A stretch of 64,000 nt of DNA from Aestuariivivens sediminis. Its GTDB lineage: Bacteria > Bacteroidota > Bacteroidia > Flavobacteriales > Flavobacteriaceae. The DNA is taken from NCBI RefSeq assembly GCF_022662105.1, contig NZ_JAKMCP010000002.1, positions 744,001 to 808,000 on the forward strand, written 5' to 3'. Of this stretch, positions 1 to 64,000 are shown piece after piece. The notes beneath the pieces were generated by a model, which saw nothing but the letters and a program-made list of their open reading frames with translations, searched no databases and was not told the DNA's origin. Within the stretch, counting starts at the first letter, position 1; each line of letters starts with the position of its first letter. A program made the translations under genes and the position numbers.

Positions 1-508
1 CCGCCAAAAAAATAAACAAAGTCACCCCAAGGATTTGCAAAGCCACAATTTGTTTTGTTCCAATCTGTTGAAAGGGCTTGTAATACAACCAAACCAAAAA
101 GATAGCAATAACCATAATTATTTCCCATAGGTGTTTATTTATGATTAAGGCCTGCGCATTTATATATTCGAAATTAACCATAAAAACTCCCATGATAACC
201 AGGGCGAGTGTCCTTTTAAAGACATGCTTTACAATGGTAGAATGACTTTCTTGCTTTTGTCTTCTCGAGGTTATGGCATATGGAATGGAAAGGCCTACAA
301 TAAAAAGAAATGCCGGGAATATAATATCCGAAAATCCAATGCCATCGACTTGAGCCGCTTTATGTTTCAACCATTCCGGAACATTGGTCAAGGTCCAGAA
401 GTCGTTTACAAATATCATTAAAAACATGGTTAAAGCCCTAAAAACATCTATAGAGACCACTCTTTTAGAGCTAAAACTTCCGTTATTTATGGTATTCCCT
501 TTATTCAA
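1..508 (-). CDS. HGSNAT/DUF5009-like membrane acyltransferase, partial
   Basis: N-terminal part (about 169 codons) of a multi-pass membrane protein that runs off the left edge. The frame opens with the family's signature RVVSIDVFRALTM at residues 16-28, followed by FSDIIFPAFLFIVGL and further hydrophobic helices, as in the heparan-alpha-glucosaminide N-acetyltransferase / YeiB-like group. Relatives with known function move acetyl groups from cytoplasmic acetyl-CoA to sugars across a membrane; the substrate here is unknown. No ATG precedes the conserved block. I take TTG at 508, which lies just after AAAGGAAA and overlaps the stop of the upstream gene by 8 bases, suggesting translational coupling. 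GTG at 460 is the alternative start. Family call firm, start uncertain. Confidence 0.75.
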   Translation of the reverse strand, partial: MNKGNTINNGSFSSKRVVSIDVFRALTMFLMIFVNDFWTLTNVPEWLKHKAAQVDGIGFSDIIFPAFLFIVGLSIPYAITSRRQKQESHSTIVKHVFKRTLALVIMGVFMVNFEYINAQALIINKHLWEIIMVIAIFLVWLYYKPFQQIGTKQIVALQILGVTLFIFLA

Positions 509-1244
509 ATTTCCTTTCAACAATTTCCATAAATCGGGTTTCGAACTCCTCAAGGTCATTCCAATTATTATAATCAGGTTTAACCATTTCTTCTATAAAT
601 TTCTTGGCTTCGGTATAGGAGGCTATGGTGTTTAATTGAGAAATGACCCGGTCATAATCTTCATTCCTGCCATCGAATAACTGCTTAATAAAAGCTATTT
701 TATCGTTAAGGCCAATATCTAACCGGCCTTTTTTTATTTTATCATTCAGTGATTTCTTTTCATTGGACAAGCCGTTGTCGGATTTAGAAACGGGCTCAAA
801 GATTGGGGTGTTTTCAAATCCCGCAGTAATGTCATCTAAGTTATTTTGATGTCCTTTTTTCTCAGGAATGGCGTCTTCAAAAACGATATCGATATCTTCC
901 ACATCATCAGGCATGTGGGAAACCATATCCTTGATTTTATTCATAACCGGTTCCATGATATCATCGTCTTTTACCTCGTCCAGATTAATATATATTTTGT
1001 CCTCAACTTCAATAGTATCACTTATTTTGTTATTAAAGGCTGTATCCAACATATCAAAAAAAGAGGAGTCACTTCCAATGGTCGGGATGTCCTCCTCAAA
1101 ATTTTCATGAGCAAACTTTAAAACCGTTAGGGTTTCATATAAAGCAGAGACTTCGGTATGCATTTTTACGACATCTTCCTTTCCCTTTAATTTTAAAATT
1201 CTATTTGCTATACTTATCAACTCAGACTCAAGCTTCTTCTTCAT
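501..1244 (-). CDS. conserved acidic hypothetical protein
   Basis: A 247-residue cytoplasmic protein with no signal peptide or membrane segment and no domain I recognise. The N-terminus (about 1-50) is helical (KLESELISIANRILKLKG). The middle (about 80-170) is low-complexity and rich in Asp and Glu, probably disordered. The C-terminus from about residue 179 (LNDKIAFIKQLFDG to the end) is a compact helical block that looks like the conserved core. It starts divergently from tdk and overlaps the start of the HGSNAT-like gene. I believe close relatives occur widely in flavobacteria as unnamed proteins. No function is assigned. Confidence 0.7.
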   Translation of the reverse strand: MKKKLESELISIANRILKLKGKEDVVKMHTEVSALYETLTVLKFAHENFEEDIPTIGSDSSFFDMLDTAFNNKISDTIEVEDKIYINLDEVKDDDIMEPVMNKIKDMVSHMPDDVEDIDIVFEDAIPEKKGHQNNLDDITAGFENTPIFEPVSKSDNGLSNEKKSLNDKIKKGRLDIGLNDKIAFIKQLFDGRNEDYDRVISQLNTIASYTEAKKFIEEMVKPDYNNWNDLEEFETRFMEIVERKFE

Positions 1245-1322
1245 TATTTTTTATTTTAAAATTAATGCCATATTGGCTTTTGATTTTTAATAAATTTACG
1301 CCACCTTTATACAAACGAATAA

Positions 1323-1330
1323 TAGCTTTG
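1323..1330 (+). promoter_or_regulatory. candidate -7 box of tdk-alr
   Basis: TAGCTTTG fits the Bacteroidota sigma-A -7 consensus TAnnTTTG and lies 21 bases ahead of the tdk ATG. A clear -33 TTTG at normal spacing is not visible, so this is only a candidate. Confidence 0.4.
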
Positions 1331-1351
1331 TTTTAGTGTTAAATTTACAAA

Positions 1352-1999
1352 ATGTTTCTTGAAAATACGGTAAATCATAAAGAACAATTTGGTTGGATTG
1401 AGGTCATTTGCGGCTCCATGTTTTCCGGGAAAACCGAAGAGCTCATTCGTAGACTCAAACGGGCTCAAATTGCAAGGCAAAAGGTGGAAATTTTTAAACC
1501 GGCCCTGGATATTCGTTATGATGAAGATATGGTGGTGTCGCACGATGCGAACGAAATTCGTTCCACACCTGTTCCTGCCGCTGCTAATATTCCCATTTTA
1601 GCGGATGGCTGTGATGTGGTTGGTATAGATGAGGCCCAGTTTTTTGATGATGAGATCGTACGAATATGTAACGATTTGGCCAATAAAGGTGTTCGTGTTA
1701 TTGTAGCCGGATTGGATATGGATTTTAAAGGCAATCCTTTCGGCCCCATGCCTTACCTTATGGCTACAGCCGAATATGTGACCAAAGTTCACGCGGTCTG
1801 CACCCGAACGGGTAATTTAGCACAATACAGTTACCGAAAAGCAAAAAGTGATAGCCTGGTGTTCCTGGGTGAAGTGGAAGAATACGAGCCCTTAAGCAGA
1901 GCAGCCTATTATAAAGTGACCATGCGTGACAAAATACGTAATATGAAGGTGAACGATGCCGAGGAAATTATCCCTAAAACGAAGGAACCTGATGCCTAA
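1352..1999 (+). CDS. tdk: thymidine kinase (type II)
   Basis: Phosphorylates thymidine to dTMP in the salvage pathway. The P-loop is at residues 21-28 (GSMFSGKT), the catalytic Glu is Glu94 in DEAQFF, and the later [14 protein letters not shown] block leads to the lasso region. At 215 residues it has the usual length. One oddity: the structural zinc site of type II kinases, normally four Cys/His in two CxxC-like pairs, is mostly gone; the first pair reads CTRT and the last site reads LSRAAY. This may be normal for the phylum. The stop overlaps the alr start by 8 bases (ATGCCTAA), so the two are co-translated. Confidence 0.95.
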
Positions 2000-3098
2000 A
2001 GCGCAAGAAACCGTACTTGAAATAGATTTAAATGCACTCAAACACAATGTTGCACACCTTAAATCTAAACTCCAAAAAAACACGAAGTTCTTAGCCGTTG
2101 TTAAAGCTTTTGCTTATGGCAGTGACGCCTGCGAGATAGCCCAATTTTTAGAGGAACTCAAAATAGATTATTTTGCAGTAGCTTATGTAAAAGAGGGTAT
2201 CGCATTACGAAAAGCTGGCATTAGGACCCCTATTCTGGTCCTTCATCCACAAACCGCTAGCCTTACCGAACTGATTGAATATGATCTGGAACCCAGTTTG
2301 TATAACGCTAAAATTTTAACCGCGTTTTTAGATCTGGCCTTAGCTAAAAACCAAAAGAATTATCCTGTCCATATCAAATTTAATACCGGATTAAACCGAT
2401 TGGGCTTTTGGGAAAACGATGTGGAGTATGTCCTCTCTAAGATAAAAACATCTCCTGTTAAAATCGCTTCAATTTTTTCGCATTTGGCGGCAAGCGAGGA
2501 CCTTAACGAAAAGGAATTTAGCTTGGGGCAAATAGAAATGTTTAAAACTATTACCGAACAGTGTATTCAAAAGATTGGATACCGTCCTATGTTACACATG
2601 TGTAACACATCGGGTATTTTAAACTATCCGAAAGCCCATTTTGATATGGTGCGATGTGGTATAGGATTATATGGCTATGGAAATTCTAAAACAGAAAGTG
2701 CAAACCTGAAACCCATTGCGACATTAAAAACCATTATTTCTCAAATCCATTTCATAGAAAAAGGGGAAAGTGTGGGCTATAACAGAGCATTCAAATCAGA
2801 GTCCATTGCAAAAACAGCCACCTTACCCATTGGCCATGCCGATGGTATTTCAAGAATTTACGGTAATGGAAAAGGATTTGTAACCATAAATGGGCAAAAG
2901 GCTCCAATAATAGGACATGTTTGTATGGACATGATTATGGTCAATATTACCCATGTCCATTGTAGTGAAGGTGATGAAGTTATTGTTTTTGGTGGCCAAT
3001 CCACCTCTGCTGAAGCCTTGGCTGAAGCAGCCGGCACCATATCATATGAGCTTATTACCAGCATATCTCAGCGGGTTAAACGCGTGCTCCTTAAATAA
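1992..3098 (+). CDS. alr: alanine racemase
   Basis: PLP enzyme interconverting L- and D-alanine, supplying D-Ala for peptidoglycan. The PLP lysine is Lys38 in VVKAFAYGS, the second-domain catalytic tyrosine lies in [10 protein letters not shown], and the C-terminal [12 protein letters not shown] block is conserved. I start at ATG 1992 (368 residues), not at the upstream in-frame codon at 1956, because 1992 is preceded by GAAGGA and gives the normal family N-terminus ([14 protein letters not shown]). It overlaps the tdk stop, forming a two-gene unit. The PLP motif has FAYGS where many racemases have NAYGHG, a mild deviation. Confidence 0.95.
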
Positions 3099-3169
3099 TT
3101 CCTTAACATAGGTTAATTTACCGTCTTTTTTAAGTATTTTAGTCAGGTACTAACTAAAAATTTATCATT

Positions 3170-3571
3170 ATGCTTAAAGAATTTAAAGCGTTTGCAATGA
3201 AAGGCAACCTGGTTGATATTGCCGTTGCTTTTGTAATGGGTGCTGCCTTTAACAAGGTGGTCAGCTCTTTTACCGGAGGCATTGTCTCTCCTTTAATAGG
3301 ATTAATTTTTAAATCGGATTTTAAAGACCAGAAATGGATTATTTCTGAAGGCACATTAAATGATGCCGGAGAAAAAGTGGGTGAAGTGGCCGTTATGTGG
3401 GGCGACTTTTTAACAAATACCATAGACTTTATTATTGTTGCCTTTGTGATGTTTATGCTTATAAAAGGCCTTAGTCAAATGAAGAAAAAGGAAGAACCGG
3501 CTCCTGCACCTCCTGCTGGTCCAACCCAAGAAGAATTACTTGCTGAAATAAGAGATTTATTGAAAAAATAA
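3170..3571 (+). CDS. mscL: large-conductance mechanosensitive channel
   Basis: A 133-residue inner-membrane channel that opens under membrane tension during hypo-osmotic shock. It has the N-terminal amphipathic helix (LKEFKAFAMKGNLVDIAVAF), a first transmembrane helix, a periplasmic loop (about 45-80), a second helix (TIDFIIVAFVMFMLI) and the charged C-terminal bundle with a Pro-rich linker (EEPAPAPPAGP). The length is normal. It is monocistronic: alr ends 71 bases upstream, and a strong terminator follows at 3610-3645. Confidence 0.96.
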   Translation: MLKEFKAFAMKGNLVDIAVAFVMGAAFNKVVSSFTGGIVSPLIGLIFKSDFKDQKWIISEGTLNDAGEKVGEVAVMWGDFLTNTIDFIIVAFVMFMLIKGLSQMKKKEEPAPAPPAGPTQEELLAEIRDLLKK

Positions 3572-3609
3572 CATCTTGTTAAATATATAACTTAGTGTTA
3601 TTTGTTGTT

Positions 3610-3645
3610 AAAAAGCCTTCATTCCATTAAAAATGAAGGCTTTTT
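3610..3645 (+). terminator. rho-independent terminator of mscL
   Basis: Perfect 14-base inverted repeat: AAAAAGCCTTCATT, an 8-base loop, then AATGAAGGCTTTTT. It lies 38 bases after the mscL stop and ends in a T run. Confidence 0.9.
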
Positions 3646-3671
3646 ATACGTCCCATATTTTAAATATTGTA

Positions 3672-3679
3672 TAATTTTG
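3672..3679 (+). promoter_or_regulatory. candidate -7 box of asd
   Basis: TAATTTTG matches TAnnTTTG exactly and lies 26 bases before the asd ATG at 3706, just after the mscL terminator. It implies a leader of roughly 20 bases. Confidence 0.5.
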
Positions 3680-3705
3680 TCGCTCAAATTCTAAATGTAA
3701 TAAAG

Positions 3706-4695
3706 ATGAAAGTAGCTGTTGTTGGTGCCACTGGTATGGTTGGAGAAGTCATGTTAAAAGTATTGGAAGAGCGTAAATTCCCGATTACTGAATTAATCCC
3801 TGTAGCTTCTGAAAGGTCGGTAGGTAAGATCATTTCCTATCAGGGAAAAGAATATAGTGTCGTTGGTTTAGAAACAGCCGTTTCATTACGCCCGGACATT
3901 GCTTTATTTTCGGCTGGCGGAGGTACCTCCTTGGAGTGGGCTCCTAAGTTTGCTGAAGTCGGAACAACTGTAGTCGACAACTCATCGGCATGGCGTATGG
4001 ATCCTACCAAAAAACTGGTCGTCCCGGAAATTAATGCGAACGTCCTAACAAAGGAGGATAAAATAATTGCTAATCCCAATTGTTCAACCATCCAAATGGT
4101 TATGGCCTTGAATCCCCTTCATAAAGCCTATAAAATGAAACGCGTTGTTGTCTCTACATACCAATCGGTTTCCGGAACAGGCGTTAAAGCCGTGCGACAA
4201 TTAGAAAATGAAATCGCAGGTATTGAAGGTGAAATGGCCTATCCATACCCTATTGGCAGAAATGCCTTGCCGCACTGCGATGTGTTTGAAGAAAACGGCT
4301 ATACCAAGGAAGAAATGAAATTGGCCAAAGAGCCACAAAAAATAATGAACGACAGTAGCTTTTCCGTATCGGCTACTGCTGTAAGAATCCCGACTGCAGG
4401 TGGACACAGTGAATCGGTAAACGTTGAGTTTGAGAACGATTTTGATTTAAGCGAGGTGCGCCAACTACTCAGCGAAACCCCGGGAGTGGTGGTTCAGGAT
4501 AATACAGATACCAATACGTATCCCATGCCTATTTATGCACATAACAAGGACGAGGTTTTTGTCGGTAGAATTAGAAGAGATGAATCGCAACCCAACACCT
4601 TGAACATGTGGATAGTTGCCGACAACCTCCGCAAGGGTGCGGCTACCAATACCATCCAAATTGCGGAGTACTTAGTGGAACATCATTTAGTGTAA
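3706..4695 (+). CDS. asd: aspartate-semialdehyde dehydrogenase
   Basis: Reduces aspartyl phosphate to aspartate semialdehyde with NADPH, for lysine/diaminopimelate, threonine and methionine synthesis. Rossmann motif GATGMVG at residues 7-13, catalytic Cys126 in NPNCSTIQ, and the active-site RIPTAGGHSE segment. I use ATG 3706 (329 residues), which starts directly with the Rossmann strand; an in-frame TTG at 3667 would add 13 residues unlike the family and would precede the likely promoter. It stands alone between the mscL terminator and a non-coding gap. Confidence 0.96.
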   Translation: MKVAVVGATGMVGEVMLKVLEERKFPITELIPVASERSVGKIISYQGKEYSVVGLETAVSLRPDIALFSAGGGTSLEWAPKFAEVGTTVVDNSSAWRMDPTKKLVVPEINANVLTKEDKIIANPNCSTIQMVMALNPLHKAYKMKRVVVSTYQSVSGTGVKAVRQLENEIAGIEGEMAYPYPIGRNALPHCDVFEENGYTKEEMKLAKEPQKIMNDSSFSVSATAVRIPTAGGHSESVNVEFENDFDLSEVRQLLSETPGVVVQDNTDTNTYPMPIYAHNKDEVFVGRIRRDESQPNTLNMWIVADNLRKGAATNTIQIAEYLVEHHLV

Positions 4696-4743
4696 TGTAA
4701 CCTTTTTGCTGGTTAAAAGAGGGATATAAAGAGGCTTCGCCGC

Positions 4744-4769
4744 GGTCAGGTTGAGCGCAGTCGAAACCT
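4744..4769. repeat. short intergenic repeat-like element (GGTTGAGCGCAGTCGAAACC type)
   Basis: The spacer after asd holds GGTTGAGCGCAGTCGAAACC, an imperfect palindrome. From memory, this motif recurs in intergenic DNA of many Flavobacteriaceae. Only one copy is seen in this window, so repetitiveness cannot be shown here. Confidence 0.45.
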
Positions 4770-4871
4770 ATGGTTAGGTTAGCTATAATTGAAAACCTTT
4801 GGACAAAATCTGTACCGAATGAAGGCGACGTTTACTGTGTGACAGATCAATGCCGTTTTAAACTCCCTTTT

Positions 4872-5834
4872 TTATTCCTGATAAATAAAGGACATGGCCT
4901 CCTCGGATTCGGCTTTCCTTAAAATCACCTGCGCTATATATTCACAAACCTGCTTTTGACCTTCAAAATTTATAAAATCAACCGTATCCTCAGGGGTATG
5001 GTATTGCGGATGTCCACCGGTATGCATGCCTAAAACCGATATGTTCTTTTTATAAAACGACACATGATCCGATCCACCAACCGATCCGGCATGGACAATA
5101 GGGGTTAACCCCAGGGATTCCCCCAAAGACCTCATAAACTCCACACCATTAGGAAAGGTTCCGGCCCCTCCCATATAAACCTGCTTTTCGGTATTCATCC
5201 TACCCACCATATCCATGTTGATCATCAATTTTAGCTGGGACAAACGAACTGGGGGATGATTCACGAAATATTGGCTTCCCAATAAACCTTGTTCTTCCGC
5301 GCCAAACGCAACAAAAATGATACTGCGTTTGAGTTTCCCCTTTTGGGACATGATGTATTCCGCAATCTCCAACAAAGCCGCTGTCCCACTGGCATTATCA
5401 TCTGCCCCATGATATACCACACCGCGTTTCTCCGATTTTGAGGACGGGCCCCCAAGACCTAAATGATCATAATGGGCCCCCAGCACCAAAAACTCCCTTT
5501 TTAATATGGGATCATTCCCTTCAATAAATCCAATGACATTCCATGTTTTGGCGTCTTTTACCGGTTGGTTCTTATCCGCCTTTAGTTTGGCAACAAATTT
5601 TTGCTTATATCCATTCTGAAAGGACTTTAATCCAAGTGCTCTAAATTCCTTTCTTATATAACGCACAACTTGTCTGTTGGCATGACCCCCGGGAGCACGA
5701 CCTGCATTGTCGTTCGATGTTAAAAATAACATATGGGCATGGAGTTCGTTTACGGTTATCCCATCCTGTGAAAACATGCTGAAACAGAACACATGAATTC
5801 CTACCAAAAAAACATATTTTACAATCATGGTCAA
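4872..5834 (-). CDS. secreted M28 family zinc aminopeptidase
   Basis: A 320-residue exported peptidase. A signal peptide covers about residues 1-22 (IVKYVFLVGIHVFCFSMFSQ). The M28 two-zinc set is complete: His121 in GAHYDHLG, Asp145 in GADDNASG, the Glu pair Glu180-Glu181 in AEEQGLLG, Asp208 in NMDMVGRM, and His279 in HPQYHTPEDT. It probably trims peptides in the periplasm or outside the cell. It stands alone, convergent with asd and divergent from the ABC ATPase gene. The first codons read MTM; either Met could start. Confidence 0.92.
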   Translation of the reverse strand: MTMIVKYVFLVGIHVFCFSMFSQDGITVNELHAHMLFLTSNDNAGRAPGGHANRQVVRYIRKEFRALGLKSFQNGYKQKFVAKLKADKNQPVKDAKTWNVIGFIEGNDPILKREFLVLGAHYDHLGLGGPSSKSEKRGVVYHGADDNASGTAALLEIAEYIMSQKGKLKRSIIFVAFGAEEQGLLGSQYFVNHPPVRLSQLKLMINMDMVGRMNTEKQVYMGGAGTFPNGVEFMRSLGESLGLTPIVHAGSVGGSDHVSFYKKNISVLGMHTGGHPQYHTPEDTVDFINFEGQKQVCEYIAQVILRKAESEEAMSFIYQE

Positions 5835-6030
5835 ATCATCTCATTATCCCCCAAAGATATAGAATATGCTCTTTGATTTTACTTTTGGACTTATCATAAA
5901 TTCTTCTAAATCATTTGTGTATTTTTGAAGCGGGGTTTCGAGATTATCCTCATGGGTAATTATTAACCCAAAGACCCGAATTAGAGGTTGTTTTCTAGGT
6001 TTCGGATTACTATTTTATACCTTTTCAATT

Positions 6031-6942
6031 ATGCTCATTGTTAAAAACCTTTCTTTTTCTTATAACAAAGCACTTGTTTTAAATGACATTTCATTTCAGC
6101 TAAAACCAGGTGAAATCCTTGCTGTTATTGGTGAAAGTGGCTCCGGTAAAAGCACCTTGCTAAAATTACTATACGGTGAATACGATTTAAACCAAGGCCA
6201 TATGTTCTGGAATGATCAGGAAATTTTAGGACCAAAGTATAATCTCATTACCGGTCCCGAATATATGAAATATGTCGCTCAGGAATTTGACTTGATGCCA
6301 TTTACAACAGTTGCTGAGAACATAGGTGCTTTTCTTTCAAACTTTTACCCAGAAGAAAAAGAGAACCGTATACGGGAATTATTGGAAGTGGTTGAACTCA
6401 CGGAACACTCCCAAACCAAAGTAAAACATCTGAGTGGTGGACAAAAACAGCGGGTTGCCCTAGCCAAGGCCTTGGCAAAACAACCGGAGATATTATTGCT
6501 CGATGAACCGTTTAGCCATATCGATAATTTTAAAAAACAATCCCTACGCCGAAGTTTATTCCGATTTTTAAAGAAGGAAAACATAACCTGCATTGTGGCG
6601 ACTCACGATAAAAACGATGTTATGTCCTATGCCCAAACCATGATTGTTCTGGAGAATACAAAGGTCATTGCCAACAACATCCCGGAGGCCTTGTATAATA
6701 ATCCTATTAACCCCTTGGTTGCTTCTTTTTTTGGTGAATTTAACACCATTGAAAATGAAATTATTTATGCCCATCAACTTCAGGTTGTCAAACAGTCCAA
6801 CTTAAAGGTTACCGTTGAGCACTCCTATTATAAAGGCACCCATTACTTAATTGCAGCCGATTATAACGGCAAAACCCTATTCTTTGAACATCCATCACGC
6901 CTTAAAAAAAATTCCACCTTGTTTTTAACAATCAATCGTTAA
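6031..6942 (+). CDS. ABC transporter ATP-binding protein with TOBE-like tail
   Basis: A 303-residue ATPase subunit. Walker A GESGSGKST at 34-42, signature LSGGQKQR at about 133-140, Walker B ILLLDEPF soon after, and the H-loop VATHDKND. After about residue 230 an extra C-terminal domain (VTVEHSYYKGTHYLIAADY) resembles the TOBE-like domains of PotA/FbpC/CysA-type importers, so import of an ion or small solute is possible. No permease or binding protein is adjacent, which is unusual for that class. The next gene, an ATP-grasp enzyme, starts 41 bases downstream on the same strand. Confidence 0.85.
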   Translation: MLIVKNLSFSYNKALVLNDISFQLKPGEILAVIGESGSGKSTLLKLLYGEYDLNQGHMFWNDQEILGPKYNLITGPEYMKYVAQEFDLMPFTTVAENIGAFLSNFYPEEKENRIRELLEVVELTEHSQTKVKHLSGGQKQRVALAKALAKQPEILLLDEPFSHIDNFKKQSLRRSLFRFLKKENITCIVATHDKNDVMSYAQTMIVLENTKVIANNIPEALYNNPINPLVASFFGEFNTIENEIIYAHQLQVVKQSNLKVTVEHSYYKGTHYLIAADYNGKTLFFEHPSRLKKNSTLFLTINR

Positions 6943-6983
6943 ATAGCATACATTTGCGCCATTAAATTTCTGTTTTATAGCAG

Positions 6984-8294
6984 TTGAAAAAGGCACCTAT
7001 TGTCAAAAATTCCTCCGTAAAAAGAGCGTTTCTTTTTATATCAAAGTGGGGAGAAATACTCGATATTGCACACGCAATTCAAAAAGAAGGTCATTTAGTA
7101 AAACTTTTTATTGATGACAAACCCTCCAGGGAAATCGGATATGGATTTGTTAAAAAAGTCACTAATTGGCAAAACCATATTGACTGGGCAGACGTTATCG
7201 TTTTTGATTATAATGGATACGGTGAGATATGTGATGCGTTAAGGGCTTCCGGAAAATTAGTCTTTGGTGGTTCGGCATATACGGATTTGTTAGAACTCGA
7301 TAGAAACTTTGGCCAACAAGAGCTTAAAAGGCATAAAATAAAAACCCTGCCCTTTAAAGAGTTCTCCAATTTCCAGGATGCCATAACCTATGTTGAGCAA
7401 AACCCTGATGCCTATGTCATTAAACCATGTGGTGAAATTCAGGATCTCAAACAATTATTGTTTGTAGGCAGTGATGATGAAGGTCTGGATATCATACGCG
7501 TGCTAAAGGCCTACGAAAAATCATGGGGTAACACCTTTGGCAATTTTCAATTACAAAGAAAAGTTCGTGGGGTTGAGGTATCGGTGTCTGCTTTTTTTAA
7601 TGGCAATCACTTTATAAGGCCCCTTAATGTAACCTTCGAACATAAAAAACTATTCCCAAATGAGCTTGGCGTATCCACCGGTGAAATGGGATCTAGTATG
7701 TTTTGGGTTAACCACTCTCCTATTTTCGATGCCACGCTTAAGAAATTCGAAGGCTCACTAGCGAGGAACCATTTCGTGGGACACATTGATATTAACTGCA
7801 TTGTAAACGGGAACGGGATTTATCCTCTGGAATTCACTTCACGGTTTGGATACCCTCAGGTTTACATCCAAAGAGATGGCATAAACGAACCTCTGGGCAA
7901 CCTGATTTATAAAATTGCGTGTGGTGACACCTTTGTTTTCAACACTAAAAAAGGGTTCCAAATTGGGGCCTATATTGTAGTGCCCCCATTTCCGTACACC
8001 GACAAAAAGAGCTTTGATCTCTTTTCAAAAGACTCTGTTATAATTTTCAAAAAAGAACTTAAAGAAGGCGTTCATCCCATACATCTGAAATGCATCAATA
8101 ACGAATGGCTCATTACCGGTAATACAGGTATCGCCCTTCTTATTACGGGAATTGGTATTACCATGAAAGATGCCAGACGTATGATGCAAAACCGAATTGA
8201 CAACATTATTGTGAATAACAGTTATTACCGAACGGATATTGGTAACCGATGGATTGAAGATTCAGATAAACTTTGGGCCTGGGGCCTGTTATAA
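6984..8294 (+). CDS. PurD-like ATP-grasp ligase (GARS paralogue)
   Basis: A 436-residue protein related to phosphoribosylamine-glycine ligase but not a typical PurD. It has an N-terminal Rossmann-like domain (RAFLFISKWGEILDIAHAI), an ATP-grasp core with VIKPCGEIQ, the PurD-like block FEHKKLFPNELGVSTGEMG, and the metal-binding LEFTSRFGYP. The N-terminal glycine-loop region of true PurD is not recognisable. The start is TTG at 6984; no earlier ATG fits. It is followed 4 bases later by a GNAT gene, so ligation then acetylation of a small molecule is conceivable. Substrate unknown. Confidence 0.75.
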   Translation: MKKAPIVKNSSVKRAFLFISKWGEILDIAHAIQKEGHLVKLFIDDKPSREIGYGFVKKVTNWQNHIDWADVIVFDYNGYGEICDALRASGKLVFGGSAYTDLLELDRNFGQQELKRHKIKTLPFKEFSNFQDAITYVEQNPDAYVIKPCGEIQDLKQLLFVGSDDEGLDIIRVLKAYEKSWGNTFGNFQLQRKVRGVEVSVSAFFNGNHFIRPLNVTFEHKKLFPNELGVSTGEMGSSMFWVNHSPIFDATLKKFEGSLARNHFVGHIDINCIVNGNGIYPLEFTSRFGYPQVYIQRDGINEPLGNLIYKIACGDTFVFNTKKGFQIGAYIVVPPFPYTDKKSFDLFSKDSVIIFKKELKEGVHPIHLKCINNEWLITGNTGIALLITGIGITMKDARRMMQNRIDNIIVNNSYYRTDIGNRWIEDSDKLWAWGLL

Positions 8295-8298
8295 AAAC

Positions 8299-8745
8299 AT
8301 GAAACTCCTTTTTAAAAAAAACAGGGTTCCCCATCGGTTTTTTAGGATATTACCCTTAGACTGGAAAAACAGCATCGTTCCACAATGGCCCAATTATAAG
8401 GCATCCTCCTCCATTTATGTCATTGAATGCGATGGTCAGGTTATTGCAGGTGGTATTGTATTTTCTAAAACCCCACCTCATGCCACACCCATCGAACTGG
8501 AGTACAACTATTTGTTCAAAGCGAATTATTTGTACATAGGCTACTTATATGTATTGCCGGAATTCCGCAACAAAAATATAGCCAGCAAATGGCTGGAAGC
8601 CGTAAAAAACCGGTATGACAAACAAAAATTTTGGTTGACCATTGAGGTTTTCGATTTAAAATTTTTTTATGAAAAAAACGGATTTAAGCTTATGGACTCC
8701 AGTCCCTGTTTACATTCCGATGAATGGGTTATGATATCAGAATAG
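8299..8745 (+). CDS. GNAT family N-acetyltransferase
   Basis: A 148-residue acetyltransferase. The acetyl-CoA binding core is visible as YLYIGYLYVLPEFRNKNIAS (motif A, normally Q/RxxGxG/A, here RNKNIAS), followed by the C-terminal strand with FYEKNGFKL. I start at ATG 8299, 4 bases after the ATP-grasp stop; an upstream in-frame codon at 8239 would overlap that gene by 56 bases and add unrelated residues. It is coupled to the ATP-grasp gene and its stop abuts that of the convergent GreA-like gene. Substrate unknown. Confidence 0.82.
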   Translation: MKLLFKKNRVPHRFFRILPLDWKNSIVPQWPNYKASSSIYVIECDGQVIAGGIVFSKTPPHATPIELEYNYLFKANYLYIGYLYVLPEFRNKNIASKWLEAVKNRYDKQKFWLTIEVFDLKFFYEKNGFKLMDSSPCLHSDEWVMISE

Positions 8746-9213
8746 TTATATGATGTGATCTATCTTAATGGGGTCTCCTTTAAAAACAATATGATCTCCC
8801 ACAGATTTTCCCATGAGTAATTGCCCAATAGGCGTATTCGCTGAAATCGCATAGAATATCCGGTCATGGACTTGCAACATTCCGGCACTTATTGCTATAA
8901 AATAATTAGCCCTATTCGTAAATACCACGGCCCCTAAGCCTACCTTTTTTGTTGTATTTATGACATTTATCTTAGCCAAAACCATGATGGTTTTTTGAAT
9001 TTCAGCCAACTGCTGCCCCAATTTCTCCCGTTCTAATTGCACCATGGCACGACCGGTTTCGTGCTTGTCCCCGGCGCTACTTTTTGTTTCAGAATTTAAG
9101 GATTGCTGTAACTCCGTGATGGTGGTCTTTATCCTAAGGAGCTTCGCTTGCATAATGGCCTCACAGGCCTTATAGAGCTCCTGTTTTAATCCTATGGTGA
9201 TATTATTTGCCAT
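8746..9213 (-). CDS. GreA/Rnk-like protein (coiled coil plus GreA C-terminal-like domain)
   Basis: A 155-residue cytoplasmic protein. The N-terminal half is a long helical hairpin carrying KSSAGDKHETGRAM, which recalls the GreA/Rnk coiled coil. The C-terminal half has the FKBP-like Gre fold (TPIGQLLMGKSVGDHIVF). By analogy it may touch RNA polymerase through the secondary channel. From memory, relatives are often mislabelled as 3-oxoacyl-ACP synthase; nothing here supports that. Its start overlaps the end of mtgA by 11 bases, so it is translated after mtgA in the same unit. Confidence 0.7.
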   Translation of the reverse strand: MANNITIGLKQELYKACEAIMQAKLLRIKTTITELQQSLNSETKSSAGDKHETGRAMVQLEREKLGQQLAEIQKTIMVLAKINVINTTKKVGLGAVVFTNRANYFIAISAGMLQVHDRIFYAISANTPIGQLLMGKSVGDHIVFKGDPIKIDHII

Positions 9214-9892
9214 CGTATGTTAAATTTCCATATATCCCCATTTGCCTCACAATCCAGGCCTTTCTGCCTTGAATGTAATGAGATGCCGGATTGGCCTTAT
9301 AGTTTCTTGGGTTTGGTAAAATGGCAGCGATGGCGGCAGCTTCATCCTTTGTCAGTTTCCCAGCAGATTTCCCAAACCAGTGTCTTGAGGCAGCTTCAAT
9401 CCCATAGATACCCTTACCCATTTCTATACTGTTCAAATACACTTCCATAATTCGTTCCTTAGACCAAACCAATTCCATTACAAAGGTGAAGTAGGTTTCC
9501 AATCCCTTTCGAAGCCAACTGCGTTGGGGCCATAGAAATACATTCTTAGCGGTTTGCTGACTTATAGTACTCCCGCCTCTAATACGATGTCCCTTTTTAT
9601 TTTCGCTTATGGCCCGTTCAATCGCTTTTAGATCAAAGCCATTATGCCCTACAAAATGTTGATCCTCGCTACAAATAACGGCAAGTTGAATGTTTCTGGA
9701 TATCCTATCCAGTGGTACCCAATCATGGTTCCAGGATGTTTGGGTTTGGGATGTCTGACCTTCAGCATAACGAATAACCATGAGTGGTGTTAATGGTACC
9801 GGTAACCATTTATATAACAGTATCCAAAAAAAGGACAGGACCAAAAACCAGAGAACACATTTATAAAAAAACTTGAATAACCGTCTTAACAT
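9203..9892 (-). CDS. mtgA: monofunctional peptidoglycan glycosyltransferase (GT51)
   Basis: Polymerises lipid II into glycan strands at the periplasmic face. One N-terminal membrane anchor (about residues 8-28) is followed by a GT51 domain: catalytic Glu76 in EDQHFVGHNG, then RGGSTISQQTAKN, the second Glu in KERIMEVYLNSIEMG, and the late KDEAAAIAAILPNPRNY motif. At 229 residues there is no transpeptidase domain, as expected for MtgA. It lies between the FAD oxidoreductase gene (1-base gap) and the overlapping GreA-like gene, so three genes form one unit. Confidence 0.95.
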   Translation of the reverse strand: MLRRLFKFFYKCVLWFLVLSFFWILLYKWLPVPLTPLMVIRYAEGQTSQTQTSWNHDWVPLDRISRNIQLAVICSEDQHFVGHNGFDLKAIERAISENKKGHRIRGGSTISQQTAKNVFLWPQRSWLRKGLETYFTFVMELVWSKERIMEVYLNSIEMGKGIYGIEAASRHWFGKSAGKLTKDEAAAIAAILPNPRNYKANPASHYIQGRKAWIVRQMGIYGNLTYDGK

Positions 9893-9893
9893 A

Positions 9894-11009
9894 TCAATCC
9901 CATACTTCCGCTAATTCCTTCCCTACCAAACTTCCAATAGCCACCCCCATTCCTCCAAGCCGTACAGCACAAGACACATGATTCCCTAATGGTTTTACAA
10001 TCGCTTTCTTTTGATTCCCAACCCCCATAATACCACTCCAACGATGTTCAATTTCAAAAGGTGTTTCGGGTAAAATGATCTCCTTTAAAAGTGTTTCCAA
10101 ATGAGATTGAATCGGTTCTGTTTGTTTCATTTCAACAGTTTCCTCACCTTTAAAATCCAGATGCCGGCCACCACCAAAAAGAATTCTGTGGTCTATATTC
10201 CTAAAGTAATAAAACCCTCTGTCCATATGAAATGTGCCCTTAATATGTAAGTTCTTAATAGGTTTGGTAATCAAAACCTGAGCTCTTGCCGGTTTTACCC
10301 CTTTGATGTGCAATGTTGAAGCAAATCCATTGGTAGCAATAAGTAATTTGGATGTCGAAAAGGTGAACAGATTGGTTTTAACTTTAACCGAATGGGTGTC
10401 TTCTGAAAAATGTTCAACGAATAGGTTATATAATATTTTAATGCCTTTAGACTGAACTTTCTGCAATAAGGCGGCCATCATCATTCCCGTATCGAGTTGG
10501 CCTTCAAAGGTGTTAAAAATATACTTGTCCTTGATGTTTTTAAAATTAAATACGTTGTTTTTTACACTAAACACATCTTGCTTAAAAATAGGTTCAAGTA
10601 ACTGGTTGATCTCTGTCTTTTTTGACATACAGCATTCAAAATGTGCCGTGTCGGCCTTCATAAAGAGCTCATACCCCCCAAATGGTTGGTAGTTCATTTT
10701 CTTATCTCCCAAAATTTCCCTTAACAACGCCAGCCCAGCAACACGCCTTTTAACTAATGCAAAAACCTCCCCTTCTGTATGTGTTTTTAAATCGTCTAAT
10801 ATCTCGCTTAAACTCCCAAAACATGCAAATCCGGCATTTTTTGTACTGGCCCCTTGTGGCAGAACCCCTTTTTCCAATATTAAAATCTTGGCTTTAGGAA
10901 ATCGTGATTTTAAAGATAAGGCACAGTTTAAACCCACAATGCCACTGCCAACTATAGTAAAGTCTACATTGGTAAGCCATGTCTTAATTTCCCAGTAGGA
11001 TAAGTCCAA
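9894..11009 (-). CDS. FAD-dependent amino-acid-oxidase-like oxidoreductase (DAO family)
   Basis: A 371-residue flavoenzyme. The FAD-binding GSGIVG motif is at residues 21-26, with the usual acidic residue at the end of the second strand (ILILEKG); the ASTKNAGFACFG segment is typical of the glycine/D-amino-acid oxidase fold, and the C-terminus carries the second dinucleotide-contact region (RLGGMGVAIGSLVGKELAEV). It likely oxidises a secondary or primary amine; the substrate cannot be told. It is first in a unit with mtgA and the GreA-like gene. The gap to accC (236 bases) holds only accC's terminator. Confidence 0.82.
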   Translation of the reverse strand: MDLSYWEIKTWLTNVDFTIVGSGIVGLNCALSLKSRFPKAKILILEKGVLPQGASTKNAGFACFGSLSEILDDLKTHTEGEVFALVKRRVAGLALLREILGDKKMNYQPFGGYELFMKADTAHFECCMSKKTEINQLLEPIFKQDVFSVKNNVFNFKNIKDKYIFNTFEGQLDTGMMMAALLQKVQSKGIKILYNLFVEHFSEDTHSVKVKTNLFTFSTSKLLIATNGFASTLHIKGVKPARAQVLITKPIKNLHIKGTFHMDRGFYYFRNIDHRILFGGGRHLDFKGEETVEMKQTEPIQSHLETLLKEIILPETPFEIEHRWSGIMGVGNQKKAIVKPLGNHVSCAVRLGGMGVAIGSLVGKELAEVWD

Positions 11010-11210
11010 AATATGTGTATTAACCAGATGTAAAAATAGTGAATTTCTTAGTTAATGAACTGTTTAGTTGTGGAGCTTATCCTACCACCCCATACTAAGT
11101 CTGGCAGCATGGAGTCCTTCGTCTACGATACAAATCGCCCTGTTCGGTATTTTCGAATTCTTAAAAACCCTATTTATGCCCATCGGTCCTCCTTCAGCAC
11201 CCATTCAAAA

Positions 11211-11241
11211 AAAAAACTCCGAAAAGAGATTTCGGAGTTTT
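11211..11241 (-). terminator. rho-independent terminator of accC
   Basis: Stem AAACTCCGAAA/TTTCGGAGTTT with a 5-base loop, just after the accC stop on the minus strand and followed there by a long T run (A run on plus). Confidence 0.85.
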
Positions 11242-11245
11242 AACA

Positions 11246-12598
11246 CTATTCTTCTATTTGTTTTTCCATGACAAAATCTTCCATGAATTTCGTGGTGTAA
11301 TTCCCAGCTAAATAATCCGGATGATCCATCAACTGACGGTGAAAAGGAATGGTTGTTTTTATCCCTTCAATGACAAACTCGTCTAAAGCACGTTTCATTT
11401 TGCTTATGGCTTCTTCACGTGTTTGAGCAGTGGTGATGAGTTTGGCAATCATGGAATCGTAATTTGGCGGGATGGTATACCCTGAATAAACATGGGTATC
11501 TAATCGTATCCCATGTCCCCCGGGGGCGTGTAAAGTGGTTATTTTTCCCGGTGAGGGTCTAAACCCATTAAAGGGGTCTTCCGCATTTATTCTACATTCA
11601 ATAGAGTGTAGGTTTGGCGTATAGTTTTTACCTGAAATAGGCACGCCAGCCGCCACTAAAATTTGTTCACGTATCAAATCAAAATCAATAACTTGTTCGG
11701 TAATGGGGTGTTCTACCTGTATGCGCGTATTCATTTCCATAAAATAGAAATTGCGATGTTTGTCCACCAAAAACTCTATGGTTCCGGCACCTTCATACTT
11801 TATATATTCAGCGGCTTTAACAGCAGCTTCACCCATTTTTTTACGAAGTGCCGATGTCATAAATGGAGAAGGCACTTCTTCCGTTAGCTTTTGGTGTCGG
11901 CGCTGTATGGAACAATCCCTTTCCGATAAATGACACGCTTTGCCACGAGAATCTCCTACAACTTGAATTTCGATATGGCGAGGTTCCTCAATAAGCTTTT
12001 CCATATACATGTCGTCATTCCCAAAGGCGGCTTTACTTTCCTGACGTGCAGATTCCCAGGCGGCTTTAAGATTTTCTTCTTTCCAAACCCCGCGCATGCC
12101 TTTACCGCCACCTCCAGCGCTAGCTTTAAGCATAACAGGATATCCTGTTTTCTTTGCTACTTTTTTGCACTCCTCAAAATCTTTGATTACACCATCGCTT
12201 CCGGGTACACAAGGCACTCCGGCAGCTTTCATGGTGGCCTTGGCATTGGCCTTGTCTCCCATACGGTCAATCATGTCGGCAGAGGCTCCTATAAATTTAA
12301 TACCGTGATCCTCACAAATTTTAGAGAATTTAGCGTTTTCCGATAAAAATCCATACCCTGGATGAATAGCATCGGCATTAGTAATTTCGGCCGCAGAAAT
12401 TATATTAGACATCTTCAAGTAAGATTCTGTACTAGGAGGGGGTCCTATACAAACAGCCTCATCTGCAAATTTTACATGCAAGCTTTCTGCATCGGCAGTG
12501 GAATAGACGGCCACGGTTTTTATACCCATCTCCTTACAGGTTCTAATGACACGCAGTGCAATTTCTCCTCGGTTGGCGATTAATATTTTTTTAAACAT
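11246..12598 (-). CDS. accC: acetyl-CoA carboxylase, biotin carboxylase subunit
   Basis: ATP-dependent carboxylation of biotin on BCCP, the first half-reaction of malonyl-CoA synthesis. It has the N-terminal preATP-grasp domain ([17 protein letters not shown]), the glycine-rich ATP loop [12 protein letters not shown], the active-site [14 protein letters not shown] with catalytic Glu and Arg, and the C-terminal carboxylase domain. At 450 residues it is full length. It is last in the fabH-accB-accC run and is closed by a terminator. The 76-base gap to accB carries a hairpin repeat. Confidence 0.97.
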
Positions 12599-12621
12599 AA
12601 CGTAGTGGTATTTAAAATCTC

Positions 12622-12666
12622 AAAATTCCAAATTCCAACAAATTGGGATTTGTGTTTTGGAATTTT
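12622..12666. repeat. intergenic inverted repeat between accB and accC
   Basis: Arms AAAATTCCAAA and TTTTGGAATTTT flank a 22-base loop that itself holds AATTCCAACAAATTGGGATT. It fills most of the accB-accC spacer. It resembles the AT-rich palindromic elements scattered between genes in flavobacteria; it could stabilise or attenuate the message. Confidence 0.5.
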
Positions 12667-12674
12667 AAATTTGG

Positions 12675-13160
12675 TTATGACGGATCTATTAAAAATAAGG
12701 GTTGATCAAATTCTACGGGAGAGGCATCATCCACTAAAATCTTAACCACTTTTCCTGAAACTTCAGATTCGATTTCATTGAACAGTTTCATGGCTTCGAT
12801 AATACACAATACATCTCCTTCAGCTATGGTTTGCCCCACCTCAACAAATAACGGTTTGTCCGGTGATGGTTTTCTATAAAATGTTCCTATTATTGGCGAT
12901 TTAATCGTGATGTATTTTGAGTCTTCTGATGCCGGTGCGGCGGCAGGTGCAGCCGGTTCTGCTGCTACGGGAGGCGGTACAGGCGCAGCCACTTGCTGCA
13001 TTTGTGGCATGGGAGCGGCCGGAACCTGATGTACAACAGTCGTATCTGAATCTCCTGCTGTTTTAATAGTAATTTTTATGTCATCCATTTCAAGTTTAAC
13101 CTCACTTGCCCCAGATTTTGCAACAAACTTAATTAAGTTTTGAATCTCTTTAATTTCCAT
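12675..13160 (-). CDS. accB: biotin carboxyl carrier protein of acetyl-CoA carboxylase
   Basis: A 161-residue BCCP. Biotin attaches to Lys125 in IEAMKLFNEI. An N-terminal helical region (about 1-35) is followed by a long Ala/Pro linker (about 45-80), then the biotinyl domain with SPIIGTFYRKPSPD. It carries carboxybiotin between AccC and the carboxyltransferase. It lies 31 bases after fabH and 76 before accC on the same strand, so the three probably share a transcript. Confidence 0.97.
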   Translation of the reverse strand: MEIKEIQNLIKFVAKSGASEVKLEMDDIKITIKTAGDSDTTVVHQVPAAPMPQMQQVAAPVPPPVAAEPAAPAAAPASEDSKYITIKSPIIGTFYRKPSPDKPLFVEVGQTIAEGDVLCIIEAMKLFNEIESEVSGKVVKILVDDASPVEFDQPLFLIDPS

Positions 13161-13191
13161 AATGTGCTATTTTGGTAATTGGTTATGTAGT

Positions 13192-14184
13192 TTAATTATA
13201 GGCCCATTTTAAATAAATGGCTCCCCAGCTAAATCCGCCGCCAAAAGCGGCAAAGATTAAATTGTCTCCTTTTTTAAGTTGGGTCTCATAATCATTTAAT
13301 AGTAATGGCAAGGTAGCCGATGTGGTATTCCCATACTTATGGATATTGACCATTACTTTTTCTTCTTCTAATTCTATGCGCTGTGCGGTAGCATCAATAA
13401 TACGTTTATTGGCCTGGTGGGGTACAAGCCAATCGATTTGATCTTTGGTAAGATTATTACGTTCTAAAACTTTAACAGTGGCGTCAGCCATATTGAAAAC
13501 CGCATTTTTGAATACCGTTCTTCCTTCCTGGAAGGCATATTGTCCACCCTGGTCTATGGCTTCATGGGTTATGGGATATAAAGACCCTCCATAGGTTGCT
13601 TGTAAAAACTCACGACCCGTACCATCGCTTCTTAAATATTCATCTATTAGCCCCAAATGTTCTTCATTGGGCTCAAAAAGAACGGCGCCCGCCCCGTCTC
13701 CAAAAATGATGCAAGTCGCCCGGTCCTTATAATTAATAAGGGAAGACATCTTATCGGCACCTATTAACAAGACATTTTTATATCTACCGGATTCAATGTA
13801 ACTTGCCGCTACGGACATGCCATATAAAAAACTGGAGCACGCCGCATCCATGTCGAAGGAAAATGCATTTGTTGCCCCAATTTGAGAAGCTGTAAAGGCA
13901 GCTGTTGAAGCAGCTTTCAAATCTGGTGTCGCTGTTGCGACAATAACCAGTTCAATCGTTTTTGGATCGATTCCTTTCTTGTCAATAAGGTTTTGAGCGG
14001 CTTGAATAGCCAAAAAAGAGGTGCCTTTGCCTTCTTCCTTTAAAATTCGGCGTTCTTTAATCCCTGTTCTTGTGGTAATCCATTCATCATTCGTGTCAAC
14101 CATAGTTTCAAGAATTTGATTGGTTAACACGTAATCCGGTACATAAGCACCCACTGCTGTAATTGCCGCGGAGATTTTACTCAT
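13192..14184 (-). CDS. fabH: 3-oxoacyl-ACP synthase III
   Basis: Condenses an acyl-CoA starter with malonyl-ACP to begin fatty acid synthesis; branched starters are likely in this phylum. The Cys-His-Asn triad is visible: Cys in DAACSSFLYG, His in WLVPHQANKR, Asn in KYGNTTSAT. At 330 residues it is full length. It follows rpmF after a terminator and a 180-base spacer with unusual repeats, so it likely has its own promoter and control. accB and accC follow. Confidence 0.96.
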   Translation of the reverse strand: MSKISAAITAVGAYVPDYVLTNQILETMVDTNDEWITTRTGIKERRILKEEGKGTSFLAIQAAQNLIDKKGIDPKTIELVIVATATPDLKAASTAAFTASQIGATNAFSFDMDAACSSFLYGMSVAASYIESGRYKNVLLIGADKMSSLINYKDRATCIIFGDGAGAVLFEPNEEHLGLIDEYLRSDGTGREFLQATYGGSLYPITHEAIDQGGQYAFQEGRTVFKNAVFNMADATVKVLERNNLTKDQIDWLVPHQANKRIIDATAQRIELEEEKVMVNIHKYGNTTSATLPLLLNDYETQLKKGDNLIFAAFGGGFSWGAIYLKWAYN

Positions 14185-14197
14185 AATTTTAGAGTTA

Positions 14198-14231
14198 AAT
14201 TGACCAAAAAATCGAAAAAATTGACCAAAAA
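14198..14231. repeat. paired direct repeats upstream of fabH
   Basis: AATTGACCAAAAA occurs at 14198-14210 and again at 14219-14231, exactly 21 bases apart (two helical turns). They lie just ahead of the fabH start and could be operator half-sites. Confidence 0.5.
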
Positions 14232-14256
14232 CATTTAAAATTTGTGAAAACTACTA

Positions 14257-14283
14257 AATTTTGGTGTAATTCTACACAAAATT
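14257..14283. promoter_or_regulatory. inverted repeat near the fabH promoter
   Basis: AATTTTGGTGTA, a 4-base spacer, then TACACAAAATT form a palindrome with one base missing. On the minus strand it overlaps a TAATTTTG -7-like box (14277-14284). Position and symmetry suggest an operator; the regulator is unknown. Confidence 0.45.
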
Positions 14284-14320
14284 ATGTGTTTTTGTGACTC
14301 GATGAATACACTTCATAAAA

Positions 14321-14344
14321 AAAACGCTCACAAGTGAGCGTTTT
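14321..14344 (-). terminator. rho-independent terminator of the pdxA-yceD-rpmF unit
   Basis: AAAACGCTCAC, a 2-base loop, then GTGAGCGTTTT, followed on the minus strand by eight T. It lies 20 bases after the rpmF stop. Confidence 0.88.
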
Positions 14345-14364
14345 CAGGCAGCCATAAATACTAT

Positions 14365-14568
14365 TTATGCTAAATTTTCTATCTCTTCGGATTTGTCAAT
14401 TAATACTTGTCCTCTGTAGTATAATTTTCCCTCATGCCAATGTGCTCTATGATACAAGTGTGCTTCTCCTGTAGTAGGACATGTAGCAATTTCTGGCGCA
14501 GTTGCTTTATAATGGGTTCTTCTTTTGTCTCTTCTTGTTCTTGAGATTTTTCTTTTAGGATGTGCCAT
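14365..14568 (-). CDS. rpmF: 50S ribosomal protein L32
   Basis: A 67-residue ribosomal protein with the typical start [19 protein letters not shown] and the [14 protein letters not shown] segment. It lacks the full four-cysteine zinc ribbon of some L32 proteins (one Cys left). It follows yceD by 6 bases, the usual bacterial pairing, and is closed by a strong terminator. Confidence 0.97.
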
Positions 14569-14574
14569 TTTATT

Positions 14575-15117
14575 CTATTTATCCGTTAATAATTTCTTTA
14601 ATGTATCCCAACGAGGATCTATTTCTTCATCGTTGGTTTGCCCATTTTTATTAAGCTTAGGGCTCAATTCTTCTAATTTTTTAAGTATGTCTGAATCTAA
14701 AGTGCCATCCTTTACTCCGGGATGAATACGCTTAATAGGTACAGCCAATACAATTAATTCGTAAATATACTGTTGAATATTAATTTCGTATTCCCCATGC
14801 GGTATAATCAGGATATCTATATGCTCATCATCAAATTCATTTCCAAATTTAACCACCAAATCAAAACCGGTATTAATATCCTGATCATAGGGCTCATTGG
14901 TGACATCACAATTAATATTGACGTCTCCAGAAACTTCAAAATGTAACTCAAGCAATGTTGTTTTCTTATTCAAAATAACATTAACCTTAATATTCACATC
15001 ATTAAAGTCCTCATACTCAAAATGTTCAAAGAACGCTTTATCAATCTTATATTCAAAAAGATGAGTCCCATTTTTTAACCCCACAAATGGAATTGTAAAC
15101 TCACTTAAAGACTTCAT
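14575..15117 (-). CDS. yceD: YceD/DUF177 family protein
   Basis: A 180-residue acidic cytoplasmic protein of the DUF177 family, linked in many bacteria to 23S rRNA/large-subunit biogenesis and nearly always placed before rpmF, as here. Visible conserved parts are the central strand region (DVTNEPYDQDINTGFDLVV) and the LIVLAVPIKRIHPG block; the usual CxRC-type pair is reduced to a single Cys. I start at ATG 15117; a GTG two codons upstream is possible. Confidence 0.88.
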   Translation of the reverse strand: MKSLSEFTIPFVGLKNGTHLFEYKIDKAFFEHFEYEDFNDVNIKVNVILNKKTTLLELHFEVSGDVNINCDVTNEPYDQDINTGFDLVVKFGNEFDDEHIDILIIPHGEYEINIQQYIYELIVLAVPIKRIHPGVKDGTLDSDILKKLEELSPKLNKNGQTNDEEIDPRWDTLKKLLTDK

Positions 15118-15190
15118 TATCACATCTATTTTGAGCCTGCAAATATATAAATTTTTATTTATGGTACCTTACTTATACGCATTTTTTTGT

Positions 15191-16237
15191 TTAGCCTTTT
15201 TTCGAGCCTTTTTTTAAAGGATTCGCACTAAACTCTTCATATTCACTTCTGTTTCTAAAGATCTTGATAGCCGTAAACAAAGCTTCTTTAAAAGAACTCT
15301 CATCAGCAACCCCTTTTCCTGCAATTTCATAGGCTGTTCCATGGTCCGGCGATGTTCTGATTTTGTTCAAGCCTCCCGTAAAGTTAACGCCTTGACCAAA
15401 GGATAGGGTTTTAAAGGGAATGAGCCCTTGGTCGTGGTAAACTGCAATTATGGCATCGAAGTTTTTATAATTATCCGACCCAAAAAAACTGTCGGCCGCA
15501 TAAGGCCCAAATACCAATTTACCCGATGCTTTAATCTTTTTTAAGGTTGGTCGCATAATGGCATCATCCTCATTGCCAATGACTCCATGATCTCCCGTAT
15601 GCGGGTTAATCCCCAAAACTGCAATTTTAGGGGTATTTATCCTAAAATCTTTTTTAAGGGATTCACAAACAATAGATATCTTTTTTTCGATAAGCTCCGG
15701 GGTAATATGATGCGCAATGTCCTTAAGGGGAACATGATCGGTTAACAATCCCACCCGTAAATTATTGGCCACCATAAACATTAAGCTCTCCCCATCTAAT
15801 TGTTCTGCCAGATAATCGGTATGTCCCGGAAAATTAAAGGTATTGGATTGAATGGTGTGTTTGTTAATTGGTGCGGTAACCAAAACATCTATATTCCCAT
15901 CCTTCAGTGCTTTGGTAGCAGCCTCAAGAGATGTTATCGCGTACGTTCCCATATTAACGTCTTCTTGACCAAAGTTAATATCCACGGCTTCTTTCCAGCA
16001 ATTAAACACATTGAACTTACCCTGTTTCATGTGCTCCAAATCATTGATGGCATTGAAATGGATCGATGTATTAAAATGCGTATTTAAAAAGGCCATAACT
16101 TTTGATGAAGCGAAGACCACAGGAGTGCAAAGCTCCAGGCTTCTTTCGTCTTCAAAGGTCTTTAAAATAATTTCACCTCCTATACCGTTTAAATCCCCTA
16201 TAGATATGCCAACAATTATATTTTCTACGTTCTCCAT
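15191..16237 (-). CDS. pdxA: 4-hydroxythreonine-4-phosphate dehydrogenase
   Basis: Oxidises 4-phosphohydroxy-L-threonine in the DXP-dependent pyridoxal phosphate route. Metal and substrate residues are present: His in FPGHTDYLAE, His in GINPHTGDHG, His in YHDQGLIPFK, and the GGLNKIRTSPDHGTAY block. At 348 residues it is full length, with a Lys-rich tail. It heads the pdxA-yceD-rpmF unit and is divergent from ribE across a 139-base spacer. Confidence 0.95.
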   Translation of the reverse strand: MENVENIIVGISIGDLNGIGGEIILKTFEDERSLELCTPVVFASSKVMAFLNTHFNTSIHFNAINDLEHMKQGKFNVFNCWKEAVDINFGQEDVNMGTYAITSLEAATKALKDGNIDVLVTAPINKHTIQSNTFNFPGHTDYLAEQLDGESLMFMVANNLRVGLLTDHVPLKDIAHHITPELIEKKISIVCESLKKDFRINTPKIAVLGINPHTGDHGVIGNEDDAIMRPTLKKIKASGKLVFGPYAADSFFGSDNYKNFDAIIAVYHDQGLIPFKTLSFGQGVNFTGGLNKIRTSPDHGTAYEIAGKGVADESSFKEALFTAIKIFRNRSEYEEFSANPLKKGSKKG

Positions 16238-16333
16238 TAAAAATGATACGTTTAATTTATGTTTCTCTGTAATGACTTATTCATACACCCCCTTTTCATA
16301 TCCCGTTTAGGGTATCAAATAAAAAAAATCATG

Positions 16334-16341
16334 TACTTTTG
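16334..16341 (+). promoter_or_regulatory. candidate -7 box of ribE
   Basis: TACTTTTG matches TAnnTTTG, 35 bases before the ribE ATG; a weak TTTA lies at about the -33 position (16306-16309). No FMN riboswitch fold is recognisable in the leader. Confidence 0.45.
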
Positions 16342-16376
16342 ATGGTGCAAATTTAACCAAATAAACATACAATATT

Positions 16377-16970
16377 ATGTTCACTGGAATAATTGAAGCC
16401 ATTGGAACCGTAACACGATTGGAAAAAGAAAAAGACAATCTTCATATTTCTATTGAAAGTGGCCTGACTTCCGAATTAAAAATAGACCAAAGCGTTGCGC
16501 ACAATGGAGTGTGTTTAACTGTAGTTAAAATACAGGATACCGTTTACACCGTTACTGCCATAAACGAAACCCTGTCCAAAACAAACCTAAAACATCTCTC
16601 TGTTGGCGATAAAATTAATTTAGAACGCGCCATGAAATTAGGTGATCGCCTGGATGGACATATCGTACAGGGCCATGTCGACCAAACCGCCAGATGCACC
16701 CATATAGAACAGGCTAATGGCAGCTGGATTTTCGCTTTCGAATACGACACTGCATATAATAATATTACCATTGAAAAAGGATCCATAACGGTTAATGGGG
16801 TAAGTTTAACCGTTGTGAATTCGCAGAAGGATACCTTTAGTGTGGCTATAATCCCCTATACCTTTGAACATACCAATTTCAATACCTTTAAAATAGGTTC
16901 GGAAGTGAATTTAGAATTTGATGTTTTGGGGAAGTATGTGGCAAAATTAGTGTCCGCTAATACGCTATAA
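16377..16970 (+). CDS. ribE: riboflavin synthase, alpha subunit
   Basis: Dismutates 6,7-dimethyl-8-ribityllumazine to riboflavin. The two tandem lumazine-binding barrels are clear: MFTGIIEAIGTV with VAHNGVCLTV in the first (1-95) and GHIVQGHVD with SITVNGVSLTVV in the second (96-197). The length of 197 is normal. It is monocistronic; it converges on the small minus-strand gene 7 bases beyond its stop. Confidence 0.96.
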   Translation: MFTGIIEAIGTVTRLEKEKDNLHISIESGLTSELKIDQSVAHNGVCLTVVKIQDTVYTVTAINETLSKTNLKHLSVGDKINLERAMKLGDRLDGHIVQGHVDQTARCTHIEQANGSWIFAFEYDTAYNNITIEKGSITVNGVSLTVVNSQKDTFSVAIIPYTFEHTNFNTFKIGSEVNLEFDVLGKYVAKLVSANTL

Positions 16971-16977
16971 AAGACAT

Positions 16978-17172
16978 TCAATTGTTTTTATACAAGACCC
17001 TTATTCCATAAAAAAGACCACATGCCAGAAGAATTAAAGAATTGACCCCAACGGGTAATCCTGGACCAGGTGTAGGTGGTGGTGGGGGTGGTACATCTTT
17101 TTGTGCCATACATAACACACCTATTAATAAAAATAAGGTGAAGGTTAATATTCTTTTATTCCGTAGGCTCAT
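16978..17172 (-). CDS. small exported protein with PID-CTERM-like tail
   Basis: Only 64 residues: a signal peptide (about 1-23, ending CMAQ), a Pro-rich stretch (VPPPPPPTPGPG), then GLPVGVNSLILLACGLFYGI and a short basic end (RVLYKNN). The order short motif, hydrophobic helix, basic tail resembles the PID-CTERM sorting signal of Bacteroidota; here the motif reads PVG rather than PIDGG. If real, a membrane sorting protease may process it. It could equally be a simple two-helix membrane peptide. Confidence 0.6.
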   Translation of the reverse strand: MSLRNKRILTFTLFLLIGVLCMAQKDVPPPPPPTPGPGLPVGVNSLILLACGLFYGIRVLYKNN

Positions 17173-17795
17173 GGGGATGCTAATCTAAAAAAAAAATACG
17201 CTTTAACTTATACATTCTATGTCCATTTGATAAAAATACACATACAAATGTTTTGGAATGTCGATTAAATGCAACTTTTTTTAACATTTTAGTCGACATC
17301 AATGTAAGCTATTAAGAAAAAATCCCTTGCTTATACGTTAAGCTTAGCAAATATATATAATTAACTTTAGTTTCTTCAATGGGAACTCCATGGTAATCCA
17401 TTAAATCAAAAAAAACTGTATTAGCAATAATGTATATCCTTCCGGAATGATCTTTAAGGGGAGGAATTCCAATGGCATGAAAAGGAAGGAATGTAAATCA
17501 TGTGCCTCCCCCTAAATGGCTGCGGGTGGAATGTTTGAGGTTCGTTCACCGATTGAACCCCTGGTATTTTTTCTATGTTCTGATCAGCACGAGTACCATG
17601 CTTCAAGCTAATACGCGGAATATAATCCGCTGTATTCTTAGAGTCACGTTATTTTTTATTAAATTAGTAATCCAACTTTTTGAGTAACCTACCTGTTTAT
17701 AACATTAGCCCCATCCGTAATTTGAAGTGCAAAGGTTGTCAAGCCCCAATCTTAAAATGAGACAAAAATAAAAGTCGAACATAAAAAAGAAAAAA
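17173..17795. other. non-coding gap between the small PID-like gene and the NmrA-like gene
   Basis: 623 AT-rich bases with no convincing gene. The only open stretch (17502-17687, plus) lacks a recognisable family and a coding-like composition. An imperfect inverted repeat lies at 17257-17299 (ATGTCGATTAAATG against CATTTTAGTCGACAT). The gap marks the border between housekeeping genes and the polysaccharide region. Confidence 0.6.
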
Positions 17796-18746
17796 ATGAC
17801 AAACAAAAAAATCATCACCGTATTTGGAGCAACAGGGGCTCAGGGTGGCGGACTTGTTAGCGCCATTTTAAACGATAAGCAATCCGACTACAGCGTCAGG
17901 GCCGTTACCAGAGATGTCCATTCTGAAAAAGCAAAGGCACTTGAGCAAATGGGTGCCGAAGTGGTAGAAGCAGACATTAACGATATAAAAAGTATTGAAC
18001 AGGTCTTGAAAGGGGCGTATGGAGCGTATTTTGTAACCTTTTTTTGGGAACATTTTTCTGCCGAAAAGGAATATCAACAGATAAAAAACTTTATAGAGGT
18101 GGCGAAAATGTCGGATTTACAACACATTATTTGGTCCACTCTGGAGGATACCCGAAACTGGGTGCCCCTGGATGACGACCGCATGCCAACCCTTCAGGAC
18201 CATTACAAGGTCCCCCATTTTGACAGTAAAGGTGCGGCCGACAAACTTTTTGTAGAAGCCGGTTTGCCGGTTACATTTTTGAGAACTTCATTTTATTGGG
18301 ATAATTTCATCCATTTTGGCATGGGACCCCAAAAAGGTGAGGATGGAAATTATTATATCGCCTTCCCTATGGATGATAAAACATTGGCAGGCATGGCTGC
18401 TGAAGATATTGGCAAATGCGCTTATGGTATATTCAAGAAAGAGGATGCTCTCATTGGTAAAACCATTGGTATTGTAGGTGAGAAGTTAACCGGAACGGAC
18501 ATGGCTGCCAAACTGTCTAAAGCATTGGGCGTTAATGTAATCTACAATGCCGTAAGCCCGGAGACCTACCGTGGTTTTGGTTTTCCCGGAGCAGACGATT
18601 TAGGTAATATGTTTCAATTTAAGCGGGATTTCAATGACGATTTTAATGGCGCGCGTGATGAAGCCTTATCTTTGGAACTCAACCCTGAAATGCAAAATTT
18701 TGACCAATGGCTTTCCAAATATGGATCTCGTATCCCTATTGATTAA
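17796..18746 (+). CDS. NmrA-like NAD(P)-binding protein
   Basis: A 316-residue atypical short-chain dehydrogenase. N-terminal Rossmann motif GATGAQGGG (about residues 11-19), then an EADINDIKSIEQVLKGAYG segment and the NmrA-type WSTLEDTRN / FLRTSFYWDNF region. Family members act as redox sensors or NADPH-dependent reductases; the active-site YxxxK of true dehydrogenases is not evident. It stands 46 bases ahead of the GH29 gene on the same strand, but the two need not be linked. Confidence 0.85.
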   Translation: MTNKKIITVFGATGAQGGGLVSAILNDKQSDYSVRAVTRDVHSEKAKALEQMGAEVVEADINDIKSIEQVLKGAYGAYFVTFFWEHFSAEKEYQQIKNFIEVAKMSDLQHIIWSTLEDTRNWVPLDDDRMPTLQDHYKVPHFDSKGAADKLFVEAGLPVTFLRTSFYWDNFIHFGMGPQKGEDGNYYIAFPMDDKTLAGMAAEDIGKCAYGIFKKEDALIGKTIGIVGEKLTGTDMAAKLSKALGVNVIYNAVSPETYRGFGFPGADDLGNMFQFKRDFNDDFNGARDEALSLELNPEMQNFDQWLSKYGSRIPID

Positions 18747-18791
18747 TCCATAAGAATGATAATGTAATCTATAACATTTTCGAATAATGAA

Positions 18792-19925
18792 GTGAATGAC
18801 CTGTTGAAACACCCCTTTAAAATTCAAGTTCTAAGTATTGCCGTGTTCGTTTTAACGGGATGTAGTACCCAACACACCAACATCCCAAGTTATTTAAAGG
18901 ACTATAAAGACGCATACAAAGAAGATCCCAGAAGTGCAAATCTTCTATGGTTTAAGAATGCCAAATATGGCCTGTTCATCCACTATGGTTTATATAGTCT
19001 TTTGGAAAAAGGGGAATGGGTTCAATTGCGGGATACGATTCCATTATCCGAATATGACCATTTAAAAAACACGTTCACTGCCGAACATTTTAATGCCGAT
19101 GCCATCACCAATCTGGCACTGGATGCCGGAATGAAATACATCACCATAACCTCAAAACATCACGATGGATTTTGTTTGTTCCGCACCAGGGCCACCGACT
19201 TTAATGTCTTAAATACACCTGCCAAAAGAGATTTAATTGGTGAACTCTATAGGGCCTGTGAAGCTAAGGGACTTGGTTTATTTTTATACTATTCGTATGG
19301 TGCAGACTGGAAGCATCCTTATTTCTACTCCCGTGATAGCGGATGGCATAACGCAAGACCGGCCTACAAGACGCCGCCCCCCGAATACAAATTTAAAGAG
19401 GATGCCGATTTTAAAGGCTATGTCGATTTTGTACATACCCAAATTAAGGAGCTACTTTCACAGTATCCCAATATTGCCGGCATTTGGTTCGATCCCATTA
19501 TGGGCTATTATCATCGTCCCGATTTATTCCCTATTGACTCTACCTATGCCTTAATTCGAAACAGGTCTCCACATGCCTTGATTTCATTCAAACAAGGAGC
19601 CAATGGCGAGGAGGATTTTATGGCTCCTGAAAGGGGTGGAAATGCTAAAGTAGGGCAGCAATTTGATGTGGCAAAAATAGCTTACGAAAAAAATAAATAT
19701 AAACCACGGGAGATATGCAATACCCTGCAACCCCATGCCTGGGGTTATAATAAAAGTAAAGATGGTCTTCATAAATCGGCAGACGATATCATTGCTATGC
19801 TTGACGAAGCCAACAAAATGAATGCCAATTTATTGTTGAATGTCGGGCCAAAAGGTGATGGTTCTTTTCCTGAAGAAGATGTTACGGCCTTAAGGGAAGC
19901 CGGTAAGAGATTACTAACTAATTAG
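18792..19925 (+). CDS. alpha-L-fucosidase, GH29, lipoprotein
   Basis: Cleaves terminal alpha-L-fucose. A lipoprotein signal ends at Cys24 (VLTGCS), so it is membrane-anchored outside the cytoplasm. GH29 landmarks: WFKNAKYGLFIHYGLYS, TITSKHHDGFCLF, and the nucleophile Asp234 in AGIWFDPIMG, ending with LLLNVGPKGDG. At 377 residues it is a compact GH29 without the C-terminal beta domain. The start is uncertain: GTG 18792 is used here; TTG 18804 also leaves a proper signal. It is followed by the PhoD-like gene. Confidence 0.93.
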   Translation: MNDLLKHPFKIQVLSIAVFVLTGCSTQHTNIPSYLKDYKDAYKEDPRSANLLWFKNAKYGLFIHYGLYSLLEKGEWVQLRDTIPLSEYDHLKNTFTAEHFNADAITNLALDAGMKYITITSKHHDGFCLFRTRATDFNVLNTPAKRDLIGELYRACEAKGLGLFLYYSYGADWKHPYFYSRDSGWHNARPAYKTPPPEYKFKEDADFKGYVDFVHTQIKELLSQYPNIAGIWFDPIMGYYHRPDLFPIDSTYALIRNRSPHALISFKQGANGEEDFMAPERGGNAKVGQQFDVAKIAYEKNKYKPREICNTLQPHAWGYNKSKDGLHKSADDIIAMLDEANKMNANLLLNVGPKGDGSFPEEDVTALREAGKRLLTN

Positions 19926-19980
19926 ATCGTTGCCTATTCCATAGAAAAGCACATTGTTACAATAATTCAAATCCCATCTG

Positions 19981-21612
19981 ATGAAACATCTCCAATACCT
20001 TTTATGCCTTGTTATTTTTAGCTGTTACTCTTGTAAAAATAAATCTCCAAATAAGAACACTGACCTGTTAATACCCCCGGTAGTAGCTCCTTTTACGGGA
20101 ATTGACACCATTGCAACAAATGACTGGTGGAATAGGAAGCCTAATAAAATTATTGACGTTAAAGTGAAAAGAGAAGACGTTATAGCATTTGGTATTTATA
20201 CGGTTCACCAAAACACTCTTAAACTAACAGCTCAATTATTTCCACTTTATCCCTATGAAACAAGGACGGTACGTCTGGAAATTTACAGAAATGGCAGGTG
20301 GCAAGAAATACAAAAAAAACAAATTGACGATATAGGATGGTCGGCCCTATTCCGTATTGAAAACTGGGATCACAGCAAGGACGTTAAGTATAGAATACGG
20401 CATGGCGAACAGGCTTCTTTTGAAGGGATAATTAGAAAAACCCCTGTTGAGAAAAAGGAGATTTTATTGGCTGCTTTATCCTGTAACAGTAATAAAGATA
20501 GAGGTGGGAGGGAAAATTATGTAAGGAACATCAATTATCAGGATCCCGATCTTGTGTTTTTTGCCGGAGACCAATCCTACGACCATTCCGAGCATACAGC
20601 CGCGTGGTTAAAATTTGGTATGCAGTTTAGGGACGTATTTCGCCATCGCCCGTGTATTACAATTCCCGATGATCACGATATAGGTCAAGGAAATCTTTGG
20701 GGTGAAGGCGGCAAGAAAGCATCCACCCGTGCAGGTGATGACGGCGGTTATTTTTTCCCACCGGAGTATGTGAAAATGGTCGAAAAATGTCAAACCGGAC
20801 ATTTACCCGACCCTTATGATCCCACCCCTATTGATCAGGGTATAGGAGTCTATTACACCAACTTAGTGTTAGGTGGAATAGATTTTGCGATCATTGAAGA
20901 TCGAAAGTTTAAATCGGGACCCAAAGGAAAAATTCCTCAAATAGGTCCGAGACCGGATCATATACGAGACCCTAATTACGATCCTGAAAGTGTCGATATC
21001 GAAGGCTTAAAGCTACTTGGGGAAAGACAACTTAATTTCTTAACAACATGGGGGACTCAACACAAGGATCATGTCAAAGTAGTGCTGTCCCAAACCGGAT
21101 TTTGTGGAGGTGCTCACATCCATGGAAACATAACCAATCGGCTTCATGCAGATATGGATTCAAACGGATGGCCTCAAAAAGGAAGAAACAAAGCATTAAG
21201 GTCCATTAAAGCTGCCCATGCCATACACATTGCTGGCGATCAGCATTTGGCTACGGTCATTCAACACGGAATTGATGACTTCGATGATGGCCCCTGGGCC
21301 TTTGTTGTACCGGCCATAGTCAACAACTATTATAGCCGATGGTGGTGGCCGGAAAATGAAAAAAGCGGTCCGAATTCAAATGGCGTGTTGCCATGGAATG
21401 GTCAATATTTAGATGGATTTCACAATAAAATTACCATGCATGCCTATGTAAATCCGGATCAAGCCTCAGAAGGTTCGGGTTATGGTCTCATTAGGTTTAA
21501 CAAGGAAAATAAGGAGGTCACCTTCGAATGCTGGCCCAGAGATACTGATGTTTCCATTGAGGGCGCTAAGCAATTCATGGGGTTTCCTATTACCATAAAA
21601 ACGGATTTATAA
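19981..21612 (+). CDS. PhoD-like metallophosphoesterase, lipoprotein
   Basis: A 543-residue exported enzyme with a lipobox (SCYSC, Cys18). The metallophosphatase core shows FAGDQSYDH, IPDDHDIGQG and IAGDQHLATV, the PhoD pattern of metal ligands. An N-terminal beta domain (about 50-150) precedes it. PhoD enzymes release phosphate from diesters or monoesters. Its place 55 bases after a fucosidase and before GH105 suggests a role on a phosphorylated or otherwise esterified glycan, or phosphate scavenging. I cannot tell which. Confidence 0.85.
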   Translation: MKHLQYLLCLVIFSCYSCKNKSPNKNTDLLIPPVVAPFTGIDTIATNDWWNRKPNKIIDVKVKREDVIAFGIYTVHQNTLKLTAQLFPLYPYETRTVRLEIYRNGRWQEIQKKQIDDIGWSALFRIENWDHSKDVKYRIRHGEQASFEGIIRKTPVEKKEILLAALSCNSNKDRGGRENYVRNINYQDPDLVFFAGDQSYDHSEHTAAWLKFGMQFRDVFRHRPCITIPDDHDIGQGNLWGEGGKKASTRAGDDGGYFFPPEYVKMVEKCQTGHLPDPYDPTPIDQGIGVYYTNLVLGGIDFAIIEDRKFKSGPKGKIPQIGPRPDHIRDPNYDPESVDIEGLKLLGERQLNFLTTWGTQHKDHVKVVLSQTGFCGGAHIHGNITNRLHADMDSNGWPQKGRNKALRSIKAAHAIHIAGDQHLATVIQHGIDDFDDGPWAFVVPAIVNNYYSRWWWPENEKSGPNSNGVLPWNGQYLDGFHNKITMHAYVNPDQASEGSGYGLIRFNKENKEVTFECWPRDTDVSIEGAKQFMGFPITIKTDL

Positions 21613-21827
21613 AACGCTATGTATCCCAAAGATCGTCATAAAGAACAAAACACTTTACCATTTATCTTAAACCTAAATCATATGGTTTCTTGTTCAAAAA
21701 AATGATGCCAAGAATGAAGAAAATAGAGGAATAAATAATCAGGTCACATTAACCTGGTCTTGCAAATATTTACCTATCTTTAGGGCTATTCTGACCATTT
21801 ATAGAGGTCATAAATCGCATTTAATTT

Positions 21828-24272
21828 ATGTTTTTAACCAACCAAGCAATGCATCCAACTTTATTCATACTGTCTTTTGTCCTCGTCTTTATCAGTTGTC
21901 AAGAGATGAAAACCTCAAAAGAGGTGCCAGTACCTAACCCTAAAGAGGTTTTGGCCCTGTCCGAAAAGGTGGCTAATTGGCAAATCGAGACCTTTGAGGA
22001 CATGGGCAAATATAGAGCATTACCATCTGATACCATTGGAAAACCGTGGCATAACAGAAAAAAGCATCATGAGTTGGACTGGACCTGTGCGGCCCTTTAT
22101 GCCGGGATGTTCGAATTGACGAAGGTATCTCATTATCCGAAATATATGAATTGGCTCGTTGGCATTGGAGACCAAAATAAATGGAACCTTCATAAACGGA
22201 TGTATCACGCAGATGACCATGCCGTGGGGCAACTTTATCTCAGTCTTAATCAAAACATCCGCTTAAAAACCATAGCTTCCATTGAACCCACCAAAAGGCG
22301 ATTCGATTCCATCATGCAGAGTGAACAGGGGAAAGAATACCAATGGGATTGGTGCGACGCCCTCTTCATGGCACCCCCGGTTTGGGCCAGATTGTCCAAG
22401 ATCACCAAGGACAGTACTTATTTGGAGTACATGGATACCCAATATAAAATGACCTATAATGAGCTTTGGGATCCGGAGGAACATTTGTTTTACAGGGATA
22501 AATCGTTTTTGGATCAAACGGAAAAAAATGGTAAAAAGATCTTTTGGGCACGAGGCAACGGTTGGGTATTTGGAGGTTTGGCCTTAATGATTCCCGACTT
22601 ACCAAAAGATTGGATGGGCAGATCATTTTATGAAACCTTATTTGTTCAGATGGCCGAGAAACTAAAAGAAACCCAAAGGGAAGACGGCACTTGGTCCGGA
22701 GGTATTTTGGGCAACACCGCAGACTATCCCACGATTGAAACCAGTGGAACAGCCTTTTTTACTTTTGGTATGGCCTGGGGTATTAATAATGGCTTTTTGG
22801 ATAAAGCGACGTATGAACCTGTTTTGTTTAAAGCATGGCATGCCCTTTCAAATTGTGTAAATGAAGACGGGATGTTAGGATATGTACAGCCCATTGGTGC
22901 CGCACCGGGTGAAAGTTTTAAAGACTATACTGAAGTATATGGTATTGGGGCTTTTCTGGCTGCAGGGTCTGAACTGTATACCTATTTGAACAGGTTTCAT
23001 CCCTTGGCAAGGGATGGCCAATACCAAACGATTATGGAAGACGGGGGTTGGTGTTGGTACCAGGATCCCAGAGCTATTATTAGTCAAGGAAAATTGTTAA
23101 TAGCCGGTTTGAGTGGGACAAGCGGGGATGCCCGTATTGGGGTTTATGATTTGGAATCTGAAAAACTGGATAGTACTATCGTACTGCATAAAAACCTTGA
23201 AGCAGACGATCACAACGTGCCGGCGCTTTATCAAAGACCGGACAATAGTATTCTAGCAGTATGGGCAAAGCACGGTTCAGAAAAGATCCATTATTACCGT
23301 ATTTCAGAACCGGATAATTATTTAAGTTGGGGTGATATCAAAACCTATGAGCACGTTTACGACCATGAGAATGGTGTTACCTACATGAACCTGTATTATT
23401 TTGAAAATGAAGGTAAATTATACAACTTTTTTAGGGATGGATTAACGTTTAATCCGGCATTTATTGTTTCTAAAGATCATGGTGAAACTTGGGGCAATCG
23501 TACGCATTTCATAGCTAATGATATTGAGGGCTATCAGCGACCTTATCCCAGATACAGCCAAATAGATCCTGGGACCATTGGCATATCCTACACCGACGGT
23601 CATCCCCGTCAGTTTGGTAATAATGTCTATTTCGTTGCGTTTAGTGATGGTGCATTCTATAAGGTTGATGGCACTCTGATAAAGCCATTAAGTAAAGGGC
23701 CCTTAAGGGCTTCGGAAGGAGAAAAAGTGTTTGCAGGCAGTGATACCAATGAAAAATCCATTGTTACAGAAAGTGTTCCTTATAGTGCCTGGACCTGTGC
23801 CATGGCAACAAACGGTAACCATTATCCTCACATAGGTTATACCTTATATCTGAATGATTCCGATCACCGATACAGGCTTGCTTCTTGGGATGGAGAGGCT
23901 TGGCACGATCGAGAAATAGCCTATGCCGGAAAATGTTTATACAAGGTGGAAAGCAGTTATACAGGTCTTATGGCTCTGGATCCCGAAGATCCCGGAAAAG
24001 TCTATATTTCAACCGATGTTGATCCCTCAACAGGAAAGGATCTGGGGGGTGTTCATGAAATTTATGAAGCCACCATCGCACAGGATGACACTATAGATAC
24101 CATTAAGTGGAAGGCCATGACCTCCAATTCAAATTACAGAAATATCCGCCCCATTCTGGTGGCCAACGAAGGCTATAAAGTATTGCTTTGGCTTAATGGC
24201 CCCTGGCATAACTACACGGATTATGATGCTAATGTTCTTGGCGTTATACTGGAAAAACCAAATTCCGTTTGA
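21828..24272 (+). CDS. GH105 unsaturated uronyl hydrolase fused to BNR_4 lyase-like domain
   Basis: An 814-residue two-enzyme protein. Residues about 40-390 are GH105 (alpha/alpha barrel; HELDWTCAALYAGMFEL, QWDWCDALFMAPPVW, RGNGWVFGGLALM), which removes 4,5-unsaturated uronic acids left by lyases. Residues about 400-814 form a BNR_4 propeller (GGWCWYQDPRAI). This part keeps two His 20 residues apart, His462 in DDHNVPAL and His482 in WAKHGS, recalling the catalytic pair of PL24/PL25 ulvan lyases. A lipobox (FISCQ) follows the signal, so it is probably surface or periplasmic. ATG 21849 is an alternative start. A lyase joined to the enzyme that finishes its product would be efficient; the lyase activity is inferred. 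Confidence 0.85.
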   Translation: MFLTNQAMHPTLFILSFVLVFISCQEMKTSKEVPVPNPKEVLALSEKVANWQIETFEDMGKYRALPSDTIGKPWHNRKKHHELDWTCAALYAGMFELTKVSHYPKYMNWLVGIGDQNKWNLHKRMYHADDHAVGQLYLSLNQNIRLKTIASIEPTKRRFDSIMQSEQGKEYQWDWCDALFMAPPVWARLSKITKDSTYLEYMDTQYKMTYNELWDPEEHLFYRDKSFLDQTEKNGKKIFWARGNGWVFGGLALMIPDLPKDWMGRSFYETLFVQMAEKLKETQREDGTWSGGILGNTADYPTIETSGTAFFTFGMAWGINNGFLDKATYEPVLFKAWHALSNCVNEDGMLGYVQPIGAAPGESFKDYTEVYGIGAFLAAGSELYTYLNRFHPLARDGQYQTIMEDGGWCWYQDPRAIISQGKLLIAGLSGTSGDARIGVYDLESEKLDSTIVLHKNLEADDHNVPALYQRPDNSILAVWAKHGSEKIHYYRISEPDNYLSWGDIKTYEHVYDHENGVTYMNLYYFENEGKLYNFFRDGLTFNPAFIVSKDHGETWGNRTHFIANDIEGYQRPYPRYSQIDPGTIGISYTDGHPRQFGNNVYFVAFSDGAFYKVDGTLIKPLSKGPLRASEGEKVFAGSDTNEKSIVTESVPYSAWTCAMATNGNHYPHIGYTLYLNDSDHRYRLASWDGEAWHDREIAYAGKCLYKVESSYTGLMALDPEDPGKVYISTDVDPSTGKDLGGVHEIYEATIAQDDTIDTIKWKAMTSNSNYRNIRPILVANEGYKVLLWLNGPWHNYTDYDANVLGVILEKPNSV

Positions 24273-24601
24273 AGACTTTTACCCCTTATTTTAAATGACT
24301 TCCAAAGGTCCGGTAATAGGTCTAGTGGTAAGATAAACATCCAACCTTTTTTTAATGGAAATGCTTTCTTTGTATTTCCCCGATCAGAAATCACCTATTT
24401 AGATTTAATCTCATAGTGATGGCGTTAGTATCCATCCTCCATAGGGTCTACAATGAACTTCCATTTTTCATGGAGACCTATGTTTTCTCGATGAGAAACA
24501 CGGGTATTATTTTGGGCCGGTAATTCCTGTAGTATTCGAGATAACAAAAACTGGAGGGGCTTCAGAAAACAGTGTCTTTGAAAACTGTATTTCTGATTTA
24601 A
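24273..24601. other. non-coding gap with gene relic
   Basis: 329 bases between convergent genes. It holds no intact gene, but a GH2-like N-terminal fragment remains on the minus strand (listed separately). Nothing else is recognised. Confidence 0.6.
24425..24538 (-). pseudogene. relic of a GH2 beta-glycosidase N-terminus
   Basis: In one open minus-strand frame I read SRILQELPAQNNTRVSHREN directly followed by IGLHEKWKFIVDPMEDGY and a stop. The second part matches the first conserved strand of GH2 beta-glucuronidases and beta-galactosidases of this phylum (SLNGKWKFIVDP-like). The downstream catalytic domains are absent, so a GH2 gene seems to have been deleted here, leaving its start just downstream of the esterase gene. 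Confidence 0.55.
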
Positions 24602-25531
24602 TCAAGGGGATTGTTTTGCCTTATCAAGACTATAGATGGCTTCTGCAAATTTAATTCCCAAATCTATATATCCATTACTATCATAATGCCAAGGGTCGGA
24701 ATATTGATAATTCTTTGTATTTCTTACAATGGCCGCATTTCCATCCTTTCTTACATACACCTCTTGTGCGTCTTGAATTAATTCACCATATCTCCAGGTT
24801 TTTCCATTATTATCTAAACCTGAATCAGAAATTTTACCTATCACCACCGGAAGATCATCATCACGAAAAGTAGCCCGTATCAGATCCATAAGACGCTTTA
24901 GATTAAAATAATACCGAAGGGCTATGTCTTTAGTTAGGACGCCATCACTCTCACCTTGCATCCAGATGATACCACATGGAACCAATACATCTTCGATGCC
25001 ATTTTTATCAATGTCCCTAACTGTCATGGCCCCATTAACTGCTGTCAAAAAGTGATCGAACTGATTTATCCCATTGGCCCCTGAAAAATCCATTTCCCAA
25101 GAACCGAAATGTCGTGCTGCAAGACTATCAATGGAAGACCCTCCTCTAGCATATTTAATCAGGGCAATTTTTTCATTGGGATACAATTCCTGTAATGCTT
25201 TACCAAAAGACAGCTCAGCTCCAAATTTATTGGAGTATGTGTTTTGCACACCATCTGAATAAAATCCTGCACCGTTTCCAGGTTTGAGCTTAGCCCATTT
25301 CCCTAAACCACCATTAGGGTCTTCGTCACCGATTGGGTATCCATGAAAGATCCATACCCGATCATTTGTGGCTTTAAGGGTGTCCGGGAGCTCTTGGTTC
25401 AGACCATGCCCTTCCATATTGGATTGACCTCCGAGAAAGTAGAGTCGAACCCTCTCCTTTTCTATTATTTTGTTTTGTGCTATGGATAGCATATGACTCA
25501 TAATGAAAATAAGAAGAATACTCTGTCGCAT
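24602..25531 (-). CDS. SGNH-type carbohydrate acetylesterase (SASA/DUF303)
   Basis: A 309-residue exported esterase of the sialate-O-acetylesterase domain group (CE6-like). Catalytic Ser in GGQSNMEGHG; the C-terminal Asp-His pair in SDPWHYDSNG; the conserved GIIWMQGESDG block lies between. A signal peptide covers about 1-20 (SILLIFIMSHMLSIAQ). I use ATG 25531; the frame is open up to 25573 but the extra residues precede a good signal peptide. It likely removes acetyl groups so that the neighbouring glycosidases can act. Confidence 0.88.
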   Translation of the reverse strand: MRQSILLIFIMSHMLSIAQNKIIEKERVRLYFLGGQSNMEGHGLNQELPDTLKATNDRVWIFHGYPIGDEDPNGGLGKWAKLKPGNGAGFYSDGVQNTYSNKFGAELSFGKALQELYPNEKIALIKYARGGSSIDSLAARHFGSWEMDFSGANGINQFDHFLTAVNGAMTVRDIDKNGIEDVLVPCGIIWMQGESDGVLTKDIALRYYFNLKRLMDLIRATFRDDDLPVVIGKISDSGLDNNGKTWRYGELIQDAQEVYVRKDGNAAIVRNTKNYQYSDPWHYDSNGYIDLGIKFAEAIYSLDKAKQSP

Positions 25532-25722
25532 TTGTCTTTTTTTATAGGCCCGGATTATCATTAAAGAGGACACAATAATATCAATTCAAAATCTGTTTTG
25601 AGTCCAATTTATACATTTTTGAACACTACACTAAAATAATTAAAGTATAACCGTAGTAATTAAATTTATGGTTAATGAAATAAATACGTCTTTAAGATTC
25701 CTCATTGGTCTGATTTCATTCT

Positions 25723-27231
25723 TCACTTGTTTTTAGAATCTATGAACTGTATATTCTTCGTGTTCCCATCAATCTTCACCTGCGTTGCGTTTTTATCCAA
25801 TACTTGACCAAACCAGTTAATGTTCTCCAAGGTGATATCGGTGACCATATGGTCTGTATCCGCACCAACAATCCATATCGGATACCAGCCTTCTTTTTTT
25901 TTACCGGTTAAGGCTATATTTTTAAAATGCACCTTGCTGATCTTTCCCGGCACTTGTCTTTTCATATATTGGTTAATAGTAGGCTTTAAACGGATTAATT
26001 CAAATGTTCGTTCACCACTCTGCTTAGGATAATCGGCATAGAGCCTTACATTTTCAACAAATACATTTTCAATAGACATCTCTTCTCCTGGTTCCAAAAG
26101 AAAGGGACTCATATTAAAATGTATAATATCTAAATCCCTTAAAGTAATGTCCCTCATAAATGATGCACGACTTTCGTGACCTAATAGAAAAACGCGGGCT
26201 CTGTCACTCCAGAGAATACAGTCTTCGACTATGATGTCTTCAATATTGTCGTTATTAGAACCCCGTTTTATACCTTTCATAGCGATGCAATCATCATCAG
26301 TACGTATAAAACAATCCCGAATATATACGCTTTGTGAATTACAAGGATTAATGCCGTCATCATTAGGGTTTTTGCTACAGACTAACTTGATATTGGTGAT
26401 CTTAACAGAATCGCAATTGTACATGGGTATGGTCCAACTCCATGCCCCCCTTAAGATAATATCTTCGATAATAACCTTGCTGGCATTTCTTAAACCAATC
26501 ATATTTCCAGGTCCCTTTCGCCATTCCCAATCGTTACCACACAATATGCCCCTGCCCATTATTTTTATGTTATCCCCGGAAGCATCCACGCCAGCTTTAA
26601 CGATAGCCCCTCCTGCAATATAGAGCGTTTGACCTGTTGAAAGCCTAATCTTTTCGGGCTTATGAAGCCCGGGTCCAAAGTATATGACGTTGGGGTCCCC
26701 TTTTTCTGGCGGATCAATCTCCAGCGGATTAGCAAAAATCAATAGGGGTTCGAGCCTGCCTGTTGGTTCAATAGACAGTTTACATGGTTTGCGTATTGTA
26801 AACGTGGCTGTGTTTCCATCTATGTCCGGTTTAATGCCACTTGATAAAGGACGCACAACCAGATGGTCCAATGGTTTATTCAATGAAGTAACTTTGATGG
26901 TGACTTCGCCTGAAAAATCAAAATAACAAAACGAGTAAGGTCCCCCAACATCTTTGGGGTTCAAAGTCCAGGCCGGACGATTTTTTATTGTGGCAATTTC
27001 CGCCAGATAAATGTCTACCGATTTACCATTAACCTCTACCTTATAATCCCTGGAACGTATTTCATTTGGTGGGGCAGGATAAATAGTTAGCCTTGTGTCT
27101 TCTTCTTTTTTCTGACATCCATTTTCTATTATCTGAGTAACAGAAGTGCTTTTAAAACTTTCCTTTTGTGCCGGTAACCCTAAAATAGATAAATAGACCA
27201 CCCCCTGAAAAACAATCTGTAATGCTTTCAT
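25723..27231 (-). CDS. GH28 polygalacturonase-family glycosidase
   Basis: A 502-residue exported right-handed beta-helix enzyme. The signal peptide ends near residue 22; an N-terminal beta domain (about 45-150) precedes the helix. GH28 acidic residues are seen in NDDGINPC and TDDDCIAMKG, and the His in LLGHES. The strict NTD and RIK motifs of classic polygalacturonases are changed, so the bond cleaved may be another uronide (rhamnogalacturonan, xylogalacturonan or an algal analogue). It stands alone between the esterase gene and a terminator. Confidence 0.87.
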   Translation of the reverse strand: MKALQIVFQGVVYLSILGLPAQKESFKSTSVTQIIENGCQKKEEDTRLTIYPAPPNEIRSRDYKVEVNGKSVDIYLAEIATIKNRPAWTLNPKDVGGPYSFCYFDFSGEVTIKVTSLNKPLDHLVVRPLSSGIKPDIDGNTATFTIRKPCKLSIEPTGRLEPLLIFANPLEIDPPEKGDPNVIYFGPGLHKPEKIRLSTGQTLYIAGGAIVKAGVDASGDNIKIMGRGILCGNDWEWRKGPGNMIGLRNASKVIIEDIILRGAWSWTIPMYNCDSVKITNIKLVCSKNPNDDGINPCNSQSVYIRDCFIRTDDDCIAMKGIKRGSNNDNIEDIIVEDCILWSDRARVFLLGHESRASFMRDITLRDLDIIHFNMSPFLLEPGEEMSIENVFVENVRLYADYPKQSGERTFELIRLKPTINQYMKRQVPGKISKVHFKNIALTGKKKEGWYPIWIVGADTDHMVTDITLENINWFGQVLDKNATQVKIDGNTKNIQFIDSKNK

Positions 27232-27542
27232 TGCTCATGTATTATGTATTCTTTCGTTCTGGCATCCCTTCCTCGATTTAGTCAATTAGGTGTTAATTCG
27301 TTTACTCCTTTAAAAAAGGGAAGCCTCATTACTTCCCTTTTTTCGGCTAACTCAAAACATTGAGATAAAAACTAAACAAACTACTAACTATAATCTTAAA
27401 AATATTTATTTCATTTTATTATTGTGACATTTATTTGTTGTCTTAGGCTTACCAACTAGGTGATGCTTTATTCTTTATAGCAATTAAAGTCTTCACCAGG
27501 ATGGTACAATATAACAATGAACGAATAGGTATGTTATCCCAA
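27232..27542. other. gap before the GH28 gene
   Basis: 311 bases holding the strong terminator at 27312-27343 and presumably the GH28 promoter between it and 27231. No gene is seen. Confidence 0.6.
27312..27343 (-). terminator. terminator closing the SusC/D operon
   Basis: AAAAAAGGGAAG, an 8-base loop, then CTTCCCTTTTTT: a perfect 12-base stem with T runs in both directions. It lies 200 bases after the last operon gene and 81 before the GH28 start. Confidence 0.85.
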
Positions 27543-28247
27543 TTATTCCACACTAAATTGAAATATCTGGGATTCTGAACTATTGTTTTGATTGTCTTTG
27601 GTAATTATTCTCCAATAATAGGTATTGCCTCCACTTACGCTTACTGAAAAATTGGAATCACTCGTCGTTGTTATCCTAGTATTGGGAGGAGTCGTCACAT
27701 CAAAATACAAGTCGAATTCCTTGATATCATTATCCACGTCTTCGGCGTTCCAATCGAGAAGCACACTCGTTGTTCCGGTACTTAACTTCGCATATAATAA
27801 AGGGGCCACCAGTTCCGCCGGAAAAGGAGCGTAGGAGGACTCTGGATCCCCCGCATTGTAAAACTTCCACGTATTACTTTGGGCCGTTTGTGTGGTCACA
27901 TTCTTAGAAATGACATACCAGGAATAGGGCGTCCCCCTCAAAAGGGTCACGCTTATTTGAGAGGTCGAGGTATTATAATTTTCAATGGATTGCGTCTTTA
28001 AATTCTTTATAAATAATTGATATGAGCTTGTGTTATTGGCATCATACCAATCAAATGTAATGGTGCTTTCTGTACTGGATACATTAGAGCCTTCGGTACA
28101 TTCTGAGTTGTTGCCGGGAAAAATGAGATTCGCTGCTCCTGGAGGTTCTTCAGTTTTTGGATCAGGATCACTGCCGCCGCTACTGCAATTAAACCCACAA
28201 ATGCAAACCATAAAACTTCCGATAATATATAGAATAGGCTTTTTCAT
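27543..28247 (-). CDS. surface lipoprotein with two FN3-like domains
   Basis: A 234-residue lipoprotein: lipid Cys21 (CGFNC), followed by SSGGSDPDPK, a sequence like the surface-export tether of Bacteroidota lipoproteins. Two fibronectin-III-like beta sandwiches follow (about 40-125 and 140-234; SSYQLFIKNL and LLDWNAEDVDNDIKEFDLYF). No catalytic motif is seen. As the last gene of the SusC/D operon, overlapping the preceding gene by 1 base, it is probably a second glycan-binding or spacer lipoprotein at the cell surface. Confidence 0.72.
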   Translation of the reverse strand: MKKPILYIIGSFMVCICGFNCSSGGSDPDPKTEEPPGAANLIFPGNNSECTEGSNVSSTESTITFDWYDANNTSSYQLFIKNLKTQSIENYNTSTSQISVTLLRGTPYSWYVISKNVTTQTAQSNTWKFYNAGDPESSYAPFPAELVAPLLYAKLSTGTTSVLLDWNAEDVDNDIKEFDLYFDVTTPPNTRITTTSDSNFSVSVSGGNTYYWRIITKDNQNNSSESQIFQFSVE

Positions 28248-30487
28248 CAGTTCTTGATCATTTTTAAACTTTTATTTTTCAATTCAGACAAAATATTTAA
28301 AATATAAACACCTTTAGAAAGCCCGGAAACATTAATGTTTAAACGGGGTGTATTGGCATTCGCACTGTATACTACATCCCCCAAAAGGGATACTATCCTC
28401 ACAGAGACCGTTTTGTAATCCCATTCACCGAAATAGATAGTTAGGTTATCCGAAACAGGATTAGGGAACAAGACCATCTCATTTCCATAAAAAATGATTT
28501 CTTCATATTCTCCCTGACAACTCTGATTGGTTTCTACGTTAAGCCTATTTTCCCCATACCTCAATTGAAGCTCAATACTTGAGGACGTAGTTTCTTTTGA
28601 TATGCCATTTAAGGATACCCGGTAAGTGTCACCCCCTGTCATATATAAAGCCACTGAACCCTTATCCGTATTCACTTTTGACAAAACGGACAGGTCTTCA
28701 GGTTGGTTAATCGTGATATTAAAACACTGTTCAAAATTGGGCTGATCTTCTATGGTAATACAAATTCTATAATCGCCCGCTGCTAAGTCCGGTTTGGTAA
28801 GGGAAGTTGTAAATGGGTCCGTACTGGTAAATCCATTACCACTAACAACAGCGGTATAGTTTAGGTTTCTTACGGCATCTATTTCTATACTTCCGTTATT
28901 TTTGTTTCTACAGGTTTCATTAATGGCTTCTATTTTAAAATTTGTAACCGGTAAAGCAAAGTTTTCTGCTATAAAAGACCATGCCTGCAACTCGTTACAC
29001 ACGTTGTAATCTGCGGTTACTACATTATCTGAGGAGGCACTCTCTCTCCCCAAAGCCTGAGTTAAACAATGTTTTGGTCGTAAAACAAAATTACCGTTAG
29101 TCAATTGCTCTACCTTCCAAATCTGACTCTCACTTGTATCATCAGCCGTTGCACTTAACACCTGGCTTCCATCTGCACAACTGGAATTCTGAACATCCAA
29201 TCTTCCGCCACAGCAGGCATGTGTAAACCTGTATTCATTATTCCCCAAATGGCTGACATCCCATCGTTGATCTTCGAAGGTATCCGGAAAAACCAAAACC
29301 CCATTAAAAGAACTGGCACCAGTGGCGGCTAAGTTTTTATTGTTAGAGGGGCTTCTAATAGCATATCTGCCGTCAGACAACAATTGACCTGTAGTTTCCA
29401 AAAGACCCTTGTTAAACGTAAGGGTTCTGTACGTCAACGTACGCCTCCCATCAGACTGAAAATTATTACCGTAATATAAGGTTACAGTTTGGCCTCCCTC
29501 AGTACTATTGGTACCGACAACAACGGGATACCATGTTTTGGAACCTTCGTCCAATAATAACTGAGGCACCTCCCAAACTTCACCGTCGTCACTGGCAGAG
29601 ATGTATAGCTTTTCATTCCAACCATGATAAATCATAATAAATTTATTGAGGTAAGTATTCCAATGTACAGATGGATTGGCCCCAGGCCTGCCGGATAGTC
29701 CATCTATCGGGGAATGAAATCCTCCTATACCGGGTTCGGAAAAGGCCCCGTTGTACCATTTCATCCAGGTTCCAGGGGCACCTGCAGGATCCTCAGAAAT
29801 TGCCATACTCAGATTGACACTGCCAAATACTGGCGTGAAGTAACAATAGTATCTATTTTTCAAGTGATTATAGATAACACAGCCATCCCCTAAGCCTGAC
29901 CACGCGGGGGCTTCCGGTTTATCATAGAAATGCTTCAGAATCAACTCCGGTGTCCCCCATGTTACGCCATTATCATTGGAATAGGCCACGCCAATGGATT
30001 TGTATGCTATGCCCCCATTGGTATTACGAGGATACCAATGGGACTCCGCATGAAAAAATCCTGCAAGCCTACCATCGGCCAACTTCCTAACACCAATAAA
30101 CCACATGCCTCCATCGTTAAATCCGTTCGAGGTCCCGTTATTAGGTTCCCGTCCGCCAAAAACAGCACTGGCAGGGTCTAATTGCCCTACATGATTTTGT
30201 AATAGGGGCGAATTTGAAACACTGCGGTAATTTTCGAACATAGCCCAGAATGCATAATAATTGGAGTCAATCTCCAGGACACTAATACCTCCATCCGGAA
30301 AATACCCGCTTATAGCACCAGGGAACATAGATTGACTTATGGTTAATGGGTTATCATCGAGTGTAAAGGACCAACATTGACCAATAGATTGGTTTGAAAA
30401 CAAGACCATCAAAGGCACGAGCAATATGCCCAGGAAGCACTTTAATTTTGATTTATTTTGAAAAGTTGATATCATCATGTTGTACAT
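28247..30487 (-). CDS. T9SS-secreted propeller protein with ricin-type lectin
   Basis: A 746-residue secreted protein in four parts: signal peptide (1-37, ending SIGQ); a five-bladed-like propeller with Asp-box motifs (about 45-380; YSNDNGVTWG, SASDDGEVW); a ricin-B-like lectin (about 385-525; LRPKHCLTQALG, QSSQxW-type strands); an SprB-like repeat (about 530-620); and a type A T9SS C-terminal domain (about 660-746; FPNPVSDNLTIYF, SKGVYILNI). It is thus exported by type IX secretion, probably cell-attached. The propeller resembles GH43/sialidase-like folds but I cannot name an activity. It is fifth in the SusC/D operon. Confidence 0.8.
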   Translation of the reverse strand: MYNMMISTFQNKSKLKCFLGILLVPLMVLFSNQSIGQCWSFTLDDNPLTISQSMFPGAISGYFPDGGISVLEIDSNYYAFWAMFENYRSVSNSPLLQNHVGQLDPASAVFGGREPNNGTSNGFNDGGMWFIGVRKLADGRLAGFFHAESHWYPRNTNGGIAYKSIGVAYSNDNGVTWGTPELILKHFYDKPEAPAWSGLGDGCVIYNHLKNRYYCYFTPVFGSVNLSMAISEDPAGAPGTWMKWYNGAFSEPGIGGFHSPIDGLSGRPGANPSVHWNTYLNKFIMIYHGWNEKLYISASDDGEVWEVPQLLLDEGSKTWYPVVVGTNSTEGGQTVTLYYGNNFQSDGRRTLTYRTLTFNKGLLETTGQLLSDGRYAIRSPSNNKNLAATGASSFNGVLVFPDTFEDQRWDVSHLGNNEYRFTHACCGGRLDVQNSSCADGSQVLSATADDTSESQIWKVEQLTNGNFVLRPKHCLTQALGRESASSDNVVTADYNVCNELQAWSFIAENFALPVTNFKIEAINETCRNKNNGSIEIDAVRNLNYTAVVSGNGFTSTDPFTTSLTKPDLAAGDYRICITIEDQPNFEQCFNITINQPEDLSVLSKVNTDKGSVALYMTGGDTYRVSLNGISKETTSSSIELQLRYGENRLNVETNQSCQGEYEEIIFYGNEMVLFPNPVSDNLTIYFGEWDYKTVSVRIVSLLGDVVYSANANTPRLNINVSGLSKGVYILNILSELKNKSLKMIKN

Positions 30488-30622
30488 CTATAGGTTAACC
30501 CTATTTTAATAATAAATTCGAAACAGAAATTACACATAAAGGGGCTAAAAGATTTATGTGAGTTATTCCTAATTAGAAACTACTTCATGGGACATCTCCT
30601 AAAATATTAGTGATCATCCTCA

Positions 30623-31822
30623 TTAAGGGGTTAAATTTACTTTCCCTTTATCCATTCCGGTCAATCTTATCATTTTTGCACCATGGGAAGGGATTACTGC
30701 ATTAAATCCATATTTGAAGTACCCTAAATTCTTGTGTTTCCATAAGTCCCTGACCATGTAACTGGACGTTGCCAGTTCAGGAGCTATCATTTCCCATTGT
30801 ACAGCCACTTGCTGACTACCTGAGGCACGGTTAAATAATATGATGCAATAATCGCCATTGTATAAATTTTTGCACCAAACCTCGGTATCACCACTATCAA
30901 AGATTTTATATCCTTGTTTGCCAAGCCTGTCCTGGTTTACGGCGATAACTTCCTTATTGGTAAGAATTTCAATGGTTCTAGCATCCATATTTCTCAAATC
31001 GTTACCCGCAATGAGCGGGGCATTTAAAAGAGCCCAAAAGCTAAAATGAGCTTGATATTCTGTATTGGTTTGTCTTCCATTACCCACTTCCAACATATCA
31101 GGGTCATTCCAATGGCCCGGTCCGGAATAGCGTTCAAGACCAACTTGTTTGTCCAATATAATACTCCACCCTAGGAAGTTGCCCTCTATTTCACCATCGT
31201 ACCAGTCTCTAATATCATAAGTCGTGCGCCATAAATGGCCAACAGTGGCAGCCCAGGTCCATGGCTTGCTCAATCCCCATTCACATATACTAAATACCAT
31301 GGGACGCCCTGCTTCCCTGATGGCTTCACTCATAGTGGTATACGCCGATATGGGTTCAATACCATCAGTAAAACACCAATCATATTTTAGGTAATCAACC
31401 CCCCAATCGGCATACGTTTTGGCATCTATAAGTTCCTTGCCGTGGCTTCCCGGACGTTCCTGGCATGTTTTGGTGCCTGCACAGGAGTAAATTCCAAATT
31501 TTAGTCCCTTACCATGTACATAGTCTACAAGTGCTTTAATGCCTGATGGAAAACGTTCGGGATCAGCTACGATTTTTCCATTTGGGTCCCTTTCAATTTG
31601 CCAGCAATCATCAATTACAATGTATTGGTATCCAACCGCCTTCATACCCGATGACACCATCGCATCTGCAGTCTCTTTTATTAGCTGTTCACTAACATTA
31701 CAATTGAATTTATTCCAACTGTTCCAGCCCATGGGCGGGGTTTGTGCGAGATCTTCAAACTTTTGGGCATATATAAAACTTATACACACAGTGAAAACCA
31801 GTGTAAAAACATATTTAATCAT
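30623..31822 (-). CDS. alpha-galactosidase, GH27
   Basis: Removes terminal alpha-D-galactose. A signal peptide (1-19) is followed by the GH27 barrel starting TPPMGWNSWNKF; nucleophile Asp148 in YLKYDWC and acid/base Asp203 in WRTTYDIRD. A C-terminal beta domain ends the protein at 399 residues, normal for bacterial GH27. It follows susD by 25 bases in the operon, so galactose side chains are probably part of the target glycan. Confidence 0.94.
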   Translation of the reverse strand: MIKYVFTLVFTVCISFIYAQKFEDLAQTPPMGWNSWNKFNCNVSEQLIKETADAMVSSGMKAVGYQYIVIDDCWQIERDPNGKIVADPERFPSGIKALVDYVHGKGLKFGIYSCAGTKTCQERPGSHGKELIDAKTYADWGVDYLKYDWCFTDGIEPISAYTTMSEAIREAGRPMVFSICEWGLSKPWTWAATVGHLWRTTYDIRDWYDGEIEGNFLGWSIILDKQVGLERYSGPGHWNDPDMLEVGNGRQTNTEYQAHFSFWALLNAPLIAGNDLRNMDARTIEILTNKEVIAVNQDRLGKQGYKIFDSGDTEVWCKNLYNGDYCIILFNRASGSQQVAVQWEMIAPELATSSYMVRDLWKHKNLGYFKYGFNAVIPSHGAKMIRLTGMDKGKVNLTP

Positions 31823-31847
31823 CCGTTTTGTTTATATCAATAATTTA

Positions 31848-33395
31848 TTAATAGCCTTCATTTTGGGTTAGTACACCGTCACTTATTTGTATTTGCGATT
31901 GTGGAATCGGGAAAAGCACATGATGTGGCTGTATATTATTTGCCGCAGGAGATCGGTCTAAAGATTCCGGTGAATTTATACTTTTCACAGCATCAATCAA
32001 TTTGCCAAATCTTACCAAGTCATGCCATCTGTGTCCTTCATAACAAAGCTCAAATTTTCTTTCGTCTAAAATGGCATTTTGAAAAGCATCAAATGATAAA
32101 CCATTGGGCAGATCGGCCATGGCACTTGGCATATTCATGTCTACGCCAAACCCTCTACGTCTTATCATATTAATAGCTTCATAGGCCTCTGCGTTCGGTC
32201 CGCCATTGCTTCTGTTTATTGCTTCTGCATAGGTTAATAGGATATCCGCATAACGTGTTAAAGGGAAATCGAAAGAGCTTTGCCATTCGAACCAACCTGT
32301 TCCTCCAGGCCTATCTTCCGGATTGGGCGCATGCCGCCATTTAAAGGCATATTTATTGCCATCATTAGTAGGGGTTGTGTTACCATCGGCATCAATAATC
32401 CGGTAGTCTACAACATTATAGTCCCTTCTTAAATCGTTCGGATTGTAGGACTCGTAATGTTCGTTGAAGGTTCTAAATATGTTATAGGTACGGGCAAACG
32501 CCCAGTTTCCCGGAATACCATCCCAAGTACCCACTTGACCCCCTTCACAATTGCCACAAAAGGTAAATTGCACACTAAAAATATATTCACTGGCATATTC
32601 ATTCTCCAATTTAAATACGTCTTCATAATTTGGCAATAAGGCATACAGGCCACTATCTATGACCTCTTTGGCTTTTTGGGCTGCTAAAGCTGCTGCACTT
32701 TGATCCTGAAGTGGGAATCCTGACATTTGAAGATATGCCTTAGCGAGGAAGGCTGTAGCAGCATATCGTTCGGCTCTTCCATTTTCATTACTAATAGGCA
32801 GTAGTTGCTCTGCAGCATTAAGGTCTTCTATGATCTGGGCATATACTTCCGCAACCGTTGCCCTTTCAAAATTAACTTGTGAAATGTCTGTTACCTCCTC
32901 TGTAACCAAGGGAACACCACCATAATATCTTACCAACTGAAAATAATAGAAGGCCCTTAAAAAACGGGCTTCTCCTTCGATTCGGTCTCTTTCAGATTGA
33001 GAAATGTCTATATCGCCTGCACGGTCTAATCTTGTAATAACCGTATTGGCTCGGGAGATCCCTTTGTATTGAAATGCCCAGACCCTATCCGGTACCTGTG
33101 ATACGGAGGTAAAGGTATAATTAGACAGTTCAACCCCATATTGTGCAAACGATCCTACAATGTAACCTTCGTCGGTTCCTGCACGTCCCATACAAAGCAA
33201 ACCCCTGAAATAAGTGCCAAAACCAGAATCGTCCTGATGGTTACCTAATATATCGTAGGCCCCTGTAAGGGCAAGATCAAAATCGACTTGAGATTGAAAG
33301 AAATTAGAAGTGGAAATATTATTTTTTATTTCAACATCAAGTGCAGAATCACAAGAAAATATCATGAGAACTGCAATAAATAAAGCTTTTTTCAT
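31848..33395 (-). CDS. SusD/RagB-family glycan-binding lipoprotein
   Basis: A 515-residue outer-surface lipoprotein that caps the SusC pore and binds oligosaccharide. Lipid Cys15 (MIFSCDS). The N-terminal SusD domain with tetratricopeptide helices shows RIEGEARFLRAFYYFQLVRYYGG, abbreviated here to its start RIEGEARFLRA; the C-terminal RagB part ends with ILDERKFELCYEGHRWHDLVR-like helix and LFPIPQSQIQI. It lies 19 bases after susC on the same strand. Confidence 0.95.
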   Translation of the reverse strand: MKKALFIAVLMIFSCDSALDVEIKNNISTSNFFQSQVDFDLALTGAYDILGNHQDDSGFGTYFRGLLCMGRAGTDEGYIVGSFAQYGVELSNYTFTSVSQVPDRVWAFQYKGISRANTVITRLDRAGDIDISQSERDRIEGEARFLRAFYYFQLVRYYGGVPLVTEEVTDISQVNFERATVAEVYAQIIEDLNAAEQLLPISNENGRAERYAATAFLAKAYLQMSGFPLQDQSAAALAAQKAKEVIDSGLYALLPNYEDVFKLENEYASEYIFSVQFTFCGNCEGGQVGTWDGIPGNWAFARTYNIFRTFNEHYESYNPNDLRRDYNVVDYRIIDADGNTTPTNDGNKYAFKWRHAPNPEDRPGGTGWFEWQSSFDFPLTRYADILLTYAEAINRSNGGPNAEAYEAINMIRRRGFGVDMNMPSAMADLPNGLSFDAFQNAILDERKFELCYEGHRWHDLVRFGKLIDAVKSINSPESLDRSPAANNIQPHHVLFPIPQSQIQISDGVLTQNEGY

Positions 33396-33414
33396 TTTTT
33401 AGAATTTTTTTAAT

Positions 33415-36400
33415 TTAAAAATCAAGGTTTAAACCAAAGGTTATGGTTCGAGATCTTGGGAATGCACCATAATCAAATCCACTGGAAAGCACAGAGCTTC
33501 TACTACCATCCCCCTGGTTGGTACTTACCTCCGGATCGTACCCTGTATATTTCGTAAATACTTTTAAATTATCTGCCGAAACATAACATCTCAAACTATT
33601 CAAACCTAACTTATCGGTAATGGAAGCTGGAAAATTGTACCCCAATTTAATGTTCCTAATTCTTAAAAAGGAGGCGTCCTCTACAAATGTTGAAGCAGCC
33701 ACCAAAGAATTAAACCTCGCATATTGCGTGCTTGTAGGGTTTTCTGGAGTCCATCGATCAAGGTACTTAGTAGATTGGTTGCTACCCCCTCCGATGAATC
33801 GCTCCGTTCTTGTTCTGGTGGCATGAAATACATCATTACCAATGGAGTATTGGAGAATAACACTTAAATCTATGCCCTTATAACTAAAGGTATTGGTAAG
33901 CCCTCCATAATAATCCGGTAGCGTGTTTCCAATAACCACTCTATCATCGGCATTAACAATGCCATCTCCATTGACATCCCTGAATTTTATATCGCCGGGT
34001 TGTTCTCCAACACCGCGCCCCGGAACCAATAGATCCCCGGAAGAATCGAAGTCTCCAGGTTGATAAAGTCCCTCCTGGATGTAACCAAATAAGGCTCCTA
34101 TTTCACCACCTTCTTCCAGGATTACTTCATCTTTAATAACATTATCAAAATTAGGATCTACATAAATAGGTTGTCCTCCTTGACCCAAGTCATTGATTTC
34201 GCTAGTCCCATAAGTGATGTTGAAATTGGTTCTCCATTCAAAGTTTGGTGTCTTAACATTAATGGTACTAAGTGAAAATTCTATTCCAGAATTTTGTAAT
34301 TCTCCAATATTTTGGAAAGCAAAATCAAACCCGGTTACATTGGGGATGGGTGTTTGAAGTATTAAATCTTTTGTTTTCTTGATATAATAATCGGCCGTAA
34401 GGGAGATCCTGTTATCGAACAAGCTCAAATCAATTCCGGCATTGATTTGCTGAGTCGTTTCCCATGATAAATCTTCATTAGCCAAATTAGCCGGTGATTG
34501 TCCGGGAACCTCACTATCATTAAAATTATAATTGGTATTTCGTAATTGGGAAAATGCCCCCAGTGTGGATACATTGGCATTACCAGTTTCACCTATACTT
34601 GCCCGTAACTTGAACAATGAAATATCTTTGATCTTTTTCATAAAATCTTCTTCAGCCAAATTATAGGCAATGGCTCCAGAGTAAAAATTACCCCACTTAT
34701 CGGTTTTAAAACGCGAGGTTCCATCTCGTCTTCCACTTACGGTTAAAATCAGTTTATCCTTAAAGGTATAGTTTGCACGCAATAAGAATCCTATTAATTT
34801 TAAATCCGTAACATTGGAGATGTTTCTGAATTCGGCCGCAGAGGCAAGCTGGTTATATCCCAAAAGCTCATTGGCAAAAGTTACATTTTCTGTTCTTAAA
34901 AATTCAAAGTGGCTGTCCTGTATGGTTGCTCCGGCCACTAAATCCAGTTTATGGTCCTCTCCGAATTGATTTTTGTATGTGAAGATATTTTCATTGATCC
35001 AGCTCCTGTTAAGAAATGAGGCTACAATCGCCCTGCCGAATACCAGAAATCCCGACGGTGTGTTCTTGGGATAATACTGTTGATCCTTGCCATTAAACAT
35101 GTCGACACCACCACTTACCCTTAAATTTAGTTTTTTGGTAATATCCCATTCTAAATAGCCATTGGCGATAAATCTGCTTAAGTTCTTATTTAATTGTGTG
35201 TTCTTGGCAAGATTTTCAGGATCCCCTAAATAATTATTCGTAAAATCATCCAGTAAAACCTGTTGAACCCCTGCCCTTCTAAAATAGGCTTGCGTATCCT
35301 CATCCAAGCGAAGTGGCGAGGCTATAAACGCACCCATAACCGCACCATATGCAGTACCTTCCCTACCATCGGTAGGCACCCCATTATTTGCAATATAGTT
35401 ATAACTCAGGGAAGCTCCTACTTTTACATTTTCACGCAGTTTTTGATCCAAACTGAGTTTGAGGTCATACTTTTCAAAATCAGTTTCAATGATAATCGAT
35501 TCATCATCAAGATAAGAACCAGAGAGCAAGTATCTTGTCATATCATTACCTCCCTGAACCGATATGGAATGGCTTTGGACAATCCCTGTTTTATAGATTT
35601 CGTCCTGCCAATTTCTAGACCTCATATTCTCATCAAATTCATAGGGCGTATTATCTTCCAAGTTGGTGTAAAGCTGATTAGTGGGATTTTGTTCTTGTTG
35701 ATATTGAATATACTGGGAAAGATTCATGACATCGTAGGATCCCTGAACATCACGAACACCATAATAAGAACTGTAGTTTACCTTTGGCGCACCGATTTTC
35801 CCTTTTTTAGTTGTTATCAAGATAACCCCGTTGGCTCCTCTGTTCCCATAGATGGCGGTTGCAGAAGCATCCTTTAAAACTTCAACCGACGCAATATCGT
35901 TAGGGTTAATAAATGAGAAGGCGCTGATTTGTCCGCTAAACTGTTCCAGGCCACCACCACCACTGGTATTAACTTCAAATATTGGAAAACCATCAATAAC
36001 GATAAGTGGTTGCGTATTACCTGTAAGAGATGAAATACCTCTAATATTGATATTGGCTGCTGCTCCCGGTTGCCCACTGCTACTTTGAATTAAAAGTCCT
36101 GTTGCATTCCCTTGCAAGGCATCTTCAATCGTAGTAATGGGGCGTTCTTCAAAAGTTTCGGGCTTGATGGAGGCCACCGATCCGGATAAATCCTTTCGGG
36201 TAGATGTTCCATAACCTATTACAACAATCTCATTTAAGGTGTCATTCCCTGGTAAAAGCTGAACATTTATAGTCGTGTTATTTCCAACGGTAATTGTGGA
36301 TTCCTGGAATCCTAAATATGAAAACACGAGCACATCACCTACGCTGGCTTTGATCGTGTATCCACCATCAAAATCAGTTACTGTCCCTTTATTCGTTCCT

Positions 36401-36543
36401 TGAATAAGAACGTTAGCTCCTAATAATGGGGCTTCACTCAAAGCATCTGACACATTACCTGTTATGGTTACTTCTTGAGCAGATAAGAGTATAGTGAACA
36501 TTATAAAACTCCAGAAAAAGAGTTTTTCTTTTAAATTTTTCAT
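33415..36543 (-). CDS. SusC/RagA-family TonB-dependent transporter
   Basis: A 1042-residue outer-membrane beta-barrel that imports oligosaccharides with TonB energy. Signal peptide (1-22), a carboxypeptidase-regulatory-like domain (about 25-110; SDALSEAPLLGANVLIQGT), the SusC signature LNEIVVIGYGT, the plug domain (about 115-230; ATAIYGNRGANGVILI), then the 22-strand barrel ending in an aromatic residue (FGLNLDF). It is paired with susD (19-base gap) and preceded by the PKD lipoprotein (27-base gap). Confidence 0.96.
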   Translation of the reverse strand: MKNLKEKLFFWSFIMFTILLSAQEVTITGNVSDALSEAPLLGANVLIQGTNKGTVTDFDGGYTIKASVGDVLVFSYLGFQESTITVGNNTTINVQLLPGNDTLNEIVVIGYGTSTRKDLSGSVASIKPETFEERPITTIEDALQGNATGLLIQSSSGQPGAAANINIRGISSLTGNTQPLIVIDGFPIFEVNTSGGGGLEQFSGQISAFSFINPNDIASVEVLKDASATAIYGNRGANGVILITTKKGKIGAPKVNYSSYYGVRDVQGSYDVMNLSQYIQYQQEQNPTNQLYTNLEDNTPYEFDENMRSRNWQDEIYKTGIVQSHSISVQGGNDMTRYLLSGSYLDDESIIIETDFEKYDLKLSLDQKLRENVKVGASLSYNYIANNGVPTDGREGTAYGAVMGAFIASPLRLDEDTQAYFRRAGVQQVLLDDFTNNYLGDPENLAKNTQLNKNLSRFIANGYLEWDITKKLNLRVSGGVDMFNGKDQQYYPKNTPSGFLVFGRAIVASFLNRSWINENIFTYKNQFGEDHKLDLVAGATIQDSHFEFLRTENVTFANELLGYNQLASAAEFRNISNVTDLKLIGFLLRANYTFKDKLILTVSGRRDGTSRFKTDKWGNFYSGAIAYNLAEEDFMKKIKDISLFKLRASIGETGNANVSTLGAFSQLRNTNYNFNDSEVPGQSPANLANEDLSWETTQQINAGIDLSLFDNRISLTADYYIKKTKDLILQTPIPNVTGFDFAFQNIGELQNSGIEFSLSTINVKTPNFEWRTNFNITYGTSEINDLGQGGQPIYVDPNFDNVIKDEVILEEGGEIGALFGYIQEGLYQPGDFDSSGDLLVPGRGVGEQPGDIKFRDVNGDGIVNADDRVVIGNTLPDYYGGLTNTFSYKGIDLSVILQYSIGNDVFHATRTRTERFIGGGSNQSTKYLDRWTPENPTSTQYARFNSLVAASTFVEDASFLRIRNIKLGYNFPASITDKLGLNSLRCYVSADNLKVFTKYTGYDPEVSTNQGDGSRSSVLSSGFDYGAFPRSRTITFGLNLDF

Positions 36544-36570
36544 AAAATATATTTTAAGTTGGTTTTGTAT

Positions 36571-37701
36571 TTAGTCTAATTGTTGTAACCTGACTTCGTC
36601 AATGAAAATGACGTTTGGAGACACCGGTCCGCTCAACTCAATATCGGGAAATGTGTTTAATCCTACATCGTATGGTAAGTCATTTATTGTAAATTGAGCT
36701 TCATGGTATTGCCAGGCCGTCGTTACATTTATGCCATAAATTCCTTGAGAGTAAAACCCTTGATCGGGATCGCCATTTTTCCAAGCGTCTGGCCACCAAG
36801 AAGGAATCTGGTTGGCAAATCGGACAAAAGCGATTGTCGTTGCGGTTTGTGCCTTTATATAAAAGCTTATTTTATAGGTTTTCCCCTTGTAAATTGCAGC
36901 GTTATGCGCTCTTGTATCACGCGTAATCATATTCCAGGTACTTCCCCCCGGATAAGCTATTCGGGCGGTATTAGCAGAATCGTTTGCGCCCCCCGATACG
37001 GTAGTCAGGCTACCCGCAGGCCAACCTCCTCCGCCTAACCACGTTTGCCACCAAAACGGAGAATCGGGGTGTTCAAATCCTTGTGCTTCTGATGTCCATA
37101 AATTAGGTGGCCCTATTGAAACAGGTATTTCATAAGACGTTGTAATGTCATCAAAAGATCTGGAGACCGTTAAGGATACGGTGACTTCCCGTTCTGAAGG
37201 CCAAGTAACAATAGGGTTTCTCTCGGTAGAAGTCGCTGGCGTACCACCCGGAAACACCCAGGACCATCCATCAGGTTCTCCTTCACTGGTGTCTGTAAAT
37301 TGAATTGGAATATTCGCTCCGGTTTCAGCATAGGTAAAACTTGCCACTAGTTCCGGTAAAATCTCAATAGTGAAATTTTGGGTTTCCTGTGAACCATCTG
37401 AGAAAATTACCTCTAAAGAACAGTTTTTTATCCCCGCTTCGGGAAAACTAACATAGACCTCAGGGCTTGATGAACTTAAAGGATCTCCGCCTTCAAATAC
37501 CCAACTGCGACTTACGGCTCCTAATGATAAATCGGTAAATATAATGTCATCATTAACTACAGCCCTATCTGCTGAGATCCTTGACAAAAATTCTTTTTTT
37601 CGTGGTCCTTCCGCGACTCCACCTTCATCGCATGAATGGACTAAAAATAGTGCCATAATAAGGCATAACTTTTTAAAAAAGTCAAGTAAACTTCGCTTCA
37701 T
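36571..37701 (-). CDS. PKD-domain surface glycan-binding lipoprotein
   Basis: A 376-residue lipoprotein (Cys24 in LVHSCDEGG; the DEGG that follows suits surface export). Two PKD sandwiches (about 40-120 and 125-205; second with WSWVFPGGTPATSTERNP) precede a C-terminal CBM4/9-like jelly roll (about 215-376; YKGKTYKISFYIKA, NVIFIDEVRLQQL). It fits a surface glycan-binding protein, but unusually it sits before susC rather than after susD, making it the first gene of the operon. Confidence 0.8.
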   Translation of the reverse strand: MKRSLLDFFKKLCLIMALFLVHSCDEGGVAEGPRKKEFLSRISADRAVVNDDIIFTDLSLGAVSRSWVFEGGDPLSSSSPEVYVSFPEAGIKNCSLEVIFSDGSQETQNFTIEILPELVASFTYAETGANIPIQFTDTSEGEPDGWSWVFPGGTPATSTERNPIVTWPSEREVTVSLTVSRSFDDITTSYEIPVSIGPPNLWTSEAQGFEHPDSPFWWQTWLGGGGWPAGSLTTVSGGANDSANTARIAYPGGSTWNMITRDTRAHNAAIYKGKTYKISFYIKAQTATTIAFVRFANQIPSWWPDAWKNGDPDQGFYSQGIYGINVTTAWQYHEAQFTINDLPYDVGLNTFPDIELSGPVSPNVIFIDEVRLQQLD

Positions 37702-37885
37702 AATATTTAGTTTAGTTGTTAAGTTAATTTCGTCTGGAATGCATCACCATTCCTGTACACCTAAAATTAACCTGGGAAGGAAAAATAATATAACACTCAT
37801 CAATCATAAATTGACACGCAATGTTCATTTTTGATTAAACGGTTAAAATGCAGTGTTTTAGATAGCCAATAAGGGGAAAATAAAG

Positions 37886-40800
37886 TTACTTTTTTGATTT
37901 GCTAAATTTGGCTCTATATGTTTTAGGAGTACATCCAAACTCAGATTTGAAAGATCTTGTAAAATAGGAACTATTCGAAAACCCAACGCTATCCATAACG
38001 TCGACAACGGAGGAATTGTCCTGCCCAAGAATTTGCGCTGCTCGTTTTAACCTTACCGTTTTAATAAAATTATTGATCGACAAATTGGTTAAGGCCTTTA
38101 TTTTTCGATATAGCTGAGACCTACTTAAACCAACATCCATACACAGCTCTTCGACGCTAAATTCGGTATTAGACATATTATTTTCTATGCTATCCAGGCA
38201 TTTTTGCAATATTTTCTCGTCCAAAGAGGTAACCGTAACATGCTGTGGTTCGGTTAAATAATCTTTTTTGAAATTTTCACGGAGCTTTTTGCGGGAATTG
38301 ATAAGGTTATTGGTTCGGACCACAAGTAATTCAATATTAAATGGCTTCGTGATATAGTCATCTGCCCCAGTGCTGTAGCCATCTAATTTATAGATTAGGG
38401 ATGTCCTGGCTGTTAGTAGTATTATAGGAATATGACTTGTATTTATTGAAGTCTTTAACTTTCTACACAACATAATACCATCCATCTTTGGCATCATGAC
38501 ATCACTTATAATAAGGTCGAAGGTTCTTTTTGAGGTGATATTTAAAGCTTCTTCTCCATTATTGGCTTCATATATGTTAAAATACTTTGATAAATTATCT
38601 TTAATGTAGCGTCTTAAATCATCATTATCCTCTACTACCAAGATATTACTTTTGCCTCCATCCTCTCCAATGAATACCTGATCTTCCTGAAGCACCAGTT
38701 GTTGCTGAGGATGGTAGTATTCAGGTCTTTCCGATTCAAAGTGTTTCGAAACCATCTCATGTTCCCCAAGATGGTCCTTGCCAAGAAGGAGGGTGAATTT
38801 AAAAACGGCATACTTATCCATTTCACTTTCTGCCCAAATTTTTCCCTTGTGTTGCTCAATAATAAATTTACTTAACGACAGTCCAATACCCGATCCTGTA
38901 TGTTTTGTGTGGTTATCGATCTGGTAATACCGTTCGAAAATATGTGAGATTTCATGGTCCGGAATCCCTATTCCGCTATTGTAAACTGCCACCTCAACCG
39001 TACGCTCTTCTTCATTCTTAGTACATTGAACGCTTATTTCGCCTTCATCCGGCGTAAATTTAAAGGCGTTGTTTAATAAGTTGAAAATTACCTTTTCCAA
39101 TTTGTTTCTATCATGCCATACCCATATTTCCTTCTCATTGGAGCTAAAAGAATAGGTGATTTTTCGGCGTAAAGCTATATGCTCAAAAAAGAGTGTGATC
39201 TCGTTAATAAAAGAAACAAGGTCTCCTTTGGCAGCATGCAGACCCATTTGACCCTTTTCATATTTACTAAAATCCATGATCTCATCTGTTAATCGCATAA
39301 GCATATTAATATTGCGATGCGCCAAAGCTATTTTTTTTCGAACCTTCATCCCTATATTACTTTCGGCAACCAACTCTTTAATTGGTCCCACTATAAGGGA
39401 CAACGGTGTTCTAATTTCATGGGAAATATCCGTAAAAAAGCGCAGTTTAATTTGATTTACTTCTTCTTCCTGTTTACGTAATACACCCTCTAACTGAAGC
39501 CTGTTCTTTTCTTGAACCCGGATCAATGAATATTTTCTAAAAAGCAATAGCAGGCCAATAATCATGAGGGCATATACTGCATAGGCGAATTTAGATAACC
39601 ACCATGGAGGGCAAATATTTATATCCATACTAATAGGTTTGCCCCATATCCCGTCTGAATTAGCGGCCATGACCTTCAAGGTATAGTCTCCCGTATTCAA
39701 GTTAGCATAGGAAATCGAACGTTTGTCCCCCGAGGCCATGGTCCAATCTTCATCCGCTCCTTCTAACTTATATTTAAATTTATTACTTTGTGGAGAGGTA
39801 TAATGAAGTGCTGAAAACCCTAAGGTAAAATTGTTCAAACTGTGCTTTAATGCTATACGTCCTGTATGACTTATGGTTTTTGATAAAATGACCTCATTAC
39901 TAATTTTTTCGTATGGTTCCACATCATTATTAAAGATTTTTAACTCTGTTATACATACTTTAGGCGGTATGGGATTATCCACAATACTATCGGGATTGAA
40001 CATGTTAAATCCATTGATTCCCCCAAAAATCAACTCCCCATTGTCATTCTTAAACGCCGCCCAGATCTTAAATGAATTGCTTTGTAAACCATCTTCGACG
40101 GTATAGTGTCTAAAGGTATTGTTTTGATAATTAAATTTGGTAATGCCTTCCCCCGACAACCAGAGGTTCCCTTTTGAATCTTCCAATAGCCCTTCAACAT
40201 CATTATTAACAAGGCCGTTATTTTGGGTATAGGCTTCAAATGTGAATTCATTTTCAGTACTACTTCTTCCACTAGTCATTCTATTGAGTCCCCCTCCAAG
40301 GGTACCAACCCAAAAATGTCCTGAACTATCCTTATGAAGAAAGGAGATATAATTGGCTCTCAATCCATTACGTTTCTTCGGATCGTGATATATTTTATGT
40401 AGTGATGTTAACGTATCATTTTTTACGATCATTCGGTTTAAACCATTTCTGGATCCTACCCAAATAAGCTTTGTGTCGTGTTCGATATGTTCAATCATAA
40501 TATCGGTTATCCTATCATCGGATATGGATTCATAAGCATCGCTTTGTCTGTAACGCTTTATGACTCCTTTTTCATAGGAGCCAATCTCATCAGGAATAAA
40601 TTCGATAAGTCCATGGTGCGTGCATAGCCATACATGGCCATCGCTATCCATAGCTATTTTAAAGATACTCACGGGTTCAATATCCCATTTTGACAATAGA
40701 TCGATATAGGCTGGTTGTTTTTTTGTTATTATGTTTTTCTGAGCTGCTGGATCCAGCAAGAACAATCCACCCCATGCTCCTACCAATAGATTGTTTTTAT

Positions 40801-41995
40801 CGTCGTGATAAAGGGCAGAAATATTATTACAATCCAGGTCATTATCACTTCTAAAACTATCAAAAACATGAAACTTCCCCGTGTCTCGGTCCAAAACATT
40901 CAACCCGCCACCTCTTGTCCCAATCCATAATTTATGATCGTTGGTCTCATTAAAACATATAATAACGTCACTACTAATTGTATTTTCTTGGTCTGGTCTT
41001 ATTTTATATAATTTGAACTTTTTTTGCCGCGTATTGTATTGATTAACTCCACCACCTAAGGTACCCACCCATAAGACTCCGGAATAATCCTCGTAAAGCG
41101 ATGAGACTTCATTGTTACTTAAACTCTGTGCCAGCATTTTATTTTTTTGGTAATGCTCCACCTCTCCGGTAGTACTCAACTTAAAGACGCCATTATTTCT
41201 TGTACCATACCAAATATTACTTCGATGGTCGTAAGAGACGGAAAGCACTTCCTCGGATCGCATTCTGGTAAAGGTTTTAGTCAATTTATCAAACTGGTAC
41301 AGGCCCGAGCCCATCCCCAAGTATAAAATATTAGGATGAAGACGATCCTGAAGAATGGCATTCACAGTACCATATTGAACAGATCCATAAAACAAATGGC
41401 TTTTGGTTCTGGTATTAAAATAAATAAGTCCTTCACCTGTTCCTATCCAAAGCACATCCTTACCATCACTGATTATCGTATTTACCAGGGTGTTGGGATT
41501 GAGATAATGCTTGAAAGCATCATTTTTTAATTCATTTAACCCTTTGTTAGTCCCTACCCATATGGTCCCATTTGAATCTTCGAAAATAGCAGTAACCTGA
41601 TTACTACTAATGCTATTGTCATCAAGGGAATCATATCGCATTCTTTGCAACTGCTGGGTGGTAAGATTTAATTTGTTTAGCCCACCCAATTCGGTTCCAA
41701 TCCATAAATTATTGGACGAATCGGATAATAAGGAAAGAATTCGATTATTACTGATACTATTATTATCATCTTGGCTATAGCGAAACACCTTCGTTTCATA
41801 ACCGTCAAACCTACACAGCCCATTGTAAGTTCCAAACCACATGAATCCCAAGGAATCTTGAACTATACTGGTAACATCGCTATGAGGTAGCCCTTCGTTT
41901 ATGGAAAGTTTTTTAAAATCAACGCTTTGAGACTTTCCAACAAACGACACCATGCATAATCCGGCAACAATAATATACTTAAAAGATGCGGTCAT
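37886..41995 (-). CDS. hybrid two-component system regulator (HTCS)
   Basis: A 1369-residue membrane sensor and transcription activator in one chain. Signal peptide (1-24); periplasmic Reg_prop propellers (about 30-690, repeated LWIGT/GGGLN units); Y_Y_Y domain; one transmembrane helix (near 800; YALMIIGLLLLF); HisKA with phospho-His in FFTDISHEIRTPLS; HATPase (GIGLSLSKFIIE); receiver (about 1116-1230; VVEDNDD, phospho-Asp in LIISDVMMPKMDG); AraC-type HTH (about 1279-1369). It lies 184 bases upstream of the PKD-susC-susD operon on the same strand and almost surely controls it after sensing a periplasmic oligosaccharide. Confidence 0.95.
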   Translation of the reverse strand: MTASFKYIIVAGLCMVSFVGKSQSVDFKKLSINEGLPHSDVTSIVQDSLGFMWFGTYNGLCRFDGYETKVFRYSQDDNNSISNNRILSLLSDSSNNLWIGTELGGLNKLNLTTQQLQRMRYDSLDDNSISSNQVTAIFEDSNGTIWVGTNKGLNELKNDAFKHYLNPNTLVNTIISDGKDVLWIGTGEGLIYFNTRTKSHLFYGSVQYGTVNAILQDRLHPNILYLGMGSGLYQFDKLTKTFTRMRSEEVLSVSYDHRSNIWYGTRNNGVFKLSTTGEVEHYQKNKMLAQSLSNNEVSSLYEDYSGVLWVGTLGGGVNQYNTRQKKFKLYKIRPDQENTISSDVIICFNETNDHKLWIGTRGGGLNVLDRDTGKFHVFDSFRSDNDLDCNNISALYHDDKNNLLVGAWGGLFLLDPAAQKNIITKKQPAYIDLLSKWDIEPVSIFKIAMDSDGHVWLCTHHGLIEFIPDEIGSYEKGVIKRYRQSDAYESISDDRITDIMIEHIEHDTKLIWVGSRNGLNRMIVKNDTLTSLHKIYHDPKKRNGLRANYISFLHKDSSGHFWVGTLGGGLNRMTSGRSSTENEFTFEAYTQNNGLVNNDVEGLLEDSKGNLWLSGEGITKFNYQNNTFRHYTVEDGLQSNSFKIWAAFKNDNGELIFGGINGFNMFNPDSIVDNPIPPKVCITELKIFNNDVEPYEKISNEVILSKTISHTGRIALKHSLNNFTLGFSALHYTSPQSNKFKYKLEGADEDWTMASGDKRSISYANLNTGDYTLKVMAANSDGIWGKPISMDINICPPWWLSKFAYAVYALMIIGLLLLFRKYSLIRVQEKNRLQLEGVLRKQEEEVNQIKLRFFTDISHEIRTPLSLIVGPIKELVAESNIGMKVRKKIALAHRNINMLMRLTDEIMDFSKYEKGQMGLHAAKGDLVSFINEITLFFEHIALRRKITYSFSSNEKEIWVWHDRNKLEKVIFNLLNNAFKFTPDEGEISVQCTKNEEERTVEVAVYNSGIGIPDHEISHIFERYYQIDNHTKHTGSGIGLSLSKFIIEQHKGKIWAESEMDKYAVFKFTLLLGKDHLGEHEMVSKHFESERPEYYHPQQQLVLQEDQVFIGEDGGKSNILVVEDNDDLRRYIKDNLSKYFNIYEANNGEEALNITSKRTFDLIISDVMMPKMDGIMLCRKLKTSINTSHIPIILLTARTSLIYKLDGYSTGADDYITKPFNIELLVVRTNNLINSRKKLRENFKKDYLTEPQHVTVTSLDEKILQKCLDSIENNMSNTEFSVEELCMDVGLSRSQLYRKIKALTNLSINNFIKTVRLKRAAQILGQDNSSVVDVMDSVGFSNSSYFTRSFKSEFGCTPKTYRAKFSKSKK

Positions 41996-42351
41996 TATGG
42001 GATAAATATATTAAAAAAATCAACGCATGAACCCCTAATAAAATCTGAATATCAAAAGTATACATACGTACTCTGTCCGGTTTTTTTTTGATAATACCAA
42101 ACAATTAATCATACAAAAGGTCCATCCCCCTAAACGATTAAAACTCTTAATTGGTTTAATTATATTATATAAATATCGTTCTCGATAATCCAGAGGCTCT
42201 TACTTTACAATTAAAAATAATAACTTTATAGAAAATCCAGAAACTTAGGCCATTCTAATCTATGGAATACAAGGTGATTCACAGGTTAAAACACCAAGGA
42301 ATTGGGAACCTTGTCGCCAGTGACCTTAAATGATAAAAGTGAAATCAAATT
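41996..42351. other. divergent promoter region of HTCS and GHL10 genes
   Basis: 356 AT-rich bases between two divergent genes. It must hold both promoters, but I see no clear boxes or repeats and no small gene. Confidence 0.55.
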
Positions 42352-43908
42352 ATGCGTATATCTAGGAATGTTGTTGCTGTTTTAGTTGTTCTTCTTTTCA
42401 TAGGGGGATGTCATCCTTCAAAGGATCCTGTTTATGTGGGCAAAACCGCTGAAGCACCTTCCAAAAAGTTGGATCATGAGATCCCGTGGGATCCCAAAAC
42501 ACCATATCACATTGAGGAATTCCGAGGGGCCTGGGTGGCTACTGTAGCTAATATTAATTGGCCCAGCAAACCGGGTTTGTCTGTAGAGGAACAAAAAGAG
42601 GAAGCCCTAAACTTATTGGATTTTTTAGAAGCACATCATTTCAATGCTGTGATATTTCAAGTACGTCCGCAAGCAGATGCGTTTTATCAAAGCCCCTTAG
42701 AGCCATGGTCCTATTATCTTACCGGGATACAGGGTCAAGCTCCCGAACCATTTTATGACCCCCTGACCTTTTGGATTGAGGCTGCTCATGAAAGAGGTTT
42801 AGAACTGCATGCCTGGTTAAATCCTTACAGGGCCCACCACACCCAAGGTGGTGCAATCAGCAATAACTCCATTATAAAAACGAATCCCGAATTGGTCGTG
42901 AAACTGGAAAATGGCATGTACTGGATGGACCCTTCCTTAACAGGGACGCAAGATCGATCCTTAGCGGTTGTATTGGATCTTGTGCATAGATATGATATTG
43001 ATGGGATTCATTTTGATGATTATTTTTATCCTTACGATTCCTATAACAATGGGAAGGACTTCCCGGATGATAAAAGTTGGCAAAAATATCTGGATTCCGG
43101 AGGAACCCTCGCTAAAGCCGATTGGAGAAGAGCGAGTGTCAATCGTTTTGTAAAAAGAGTGTATTCGGAAATAAAGGCCGTAAAACCCTTTGTTAAATTT
43201 GGAATTAGTCCTTTTGGGATTTGGCGACCGGGGTATCCTGAATCCATAAAAGGGTATGATCAATACGAGAAATTGTATGCCGATGCCAAGCTTTGGTTAA
43301 ATGAAGGCTGGATCGATTATTTCGCCCCTCAATTGTATTGGAAAATAAATCAAATAGACCAAAGCTTCCCGGTGTTATTAGGTTGGTGGCAAAATCAAAA
43401 TAGTCAGCAAAGACATCTTTGGCCGGGCCTAAGAATACAAAGTAGAACAAAAGACAGCAATCCCGACGAAACCGTAAACCAAATCATGATCACACGTGGC
43501 ATGTTGCCTAAGAGCAATGGCGCTATTCATTGGAGTATAGGACCATTGATTAGACAGGATACGATATCGAATGCTTTAATTAAAGGCCCTTATGCCGAAA
43601 CGGCTTTAGTACCTTCCTCACCCTGGTTAGATAATATCCCCCCGGAAAGGCCTTCCCTTCAAATTCATAGCGAACAGGATGTGCGGGTGATATCATGGAG
43701 TCATCCAAGGGAAAGGGAGGTGTTCAGATGGGTATTGTATTTTAAATTTAAGAACATGCCCTGGGAACACAGGATTCTGAATCAAGGGGTAACTTCTTAT
43801 CGCTTTATGACTCAGGATGACGAGACGCAACTGCTGGATCAAGTTGGGATCACCGCCGTTGACCGGACGGGTAATCAAAGTGAATTTTTTACGATTTCTA
43901 TGGATTAG
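42352..43908 (+). CDS. GHL10-family glycoside hydrolase-like lipoprotein
   Basis: A 518-residue lipoprotein (Cys20 in FIGGCHPS). The TIM-barrel shows the YngK/DUF187 pattern: FRGAWVATVANINWPS, FNAVIFQVRPQADAFY, LELHAWLNPYRAHH, DGIHFDDYFYPY and VKFGISPFGIWRPGYP. A beta-sandwich follows (about 430-518). Family members have been suggested to cut peptidoglycan or other amino-sugar glycans; the Asp pair in HFDDYFY is the likely active site. It is transcribed away from the HTCS. Its tie to the PUL is by position only. Confidence 0.87.
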   Translation: MRISRNVVAVLVVLLFIGGCHPSKDPVYVGKTAEAPSKKLDHEIPWDPKTPYHIEEFRGAWVATVANINWPSKPGLSVEEQKEEALNLLDFLEAHHFNAVIFQVRPQADAFYQSPLEPWSYYLTGIQGQAPEPFYDPLTFWIEAAHERGLELHAWLNPYRAHHTQGGAISNNSIIKTNPELVVKLENGMYWMDPSLTGTQDRSLAVVLDLVHRYDIDGIHFDDYFYPYDSYNNGKDFPDDKSWQKYLDSGGTLAKADWRRASVNRFVKRVYSEIKAVKPFVKFGISPFGIWRPGYPESIKGYDQYEKLYADAKLWLNEGWIDYFAPQLYWKINQIDQSFPVLLGWWQNQNSQQRHLWPGLRIQSRTKDSNPDETVNQIMITRGMLPKSNGAIHWSIGPLIRQDTISNALIKGPYAETALVPSSPWLDNIPPERPSLQIHSEQDVRVISWSHPREREVFRWVLYFKFKNMPWEHRILNQGVTSYRFMTQDDETQLLDQVGITAVDRTGNQSEFFTISMD

Positions 43909-44239
43909 CCATGGTATCGATCCCCATTTATCCTGTTGGGACTCGCTTCTCCGGGACACATGTTAAACAGGTATGCCGCCAATAGGTTTGGACGTTGTAT
44001 TAGACCTTTTTACAGATGGGTAGCCCTGGAATAATCCTCTGTTGAAGAAAACAAAAAATACCCTTTGTATCCTCCAATGTTTATACGGTTTAAAAAAGAT
44101 CCTCAGAAAACCTGGCTTCTCTTGGCATGGATTTCGGAGTCTTGAAATTGCCTCTAAAAACCAAATCATACAACAAGCTTAACCTGGCTATTCCTGTTTT
44201 TAAAATCCAAGTATTAAACATTATTGTTCTCGTAATATA
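43909..44239. other. gap between convergent GHL10 and GH32 genes
   Basis: 331 bases. One short minus-strand frame (43963-44169) has no family resemblance. No terminator hairpin is obvious. Confidence 0.5.
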
Positions 44240-45781
44240 CTACCAAATTTCTTTGACCTTTTTAATCTTAAAGTTTTTTATCGTAGTATCTTGATTTAAG
44301 TAGGTCTTAAAGTGGGTGTAATTTTCGTTAGGAAATACTTGTGTAGTCATTACATACGCTCCATCATCTATGAAAATTTCAACTGAAGATGCATCTAGAA
44401 TAATGGTAATGGAAAGATTGGTTCTTTGCCCTATATTCATGTTTTGACGTGAAGTTTTTTTAAAGGCATCACTAAAATCTACATGACCCGACGCACTCCT
44501 GTCGATAGAAAACACCCCATTATCGCTGTTATATTCTATTTTATAATTCTCTCCAATAGTGTTGGACAATTCAAATGCCATAGCACCTTGCAATTCCGTA
44601 TCAAAAGAAATTACGCTTTGTTGTAAACGATCATATCTAAAGTTGGTTGGAACACTTCCTGAAATTTCAGATTCAGGAATATCTACTAACAGGCTTTCAA
44701 AATCAACTATTGGTTTACTCTTGACTAAGTATGTATTGTCTTTTTTGATTAATAGTAATTCCCTTGGCAAAGTCATAGCACTCCTCCAAGTTTCAGTAGG
44801 AGTCACTACGGCGTAGTTCCAGTTGGACATCCATCCAATAAATAGGCGCTTTTTATTAGGTGTATTGTTATACGTTACTCCGGCATAATTGTCAGTTCCA
44901 TAATCGATCCACTGGCTTTCCTCTTGTTCTGTAGTGAAGGTTGTACCGTCATAGTCCCCTACAAAATACCTTGTTCCTGAACCTCCATTTGGCCCACTTT
45001 CTCCTCCGTGACTTATAATTAAGATCCATTTTTCCTCATCTGTTCCTGCTACTTTAAGCTTGAATAAATCCGGACATTCCCACACACCAAGAGGTGGATG
45101 GTCTGCATATCTAAAGGCACTTATTTTCGTCCAGTTCTTTAAATTCTCAGATTCATAAATTTGAACATGGTCTTTAGCTACCAAAACCATTTGCCACTTG
45201 GATAGGTCTTCATTCCAAAATACTTTCGGATCTCTAAAATCCCTTATACCCGGATTCTTTATTACTGGATTGCCCTCATACTTTGTCCAGGTTTCACCTT
45301 CATTAGTACTGTAGGCTATCCCTTGGGTTTGGTAATCATTGGCCCCTGCTTTTTCCTTTATGGGATCATGATAGGTGAACATGGCAATCATGGCATCTTG
45401 ACCAAAACCAGAACTGTTATTTTTATCTATGACGGCACTTCCTGAAAAAATATACCCCAGACTATCCGGATACAGGGCCACAGGTCTATGCTCCCAATTC
45501 AGTAAATCTTTACTCCTTGCATGTCCCCAATGCATAGGTCCCCAAACGGTACTATCAGGGTAATACTGATAGAATAGATGGTAATTGTCATTATAATACA
45601 CCAAACCATTAGGATCATTCATCCAATTAGCTTTTGGTGTAAAATGGAATTTTGGACGGTACTTTTCGGTCTTCAGGCTTTCGTGTACCGTTTGACGGAT
45701 AATATCATGCTTAGATTGAGTTGTTTTTTTGCACCCAACAACTAACAGGACCACAATAATTAAGAACTTAAATTTTCTCAT
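44240..45781 (-). CDS. GH32 fructosidase lipoprotein (levanase/inulinase/invertase type)
   Basis: Hydrolyses beta-fructosides such as sucrose, levan or inulin. Lipid Cys17 (VVGCKK). GH32 active site complete: nucleophile Asp56 in WMNDPNG, the RDPKVFW transition-state Asp, and acid/base Glu in VWECPDLF. A C-terminal beta-sandwich ends the 513-residue chain (SVEIFIDDGAYVMTTQVFP). It follows the sugar porter gene by 9 bases, so the two form a fructan unit distinct from the SusC/D operon. Confidence 0.94.
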   Translation of the reverse strand: MRKFKFLIIVVLLVVGCKKTTQSKHDIIRQTVHESLKTEKYRPKFHFTPKANWMNDPNGLVYYNDNYHLFYQYYPDSTVWGPMHWGHARSKDLLNWEHRPVALYPDSLGYIFSGSAVIDKNNSSGFGQDAMIAMFTYHDPIKEKAGANDYQTQGIAYSTNEGETWTKYEGNPVIKNPGIRDFRDPKVFWNEDLSKWQMVLVAKDHVQIYESENLKNWTKISAFRYADHPPLGVWECPDLFKLKVAGTDEEKWILIISHGGESGPNGGSGTRYFVGDYDGTTFTTEQEESQWIDYGTDNYAGVTYNNTPNKKRLFIGWMSNWNYAVVTPTETWRSAMTLPRELLLIKKDNTYLVKSKPIVDFESLLVDIPESEISGSVPTNFRYDRLQQSVISFDTELQGAMAFELSNTIGENYKIEYNSDNGVFSIDRSASGHVDFSDAFKKTSRQNMNIGQRTNLSITIILDASSVEIFIDDGAYVMTTQVFPNENYTHFKTYLNQDTTIKNFKIKKVKEIW

Positions 45782-45790
45782 CTCTAAATA

Positions 45791-47110
45791 TCAATCCTTT
45801 ATCAACGTCTTGCTTAGTTCCTCAAGCGATACCCCTTTGGTTTCGGGCATCATATAGTAAACAAATGCCAATTGCAATACCATCATAAAGGCAAACACGC
45901 CAAATACCGTTCCCGCCCCAATGGTTGAAAACAGTACAGGTACCAGGGAAGGTACTATTGCTGCCAACACCCAATGTACCGAACTGCCGAAGGCCTGTCC
46001 ATAACCCCGTAAATGATTTGGAAAAATCTCTGAAATAAACACCCAAATAACGGTCCCCTGTCCTATGGCATGGGCCGCAATAAACATAAAAAGAAAAACA
46101 GGCATAAGCGAGCCTTCCCAATTTAATGTAAAGGCCACAGACACCAGGGTTAGTGAAATGATATAGCCCACAGATCCGATATACATGAGTTGCTTACGGC
46201 CAAACTTATCGATAAGGTAAATTCCTATTAATGTGAAGACCATATTGGTTACGCCAACACCAATACTGCTTAATAAAGCAGAACTTTCCGCCAAACCTGC
46301 TTCCTCGAGTATTCTCGGTGCATAATATAAAAAGGCGTTAATTCCTGAAAGTTGATTAAAAAATGCTATTAGAAAAGCAAGAATTACTGGAAATCTATAT
46401 TTTTTAAGGAATATATTTTCATTTGGTACGGTATCTTCCATTTCCTGTTTTATCTCCATCATCAAATGTTCCGGATCAAAGTCAGGATTAATAATTTGAA
46501 GCACATGCTTTGCTTCGTCATCCTTAAATTTGGTAAGCAACCATCTTGGACTTTTGGGCACGGTTAGGGCAAATAGCGTATATATTGCGGCCGGAATAGC
46601 TTCAATGCCCACCATCCACCGCCAGGCATTTTCTCCAATGCCATTTAACATATAGTTGGAGAAGAATGCGACAAGGATACCAAAAACAATATTGAACTGA
46701 TATAAACCAACCAGCTTACCGCGATCCTTTGCTGGTGCAATCTCAGATATATATGCAGGAGCAGCAACCGTTGATGCCCCTACCCCCAAACCGCCAATAA
46801 ATCTAAAAACGGCAAATGTCCAGGGATCATTGGACAAACCTGAACCAATAGCGGAAACGGTATATAGGACTCCAATCCAAACCAGGGTTTTCTTACGTCC
46901 AATTTTATTGGTGGGTATCCCTCCAAAAAAAGCACCAATTACGGTCCCCCAAAGTGCCATTCCTATAACCACTATGCCATGAAACATATCGGATGACCCC
47001 CATAGCAATTGCAGTTTTTTTTCAGCTCCGGAAATCACTACCGTATCAAATCCAAAAAGAAATCCGGCAAGGGCGGCCGTAAGGGACCATAACACTATTT
47101 TCCTGTTCAT
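45791..47110 (-). CDS. MFS sugar porter
   Basis: A 439-residue inner-membrane symporter of the sugar porter family with 12 predicted helices. Family signatures: FGFDTVVISGA in helix 1, GRKKTLVW in loop 2-3, PKSPRWLL after helix 6, QLSGINAFLYYAPRI in helix 7, and MPETKGVSLEEL after helix 12. Paired with GH32, it most likely imports fructose or sucrose. No fructokinase is adjacent. It precedes GH32 on the same strand by 9 bases. Confidence 0.94.
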   Translation of the reverse strand: MNRKIVLWSLTAALAGFLFGFDTVVISGAEKKLQLLWGSSDMFHGIVVIGMALWGTVIGAFFGGIPTNKIGRKKTLVWIGVLYTVSAIGSGLSNDPWTFAVFRFIGGLGVGASTVAAPAYISEIAPAKDRGKLVGLYQFNIVFGILVAFFSNYMLNGIGENAWRWMVGIEAIPAAIYTLFALTVPKSPRWLLTKFKDDEAKHVLQIINPDFDPEHLMMEIKQEMEDTVPNENIFLKKYRFPVILAFLIAFFNQLSGINAFLYYAPRILEEAGLAESSALLSSIGVGVTNMVFTLIGIYLIDKFGRKQLMYIGSVGYIISLTLVSVAFTLNWEGSLMPVFLFMFIAAHAIGQGTVIWVFISEIFPNHLRGYGQAFGSSVHWVLAAIVPSLVPVLFSTIGAGTVFGVFAFMMVLQLAFVYYMMPETKGVSLEELSKTLIKD

Positions 47111-47464
47111 ATCGTTATTAGTTGGTTTAATTTAGTCGTTTAAAGATATCAAATTAAAAGCATTCCCATTCTGAAGCCTTTTACATTTTATTCAGGCTTC
47201 AACCTGTTAATCGGCACAGATTATAGTAACCTTTTACCGCCCCTGCGGTCCAGTGCCCGGTTGAATCAAACAATACGCCATCATACCGGGACACTCCATA
47301 GTTAAGTGACTAAACCCTATTTTAACCTTTCAGTACACTTAAAATAATACCTCCAGATCCTTTCAATTTTTTGATAATACAATGGTTTAGATGGAGGGTG
47401 AGTTCTTCCTCATCATGGCAAATTTTAAATAAAAGTATTATTCATTAGTAAGGTTGGAGTCCAT
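47111..47464. other. gap between sulfatase and sugar porter genes
   Basis: 354 bases. A hairpin with stem TGAAGCCT/AGGCTTCA lies at 47172-47201. A minus-strand frame of 36 codons (47199-47309) reads like protein but has no match I recognise. No gene is called. Confidence 0.5.
47172..47201 (-). terminator. hairpin between sulfatase and porter genes, possible terminator
   Basis: Perfect 8-base stem TGAAGCCT / AGGCTTCA with a 14-base loop, downstream of the sulfatase gene and upstream of the porter start. No T run follows directly, so termination is uncertain. Confidence 0.35.
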
Positions 47465-48880
47465 TTAAGGTCGTTTCGCCTTCAATAATGCTGTCAACTC
47501 GTTTACTAAATCCATATGCTCTTCAGCAATATTTCTCGTCTCTTTTTCCGGTTTCGAATGATCGTACAATTCTACAAAGCCGTCGTTATGTACAACCAGA
47601 CGATGCGTTGTCGTCCTGATGGTCTCAGCTTTTGATGTATAGGCTACAGCCATTTTATCAACAGGGTCTTGTCCGTCGAAAACCCCTTTTAACGAAGTGC
47701 CTTCGGCAAAATCCGGGATGGCGATACCCGTCAATTCACAGAGGGTAGGGAAAATGTCCAAGGTCTCAACGATTTCATTTATGTGTTGACCTCCTTGTTT
47801 GTTAGCCGGATCAAAAATAATAAGGGGGGAGCGTAAGGACTCCTCGAACAGGCTGTGCTTGCCCCAAATAGCATGTTCCCCCAAATGCCAACCATGGTCT
47901 CCCCATAACACCACGATGGTGTTTTTGTCTGCGCCGGTCCGTTTTAATTCCTCCAGAATAATGCCTACTTGTGCATCAGCGTAGGAGACACAGGCCATAT
48001 AATGTCGGCGTACCTCTTCGGCAAACGACGCATCTCGATTGGGATCTTTTCCCCAACGGTTGTATTTCATGAATTCATTGGACTCGTGCCATGTGGTTCG
48101 TCCTTTTGGCTTCTCAGGATGTGCAATGGCAGGTAATGCGCCCTTCTGATACAAATCATAATAGGACTTAGGGGCACCAAAAGGTAAATGGGGTTTTATT
48201 ATGCCCACAGCTAGAAAAAAGGGCTGGTCTTTTTGTGTTGTTAATTCTTTCAACTGATTCGTTGCTTCAGCTGTTATCAAATCATCGGGGTAGACCACAT
48301 CATTACCTTGAGCCGATTGAAATACGTCCATGTGGCCGGATTTTTTCCTGACTTCTCCATTAGCCAGTCCGTGCATGGCTCCACGTGGATGCCTCCATGG
48401 TCCCACAGGCATGAGTTGTTTGTCCCAGGCGTCGGGCATTTCAATAACAGTGCTGTCATTCCAATCCTGGCCCCCTCTTCCACCGGGGTGGTGGGAGACC
48501 TTACCAACAGATACGGTTCTATAACCATAGGATTTGAACCATTCGGGCATGCTGGGTTGTATCGCAGAAGAATTGTCTGTCCTCTTTTGAGCTCTCAGGA
48601 ACAAGGCATTGTTATTGGGAGGGCCGTATTGTCCGGTTAACAAGGTGTATCGCGATGGACCACAACTAGGGGCATTAACATAATGCCTGTGAAAGGACAT
48701 CCCCATTTGGGCGAGTCGATCCATATGAGGAGAAATTATGTGGCTGGCCCCAAAAGCGTTTATCTCCGGACGCAGATCATCAATGCAAAGGAGTAAAATA
48801 TTGGGGCGTTCTTCAACCTCAGCTTGTTTACAATTGAGCAGGCAAAACCATAGAATACCGATAGATAAGATAAATTTCAT
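47465..48880 (-). CDS. type I sulfatase (iduronate-2-sulfatase-like), lipoprotein
   Basis: Removes sulfate esters from glycans. Lipobox ends at Cys17 (CLLNCKQ). Formylglycine site Cys73 in CGPSRYTLLTG; metal ligands in LLCIDDLRPE at the N-terminus and VVLWGDHGWHLGEH later. The layout matches the S1 iduronate-sulfatase-like group. I use ATG 48880 (471 residues), which starts a standard signal; the frame is open to 48901. Activation needs an anaerobic or FGE-type sulfatase-maturing enzyme, not seen here. The esterase gene lies 59 bases upstream. Confidence 0.93.
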   Translation of the reverse strand: MKFILSIGILWFCLLNCKQAEVEERPNILLLCIDDLRPEINAFGASHIISPHMDRLAQMGMSFHRHYVNAPSCGPSRYTLLTGQYGPPNNNALFLRAQKRTDNSSAIQPSMPEWFKSYGYRTVSVGKVSHHPGGRGGQDWNDSTVIEMPDAWDKQLMPVGPWRHPRGAMHGLANGEVRKKSGHMDVFQSAQGNDVVYPDDLITAEATNQLKELTTQKDQPFFLAVGIIKPHLPFGAPKSYYDLYQKGALPAIAHPEKPKGRTTWHESNEFMKYNRWGKDPNRDASFAEEVRRHYMACVSYADAQVGIILEELKRTGADKNTIVVLWGDHGWHLGEHAIWGKHSLFEESLRSPLIIFDPANKQGGQHINEIVETLDIFPTLCELTGIAIPDFAEGTSLKGVFDGQDPVDKMAVAYTSKAETIRTTTHRLVVHNDGFVELYDHSKPEKETRNIAEEHMDLVNELTALLKAKRP

Positions 48881-48939
48881 AGTACATTTAGATAGTTTCA
48901 AACCTTAGAGGTATTTAATGAGCAATAGGATTAATTAAT

Positions 48940-49785
48940 TTATTCGATTTTAATAACAGGGTTCTGACTTAAATACCCAAGGGATTGCAAAAACACATCC
49001 GTGGCATTTACTGTTTTTTCGTAATGTTCAAAATTTCGATTCTTATTAAAAAACCCATGGCCCTGACCATCATATAAATGAAGTTCGCATCGACTTCCCA
49101 CTTTTTCCATTACCATTTGATAGTACTTTGCCGTTTCTACCGGAACCAGATGATCTTCAGTTCCAAAAAACATAATGGTTGGTGGGGCGCCCGATACAAT
49201 ATTGTGAAGGGGTGAAAAGTTTTTATAGGCATAGCCAATGCGATCATAGGCAAAGCCTCCGGGACCATTATCGATTACGGGATTAAAAAGTACCAAAGCG
49301 TTTGGAGCGGGACTAATGGATCCCTGGTCCGTAGGTTCGTTATATTCCGGTATTAAAGCGCAAGCCGCGGCCAAATGCCCCCCAGCCGATCCTCCGGCCG
49401 CTAGAATTTTTAAAGGGTCTATATTAAATAAATTGGCCCGCTCCCTGATGAAGCGCATAGCCGTTTTGGCGTCCTTCAAGGCATCGAAGGGTGTTGTACT
49501 ATACTTTTTGAAGGTCCTATAATCGACCAGGAAACAAACTAACCCTCTTTTAGAAAAATATGTAGCATGGGGTTCAAATTGCGCAATGCTTCCTCCTTTC
49601 CAACCGCCACCAAAAAAGAAAACCATAGCAGGATATGTTTTTGTGGTATCCCTTTGGCTTGGATAATAAACATCCAAATACAACTTTGCAGTATCTATTT
49701 CTTTATACAAAACCTTTTCCTGGGAGGACCCCAAATCGGATATCAAAAGGCCTATTATTAGTATGAATAGTTTCCGCTTACTCAT
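48940..49785 (-). CDS. exported alpha/beta hydrolase (BD-FAE-like esterase)
   Basis: A 281-residue exported esterase. Signal peptide about 1-21 (LIIGLLISDLGSSQ). Oxyanion loop FFFGGGW, nucleophile Ser in GGSAGGHLAA, acid Asp in GTEDHLVP, and His in GQGHGFFNK, the order of the feruloyl/acetyl-xylan esterase-like BD-FAE group. It may remove acyl groups from the glycan. It lies between the sulfatase and the Gfo/Idh gene (17-base gap) on the same strand, so genes from 53.7 to 47.5 kb may form one transcript. Confidence 0.88.
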   Translation of the reverse strand: MSKRKLFILIIGLLISDLGSSQEKVLYKEIDTAKLYLDVYYPSQRDTTKTYPAMVFFFGGGWKGGSIAQFEPHATYFSKRGLVCFLVDYRTFKKYSTTPFDALKDAKTAMRFIRERANLFNIDPLKILAAGGSAGGHLAAACALIPEYNEPTDQGSISPAPNALVLFNPVIDNGPGGFAYDRIGYAYKNFSPLHNIVSGAPPTIMFFGTEDHLVPVETAKYYQMVMEKVGSRCELHLYDGQGHGFFNKNRNFEHYEKTVNATDVFLQSLGYLSQNPVIKIE

Positions 49786-49802
49786 CGAGCCGGGGTGTTA
49801 TC

Positions 49803-51002
49803 TTAAAAACTGTGCTCCGGGTTCCATGGAACGATTTCATTATTGTACATGGCATCCAATCCCATTTGTACGCATATAGCCGCTTTAGCTCCGGTAACCA
49901 CATTGGAAATGGGTTCTCTACCATAAACTATACTATCCCTAAAATCCATCAGGGCCTGCTTGCTTGGATCTTCGTGGGTGATTTCAATAGGCTCACCATA
50001 ATCCCAGGAACGGCCTGGTGCAGTTGCACCGGAAACCCCATCAACATCCCCATACAGGGGTTGTTTCGTTTCTTTCTTCTCCTCAGAATAAAATGTTGCA
50101 GAATCGGTTGTAATTATAAGTGTTCCCTTATCTCCAATAACTTTAATTTGGTACCCATCCTTTTTATTATTGGTAAGGCATGTGAACTTTGCTGTCACAC
50201 CATTAGGATAGCTGTAAAGGACATGTATATTGTCATAGGTCTCTCGTCCATCCTTCCAATAATCAACACCTCCGGTACCCATAACCTGTATGGGGTTGGC
50301 CTTGAGAATGGTGTTGACAAAATCTATTTGGTGGGAACACAATTCAGCAAGCAGTCCACCGGAATATTCCCGATACATCCGCCAATTGATGGCTCTTTCA
50401 AGGCTGGGATCCGGAACCGGTCTTCGCCAGTCGCCATGTCGGTTCCATTGGCACTCAAACGCTGTAATTTGCCCCACTTTACCCCCTTCAATAAGGTTGA
50501 CCACATGTTGGTAAAGTCTGGAACTATGATATTGATGACCGGTTTGAAAAATAATATTGGCGTTTTTTACTTTAGCGATCAAATGGTGGATATCCTGGTA
50601 TCCTTTTGCCAAGGTCTTTTCACAATAAACATGTTTACCGGCATCGATAGCATCCAAAGCGATTTGAGCATGCATACTAAATGGTGTTGCTATAAGGACG
50701 GCATCAATGGATCTATTAGCTAGTAGATCCTTATAATTAGCATATCCCTTGGCTTTCCCATTAGTTCGCTTCAATCCTTCCTGAAGTCTAAAGGGAATGG
50801 TGTCACAACAGGCATAAACCTTTAAATTTTCAATGCTGTTTATAAAAGGAATTAAACCAGTGCCTCTTTGGCCTGTTCCAATAATTCCGATATGTATATC
50901 CTTTTTATCCTTCCGTAAGGCCATATCAGCTAATGCCGATGTACCCGTTAATATGAGGGCTGAAGCTGCGCCCCCTTGTTTTATAAATTTCCGTCTATTC
51001 AT
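49803..51002 (-). CDS. Tat-exported Gfo/Idh/MocA oxidoreductase (first)
   Basis: A 399-residue NAD(P)-dependent sugar oxidoreductase. The start NRRKFIKQGG followed by a hydrophobic stretch is a Tat signal, so it works folded in the periplasm with bound cofactor. Rossmann motif GIIGTGQRGTG; the usual EKP motif reads EKT (HVYCEKTLAKG); the catalytic His region is SGGLLAELCSHQIDF. I start at ATG 51002, giving the Tat motif at once and a 10-base gap to the upstream gene. With its neighbour and the DUF1080 protein it likely oxidises or reduces sugar C3. Confidence 0.87.
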   Translation of the reverse strand: MNRRKFIKQGGAASALILTGTSALADMALRKDKKDIHIGIIGTGQRGTGLIPFINSIENLKVYACCDTIPFRLQEGLKRTNGKAKGYANYKDLLANRSIDAVLIATPFSMHAQIALDAIDAGKHVYCEKTLAKGYQDIHHLIAKVKNANIIFQTGHQYHSSRLYQHVVNLIEGGKVGQITAFECQWNRHGDWRRPVPDPSLERAINWRMYREYSGGLLAELCSHQIDFVNTILKANPIQVMGTGGVDYWKDGRETYDNIHVLYSYPNGVTAKFTCLTNNKKDGYQIKVIGDKGTLIITTDSATFYSEEKKETKQPLYGDVDGVSGATAPGRSWDYGEPIEITHEDPSKQALMDFRDSIVYGREPISNVVTGAKAAICVQMGLDAMYNNEIVPWNPEHSF

Positions 51003-51012
51003 CTCCTTGATG

Positions 51013-52353
51013 TTAAAAAACAGGCTCCCATCCCGGTTCATAGGATCGTGACCATAGGTTCATCGCATCCCTGTTGTACATCATACCGGTTTGGTCATCA
51101 ATATCAAACCCTTGTTTAATTCTATAGGCTATATTGGCGTAATGGACCATGGCCATACTGATACTGGCGTCATCAATGGGAGCAGCCAGGGTAGATTTGC
51201 CCCGTATGGTTTGAAAAAGATTTTGAACATGTTTGGTGGAGGTATCACCACCACCCCCTAAGGCGGTGCCTGCCTCATTCGATTCTGAATCAAATGTTTT
51301 GATGGCTTTACCTGAGCGATCATAAAGCACATATTTACCCCGATCGACATAAACAGAACCTTCGGTCCCGTAAATTATGGTACCACGACCGGTTCCATAG
51401 GTTTTGTACTCATTACGTGATTTACCATCCCATTTAATGATTTTATTATCCGAAAAATTAAACGTGGCCTCCATATCGTCATACATTTCCCAGCCATCGT
51501 TAATAAAGTGTCGCTTTTCTGCTTCAACATAAACACTTCGCGGAAAATTGACTTGTAAAGCCCAGCGTGCCACATCCAGTTCATGGGTGCCATTGTTTCC
51601 GGCCTCGGCCGTACCATAATCCCAACCATACCAATGCCAGTTGTAATTCCATGTTTCAGAAGTATAGGCTCTTCTTGGGGCCGGGCCCTGCCACAGGTCC
51701 CAATCCAATCCTTCAGGTACCGCTGCAGCCTGCTGTAAGGGCACTTCGCCCCGTCCGTTCGAATAAAATGCAAGGGCCTTGTATGGTTTTCCAATGACTC
51801 CATCATGGATCTCCTTAATGATTTCAATGGTGTGACCTGAGGAACGCTGTTGGTTACCCATTTGAACCACTCTGTTAAAATGCTTAGATGCCTTTACCAG
51901 TTGTTCGTTTTCATACATGTTATGACTACAAGGTTTTTCAACATAGACGTGTTTTCCGGCCTTCATGGCCAAGATCGATCCGGGCGTATGCCAATGATCC
52001 GGTGTGGCATTAATGAATACATCAACATGGTTATCGTCCAACACTCTTCTAATGTCATTTTCAAATTTGGGACTGTAATCAATATGTTCTTTAAAGGCCT
52101 TTTGCCCCTTTAAGCCTTGTTTCTCCATGACATCACACAAATAGAGTAACTTAACATTGCTTTCCTTAAGTGCTATGGGCTCAATAAAGGCTCCCATTCG
52201 TCTTCCCAAACCGGCTATGGCAATATTCAATCTCTCGTTTGAACCCATAATGTTACGATAACTTCTAGCGGTCATTGCCATTGCCGAACTTCCCAGAGCT
52301 ATGCCTGTTCCGGCCAAAGTGGTCTTTTTTATAAAATTTCTTCTGCTTGTCAT
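51013..52353 (-). CDS. Tat-exported Gfo/Idh/MocA oxidoreductase (second)
   Basis: A 446-residue paralogue of the next gene. Tat signal SRRNFIKKTTLAGTG; Rossmann motif IAGLGRRMG; intact EKP (HVYVEKPCSHN); substrate-side motif NNGTHELDVARWAL with a catalytic His/Asp pair. Its C-terminal domain is longer than in the first paralogue. The DUF1080 gene ends 2 bases upstream, so the trio is tightly coupled. In the known Bacteroides 3-keto pathway one such enzyme makes the 3-keto-glycoside and another reduces the freed 3-keto sugar; which is which here is unknown. Confidence 0.87.
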   Translation of the reverse strand: MTSRRNFIKKTTLAGTGIALGSSAMAMTARSYRNIMGSNERLNIAIAGLGRRMGAFIEPIALKESNVKLLYLCDVMEKQGLKGQKAFKEHIDYSPKFENDIRRVLDDNHVDVFINATPDHWHTPGSILAMKAGKHVYVEKPCSHNMYENEQLVKASKHFNRVVQMGNQQRSSGHTIEIIKEIHDGVIGKPYKALAFYSNGRGEVPLQQAAAVPEGLDWDLWQGPAPRRAYTSETWNYNWHWYGWDYGTAEAGNNGTHELDVARWALQVNFPRSVYVEAEKRHFINDGWEMYDDMEATFNFSDNKIIKWDGKSRNEYKTYGTGRGTIIYGTEGSVYVDRGKYVLYDRSGKAIKTFDSESNEAGTALGGGGDTSTKHVQNLFQTIRGKSTLAAPIDDASISMAMVHYANIAYRIKQGFDIDDQTGMMYNRDAMNLWSRSYEPGWEPVF

Positions 52354-52355
52354 TT

Positions 52356-53744
52356 TTAAAATTCTCTTATTTTTATACTTCTGAAACTCACATCATTACC
52401 ATGATCCTGAAGTAAGATAGCCCCCTCCGGCCATCTGCCAAAATTTTCCCATTGCTGGTATTTACTGTAATTAACGAGCGCTTCAAACATTGGAGAAAAT
52501 CGATCATATGCCACAACTTTTTCGTTGTTGAGCCAGTGTTCCACTTTTCCGTTTCTTGATACAATTCTGGCTTTGTTCCATTGCCCTATGCCTTTAAAAT
52601 CTTTAGATCGCCCTTTAGTCGATAGGTTCTTTGCCGTAATGAGGTCATAGAGTGAGCCCAGCGTTCTGTTTCCCATCACGCCCATTTTTGCATCCGGATG
52701 CTTCTTATCATCCAAAATCTGAAATTCACAACCAATGGCAGAACCTTCACCCTTGTTCAGTCCGGGATCGACAAAATATTTAATACCGCTATTAGCGCCT
52801 TCAGTAATCTTAAATTCAAGCTCTAATTCAAAATCACTGTACAGTTTTGTGGTAACAATATCTCCCGGGCCTGTGGCTTCGCCACCATCGCTCCCTTTAA
52901 TGCTTAGCACACCGTCTTTGATGATCCAACCGGACTCGGGAAAATCATCTAATTTTGCCCCCCGCCAACCCGTGGAGGTCTTGCCGTCCCATAGCAGTCT
53001 AAAGCCATGATCCTTTTCCCAGGGGGTCAATTCGTTTTTAAGGTAACTTACCTGAGGTACTTCAGGGTCGGCAGTTGTTAGATATTCCTGAACATTTTCA
53101 GTAATGATCCTAATGTTTTTCCACATGACCTTCCTCCCAACTTCTTCTTCCTTTACATTGTGCACTTGCAAACCAATAAAACCGGAAGCCGTCATATCGT
53201 CAACCAATCGGCTTGCATGCTGCCCATTGACAAACGTATTAATTTCATTCCCAAAAGCTTCTATTCGTATGGTATTCCATGTGGCCATTTCAAAGGCCTC
53301 TTGTGCTTTGGTGTTTCTCGTTATGGGATATAACCATTTACGCCGTGCTTCATCATATATGCCTCCTGTCCATTTACGCTTGGTCGGATCTACTTCGCAC
53401 TGATAACCAAAGACCCGTGTTCCGAATTCCTCCTCTCTGGTGTTACTCCTAAACTGGACACCGGAGTTTAATTTATTGGGAAGGAATATCTCTAATTCCA
53501 ATATAAAGTCCGAATAGCTTTTTTCGGTACATAAAAAGGTGTTAAGCCTGTCATTTTTTGAACTGCCGATAATGTTCCCCTCTTGAACAACATAAGTGGC
53601 GGTCCCTCCAACAACTTTCCATCCCTGAAGGTCTTCCCCGTTAAATAAGGATTCCCAATTCTGACTGTAGGTTTGCCCGCAGAAGACCATAAAAACAATA
53701 ATAAGGATTGATCTGAGATACATGTGGTTTTTTTTAAATTTCAT
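52356..53744 (-). CDS. double-domain DUF1080 (3-keto-glycoside hydrolase-like) protein
   Basis: A 462-residue exported protein. Signal peptide about 1-27 (ILIIVFMVFCGQTYS). Two copies of the DUF1080 / 3-keto-disaccharide hydrolase jelly roll: WESLFNGEDLQGWKV opening the first (about 29-215) and FRLLWDGKTSTGWRG the second (about 245-462). Single-domain relatives cleave 3-keto glycosides by elimination. A tandem form may bind longer chains or carry one binding and one catalytic unit. It heads a tight trio with two Gfo/Idh genes. ATG 53723 is an alternative start. Confidence 0.85.
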   Translation of the reverse strand: MKFKKNHMYLRSILIIVFMVFCGQTYSQNWESLFNGEDLQGWKVVGGTATYVVQEGNIIGSSKNDRLNTFLCTEKSYSDFILELEIFLPNKLNSGVQFRSNTREEEFGTRVFGYQCEVDPTKRKWTGGIYDEARRKWLYPITRNTKAQEAFEMATWNTIRIEAFGNEINTFVNGQHASRLVDDMTASGFIGLQVHNVKEEEVGRKVMWKNIRIITENVQEYLTTADPEVPQVSYLKNELTPWEKDHGFRLLWDGKTSTGWRGAKLDDFPESGWIIKDGVLSIKGSDGGEATGPGDIVTTKLYSDFELELEFKITEGANSGIKYFVDPGLNKGEGSAIGCEFQILDDKKHPDAKMGVMGNRTLGSLYDLITAKNLSTKGRSKDFKGIGQWNKARIVSRNGKVEHWLNNEKVVAYDRFSPMFEALVNYSKYQQWENFGRWPEGAILLQDHGNDVSFRSIKIREF

Positions 53745-54321
53745 TTTAATTCGTAATTTTTTAATGTGTTACCCCACGGTTAAGGGTATTAAGGTTTTTA
53801 TCGCGTAATAAGGCTACAATATAATAATAATCGGCATATATTAATAGGAAGATCTATTTCCTTGCCTGCCGGTAAATTTCTGTGGCATGTTTTAATATAA
53901 AAGGCGCGTTTACAGTTGCCGGTTTACGATAGTCTTCCTAACTCAATTGAGCAAGAAGCCTCTATGCGACTTCAAGTATATTTGACGTTTGTCGTTGGAC
54001 ACATCGGCCTGCTATTCCAACAGGACAGAGGCGGTTATGACCCCTGCATAAGGGTCTCTTGACGTATTGGGACTGTTGCAGTCATCAAAATCCCATAAGA
54101 GGATATAATATGCATGGAGTCTCCTTAAGATATAACAACTATTTTTCCGATATGTTCTAGGCCCTTGAGATCTTGGGGTTCAGGTAACATAAGCATAAAC
54201 CCATAAAGTCCACAACTTGGAATGCGTTTTTAACTCCATCCCATTAGAAGTTTGAAATTTATCTTTGGAGGCCTCAATCCCATTCAACGGTAAACAAAAA
54301 TACTTCCATGACTCCCCGAGA
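53745..54321. other. gap between the PUL and the lipid-type operon
   Basis: 577 bases with no intact gene. A 27-codon minus-strand frame at 53854-53937 (reading NAPFILKHATEIYRQARK before its stop) looks like the C-terminal end of a lost gene but is not identifiable. It marks the border of two functional regions. Confidence 0.5.
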
Positions 54322-55263
54322 TTAGAAGAACTCACCCGTGTGCTTGGAGGTTTTGAAAATATAATCTACGCCTTTCATCTTTTTTGCCTTGATGAACCAG
54401 GAGATAAATGTAGGCCGTTCAGAAATAGCCAAATTAACCTTCGATAATTTATAGGCCGGTATGGCAGGGTGCGCATGATGTGCCTCATGAAGATTGAAAT
54501 TTAACAAGAAATACCTGGTAAAGCATGCATGGATATAAAAACTTCTAGTGTATTTAACCTGGTCTAAATAGGGTAGGGGTTTCACTTCCTTATGGTTAGA
54601 AACCGGTATTTCAATATGGGAATGTTGCGTCATAATAACCAATTCCTTCAACAATAAACTCATGGCGAAAGCAGGAACAAAAAGATGGACCATAAGTCCT
54701 CCAAAAAAGTAACTCAACAGTATATATATGAGGATATATATTATGGCTTGAGTTTTTACTCTATTATATTTTTTCGGACTTAAGAACCGCTTAATTTTAA
54801 ACAAATTCCAATAATTACTTAATTTATAACTAAGGTAAAACACGGGGATGAATAAACGCCAAGTTATATTGACAACTAAATTTTTTACAGCCGAAGAACT
54901 TGGATTGATGGTAGTTTCAGTGGTAGGGTCTTTATCTCTCCAACCCGTCCATCGATGATGTAAGTTATGCATTTGCTGCCAAGAATAATAGGGGATCATT
55001 GATAGAAAGCCAAACACATGTCCCAGTACTTTATTTATTGATCGTGTTTTAAAAAAACTCAAATGTGCACATTCGTGTAATAAAATAAAGGCCTGTAGAA
55101 AGAAAAATGATAATAGCAGTTGGCCTGTCCAATATAGGATCCCGTCATTATTTGATGAGAGTATAACCCCCAAGCTTAGAAGAGTCATTGGAATTAAAAG
55201 ACTATAAAAGGCAAGATCGTCTCTGGCTTTTAAATTTGAGGATATTGTATTATGCTTATTCAT
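54322..55263 (-). CDS. membrane fatty acid desaturase/hydroxylase
   Basis: A 313-residue integral membrane di-iron enzyme with about four to five helices. The three His boxes are complete: HECAH near residue 63, HNLHH near 100, and HEAHH near 240. It introduces a double bond or hydroxyl into an acyl or isoprenoid chain. It is the last gene of the seven-gene minus-strand operon, 9 bases after the methyltransferase gene. Because the operon holds acyl and prenyl enzymes, the substrate could be the operon's own lipid rather than bulk phospholipid. Confidence 0.9.
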   Translation of the reverse strand: MNKHNTISSNLKARDDLAFYSLLIPMTLLSLGVILSSNNDGILYWTGQLLLSFFFLQAFILLHECAHLSFFKTRSINKVLGHVFGFLSMIPYYSWQQMHNLHHRWTGWRDKDPTTETTINPSSSAVKNLVVNITWRLFIPVFYLSYKLSNYWNLFKIKRFLSPKKYNRVKTQAIIYILIYILLSYFFGGLMVHLFVPAFAMSLLLKELVIMTQHSHIEIPVSNHKEVKPLPYLDQVKYTRSFYIHACFTRYFLLNFNLHEAHHAHPAIPAYKLSKVNLAISERPTFISWFIKAKKMKGVDYIFKTSKHTGEFF

Positions 55264-55272
55264 AGGATTAAA

Positions 55273-56244
55273 TTAGACCTCCATCTTTTCACAAATTACA
55301 GTCTGCATAGAGAGATTCAAATACTTTTGAAACCATAGTAGGGGTGTCAAAATAAGTTGACCTAAAAAGTATGGAAAAATAATATATTTTAGATTTAAAT
55401 TTTTTCCTATTATTTTAAAATATGCCCCGGCAAAAACATAAAAATATGGGGGGAATGCACCCCAAGGTAAATATTTAATCACCTGAAATCCATTTTTTCT
55501 CATCATATTAACAAAGGCTTTTTTATCGTACAAAACCGTGTGTTGAGGTGCTTGAACTCCGGGCCATTTCCTGCCAAATAATCTAAAGGTGGTACTATCT
55601 AATCGTGGGACCTCAATAATGAGTTTCCCTTCTTTTTTAAGTACTTTTTTCGCCATTTGGATCGATTTATTGGGGTCGTAGCAATGTTCTAAAAAGTGCC
55701 ACATGGTCACAACATCGTATCGTTCTTCTTTAATTTTTTGTTCATAAAACAACCCTTCATAGAACTCTATTTTATCAAAATCGGGATAGGCTAATCCCTC
55801 CTTAAAATCCACACCGCTAATGTTAACGCCGTACTTTTTATTTATGTGAAGTAAAAATGTCCCTACGGCGCACCCCACATCAAGGATCTCTGTTTGTTCA
55901 TTGAGGGCAACATGTTTTATAAGGATCTTTTCTTTTTCCCGGTCGTGTTTATTCATGGCCCATTCATATAATGGCGTCAATAGTCCCCAGTTTTTCTTTT
56001 TACGGTGTGCAATATACTCTCCATCATAAAATTCCTTGATTTGATCTATGGATATTCTTGGATTTTGATATACCATCTCACAATTATTGCATTTTACGTA
56101 TTGGAATTCTCCTTCTTTACCCGTTAAATCTTCTTCTCCTTTTAAGAAAAAGGCATAATTGTCGCTATTACAATAATAACAATTAACCGCTTCAAATCGA
56201 TACCTGTCCGGATTTTTGAATTCCTTTAAAAATGAACTCTTCAT
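55273..56244 (-). CDS. zinc-ribbon class I SAM methyltransferase with membrane tail
   Basis: A 323-residue methyltransferase. N-terminal zinc-ribbon-like CYYCNSDN ... CNNCEMVYQNP (about 20-60), then the Rossmann core with SAM motif I EILDVGCAVGTFLLH (about 118-132) and MWHFLEHCYDPNKS. The C-terminus is hydrophobic (PPYFYVFAGAYFKI and FPYFLGQLILTPLLWF), so the enzyme likely sits on the membrane, close to a lipid substrate. It lies 1 base from the UbiA-like gene and 9 from the desaturase gene. The methyl acceptor is unknown; O- or C-methylation of a lipid head is plausible. Confidence 0.87.
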   Translation of the reverse strand: MKSSFLKEFKNPDRYRFEAVNCYYCNSDNYAFFLKGEEDLTGKEGEFQYVKCNNCEMVYQNPRISIDQIKEFYDGEYIAHRKKKNWGLLTPLYEWAMNKHDREKEKILIKHVALNEQTEILDVGCAVGTFLLHINKKYGVNISGVDFKEGLAYPDFDKIEFYEGLFYEQKIKEERYDVVTMWHFLEHCYDPNKSIQMAKKVLKKEGKLIIEVPRLDSTTFRLFGRKWPGVQAPQHTVLYDKKAFVNMMRKNGFQVIKYLPWGAFPPYFYVFAGAYFKIIGKNLNLKYIIFPYFLGQLILTPLLWFQKYLNLSMQTVICEKMEV

Positions 56245-56245
56245 A

Positions 56246-56974
56246 TTATAAATGTGTTAGTATAACATACAGTACTGGAAAATATACCATCATTATATAA
56301 GGGGTAAAATTTTTATCTCTAGCCCTATAGATAAAAAGTAATGGGGCCAAACTCAGGAGACTATTAAAATAGCCTTCCCAAGGTTTAAAAAGCAGGAGGC
56401 TACAGCCTAAAAAAAGTATCATGGGTTTCCAAATGTGATTTGAGTGTCTTTTTACAAGATCAAAACTGTCAAAGCCGGCTATAAGTAAAAAAGAGGCTAG
56501 AAACACCTCTGGTTCTCCACGATAACTTGAGGTTATCGAAACGCAAAAGAGGAGTACAGGGTATTTTAATAATGGAATTATTTTTAATAGGAACAAATGA
56601 CGTCCAAATAAAAGATATAAAACCACTGAACCTGCCAAGAGCAAAAGGATTATTAAAAAAGCAGACGGAAAAACAAGACTAACAGTTAAAAGATAAAGCC
56701 CTATTATTAGTCCCGTTACTTTTTTAAATAATTTAAATCTGGCAGGGACTAGATAGGTCCTTTCGGGATGTTCTTTTATGTCTGTTTCAGCTGAAAAAAT
56801 ATCATCAACTATTCTAAAGACAATAAAAGACGAAAATAAAAACACCATTGAATAAAGCCAGATCCCCAAAGTGTCATTGACAGAAAGAATTAAAATAGTC
56901 ATAAGAATCGTTAATCCAATCAGCGGAATTAGATGAATTCTAATTTTTATATAATCTCTTAAAACTGCTATCAT
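56246..56974 (-). CDS. divergent UbiA-like membrane prenyltransferase
   Basis: A 242-residue protein of seven or eight helices. The first Asp-rich motif of the UbiA family is recognisable but altered: RIVDDIFSAETD at residues 54-65, with Asp57, Asp58 and Asp65 kept and the middle Asp replaced by Ser61; KEHPERT follows as in UbiA (KPDRP). The second motif may be FDSFDLVKRHS. UbiA enzymes transfer prenyl chains to aromatic, haem or glycerol acceptors. It overlaps the dikinase gene by 4 bases (ATGA). Family call moderate; activity unproven because a metal ligand is missing. Confidence 0.62.
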   Translation of the reverse strand: MIAVLRDYIKIRIHLIPLIGLTILMTILILSVNDTLGIWLYSMVFLFSSFIVFRIVDDIFSAETDIKEHPERTYLVPARFKLFKKVTGLIIGLYLLTVSLVFPSAFLIILLLLAGSVVLYLLFGRHLFLLKIIPLLKYPVLLFCVSITSSYRGEPEVFLASFLLIAGFDSFDLVKRHSNHIWKPMILFLGCSLLLFKPWEGYFNSLLSLAPLLFIYRARDKNFTPYIMMVYFPVLYVILTHL

Positions 56975-59403
56975 AAAATTATAATCTTACCCAGATCGCC
57001 ATCTAATATGACTTCATCATGATCCTTTAAGATCTCTGTAATATTTGTGATTCCAATCACTGCAGGAATTCCAAATTCTCTTGCTACAATCGCGCCATGA
57101 GACAACGCACCACCACGTTCAACAATTAGTCCTCCAATTAACGGGAATACCATAGCCCAGCCTGGATCTGTCTGTTTAGTGACTAAGATATCTCCTTTGT
57201 TCAGCTTAGGGCTTTCTAATACCGATTCCAGCACTTTTATTCTTGCCTTTATCCTGCCCCCGCTAACCGCCAGCCCATTATATTCTGTAAAATCTCCCGT
57301 AAAGGAAACTTCTTCATATATCGATTCTGGACGTTCACCAAAATTAGTGGTGAAATTTTCAGGATATTTGTTTTCAGATTCAAGACTAAATCGAGCACGG
57401 CGTTCTTGAATCAATGGTCTGAGATCTTTGGAAAACATCGTTGAAGATGATACGCATTCTCCAATCTCTTTATAACTCATAAAAAACATATCATCAATAT
57501 GTTCTATTTTATTTTCTTCTTTAAACTGAGCTCCGATCTTTTTAACCACAGTTTTAAAATAATAATACATTTCAGCTTGTTTATAACGCACCCTTTCTCG
57601 ACTTGAAATGGCTTGTTTGCAAAGTTTTGCGCTTAGATTTAGTATCCCGACCTCAACAAATGATATCGGAAATAACAGAGCCCTTTTTTTAATTATTTTC
57701 CACGCAAAATGGCGCATAGCTCGTCTACGCTCTCGATCTTTAATGGCAATTACTTCTCGAGGATCTTGAGCATTTTGGGCCATATACACTTTTAAGAGCT
57801 CTATAAATTTCGCCGGCTCTTCAATATAATTGGTACTCAAAAACATAAGTTCTCCCGAACATCTAAATCCCCATTTTTCAAGATAGGAATCCAGGGTTTC
57901 CTTCAGTTGTAAATAACTCGGATTCTCTTGAATTTCCTGATATACTTCCATGGATGAATGAGACTGAAAAAAGGCCTTTATTTCGTTATTATTATTGATT
58001 TCTTGAACCATATCATAGGTGTCATTTAATGGTTCACTACTCATTAATCCAGGAATAGCCTGTACTAAAGTATTGTGCATTCCAACACTTTTCTCACCAT
58101 AAAATTTCTGAGTTATTCCTCCTAAAACGCTATAATGTATCATAGAGAAAAAATCTGCTAAACTTGCACGATACCATTGATTGAATCTCAAATCTAAGAA
58201 GTTGTAGAACAAGGTTTCCAGGGGAACGTTATTACCCTTTTTACGTGCATTCAAAGCAAAATCATCAACCATCAATTCGATACTTTTAACATGCTTTTCT
58301 AAAGAAAAATTTAATCGGATAAGACGAAAAATAAAAGGAATCAAAGATGTAGATTTTGAAGTATCTACTTGAGCAACATCCTTTTCAGAATATCCTACAA
58401 ATTTATTAAATGCATCTTTGAAATACGCTTTTAATGGCGATGAAGACAGAATATTATGAATACTGGTCATGTTGTAATACAGTCTGTTACCCCAAATACC
58501 AACCGTATTACTAAAATCATATTCCAATTTGCGGAGGCTGCTGTTATGGATTTGTAATAATCCTGCCAGATTTTTAAAATAATGATAATACGAATCCCTT
58601 GCTATCGAATACAATAACGGCGATATTGGCGTGGGATAATTCTCGTTTAAATTGGTGTTCGACCAATGCACTTTCTTTTTTCGAAGAACGGTGATCGGTC
58701 TGGCTTGTACAAAAAAAAGGCTTTGCCCTTTAGACACCCATTCAATATCGATATGATAGCCATACTTTTCTTTTAACGTTGTTGCCAACCGAATCAATTC
58801 AACCCCATTAAAAGGAAGTTCGTCTTTAGGTGTTAAGGTGAAATCAACTGAGAAACTTTTGGGTGTTACTTTTCCCGTAACCAATTGTTCGCCATCTCCT
58901 TTTACATATTCTGTATAGATTTGGTCCGCATGATACGGAGAAGATGTAAATGTTACTCCTGCGTAATCCGCTTCCACAAATTCTTGAATTACCACACCCA
59001 TTTCCATGAGCTTCTTTCCGGAAAGGTTTTCATACGCAATGACTCTGTCATTTTTAAGACCATTCCAACAGTTCCGGATTGCTTCCAGTGCCTCTTCTGT
59101 CTTGTTATTCACCACGAAAGAATCTAATTGGCCAGCAAATGAAAAACTATCAGAATCTTCTCCAATGGCAGAGCTTCTTATGATTATTTTTCGAGAATTC
59201 AGAGTAATTAAACAACTCTCCAAAGCGTGTTTAAACCCATTAGGTAAAGTGTTATTTTTAGAATAAAATTCCAACACTCCTTTAGAAATGGCATAGCCGT
59301 CAGGTACCGAAAAACCATATGCAAATAGCGCAGAAAGACTTGCGGCTTTTGCTCCTACCAAATCAGTAGACAAGGGTTCTTTAAGGGATTGTATATGGTT
59401 CAA
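56971..59403 (-). CDS. rifampin-phosphotransferase-like dikinase (PPDK_N plus swivelling His domain)
   Basis: An 810-residue enzyme. The N-terminal ATP-grasp domain is of PEP-synthase type (about 10-235; VGAKAASLSALFAYGFSVPDGYA, IIIRSSAIGEDS, FAGQLDSF). A long helical middle (about 250-690) opens with HWSNTNLNENYPTPISPLLY. A C-terminal swivelling domain holds catalytic His769 (ERGGALSHGAIVAREFGIPAV). There is no PEP-binding barrel, so it matches rifampin phosphotransferase: ATP is split to AMP and phosphate and the beta-phosphate goes to an alcohol bound in the middle. Rifampin itself is unlikely; within this operon a prenol, glycerolipid or mevalonate-like alcohol is a good guess. Confidence 0.82.
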   Translation of the reverse strand: MNHIQSLKEPLSTDLVGAKAASLSALFAYGFSVPDGYAISKGVLEFYSKNNTLPNGFKHALESCLITLNSRKIIIRSSAIGEDSDSFSFAGQLDSFVVNNKTEEALEAIRNCWNGLKNDRVIAYENLSGKKLMEMGVVIQEFVEADYAGVTFTSSPYHADQIYTEYVKGDGEQLVTGKVTPKSFSVDFTLTPKDELPFNGVELIRLATTLKEKYGYHIDIEWVSKGQSLFFVQARPITVLRKKKVHWSNTNLNENYPTPISPLLYSIARDSYYHYFKNLAGLLQIHNSSLRKLEYDFSNTVGIWGNRLYYNMTSIHNILSSSPLKAYFKDAFNKFVGYSEKDVAQVDTSKSTSLIPFIFRLIRLNFSLEKHVKSIELMVDDFALNARKKGNNVPLETLFYNFLDLRFNQWYRASLADFFSMIHYSVLGGITQKFYGEKSVGMHNTLVQAIPGLMSSEPLNDTYDMVQEINNNNEIKAFFQSHSSMEVYQEIQENPSYLQLKETLDSYLEKWGFRCSGELMFLSTNYIEEPAKFIELLKVYMAQNAQDPREVIAIKDRERRRAMRHFAWKIIKKRALLFPISFVEVGILNLSAKLCKQAISSRERVRYKQAEMYYYFKTVVKKIGAQFKEENKIEHIDDMFFMSYKEIGECVSSSTMFSKDLRPLIQERRARFSLESENKYPENFTTNFGERPESIYEEVSFTGDFTEYNGLAVSGGRIKARIKVLESVLESPKLNKGDILVTKQTDPGWAMVFPLIGGLIVERGGALSHGAIVAREFGIPAVIGITNITEILKDHDEVILDGDLGKIIIL

Positions 59404-59924
59404 AAATTCCTTTTAATTTTAATTAACACTAACAGTTGACTGATCCCTAAATGTAAAATCATGCCTATACAAAACAGAAATACAACAGTCTTAAACGATA
59501 TTACTGTTGCTAAAAAGTAAAAGACTAAAACACCGATTAAAGAATCTGATTTATCCGTAAAGGTTTGCAGATATTTGTACTTTTTTGACTGTTCTCCATT
59601 TGCTATTCCTAACCTTCTTTTCACAAATGAATTAGGCAACTCCGCCAGGATATAAGCCAGTCCAAGTCCAAAGCCGACAAATGCATCATTTGCCACCGAT
59701 ATTTCGAATGGACCGAACGAAACACTATTTACTAAAGCTATTGCTCCTGTTAGGGCCGGTAGTACAATGATTCCTCTGTAGGTTTTACTATTCCCAAACC
59801 ATTTTTTTGATATAGGGAAAGCCAAACCACTAAACCAATTCCGATGGACAATAATCATGTGCAAAACATTTCCAATAATTAAAGGAATGAAAAACAGATA
59901 TATGTGGATATATAAATTATTCAT
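59400..59924 (-). CDS. CDP-archaeol-synthase-like (CarS family) membrane protein
   Basis: A 174-residue membrane protein with four or five helices. Family motifs: NSKTYRGIIVLPALTG (family NKTWRG), LAYILAELPNSFVKRRLGI, and FTDKSDSLIGVLVFYF with the catalytic Asp pair. CarS/CdsA-like enzymes use CTP to activate a lipid phosphate as a CDP-lipid. CarS itself acts on unsaturated archaetidic acid in archaea, though relatives are known in bacteria. The ORF begins right at the HMGR-kinase stop and overlaps the dikinase start by 4 bases. It suggests that the operon makes a CDP-linked prenyl or acyl lipid. Confidence 0.8.
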   Translation of the reverse strand: MNNLYIHIYLFFIPLIIGNVLHMIIVHRNWFSGLAFPISKKWFGNSKTYRGIIVLPALTGAIALVNSVSFGPFEISVANDAFVGFGLGLAYILAELPNSFVKRRLGIANGEQSKKYKYLQTFTDKSDSLIGVLVFYFLATVISFKTVVFLFCIGMILHLGISQLLVLIKIKRNF

Positions 59925-62249
59925 TTATGGCATCTTTTTAACCGAATCCAACATATTAAATGATGTTGTAAACACTCGTTCAATAAATGGGTAATTCATT
60001 AAGATGCTTCCTGTCAAATAAAAATTAACTCTTGAAATTAAAAATGCCAGGCCTCCCAGTTTAAAATCATGCAAATAATCGGACCAACTGTAATCTTCAT
60101 TATTCATGGATTGAACCCGTGTAAAATGATATTTCAATATGTCCCCTAAATCCGAACACTCAAAATCAGGTGTTAATGTAAAGGCCAATAACTCAAATAT
60201 ATCGCGATGCGGAATCCCGTAGATTGCTAACTCCCAATCATAAATACAAGGGTCTCCATTAGCTCTTATTGCAATATTCCTTGGATTAAAGTCATTATGA
60301 ATCAGGCTCATTTTACTTATCGGCTTATATCCGTTATTGCTCGAATCATTTATAAAATCCCTTAATTCATCAAAACGATGATCTGCATTTAAATAGTCAT
60401 AATCCTTTCTGTTCAAATCCACAAAAGCATTGTATAGCTTAAGTGCCTTTTGGATAGCAAAGACCTCTATAGATTCCAATTTGTTCTTATCATACTGAAA
60501 ATGGACATGTACAAGATGAATGCTGTCTATTGTTTTTTTAATAAATGGGATGGTCCATTTTTCAGGAGTGGATTCAGAATTCATTAATAGCATATCTCTT
60601 GAATCCAAACGCTCCATAAGAATCAAATAAATTTCTCGATCTCTGTTCCTTACTGTCCCATATAATCGAGGCATATACGAAAAACCAATACTTTGCAATG
60701 CTTCATAAACTGCCAATTCTTTAATATGGTTGTCCTTATATTCCAAGGCATTATAATGCTTTGCAAGAATATCCGCCAAATCAACACTAACATTACTTGC
60801 CATAAAATGTAAGCCATCCAAAACTTCCTTACCAAGTGCCTTGCTTTTTAGTAATAAGGGATAGTGTTGCCCATCTGCTGTATGGATATCTGCCTGAATG
60901 AATCCTATGACCTTTTTAGTAATCTTCTTTGTTAAATCAGTTAGAATTCCGTTGTCTAAATGGACTTCATTATCAAAACTTACACGGTCAATGGTATCCC
61001 TAAAGTATGGCGTATTCATTTTAACGAAATTCATATCAATTTCAGATGCCAATAACCATTTTACAGGTTTATTCCTTCCTAATTTTTGATGTGCACGCGC
61101 AAATTGACCGCTCACAATGGCAGCCAACGTCGAAATTTCTATGGATAAGGCAAATCCCGCAATTAACTTTGCAAACCGCTCTACCTTTCCTGCCCCACTG
61201 CAGTCCATCAATTCTAATATTCTGGAAGGCACCGGTAAATGGGTGCCACCACCAACCGTACCTACAACTAAGTTAGGAAGCACTAAGGATAAGTATAACC
61301 CCTCTTTTGTTTGTTCTATCTGCAAAATCCCGATAGAAGATTCATGAATACATGCCAAATCCTGACCTGTAGAAGCATATATTCCGGCAATGGCATTTGC
61401 CACATTCACATTATGTCCCACCATCCCATCTAAACGACTAATGGAAAGCGAATGATTATAGGAACTAAACATATCGTTTGCATTCGTTCTCAATGTTTTT
61501 TCAATAACTTCATTGGTAAGAAAGCATTCGCTAATGACGTGACATCCTCTTCCATTTTGAATGGCATAAAAAGAAACTTTTTTGTCTGATGCACCATTCC
61601 CTTCAATAACAAAATTTAAGATCTCTATATTGGTCTCAAGTTCAAAGTTCTCTTCAATCCACAAACAGGCATTCCAGGTACAAGAAGTGGTCATATTTTG
61701 TCCGGAAGCATCGCTTGTGGAATACACAAACTTTAGATGTACAATTTTTCCAATAATAACACTTCCAATTTCAAGTAATTCGGCATGATTACTATGCCGT
61801 TGTGCTTTTGCCTTTATTTTTTTGAAATTTCTTTTAATCCATTCATCAAAAGCAATAGATTCAGACAGCCGCTTAAAGGTATACATGGGAGTTCTAACCA
61901 TCTTTTGATGCACAATATGAGCTTCAAACCCTCCACACTCACTGATCGCCTTAATCCCTCTGTTCATACTTGCTACTAAGGCTCCTTCTGTTGTGGCAAC
62001 AGCACTATGAACCCATTCTAGCTTTTTATCTTTATCAATAAATAACAGGGGGCCAACCAATCCTAGTGGAATTTCGACGGTTCCAATAAAACTTTCAATA
62101 TTGTTTTGTATTTGAAATAGCCCTATGGATTCAGACTTTATAGCCTTACTAATATCTTTAGATAAGGTTTCCAAATAATTCATTCTTAAATCGAACGCCG
62201 TTTGGTTCATTAACCCTCTACCAGGGGCCTGTTGATATTTTGCATTCAT
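59925..62249 (-). CDS. class I-like HMG-CoA reductase fused to an APH-type kinase
   Basis: A 774-residue fusion. Residues 1 to about 430 are HMG-CoA reductase with every catalytic residue: Glu89 (ATTEGALVAS), Lys223 (SDKKVS), Asp297 (STGQDLA), His387 (ARAHQKLGRN); also the NADPH loop DASGQNMTT at 180-188 and VGTVGGGTHLP at 329-338. The pattern follows class I (eukaryote/archaeal) enzymes. Residues about 455-774 are an aminoglycoside/choline-kinase-like domain: Lys468 or 470, catalytic HNDFNPRN at 651-658 (Asp653), metal Asp671 in YDWE. The obvious idea is mevalonate made and then phosphorylated. ATG 62249 overlaps the upstream stop as ATGA; an earlier TTG is unneeded. Confidence 0.88.
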   Translation of the reverse strand: MNAKYQQAPGRGLMNQTAFDLRMNYLETLSKDISKAIKSESIGLFQIQNNIESFIGTVEIPLGLVGPLLFIDKDKKLEWVHSAVATTEGALVASMNRGIKAISECGGFEAHIVHQKMVRTPMYTFKRLSESIAFDEWIKRNFKKIKAKAQRHSNHAELLEIGSVIIGKIVHLKFVYSTSDASGQNMTTSCTWNACLWIEENFELETNIEILNFVIEGNGASDKKVSFYAIQNGRGCHVISECFLTNEVIEKTLRTNANDMFSSYNHSLSISRLDGMVGHNVNVANAIAGIYASTGQDLACIHESSIGILQIEQTKEGLYLSLVLPNLVVGTVGGGTHLPVPSRILELMDCSGAGKVERFAKLIAGFALSIEISTLAAIVSGQFARAHQKLGRNKPVKWLLASEIDMNFVKMNTPYFRDTIDRVSFDNEVHLDNGILTDLTKKITKKVIGFIQADIHTADGQHYPLLLKSKALGKEVLDGLHFMASNVSVDLADILAKHYNALEYKDNHIKELAVYEALQSIGFSYMPRLYGTVRNRDREIYLILMERLDSRDMLLMNSESTPEKWTIPFIKKTIDSIHLVHVHFQYDKNKLESIEVFAIQKALKLYNAFVDLNRKDYDYLNADHRFDELRDFINDSSNNGYKPISKMSLIHNDFNPRNIAIRANGDPCIYDWELAIYGIPHRDIFELLAFTLTPDFECSDLGDILKYHFTRVQSMNNEDYSWSDYLHDFKLGGLAFLISRVNFYLTGSILMNYPFIERVFTTSFNMLDSVKKMP

Positions 62250-62989
62250 ACGGTTTTGCAATTAGGATTTAACGCATTGAAACGGTTTACAAAAACGGTT
62301 CTAACATCATTAATGTGTTTATCGAGATTATCCATATTCCAATCTTTTGTAGAAATTTCATCCAATAGCTCAATACCTAAAGTTCCATTTTTAGCATATT
62401 TAAAGTCGGTCATATTACTCTCTTCGGGCACATGAATATAAAGAGGAACAATGGGCAAGTTTGCCTCCAATGCCATTTTATAAATCCCTCTATTAAAAGG
62501 CGCTATTCCATGAAAATGATCGTGAACGCCTTCTGACGAGGCTGCAATGGAATATTTCGATTTTATTAAAAATTGGGTGGTGTTTTTAAAGAACCTCTTG
62601 CGCCTTTTTGCGTGTTTTTTTTGAGGTATATAGCGCGTTCCAATGGATATAGCGGAAACTAGAATTGGAATGTAAATCCAGGTCTTTTCGGAGAGTACAA
62701 ATCTGGTATTCTTGAGTCCCAAAGCGGTTAAAAGTAAAATATCTTGTTCTGCGTTGTGATTAAAAGTATATAGAACTTGATGCTTAGGAAATTCGCTTAA
62801 GGATGGGTAAAAACTTTTGAAACCCATGACTGTCAGTATGAACCGAGAAGAATACCTGATTATATAGGTAATACAAAAGCCTCTGAGTAATCCAAAACTT
62901 ACAATAACAAGAAATAAAGAAATGCTTCCTGTAATTAACATAATTGTTAATCCTGTAATCCTCCTGTAGATTGTGATAAGGACTTTCAA
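62246..62989 (-). CDS. PlsC-like 1-acylglycerol-3-phosphate acyltransferase
   Basis: A 247-residue membrane-bound LPLAT acyltransferase. An N-terminal helix (about 12-40) is followed by the HX4D motif HNAEQD (about 77-82), the motif III variant SSEGVHDHF (usually FPEGTRS), and motif IV LPIVPLYI. It transfers an acyl chain from acyl-ACP or acyl-CoA to a lipid alcohol. It starts with TTG at 62989; the first internal ATG would remove part of the anchor. It is the first gene of the seven-gene operon and overlaps the HMGR-kinase start by 4 bases. Confidence 0.87.
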   Translation of the reverse strand: MKVLITIYRRITGLTIMLITGSISLFLVIVSFGLLRGFCITYIIRYSSRFILTVMGFKSFYPSLSEFPKHQVLYTFNHNAEQDILLLTALGLKNTRFVLSEKTWIYIPILVSAISIGTRYIPQKKHAKRRKRFFKNTTQFLIKSKYSIAASSEGVHDHFHGIAPFNRGIYKMALEANLPIVPLYIHVPEESNMTDFKYAKNGTLGIELLDEISTKDWNMDNLDKHINDVRTVFVNRFNALNPNCKTV

Positions 62990-63486
62990 TAGTAAATAAA
63001 AATAGACTTTACTGGTACAAGGTGTTCCATTTTAATTCATTTATACGTATTAAATAAAATAATTTTAGTCCTCCATAATAAATGCAGTAAATTCATTTTA
63101 AGATAAGAACTATCTCTTCTCATTGGCCATTTCAACAAAATTAAGGCGATCACTAACAGGTTATGAACTTACCAGAAAAATACACTTTATTTTTCCACAA
63201 ATCAATAAAAGATAGGTTTTTGACAGAAGTTTTGATCAAATATTGGAGCAATTAAAAAACAGGGAGATATAATTCATTGTTTATCAAGTGCTTACAAGCA
63301 TATAAGATAATCCCGCACCGCCTATCACAATACCTGTGATCGCACAATATGTTAAATCTCGGGGTCATTATTTGTAGTTAAATAACCTAAAGGGGTGCTA
63401 TCCACTGCCCATTAACCTATTCTCCAATGGGCTAATTAAAGAAATTCGCATATTCGCTTTGGTCAAGAAGAATTGTTTTGAAATTT
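62990..63486. other. upstream region of the lipid-type operon
   Basis: 497 AT-rich bases that must hold the operon promoter. A TAATTTTG-like box lies on the minus strand at 63136-63143, but far from the start. No gene, RNA or repeat is recognised. Confidence 0.5.
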
Positions 63487-63999
63487 TTAAGGACGGTTAT
63501 CCCTGGAGGTTTTATTTAATTCGGTCTTTATCATTTGAATTAGCCTTCGGGTTTCCCTCAAGTTTTTGAAGGCATGGGCAGCAATCACGTTTCTTTGCAC
63601 TTTTACAGATTTAATCATTGCCAGATAAACCGTATTCCTTTTCAAGGCATCATAATCATGAGGAATAATGGGAACATCTATCGGGTTTGAATAATCAAAA
63701 TTCTCATCGTTATAACTAAAGAGCTGATCCACAATAATTTGTCTATTGGGTTGAAAGGAACCGAAGTATTCCATTTCGTCATTTAATTTTTTTTGTGTGA
63801 CCTCAAATAGTTCCACAACAGCTCTTCTTAAAGGGTCTGAAGTTATAATATTAAATCCAATATTTTTTAGACCCTCATAACCGGCGGTGGACAATGACAA
63901 ATTAGTTCCCGGGATTCTGGCATTCTGAAAATGTATATTCAATGAATCTGAAAATGGCAACTCCTTCTGCAAAGCAGAAATGATGATGTCACTCGATGT
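63487..63999 (-). CDS. DUF6090-like hypothetical protein, C-terminal part
   Basis: About 170 codons of a gene whose start lies beyond the right edge; the frame is open to 63999 without an initiator. The visible part is soluble and helical, with LSTAGYEGLKNIGFNIITSD and a C-terminal helix rich in Asn, Arg and Lys (AFKNLRETRRLIQMIKTEL). This layout recalls the flavobacterial DUF6090 family (one N-terminal membrane helix and a helical domain), but I am not certain. It is separated by 497 bases from the lipid operon. Confidence 0.55.
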   Translation of the reverse strand, partial: TSSDIIISALQKELPFSDSLNIHFQNARIPGTNLSLSTAGYEGLKNIGFNIITSDPLRRAVVELFEVTQKKLNDEMEYFGSFQPNRQIIVDQLFSYNDENFDYSNPIDVPIIPHDYDALKRNTVYLAMIKSVKVQRNVIAAHAFKNLRETRRLIQMIKTELNKTSRDNRP

Positions 64000-64000
64000 G

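Follow-up and report, generated by a model that had tools for sequence, protein, structure and literature searches.

The window, a 64,000-nucleotide stretch of the Aestuariivivens sediminis genome, holds on its minus strand a 774-residue single frame with zero internal stops, in which an HMG-CoA-reductase-like domain (residues 20–392, Pfam HMG-CoA_red, E 8.8e-97) is joined to an APH-type kinase domain (residues 495–703, Pfam APH, E 7.9e-9), as an earlier note on this DNA had proposed. The fusion is real: two relatives, 84% and 83% identical, carry the same frame unbroken and likewise 774 residues long, which argues against a sequencing artefact and answers the concern, raised in the same note, that resequencing could split it. 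An AlphaFold2 model built with 53 aligned fusions as input has a mean pLDDT of 89.6 and a pTM of 0.67, and its best PDB match by Foldseek is the HMG-CoA reductase (HMGR) of Methanothermococcus, 6hr7 (TM 0.85 by target length, 38% identity); the matches listed are reductases throughout and bear on the reductase fold, not on the kinase fold.

The fusion belongs to a run of seven tightly packed genes (Table 1), separated by 4-base overlaps or gaps of at most 9 bases, in the order PlsC, fusion, CarS-like, PPDK-like, UbiA-like, methyltransferase and desaturase. The CarS-like gene passes the gathering score of PF01864 with 34.6 bits (cut-off 22). More generally, genes next to such fusions resemble CarS/CdsA and CDP-alcohol phosphatidyltransferases in matching PF01864, PF01148 and PF01066, but the CarS-like ones do not reach the 148 bits that NCBIfam requires of an equivalog of CarS, the CDP-archaeol synthase: they score 49.7 and 55.1 bits, the first being the score of the window's gene against PRK04032.

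Table 1. Genes of the tightly packed run in the window, in order of transcription
Feature	Position	Strand	Basis
PlsC-type acyltransferase, upstream gene, 4-base overlap with the fusion start	62246..62989	-	PF01553, E 2.7e-12
HMG-CoA-reductase-like + APH-type kinase fusion, 774 aa	59925..62249	-	ORF (ATG at 62249, stop at 59925), Pfam, AlphaFold2 model
CarS-like protein, abuts the fusion stop	59400..59924	-	PF01864 CDP-archaeol synthase family, E 2.4e-8
PPDK_N / PEP-utilizer dikinase-like protein, 810 aa	56971..59403	-	Pfam/NCBIfam scan
Possible UbiA-like protein	56246..56974	-	No Pfam match; NCBIfam EboC 18.9 of 250 bits, E 7.6e-4
Methyltransferase	55273..56244	-	PF13489, E 1.3e-21
Fatty-acid desaturase-like protein, last of the tight run	54322..55263	-	PF00487, E 9.5e-32

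Both halves of the protein retain their catalytic residues. The fold and the catalytic Glu, Lys, Asp and His of HMG-CoA reductase (PF00368) are present, the residues of the window protein being Glu88, Lys223, Asp297 and His387; the last three had been named correctly before, while the glutamate had been placed at 89. Across the fusion-clade alignment, E88, K223 and D297 occur in 54/54 sequences and H387 in 52/54, the two gaps being L118 and L187, whose sequences were cut short for alignment. The kinase half carries His651-Asn-Asp653 to Asn658 and Tyr-Asp671-Trp-Glu673, the HNDxxxxN and YDWE motifs already pointed out in the earlier note, and H651, D653, N658, D671 and E673 are invariant in 53/53 aligned fusions. 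With these H-N-D..N and D-x-E motifs, and with PF01636 matched by 15/15 kinase domains, it is a member of the APH superfamily; Pfam finds no GHMP domain in the fusion, which is thus not a GHMP mevalonate kinase. Searched against the PDB, a profile of the 15 kinase domains gave two aminoglycoside phosphotransferases (4e-6 and 7.1e-6) and, in third place, ACAD11 (5.9e-5), and the choline-kinase Pfam model was weakly matched by six of the 15 (best E 6e-4). By its model scores the reductase domain is class I-like, as had been thought, with 265.4 bits for TIGR00533 against 31.2 bits for the class II model TIGR00532, the former below the curated cut-off of 441.8 bits for class I proper.

The substrate site of the reductase domain is altered. 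Our residue counts (human numbering) cover 54 sequences, namely a Streptomyces fusion and, out of 66 fusion loci, 53 selected for being nearly complete, that of the window among them; the identities of the human residues in the printed alignment are presumed from their motifs. Ser684 is a polar contact that also touches the terminal carboxylate of HMG, and its position holds Glu in 49 and Asp in five of the fusions; an acidic residue there has no obvious fit to an alkyl chain, a point against a lipid substrate. Positions Glu559, Asp690, Lys691, Lys692, Asn755 and Asp767 are kept in 54/54, the His752 position is Asn in 54/54, and the GMN motif is replaced by GQN, again in every one of the 54. 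Lys735, which according to an excerpt of PMC9500038 forms a salt bridge to the HMG terminal carboxylate, aligns to residue 266 (HMMER, against the human enzyme) or 267 (MAFFT), and neither column holds Lys in any of the 54 fusions; Lys is found beside them, at 265 in 6/54 and at 268 in 13/54, and the assignment is uncertain by one position. Judged by Lys735 and Ser684, the fusions are not class I HMGRs proper. Stand-alone relatives (n = 30, including L113, L114, L183 and 17 of 20 extra regions, as L146, L149 and L150 had no frame with the searched motif) share much of this pattern, with Glu 27, Asp 1, Ser 1 and Ala 1 at the Ser684 position, His752 still His in 28/30 and GQN in 30/30. The Ser and the Lys are both retained in a control HMGR whose gene lies in a mevalonate operon annotated in Streptomyces, but its motif reads GHN rather than GMN, and GQN taken alone therefore says little. 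The control was one of five plasmid reductases used for comparison, with mevalonate-operon context for this one only; two from Vibrio and one from Alteromonas are GQN-type, and one from Sinorhizobium is divergent. At the Arg590 position, the aligned segments show Thr for the window protein and either Lys or Arg for the stand-alone reductases L019, L021, L129, L132 and L133. From these residues we infer that the clade retains the chemistry of HMGR and not its grip on the HMG carboxylate; some activity of the fusion on HMG-CoA may persist.

Within the window's own family, full-length matches were found in seven of 397 genomes (source genome included), with a match to the reductase part only in one and to the kinase part only in another; in its own phylum, 32 of 395 genomes gave matches, which, source genome aside, covered the reductase part only. 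A scan of one genome per species had the best 80 of 89 relatives kept as loci, and 65 of these carry an ORF of more than 600 residues with both parts, so the search for the same fusion elsewhere, suggested earlier, turned up many. The remaining 15 (L110, L113, L114, L117, L119–L122, L124, L125 and L127–L131) are split, truncated or kinase-less and were left out as fusions. By record title, the fusion loci are mostly from Bacteroidota, with others in Gammaproteobacteria (L112), Pseudomonadales (L116) and Thiomargarita (L118), and two (L073 and L111) in metagenome-assembled genomes (MAGs) with uncertain taxonomic labels. A plasmid of Streptomyces sp. NBC_01435 encodes one full-length fusion at 33% identity over 98%. 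We considered a mobile origin and rejected it: that plasmid gave the one full-length match among plasmids, and no relative was found among viral contigs, searched with the fusion alignment and with the CarS-like protein, or among phages, searched with the fusion. In a FastTree phylogeny of the reductase domain, rooted on the mevalonate-operon HMGR, the 54 fusions used group in a single clade with a support of 0.95; L113 and L114, which have no kinase, are nested within it, a topology that suggests a single fusion event followed by losses of the kinase.

The neighbourhood of the fusion recurs as well. Among the 57 of 66 fusion loci with at least 800 bases of downstream sequence, 38 have a CarS-like gene (CTP-transferase family) immediately after the fusion, on the same strand and within 150 bases, and in 19 the gene that follows is not recognised as CarS-like. 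Counting the DNA around all 66 fusion loci on either strand, with cluster names taken from one or few scanned members, we found CarS-like genes at 40, PPDK-like at 34, desaturases at 22, CDP-alcohol transferases at 21, UbiA (cluster 6) at 10, a weakly named UbiA-like cluster 7 at 13, PlsC at 10, GtrA-like at 10, PEMT-like at seven and TMEM164 at three; P-loop and NTP_transf_5 genes are also among the neighbours. At least one lipid-type neighbour, PPDK-like included, is present in 56/66 loci and none was seen in the other 10, some of them on short contigs. The window's form of the operon, marked by its methyltransferase family, occurs in 12/66 loci, and a second form consists of the fusion, a CarS-like gene, a CDP-alcohol transferase and a GtrA-like gene. 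The gene that follows the fusion in L112 and L118 codes for a single protein in which a CDP-alcohol transferase and a CarS-like domain are joined. Around the Streptomyces fusion, a tblastn search with cluster members over 14 kb on each side gave, besides the fusion, AMP-ligase-like matches only.

Stand-alone reductases show what may take the place of the fused kinase. G039 (76% complete) has a GQN-type reductase that stands alone, and after it come a SEC59-like protein, a CDP-alcohol transferase and a CTP_transf_1 protein; with the CTP_transf_1 protein also there, the SEC59-like membrane protein would be free to be the kinase, which from its motifs we take it to be. Across 28 stand-alone loci (L019, L021, L121, L122, L124, L125, L127–L131 and the same 17 extra regions), a SEC59-like gene lies near 12, against none of the 66 fusions; the maps of the other 16 hold none, nor is there one near the kinase-less members of the fusion clade, L113 and L114. 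The SEC59-like family has no sequence match in Pfam, NCBIfam or the PDB, and its model (pLDDT 82.8) shows long bundled helices of the kind seen in membrane proteins, with a poor fold match to CDP-DAG synthetase (E 0.38, TM 0.37). Other stand-alone reductase clusters hold UbiA, PPDK-like, DUF3419 (BtaA-like), SEC59-like, GNAT-like and AMP-ligase genes, and the fusion of L116 sits in such a UbiA/PPDK-like/DUF3419-type cluster, in which no SEC59-like gene was seen. Conversely, L020 has a stand-alone kinase of the fusion type in a lipid-like cluster, and no class I-like reductase was found in its genome.

We think it somewhat probable that the fusion works as a bifunctional enzyme in a phospholipid pathway leading from an acyl-CoA to an alcohol, its phosphate and a CDP-lipid; the substrate and every chemical step are read from what was observed, namely the existence and spread of the fusion, its changed HMG site, the pathway pattern described below and the neighbours. 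The reductase domain, with its HMGR catalytic residues intact, would first use two NAD(P)H to turn some acyl-CoA, but not HMG-CoA, into a primary alcohol. Our best guess for this substrate is a 3-hydroxyacyl-CoA, giving a 1,3-diol, since the cis-loop residues Asp690, Lys691, Lys692 and Asn755 are kept while the lysine for the terminal carboxylate is lost; which of the residues contacts the 3-hydroxyl of the substrate is our assumption. The APH-type domain, being fused to the reductase, would then phosphorylate the alcohol, and the CarS-like enzyme, the next gene in 38/57 loci, would convert the lipid phosphate to a CDP derivative, to which a CDP-alcohol phosphatidyltransferase, as encoded near 21/66 fusions, would add a head group. 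In the window's operon, PlsC may acylate the second hydroxyl, as PlsC does with lysophosphatidate. That the reductase and kinase steps are linked is suggested both by the single fusion clade extending over distant phyla and by the presence of SEC59-like genes near stand-alone reductases and not near fusions. Tentatively, and with more doubt than confidence, we extend this to a new class of bacterial phospholipids with a non-glycerol backbone, in which a (3-hydroxy)acyl-CoA would become a diol, be phosphorylated and gain an acyl or prenyl group before CDP activation and the addition of a head group.

If the phospholipid pathway is correct, an undescribed bifunctional enzyme and phospholipid route exist across Bacteroidota, some proteobacteria and one Streptomyces plasmid, and some bacterial "HMG-CoA reductase" genes in bacteria with the MEP pathway are not mevalonate enzymes, which would show the HMGR fold redirected to another acyl-CoA. 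Were the non-glycerol backbone also right, the entire GQN-type branch named HMG-CoA reductase would belong to lipid synthesis rather than to mevalonate.

Among the alternatives, all of them unlikely, the one that survives best makes mevalonate or a similar hydroxy acid a head group that is phosphorylated, CDP-activated and transferred onto diacylglycerol in a Kennedy-like manner. HMG-CoA can come from leucine breakdown, and the weak choline-kinase matches of 6/15 kinase domains and the CDP-alcohol transferases near 21/66 fusion loci agree with this; it has to contend, however, with the changed HMG site, with the membrane lipid phosphates on which CarS/CdsA-type enzymes act and with the presumed kinase of G039, which comes from a family modelled as a membrane-protein-like bundle of long helices. 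Next in standing, and also improbable, is that each domain has a substrate of its own, the kinase phosphorylating another lipid or a small molecule and sharing a chain with the reductase for the sake of co-expression or scaffolding. Many substrates are known for APH-type kinases, and the lone kinase in the lipid-like cluster of L020 would fit such independence, but the conservation of one fusion clade across distant phyla and the distribution of SEC59-like genes (near 12/28 stand-alone reductases and 0/66 fusions) suggest that the two steps are linked.

A still less probable proposal, which takes up the possibility raised in the earlier note, is that the protein serves isoprenoid synthesis, with mevalonate as the product of the reductase and phosphomevalonate as that of the APH domain. 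The retained catalytic residues of both halves would allow it, UbiA-family genes, whose products use prenyl donors, occur in the neighbourhood, and a fusion of HMGR and GHMP kinase in L181 (genome G815), in one frame about 1 kb from a decarboxylase gene, makes a channelled enzyme plausible. The isoprenoid genes of 33 genomes, 27 of them fusion-bearing, speak against it. HMGR is present in 33/33 and DXR, an enzyme of the MEP pathway, in 11/33; the decarboxylase model TIGR01240 matches 20/33 with E <1e-40, its curated cut-off of 171.35 bits is passed in four (three of them fusion genomes), and the remaining such matches score 141 to 169 bits. As the model also matches 8/14 control genomes including E. 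coli, two of them above the cut-off, the weak matches mean little. Seventeen of the 27 fusion genomes look mevalonate-type, with a decarboxylase match at E <1e-40 and no DXR, and each of the 17 has exactly two HMGRs, hence a second one besides the fusion. The class II model was run on the window's genome among these, where the separate HMGR, elsewhere in the genome, is class II (TIGR00532, 294.9 bits, cut-off 259.95), and the second HMGRs of L184 and L185 look alike by reading; the decarboxylase-like gene of the window's genome, also elsewhere, scores 165.2 bits, just below the cut-off. DXR was found in nine other fusion genomes, which gave no convincing match for mevalonate-diphosphate decarboxylase (the sole stray match, in G806, is at 1.5e-4); the fusion is the only HMGR found in seven of them, one further HMGR being present in each of G812 and G813. 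In the one remaining fusion genome, G809, neither DXR nor a decarboxylase was seen. The nine DXR-type genomes were reached via loci and are mostly MAGs of unstated completeness, so these absences are less sure than the presences, and where a decarboxylase or second HMGR was not found the assembly may simply be incomplete; taken as they stand, the fusion does not co-occur with the rest of the mevalonate pathway in 9/27 fusion genomes. AcnX, the marker of the anhydromevalonate route, is above cut-off in none of 15 genomes, the nine DXR-type ones included, with weak partial matches in G799 and G806. The HMG-CoA synthase models PF08540 and PF01154, run on 30 genomes, find nothing in the nine, though each also misses 11 of the 17 mevalonate-type fusion genomes and is uninformative as a marker. 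On the strength of the DXR-type genomes, the second HMGRs and the altered HMG site, together with the phospholipid-type neighbours, we reject mevalonate supply as the main role. Equally improbable are archaeal-type isoprenoid lipids, with the UbiA-like and CarS-like proteins making and activating a prenylated glycerol phosphate and the fusion supplying precursors only: such neighbours, a PcrB/GGGP-synthase homologue in the window's genome (E 1e-36) and the use of G1P reported for Bacteroidetes GGGP synthases in an excerpt of PMC7852524 would fit, but the homologue lies on another contig (C5) and the DXR-type genomes have no known route to use mevalonate made by the fusion.

The earlier note knew of no fusion of this kind, and among the matches listed from the open-licence literature we likewise found neither the fusion nor such a phospholipid pathway described. 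Compared with class I HMGRs (human, Arabidopsis and Methanothermococcus 6HR7/6HR8), it shares the fold and the catalytic Glu, Lys, Asp and His but GMN has become GQN, Ser684 an acidic residue and His752 Asn, and the Lys735 column lacks Lys; it also has a joined kinase and no tie to the mevalonate pathway. The closest parallel that we found for such a kinase joined to an acyl-CoA oxidoreductase is the pair ACAD10 and ACAD11, which, according to an excerpt of PMC11342911, phosphorylate 4-hydroxyacyl-CoAs and have their kinase domain joined to an acyl-CoA dehydrogenase. As in the fusion, a kinase and an acyl-CoA oxidoreductase lie in one chain, but the ACAD proteins are mammalian, use another oxidoreductase family and serve breakdown rather than synthesis, and the kinase of ACAD10 is in the N-terminal part (same excerpt), whereas that of the fusion is C-terminal. 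The fusion of L181 has the same order of HMGR and then kinase in one frame, and differs in its kinase family, GHMP, and in its proximity to a decarboxylase gene. In PMC12419801, an excerpt names HMG-CoA reductase alongside a GHMP kinase and a legend names APH-type kinases, the gene neighbourhoods being different ones.

Among the 66 fusion loci compared, the window's own included, a P-loop (thymidylate-kinase-like) pair lies near 10 fusions and an NTP_transf_5 gene also near 10; several of the loci with either of these also hold a PPDK-like gene. A kinase of the APH/EcKL type occurs as a stand-alone gene in genome G418, grouped with AMP-ligase, DUF3419 (BtaA-like), PPDK-like and UbiA genes, and a search of that genome for a class I-like reductase found none. 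Genome G815 carries a second kind of HMGR-kinase fusion, in which HMGR is followed by GHMP kinase domains within one protein, with a mevalonate-diphosphate decarboxylase gene about 1 kb away.

Loci L135-L142, L144 and L147 contain an additional kind of stand-alone HMGR homologue, with GQN in place of the GMN of classical class I HMGR (GQN-type) and frames of 514-588 aa; an ArsA-type ATPase gene adjoins it in L138, L141 and L144. GQN-type proteins are also encoded on Vibrio replicons, and as the position of the HMG-site residue Ser684 (human numbering) is Asp in their sequences, the reductase name given to one may be mistaken. On a Sinorhizobium plasmid, an HMGR-like gene belongs to a run that also includes genes for acyl-CoA carboxylase, biotin carboxylase and indolepyruvate ferredoxin oxidoreductase. 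Within the window, a separate region is likely devoted to carbohydrate use.

Locations of the features discussed (L, locus of a relative)
Feature	Location	Remarks
P-loop pair + NTP_transf_5 region	L067:13263-18636	similar loci exist
AMP-ligase/DUF3419/APH-EcKL-type kinase/PPDK-like/UbiA cluster	L020:6044-14148	G418
HMGR-GHMP kinase fusion	L181:6130-8472	G815; 780 aa
GQN-type HMGR-family gene	L188:6767-8026	Vibrio replicon
GQN-type HMGR-family gene	L189:3767-5029	Vibrio replicon; annotated hydroxymethylglutaryl-CoA reductase
HMGR-like gene	L191:4872-6116	Sinorhizobium plasmid
Carbohydrate region (likely)	window 37886-53744	hybrid two-component regulator, GH32, sugar transporter, sulfatase, Gfo/Idh/MocA dehydrogenases, 3-keto-disaccharide hydrolase
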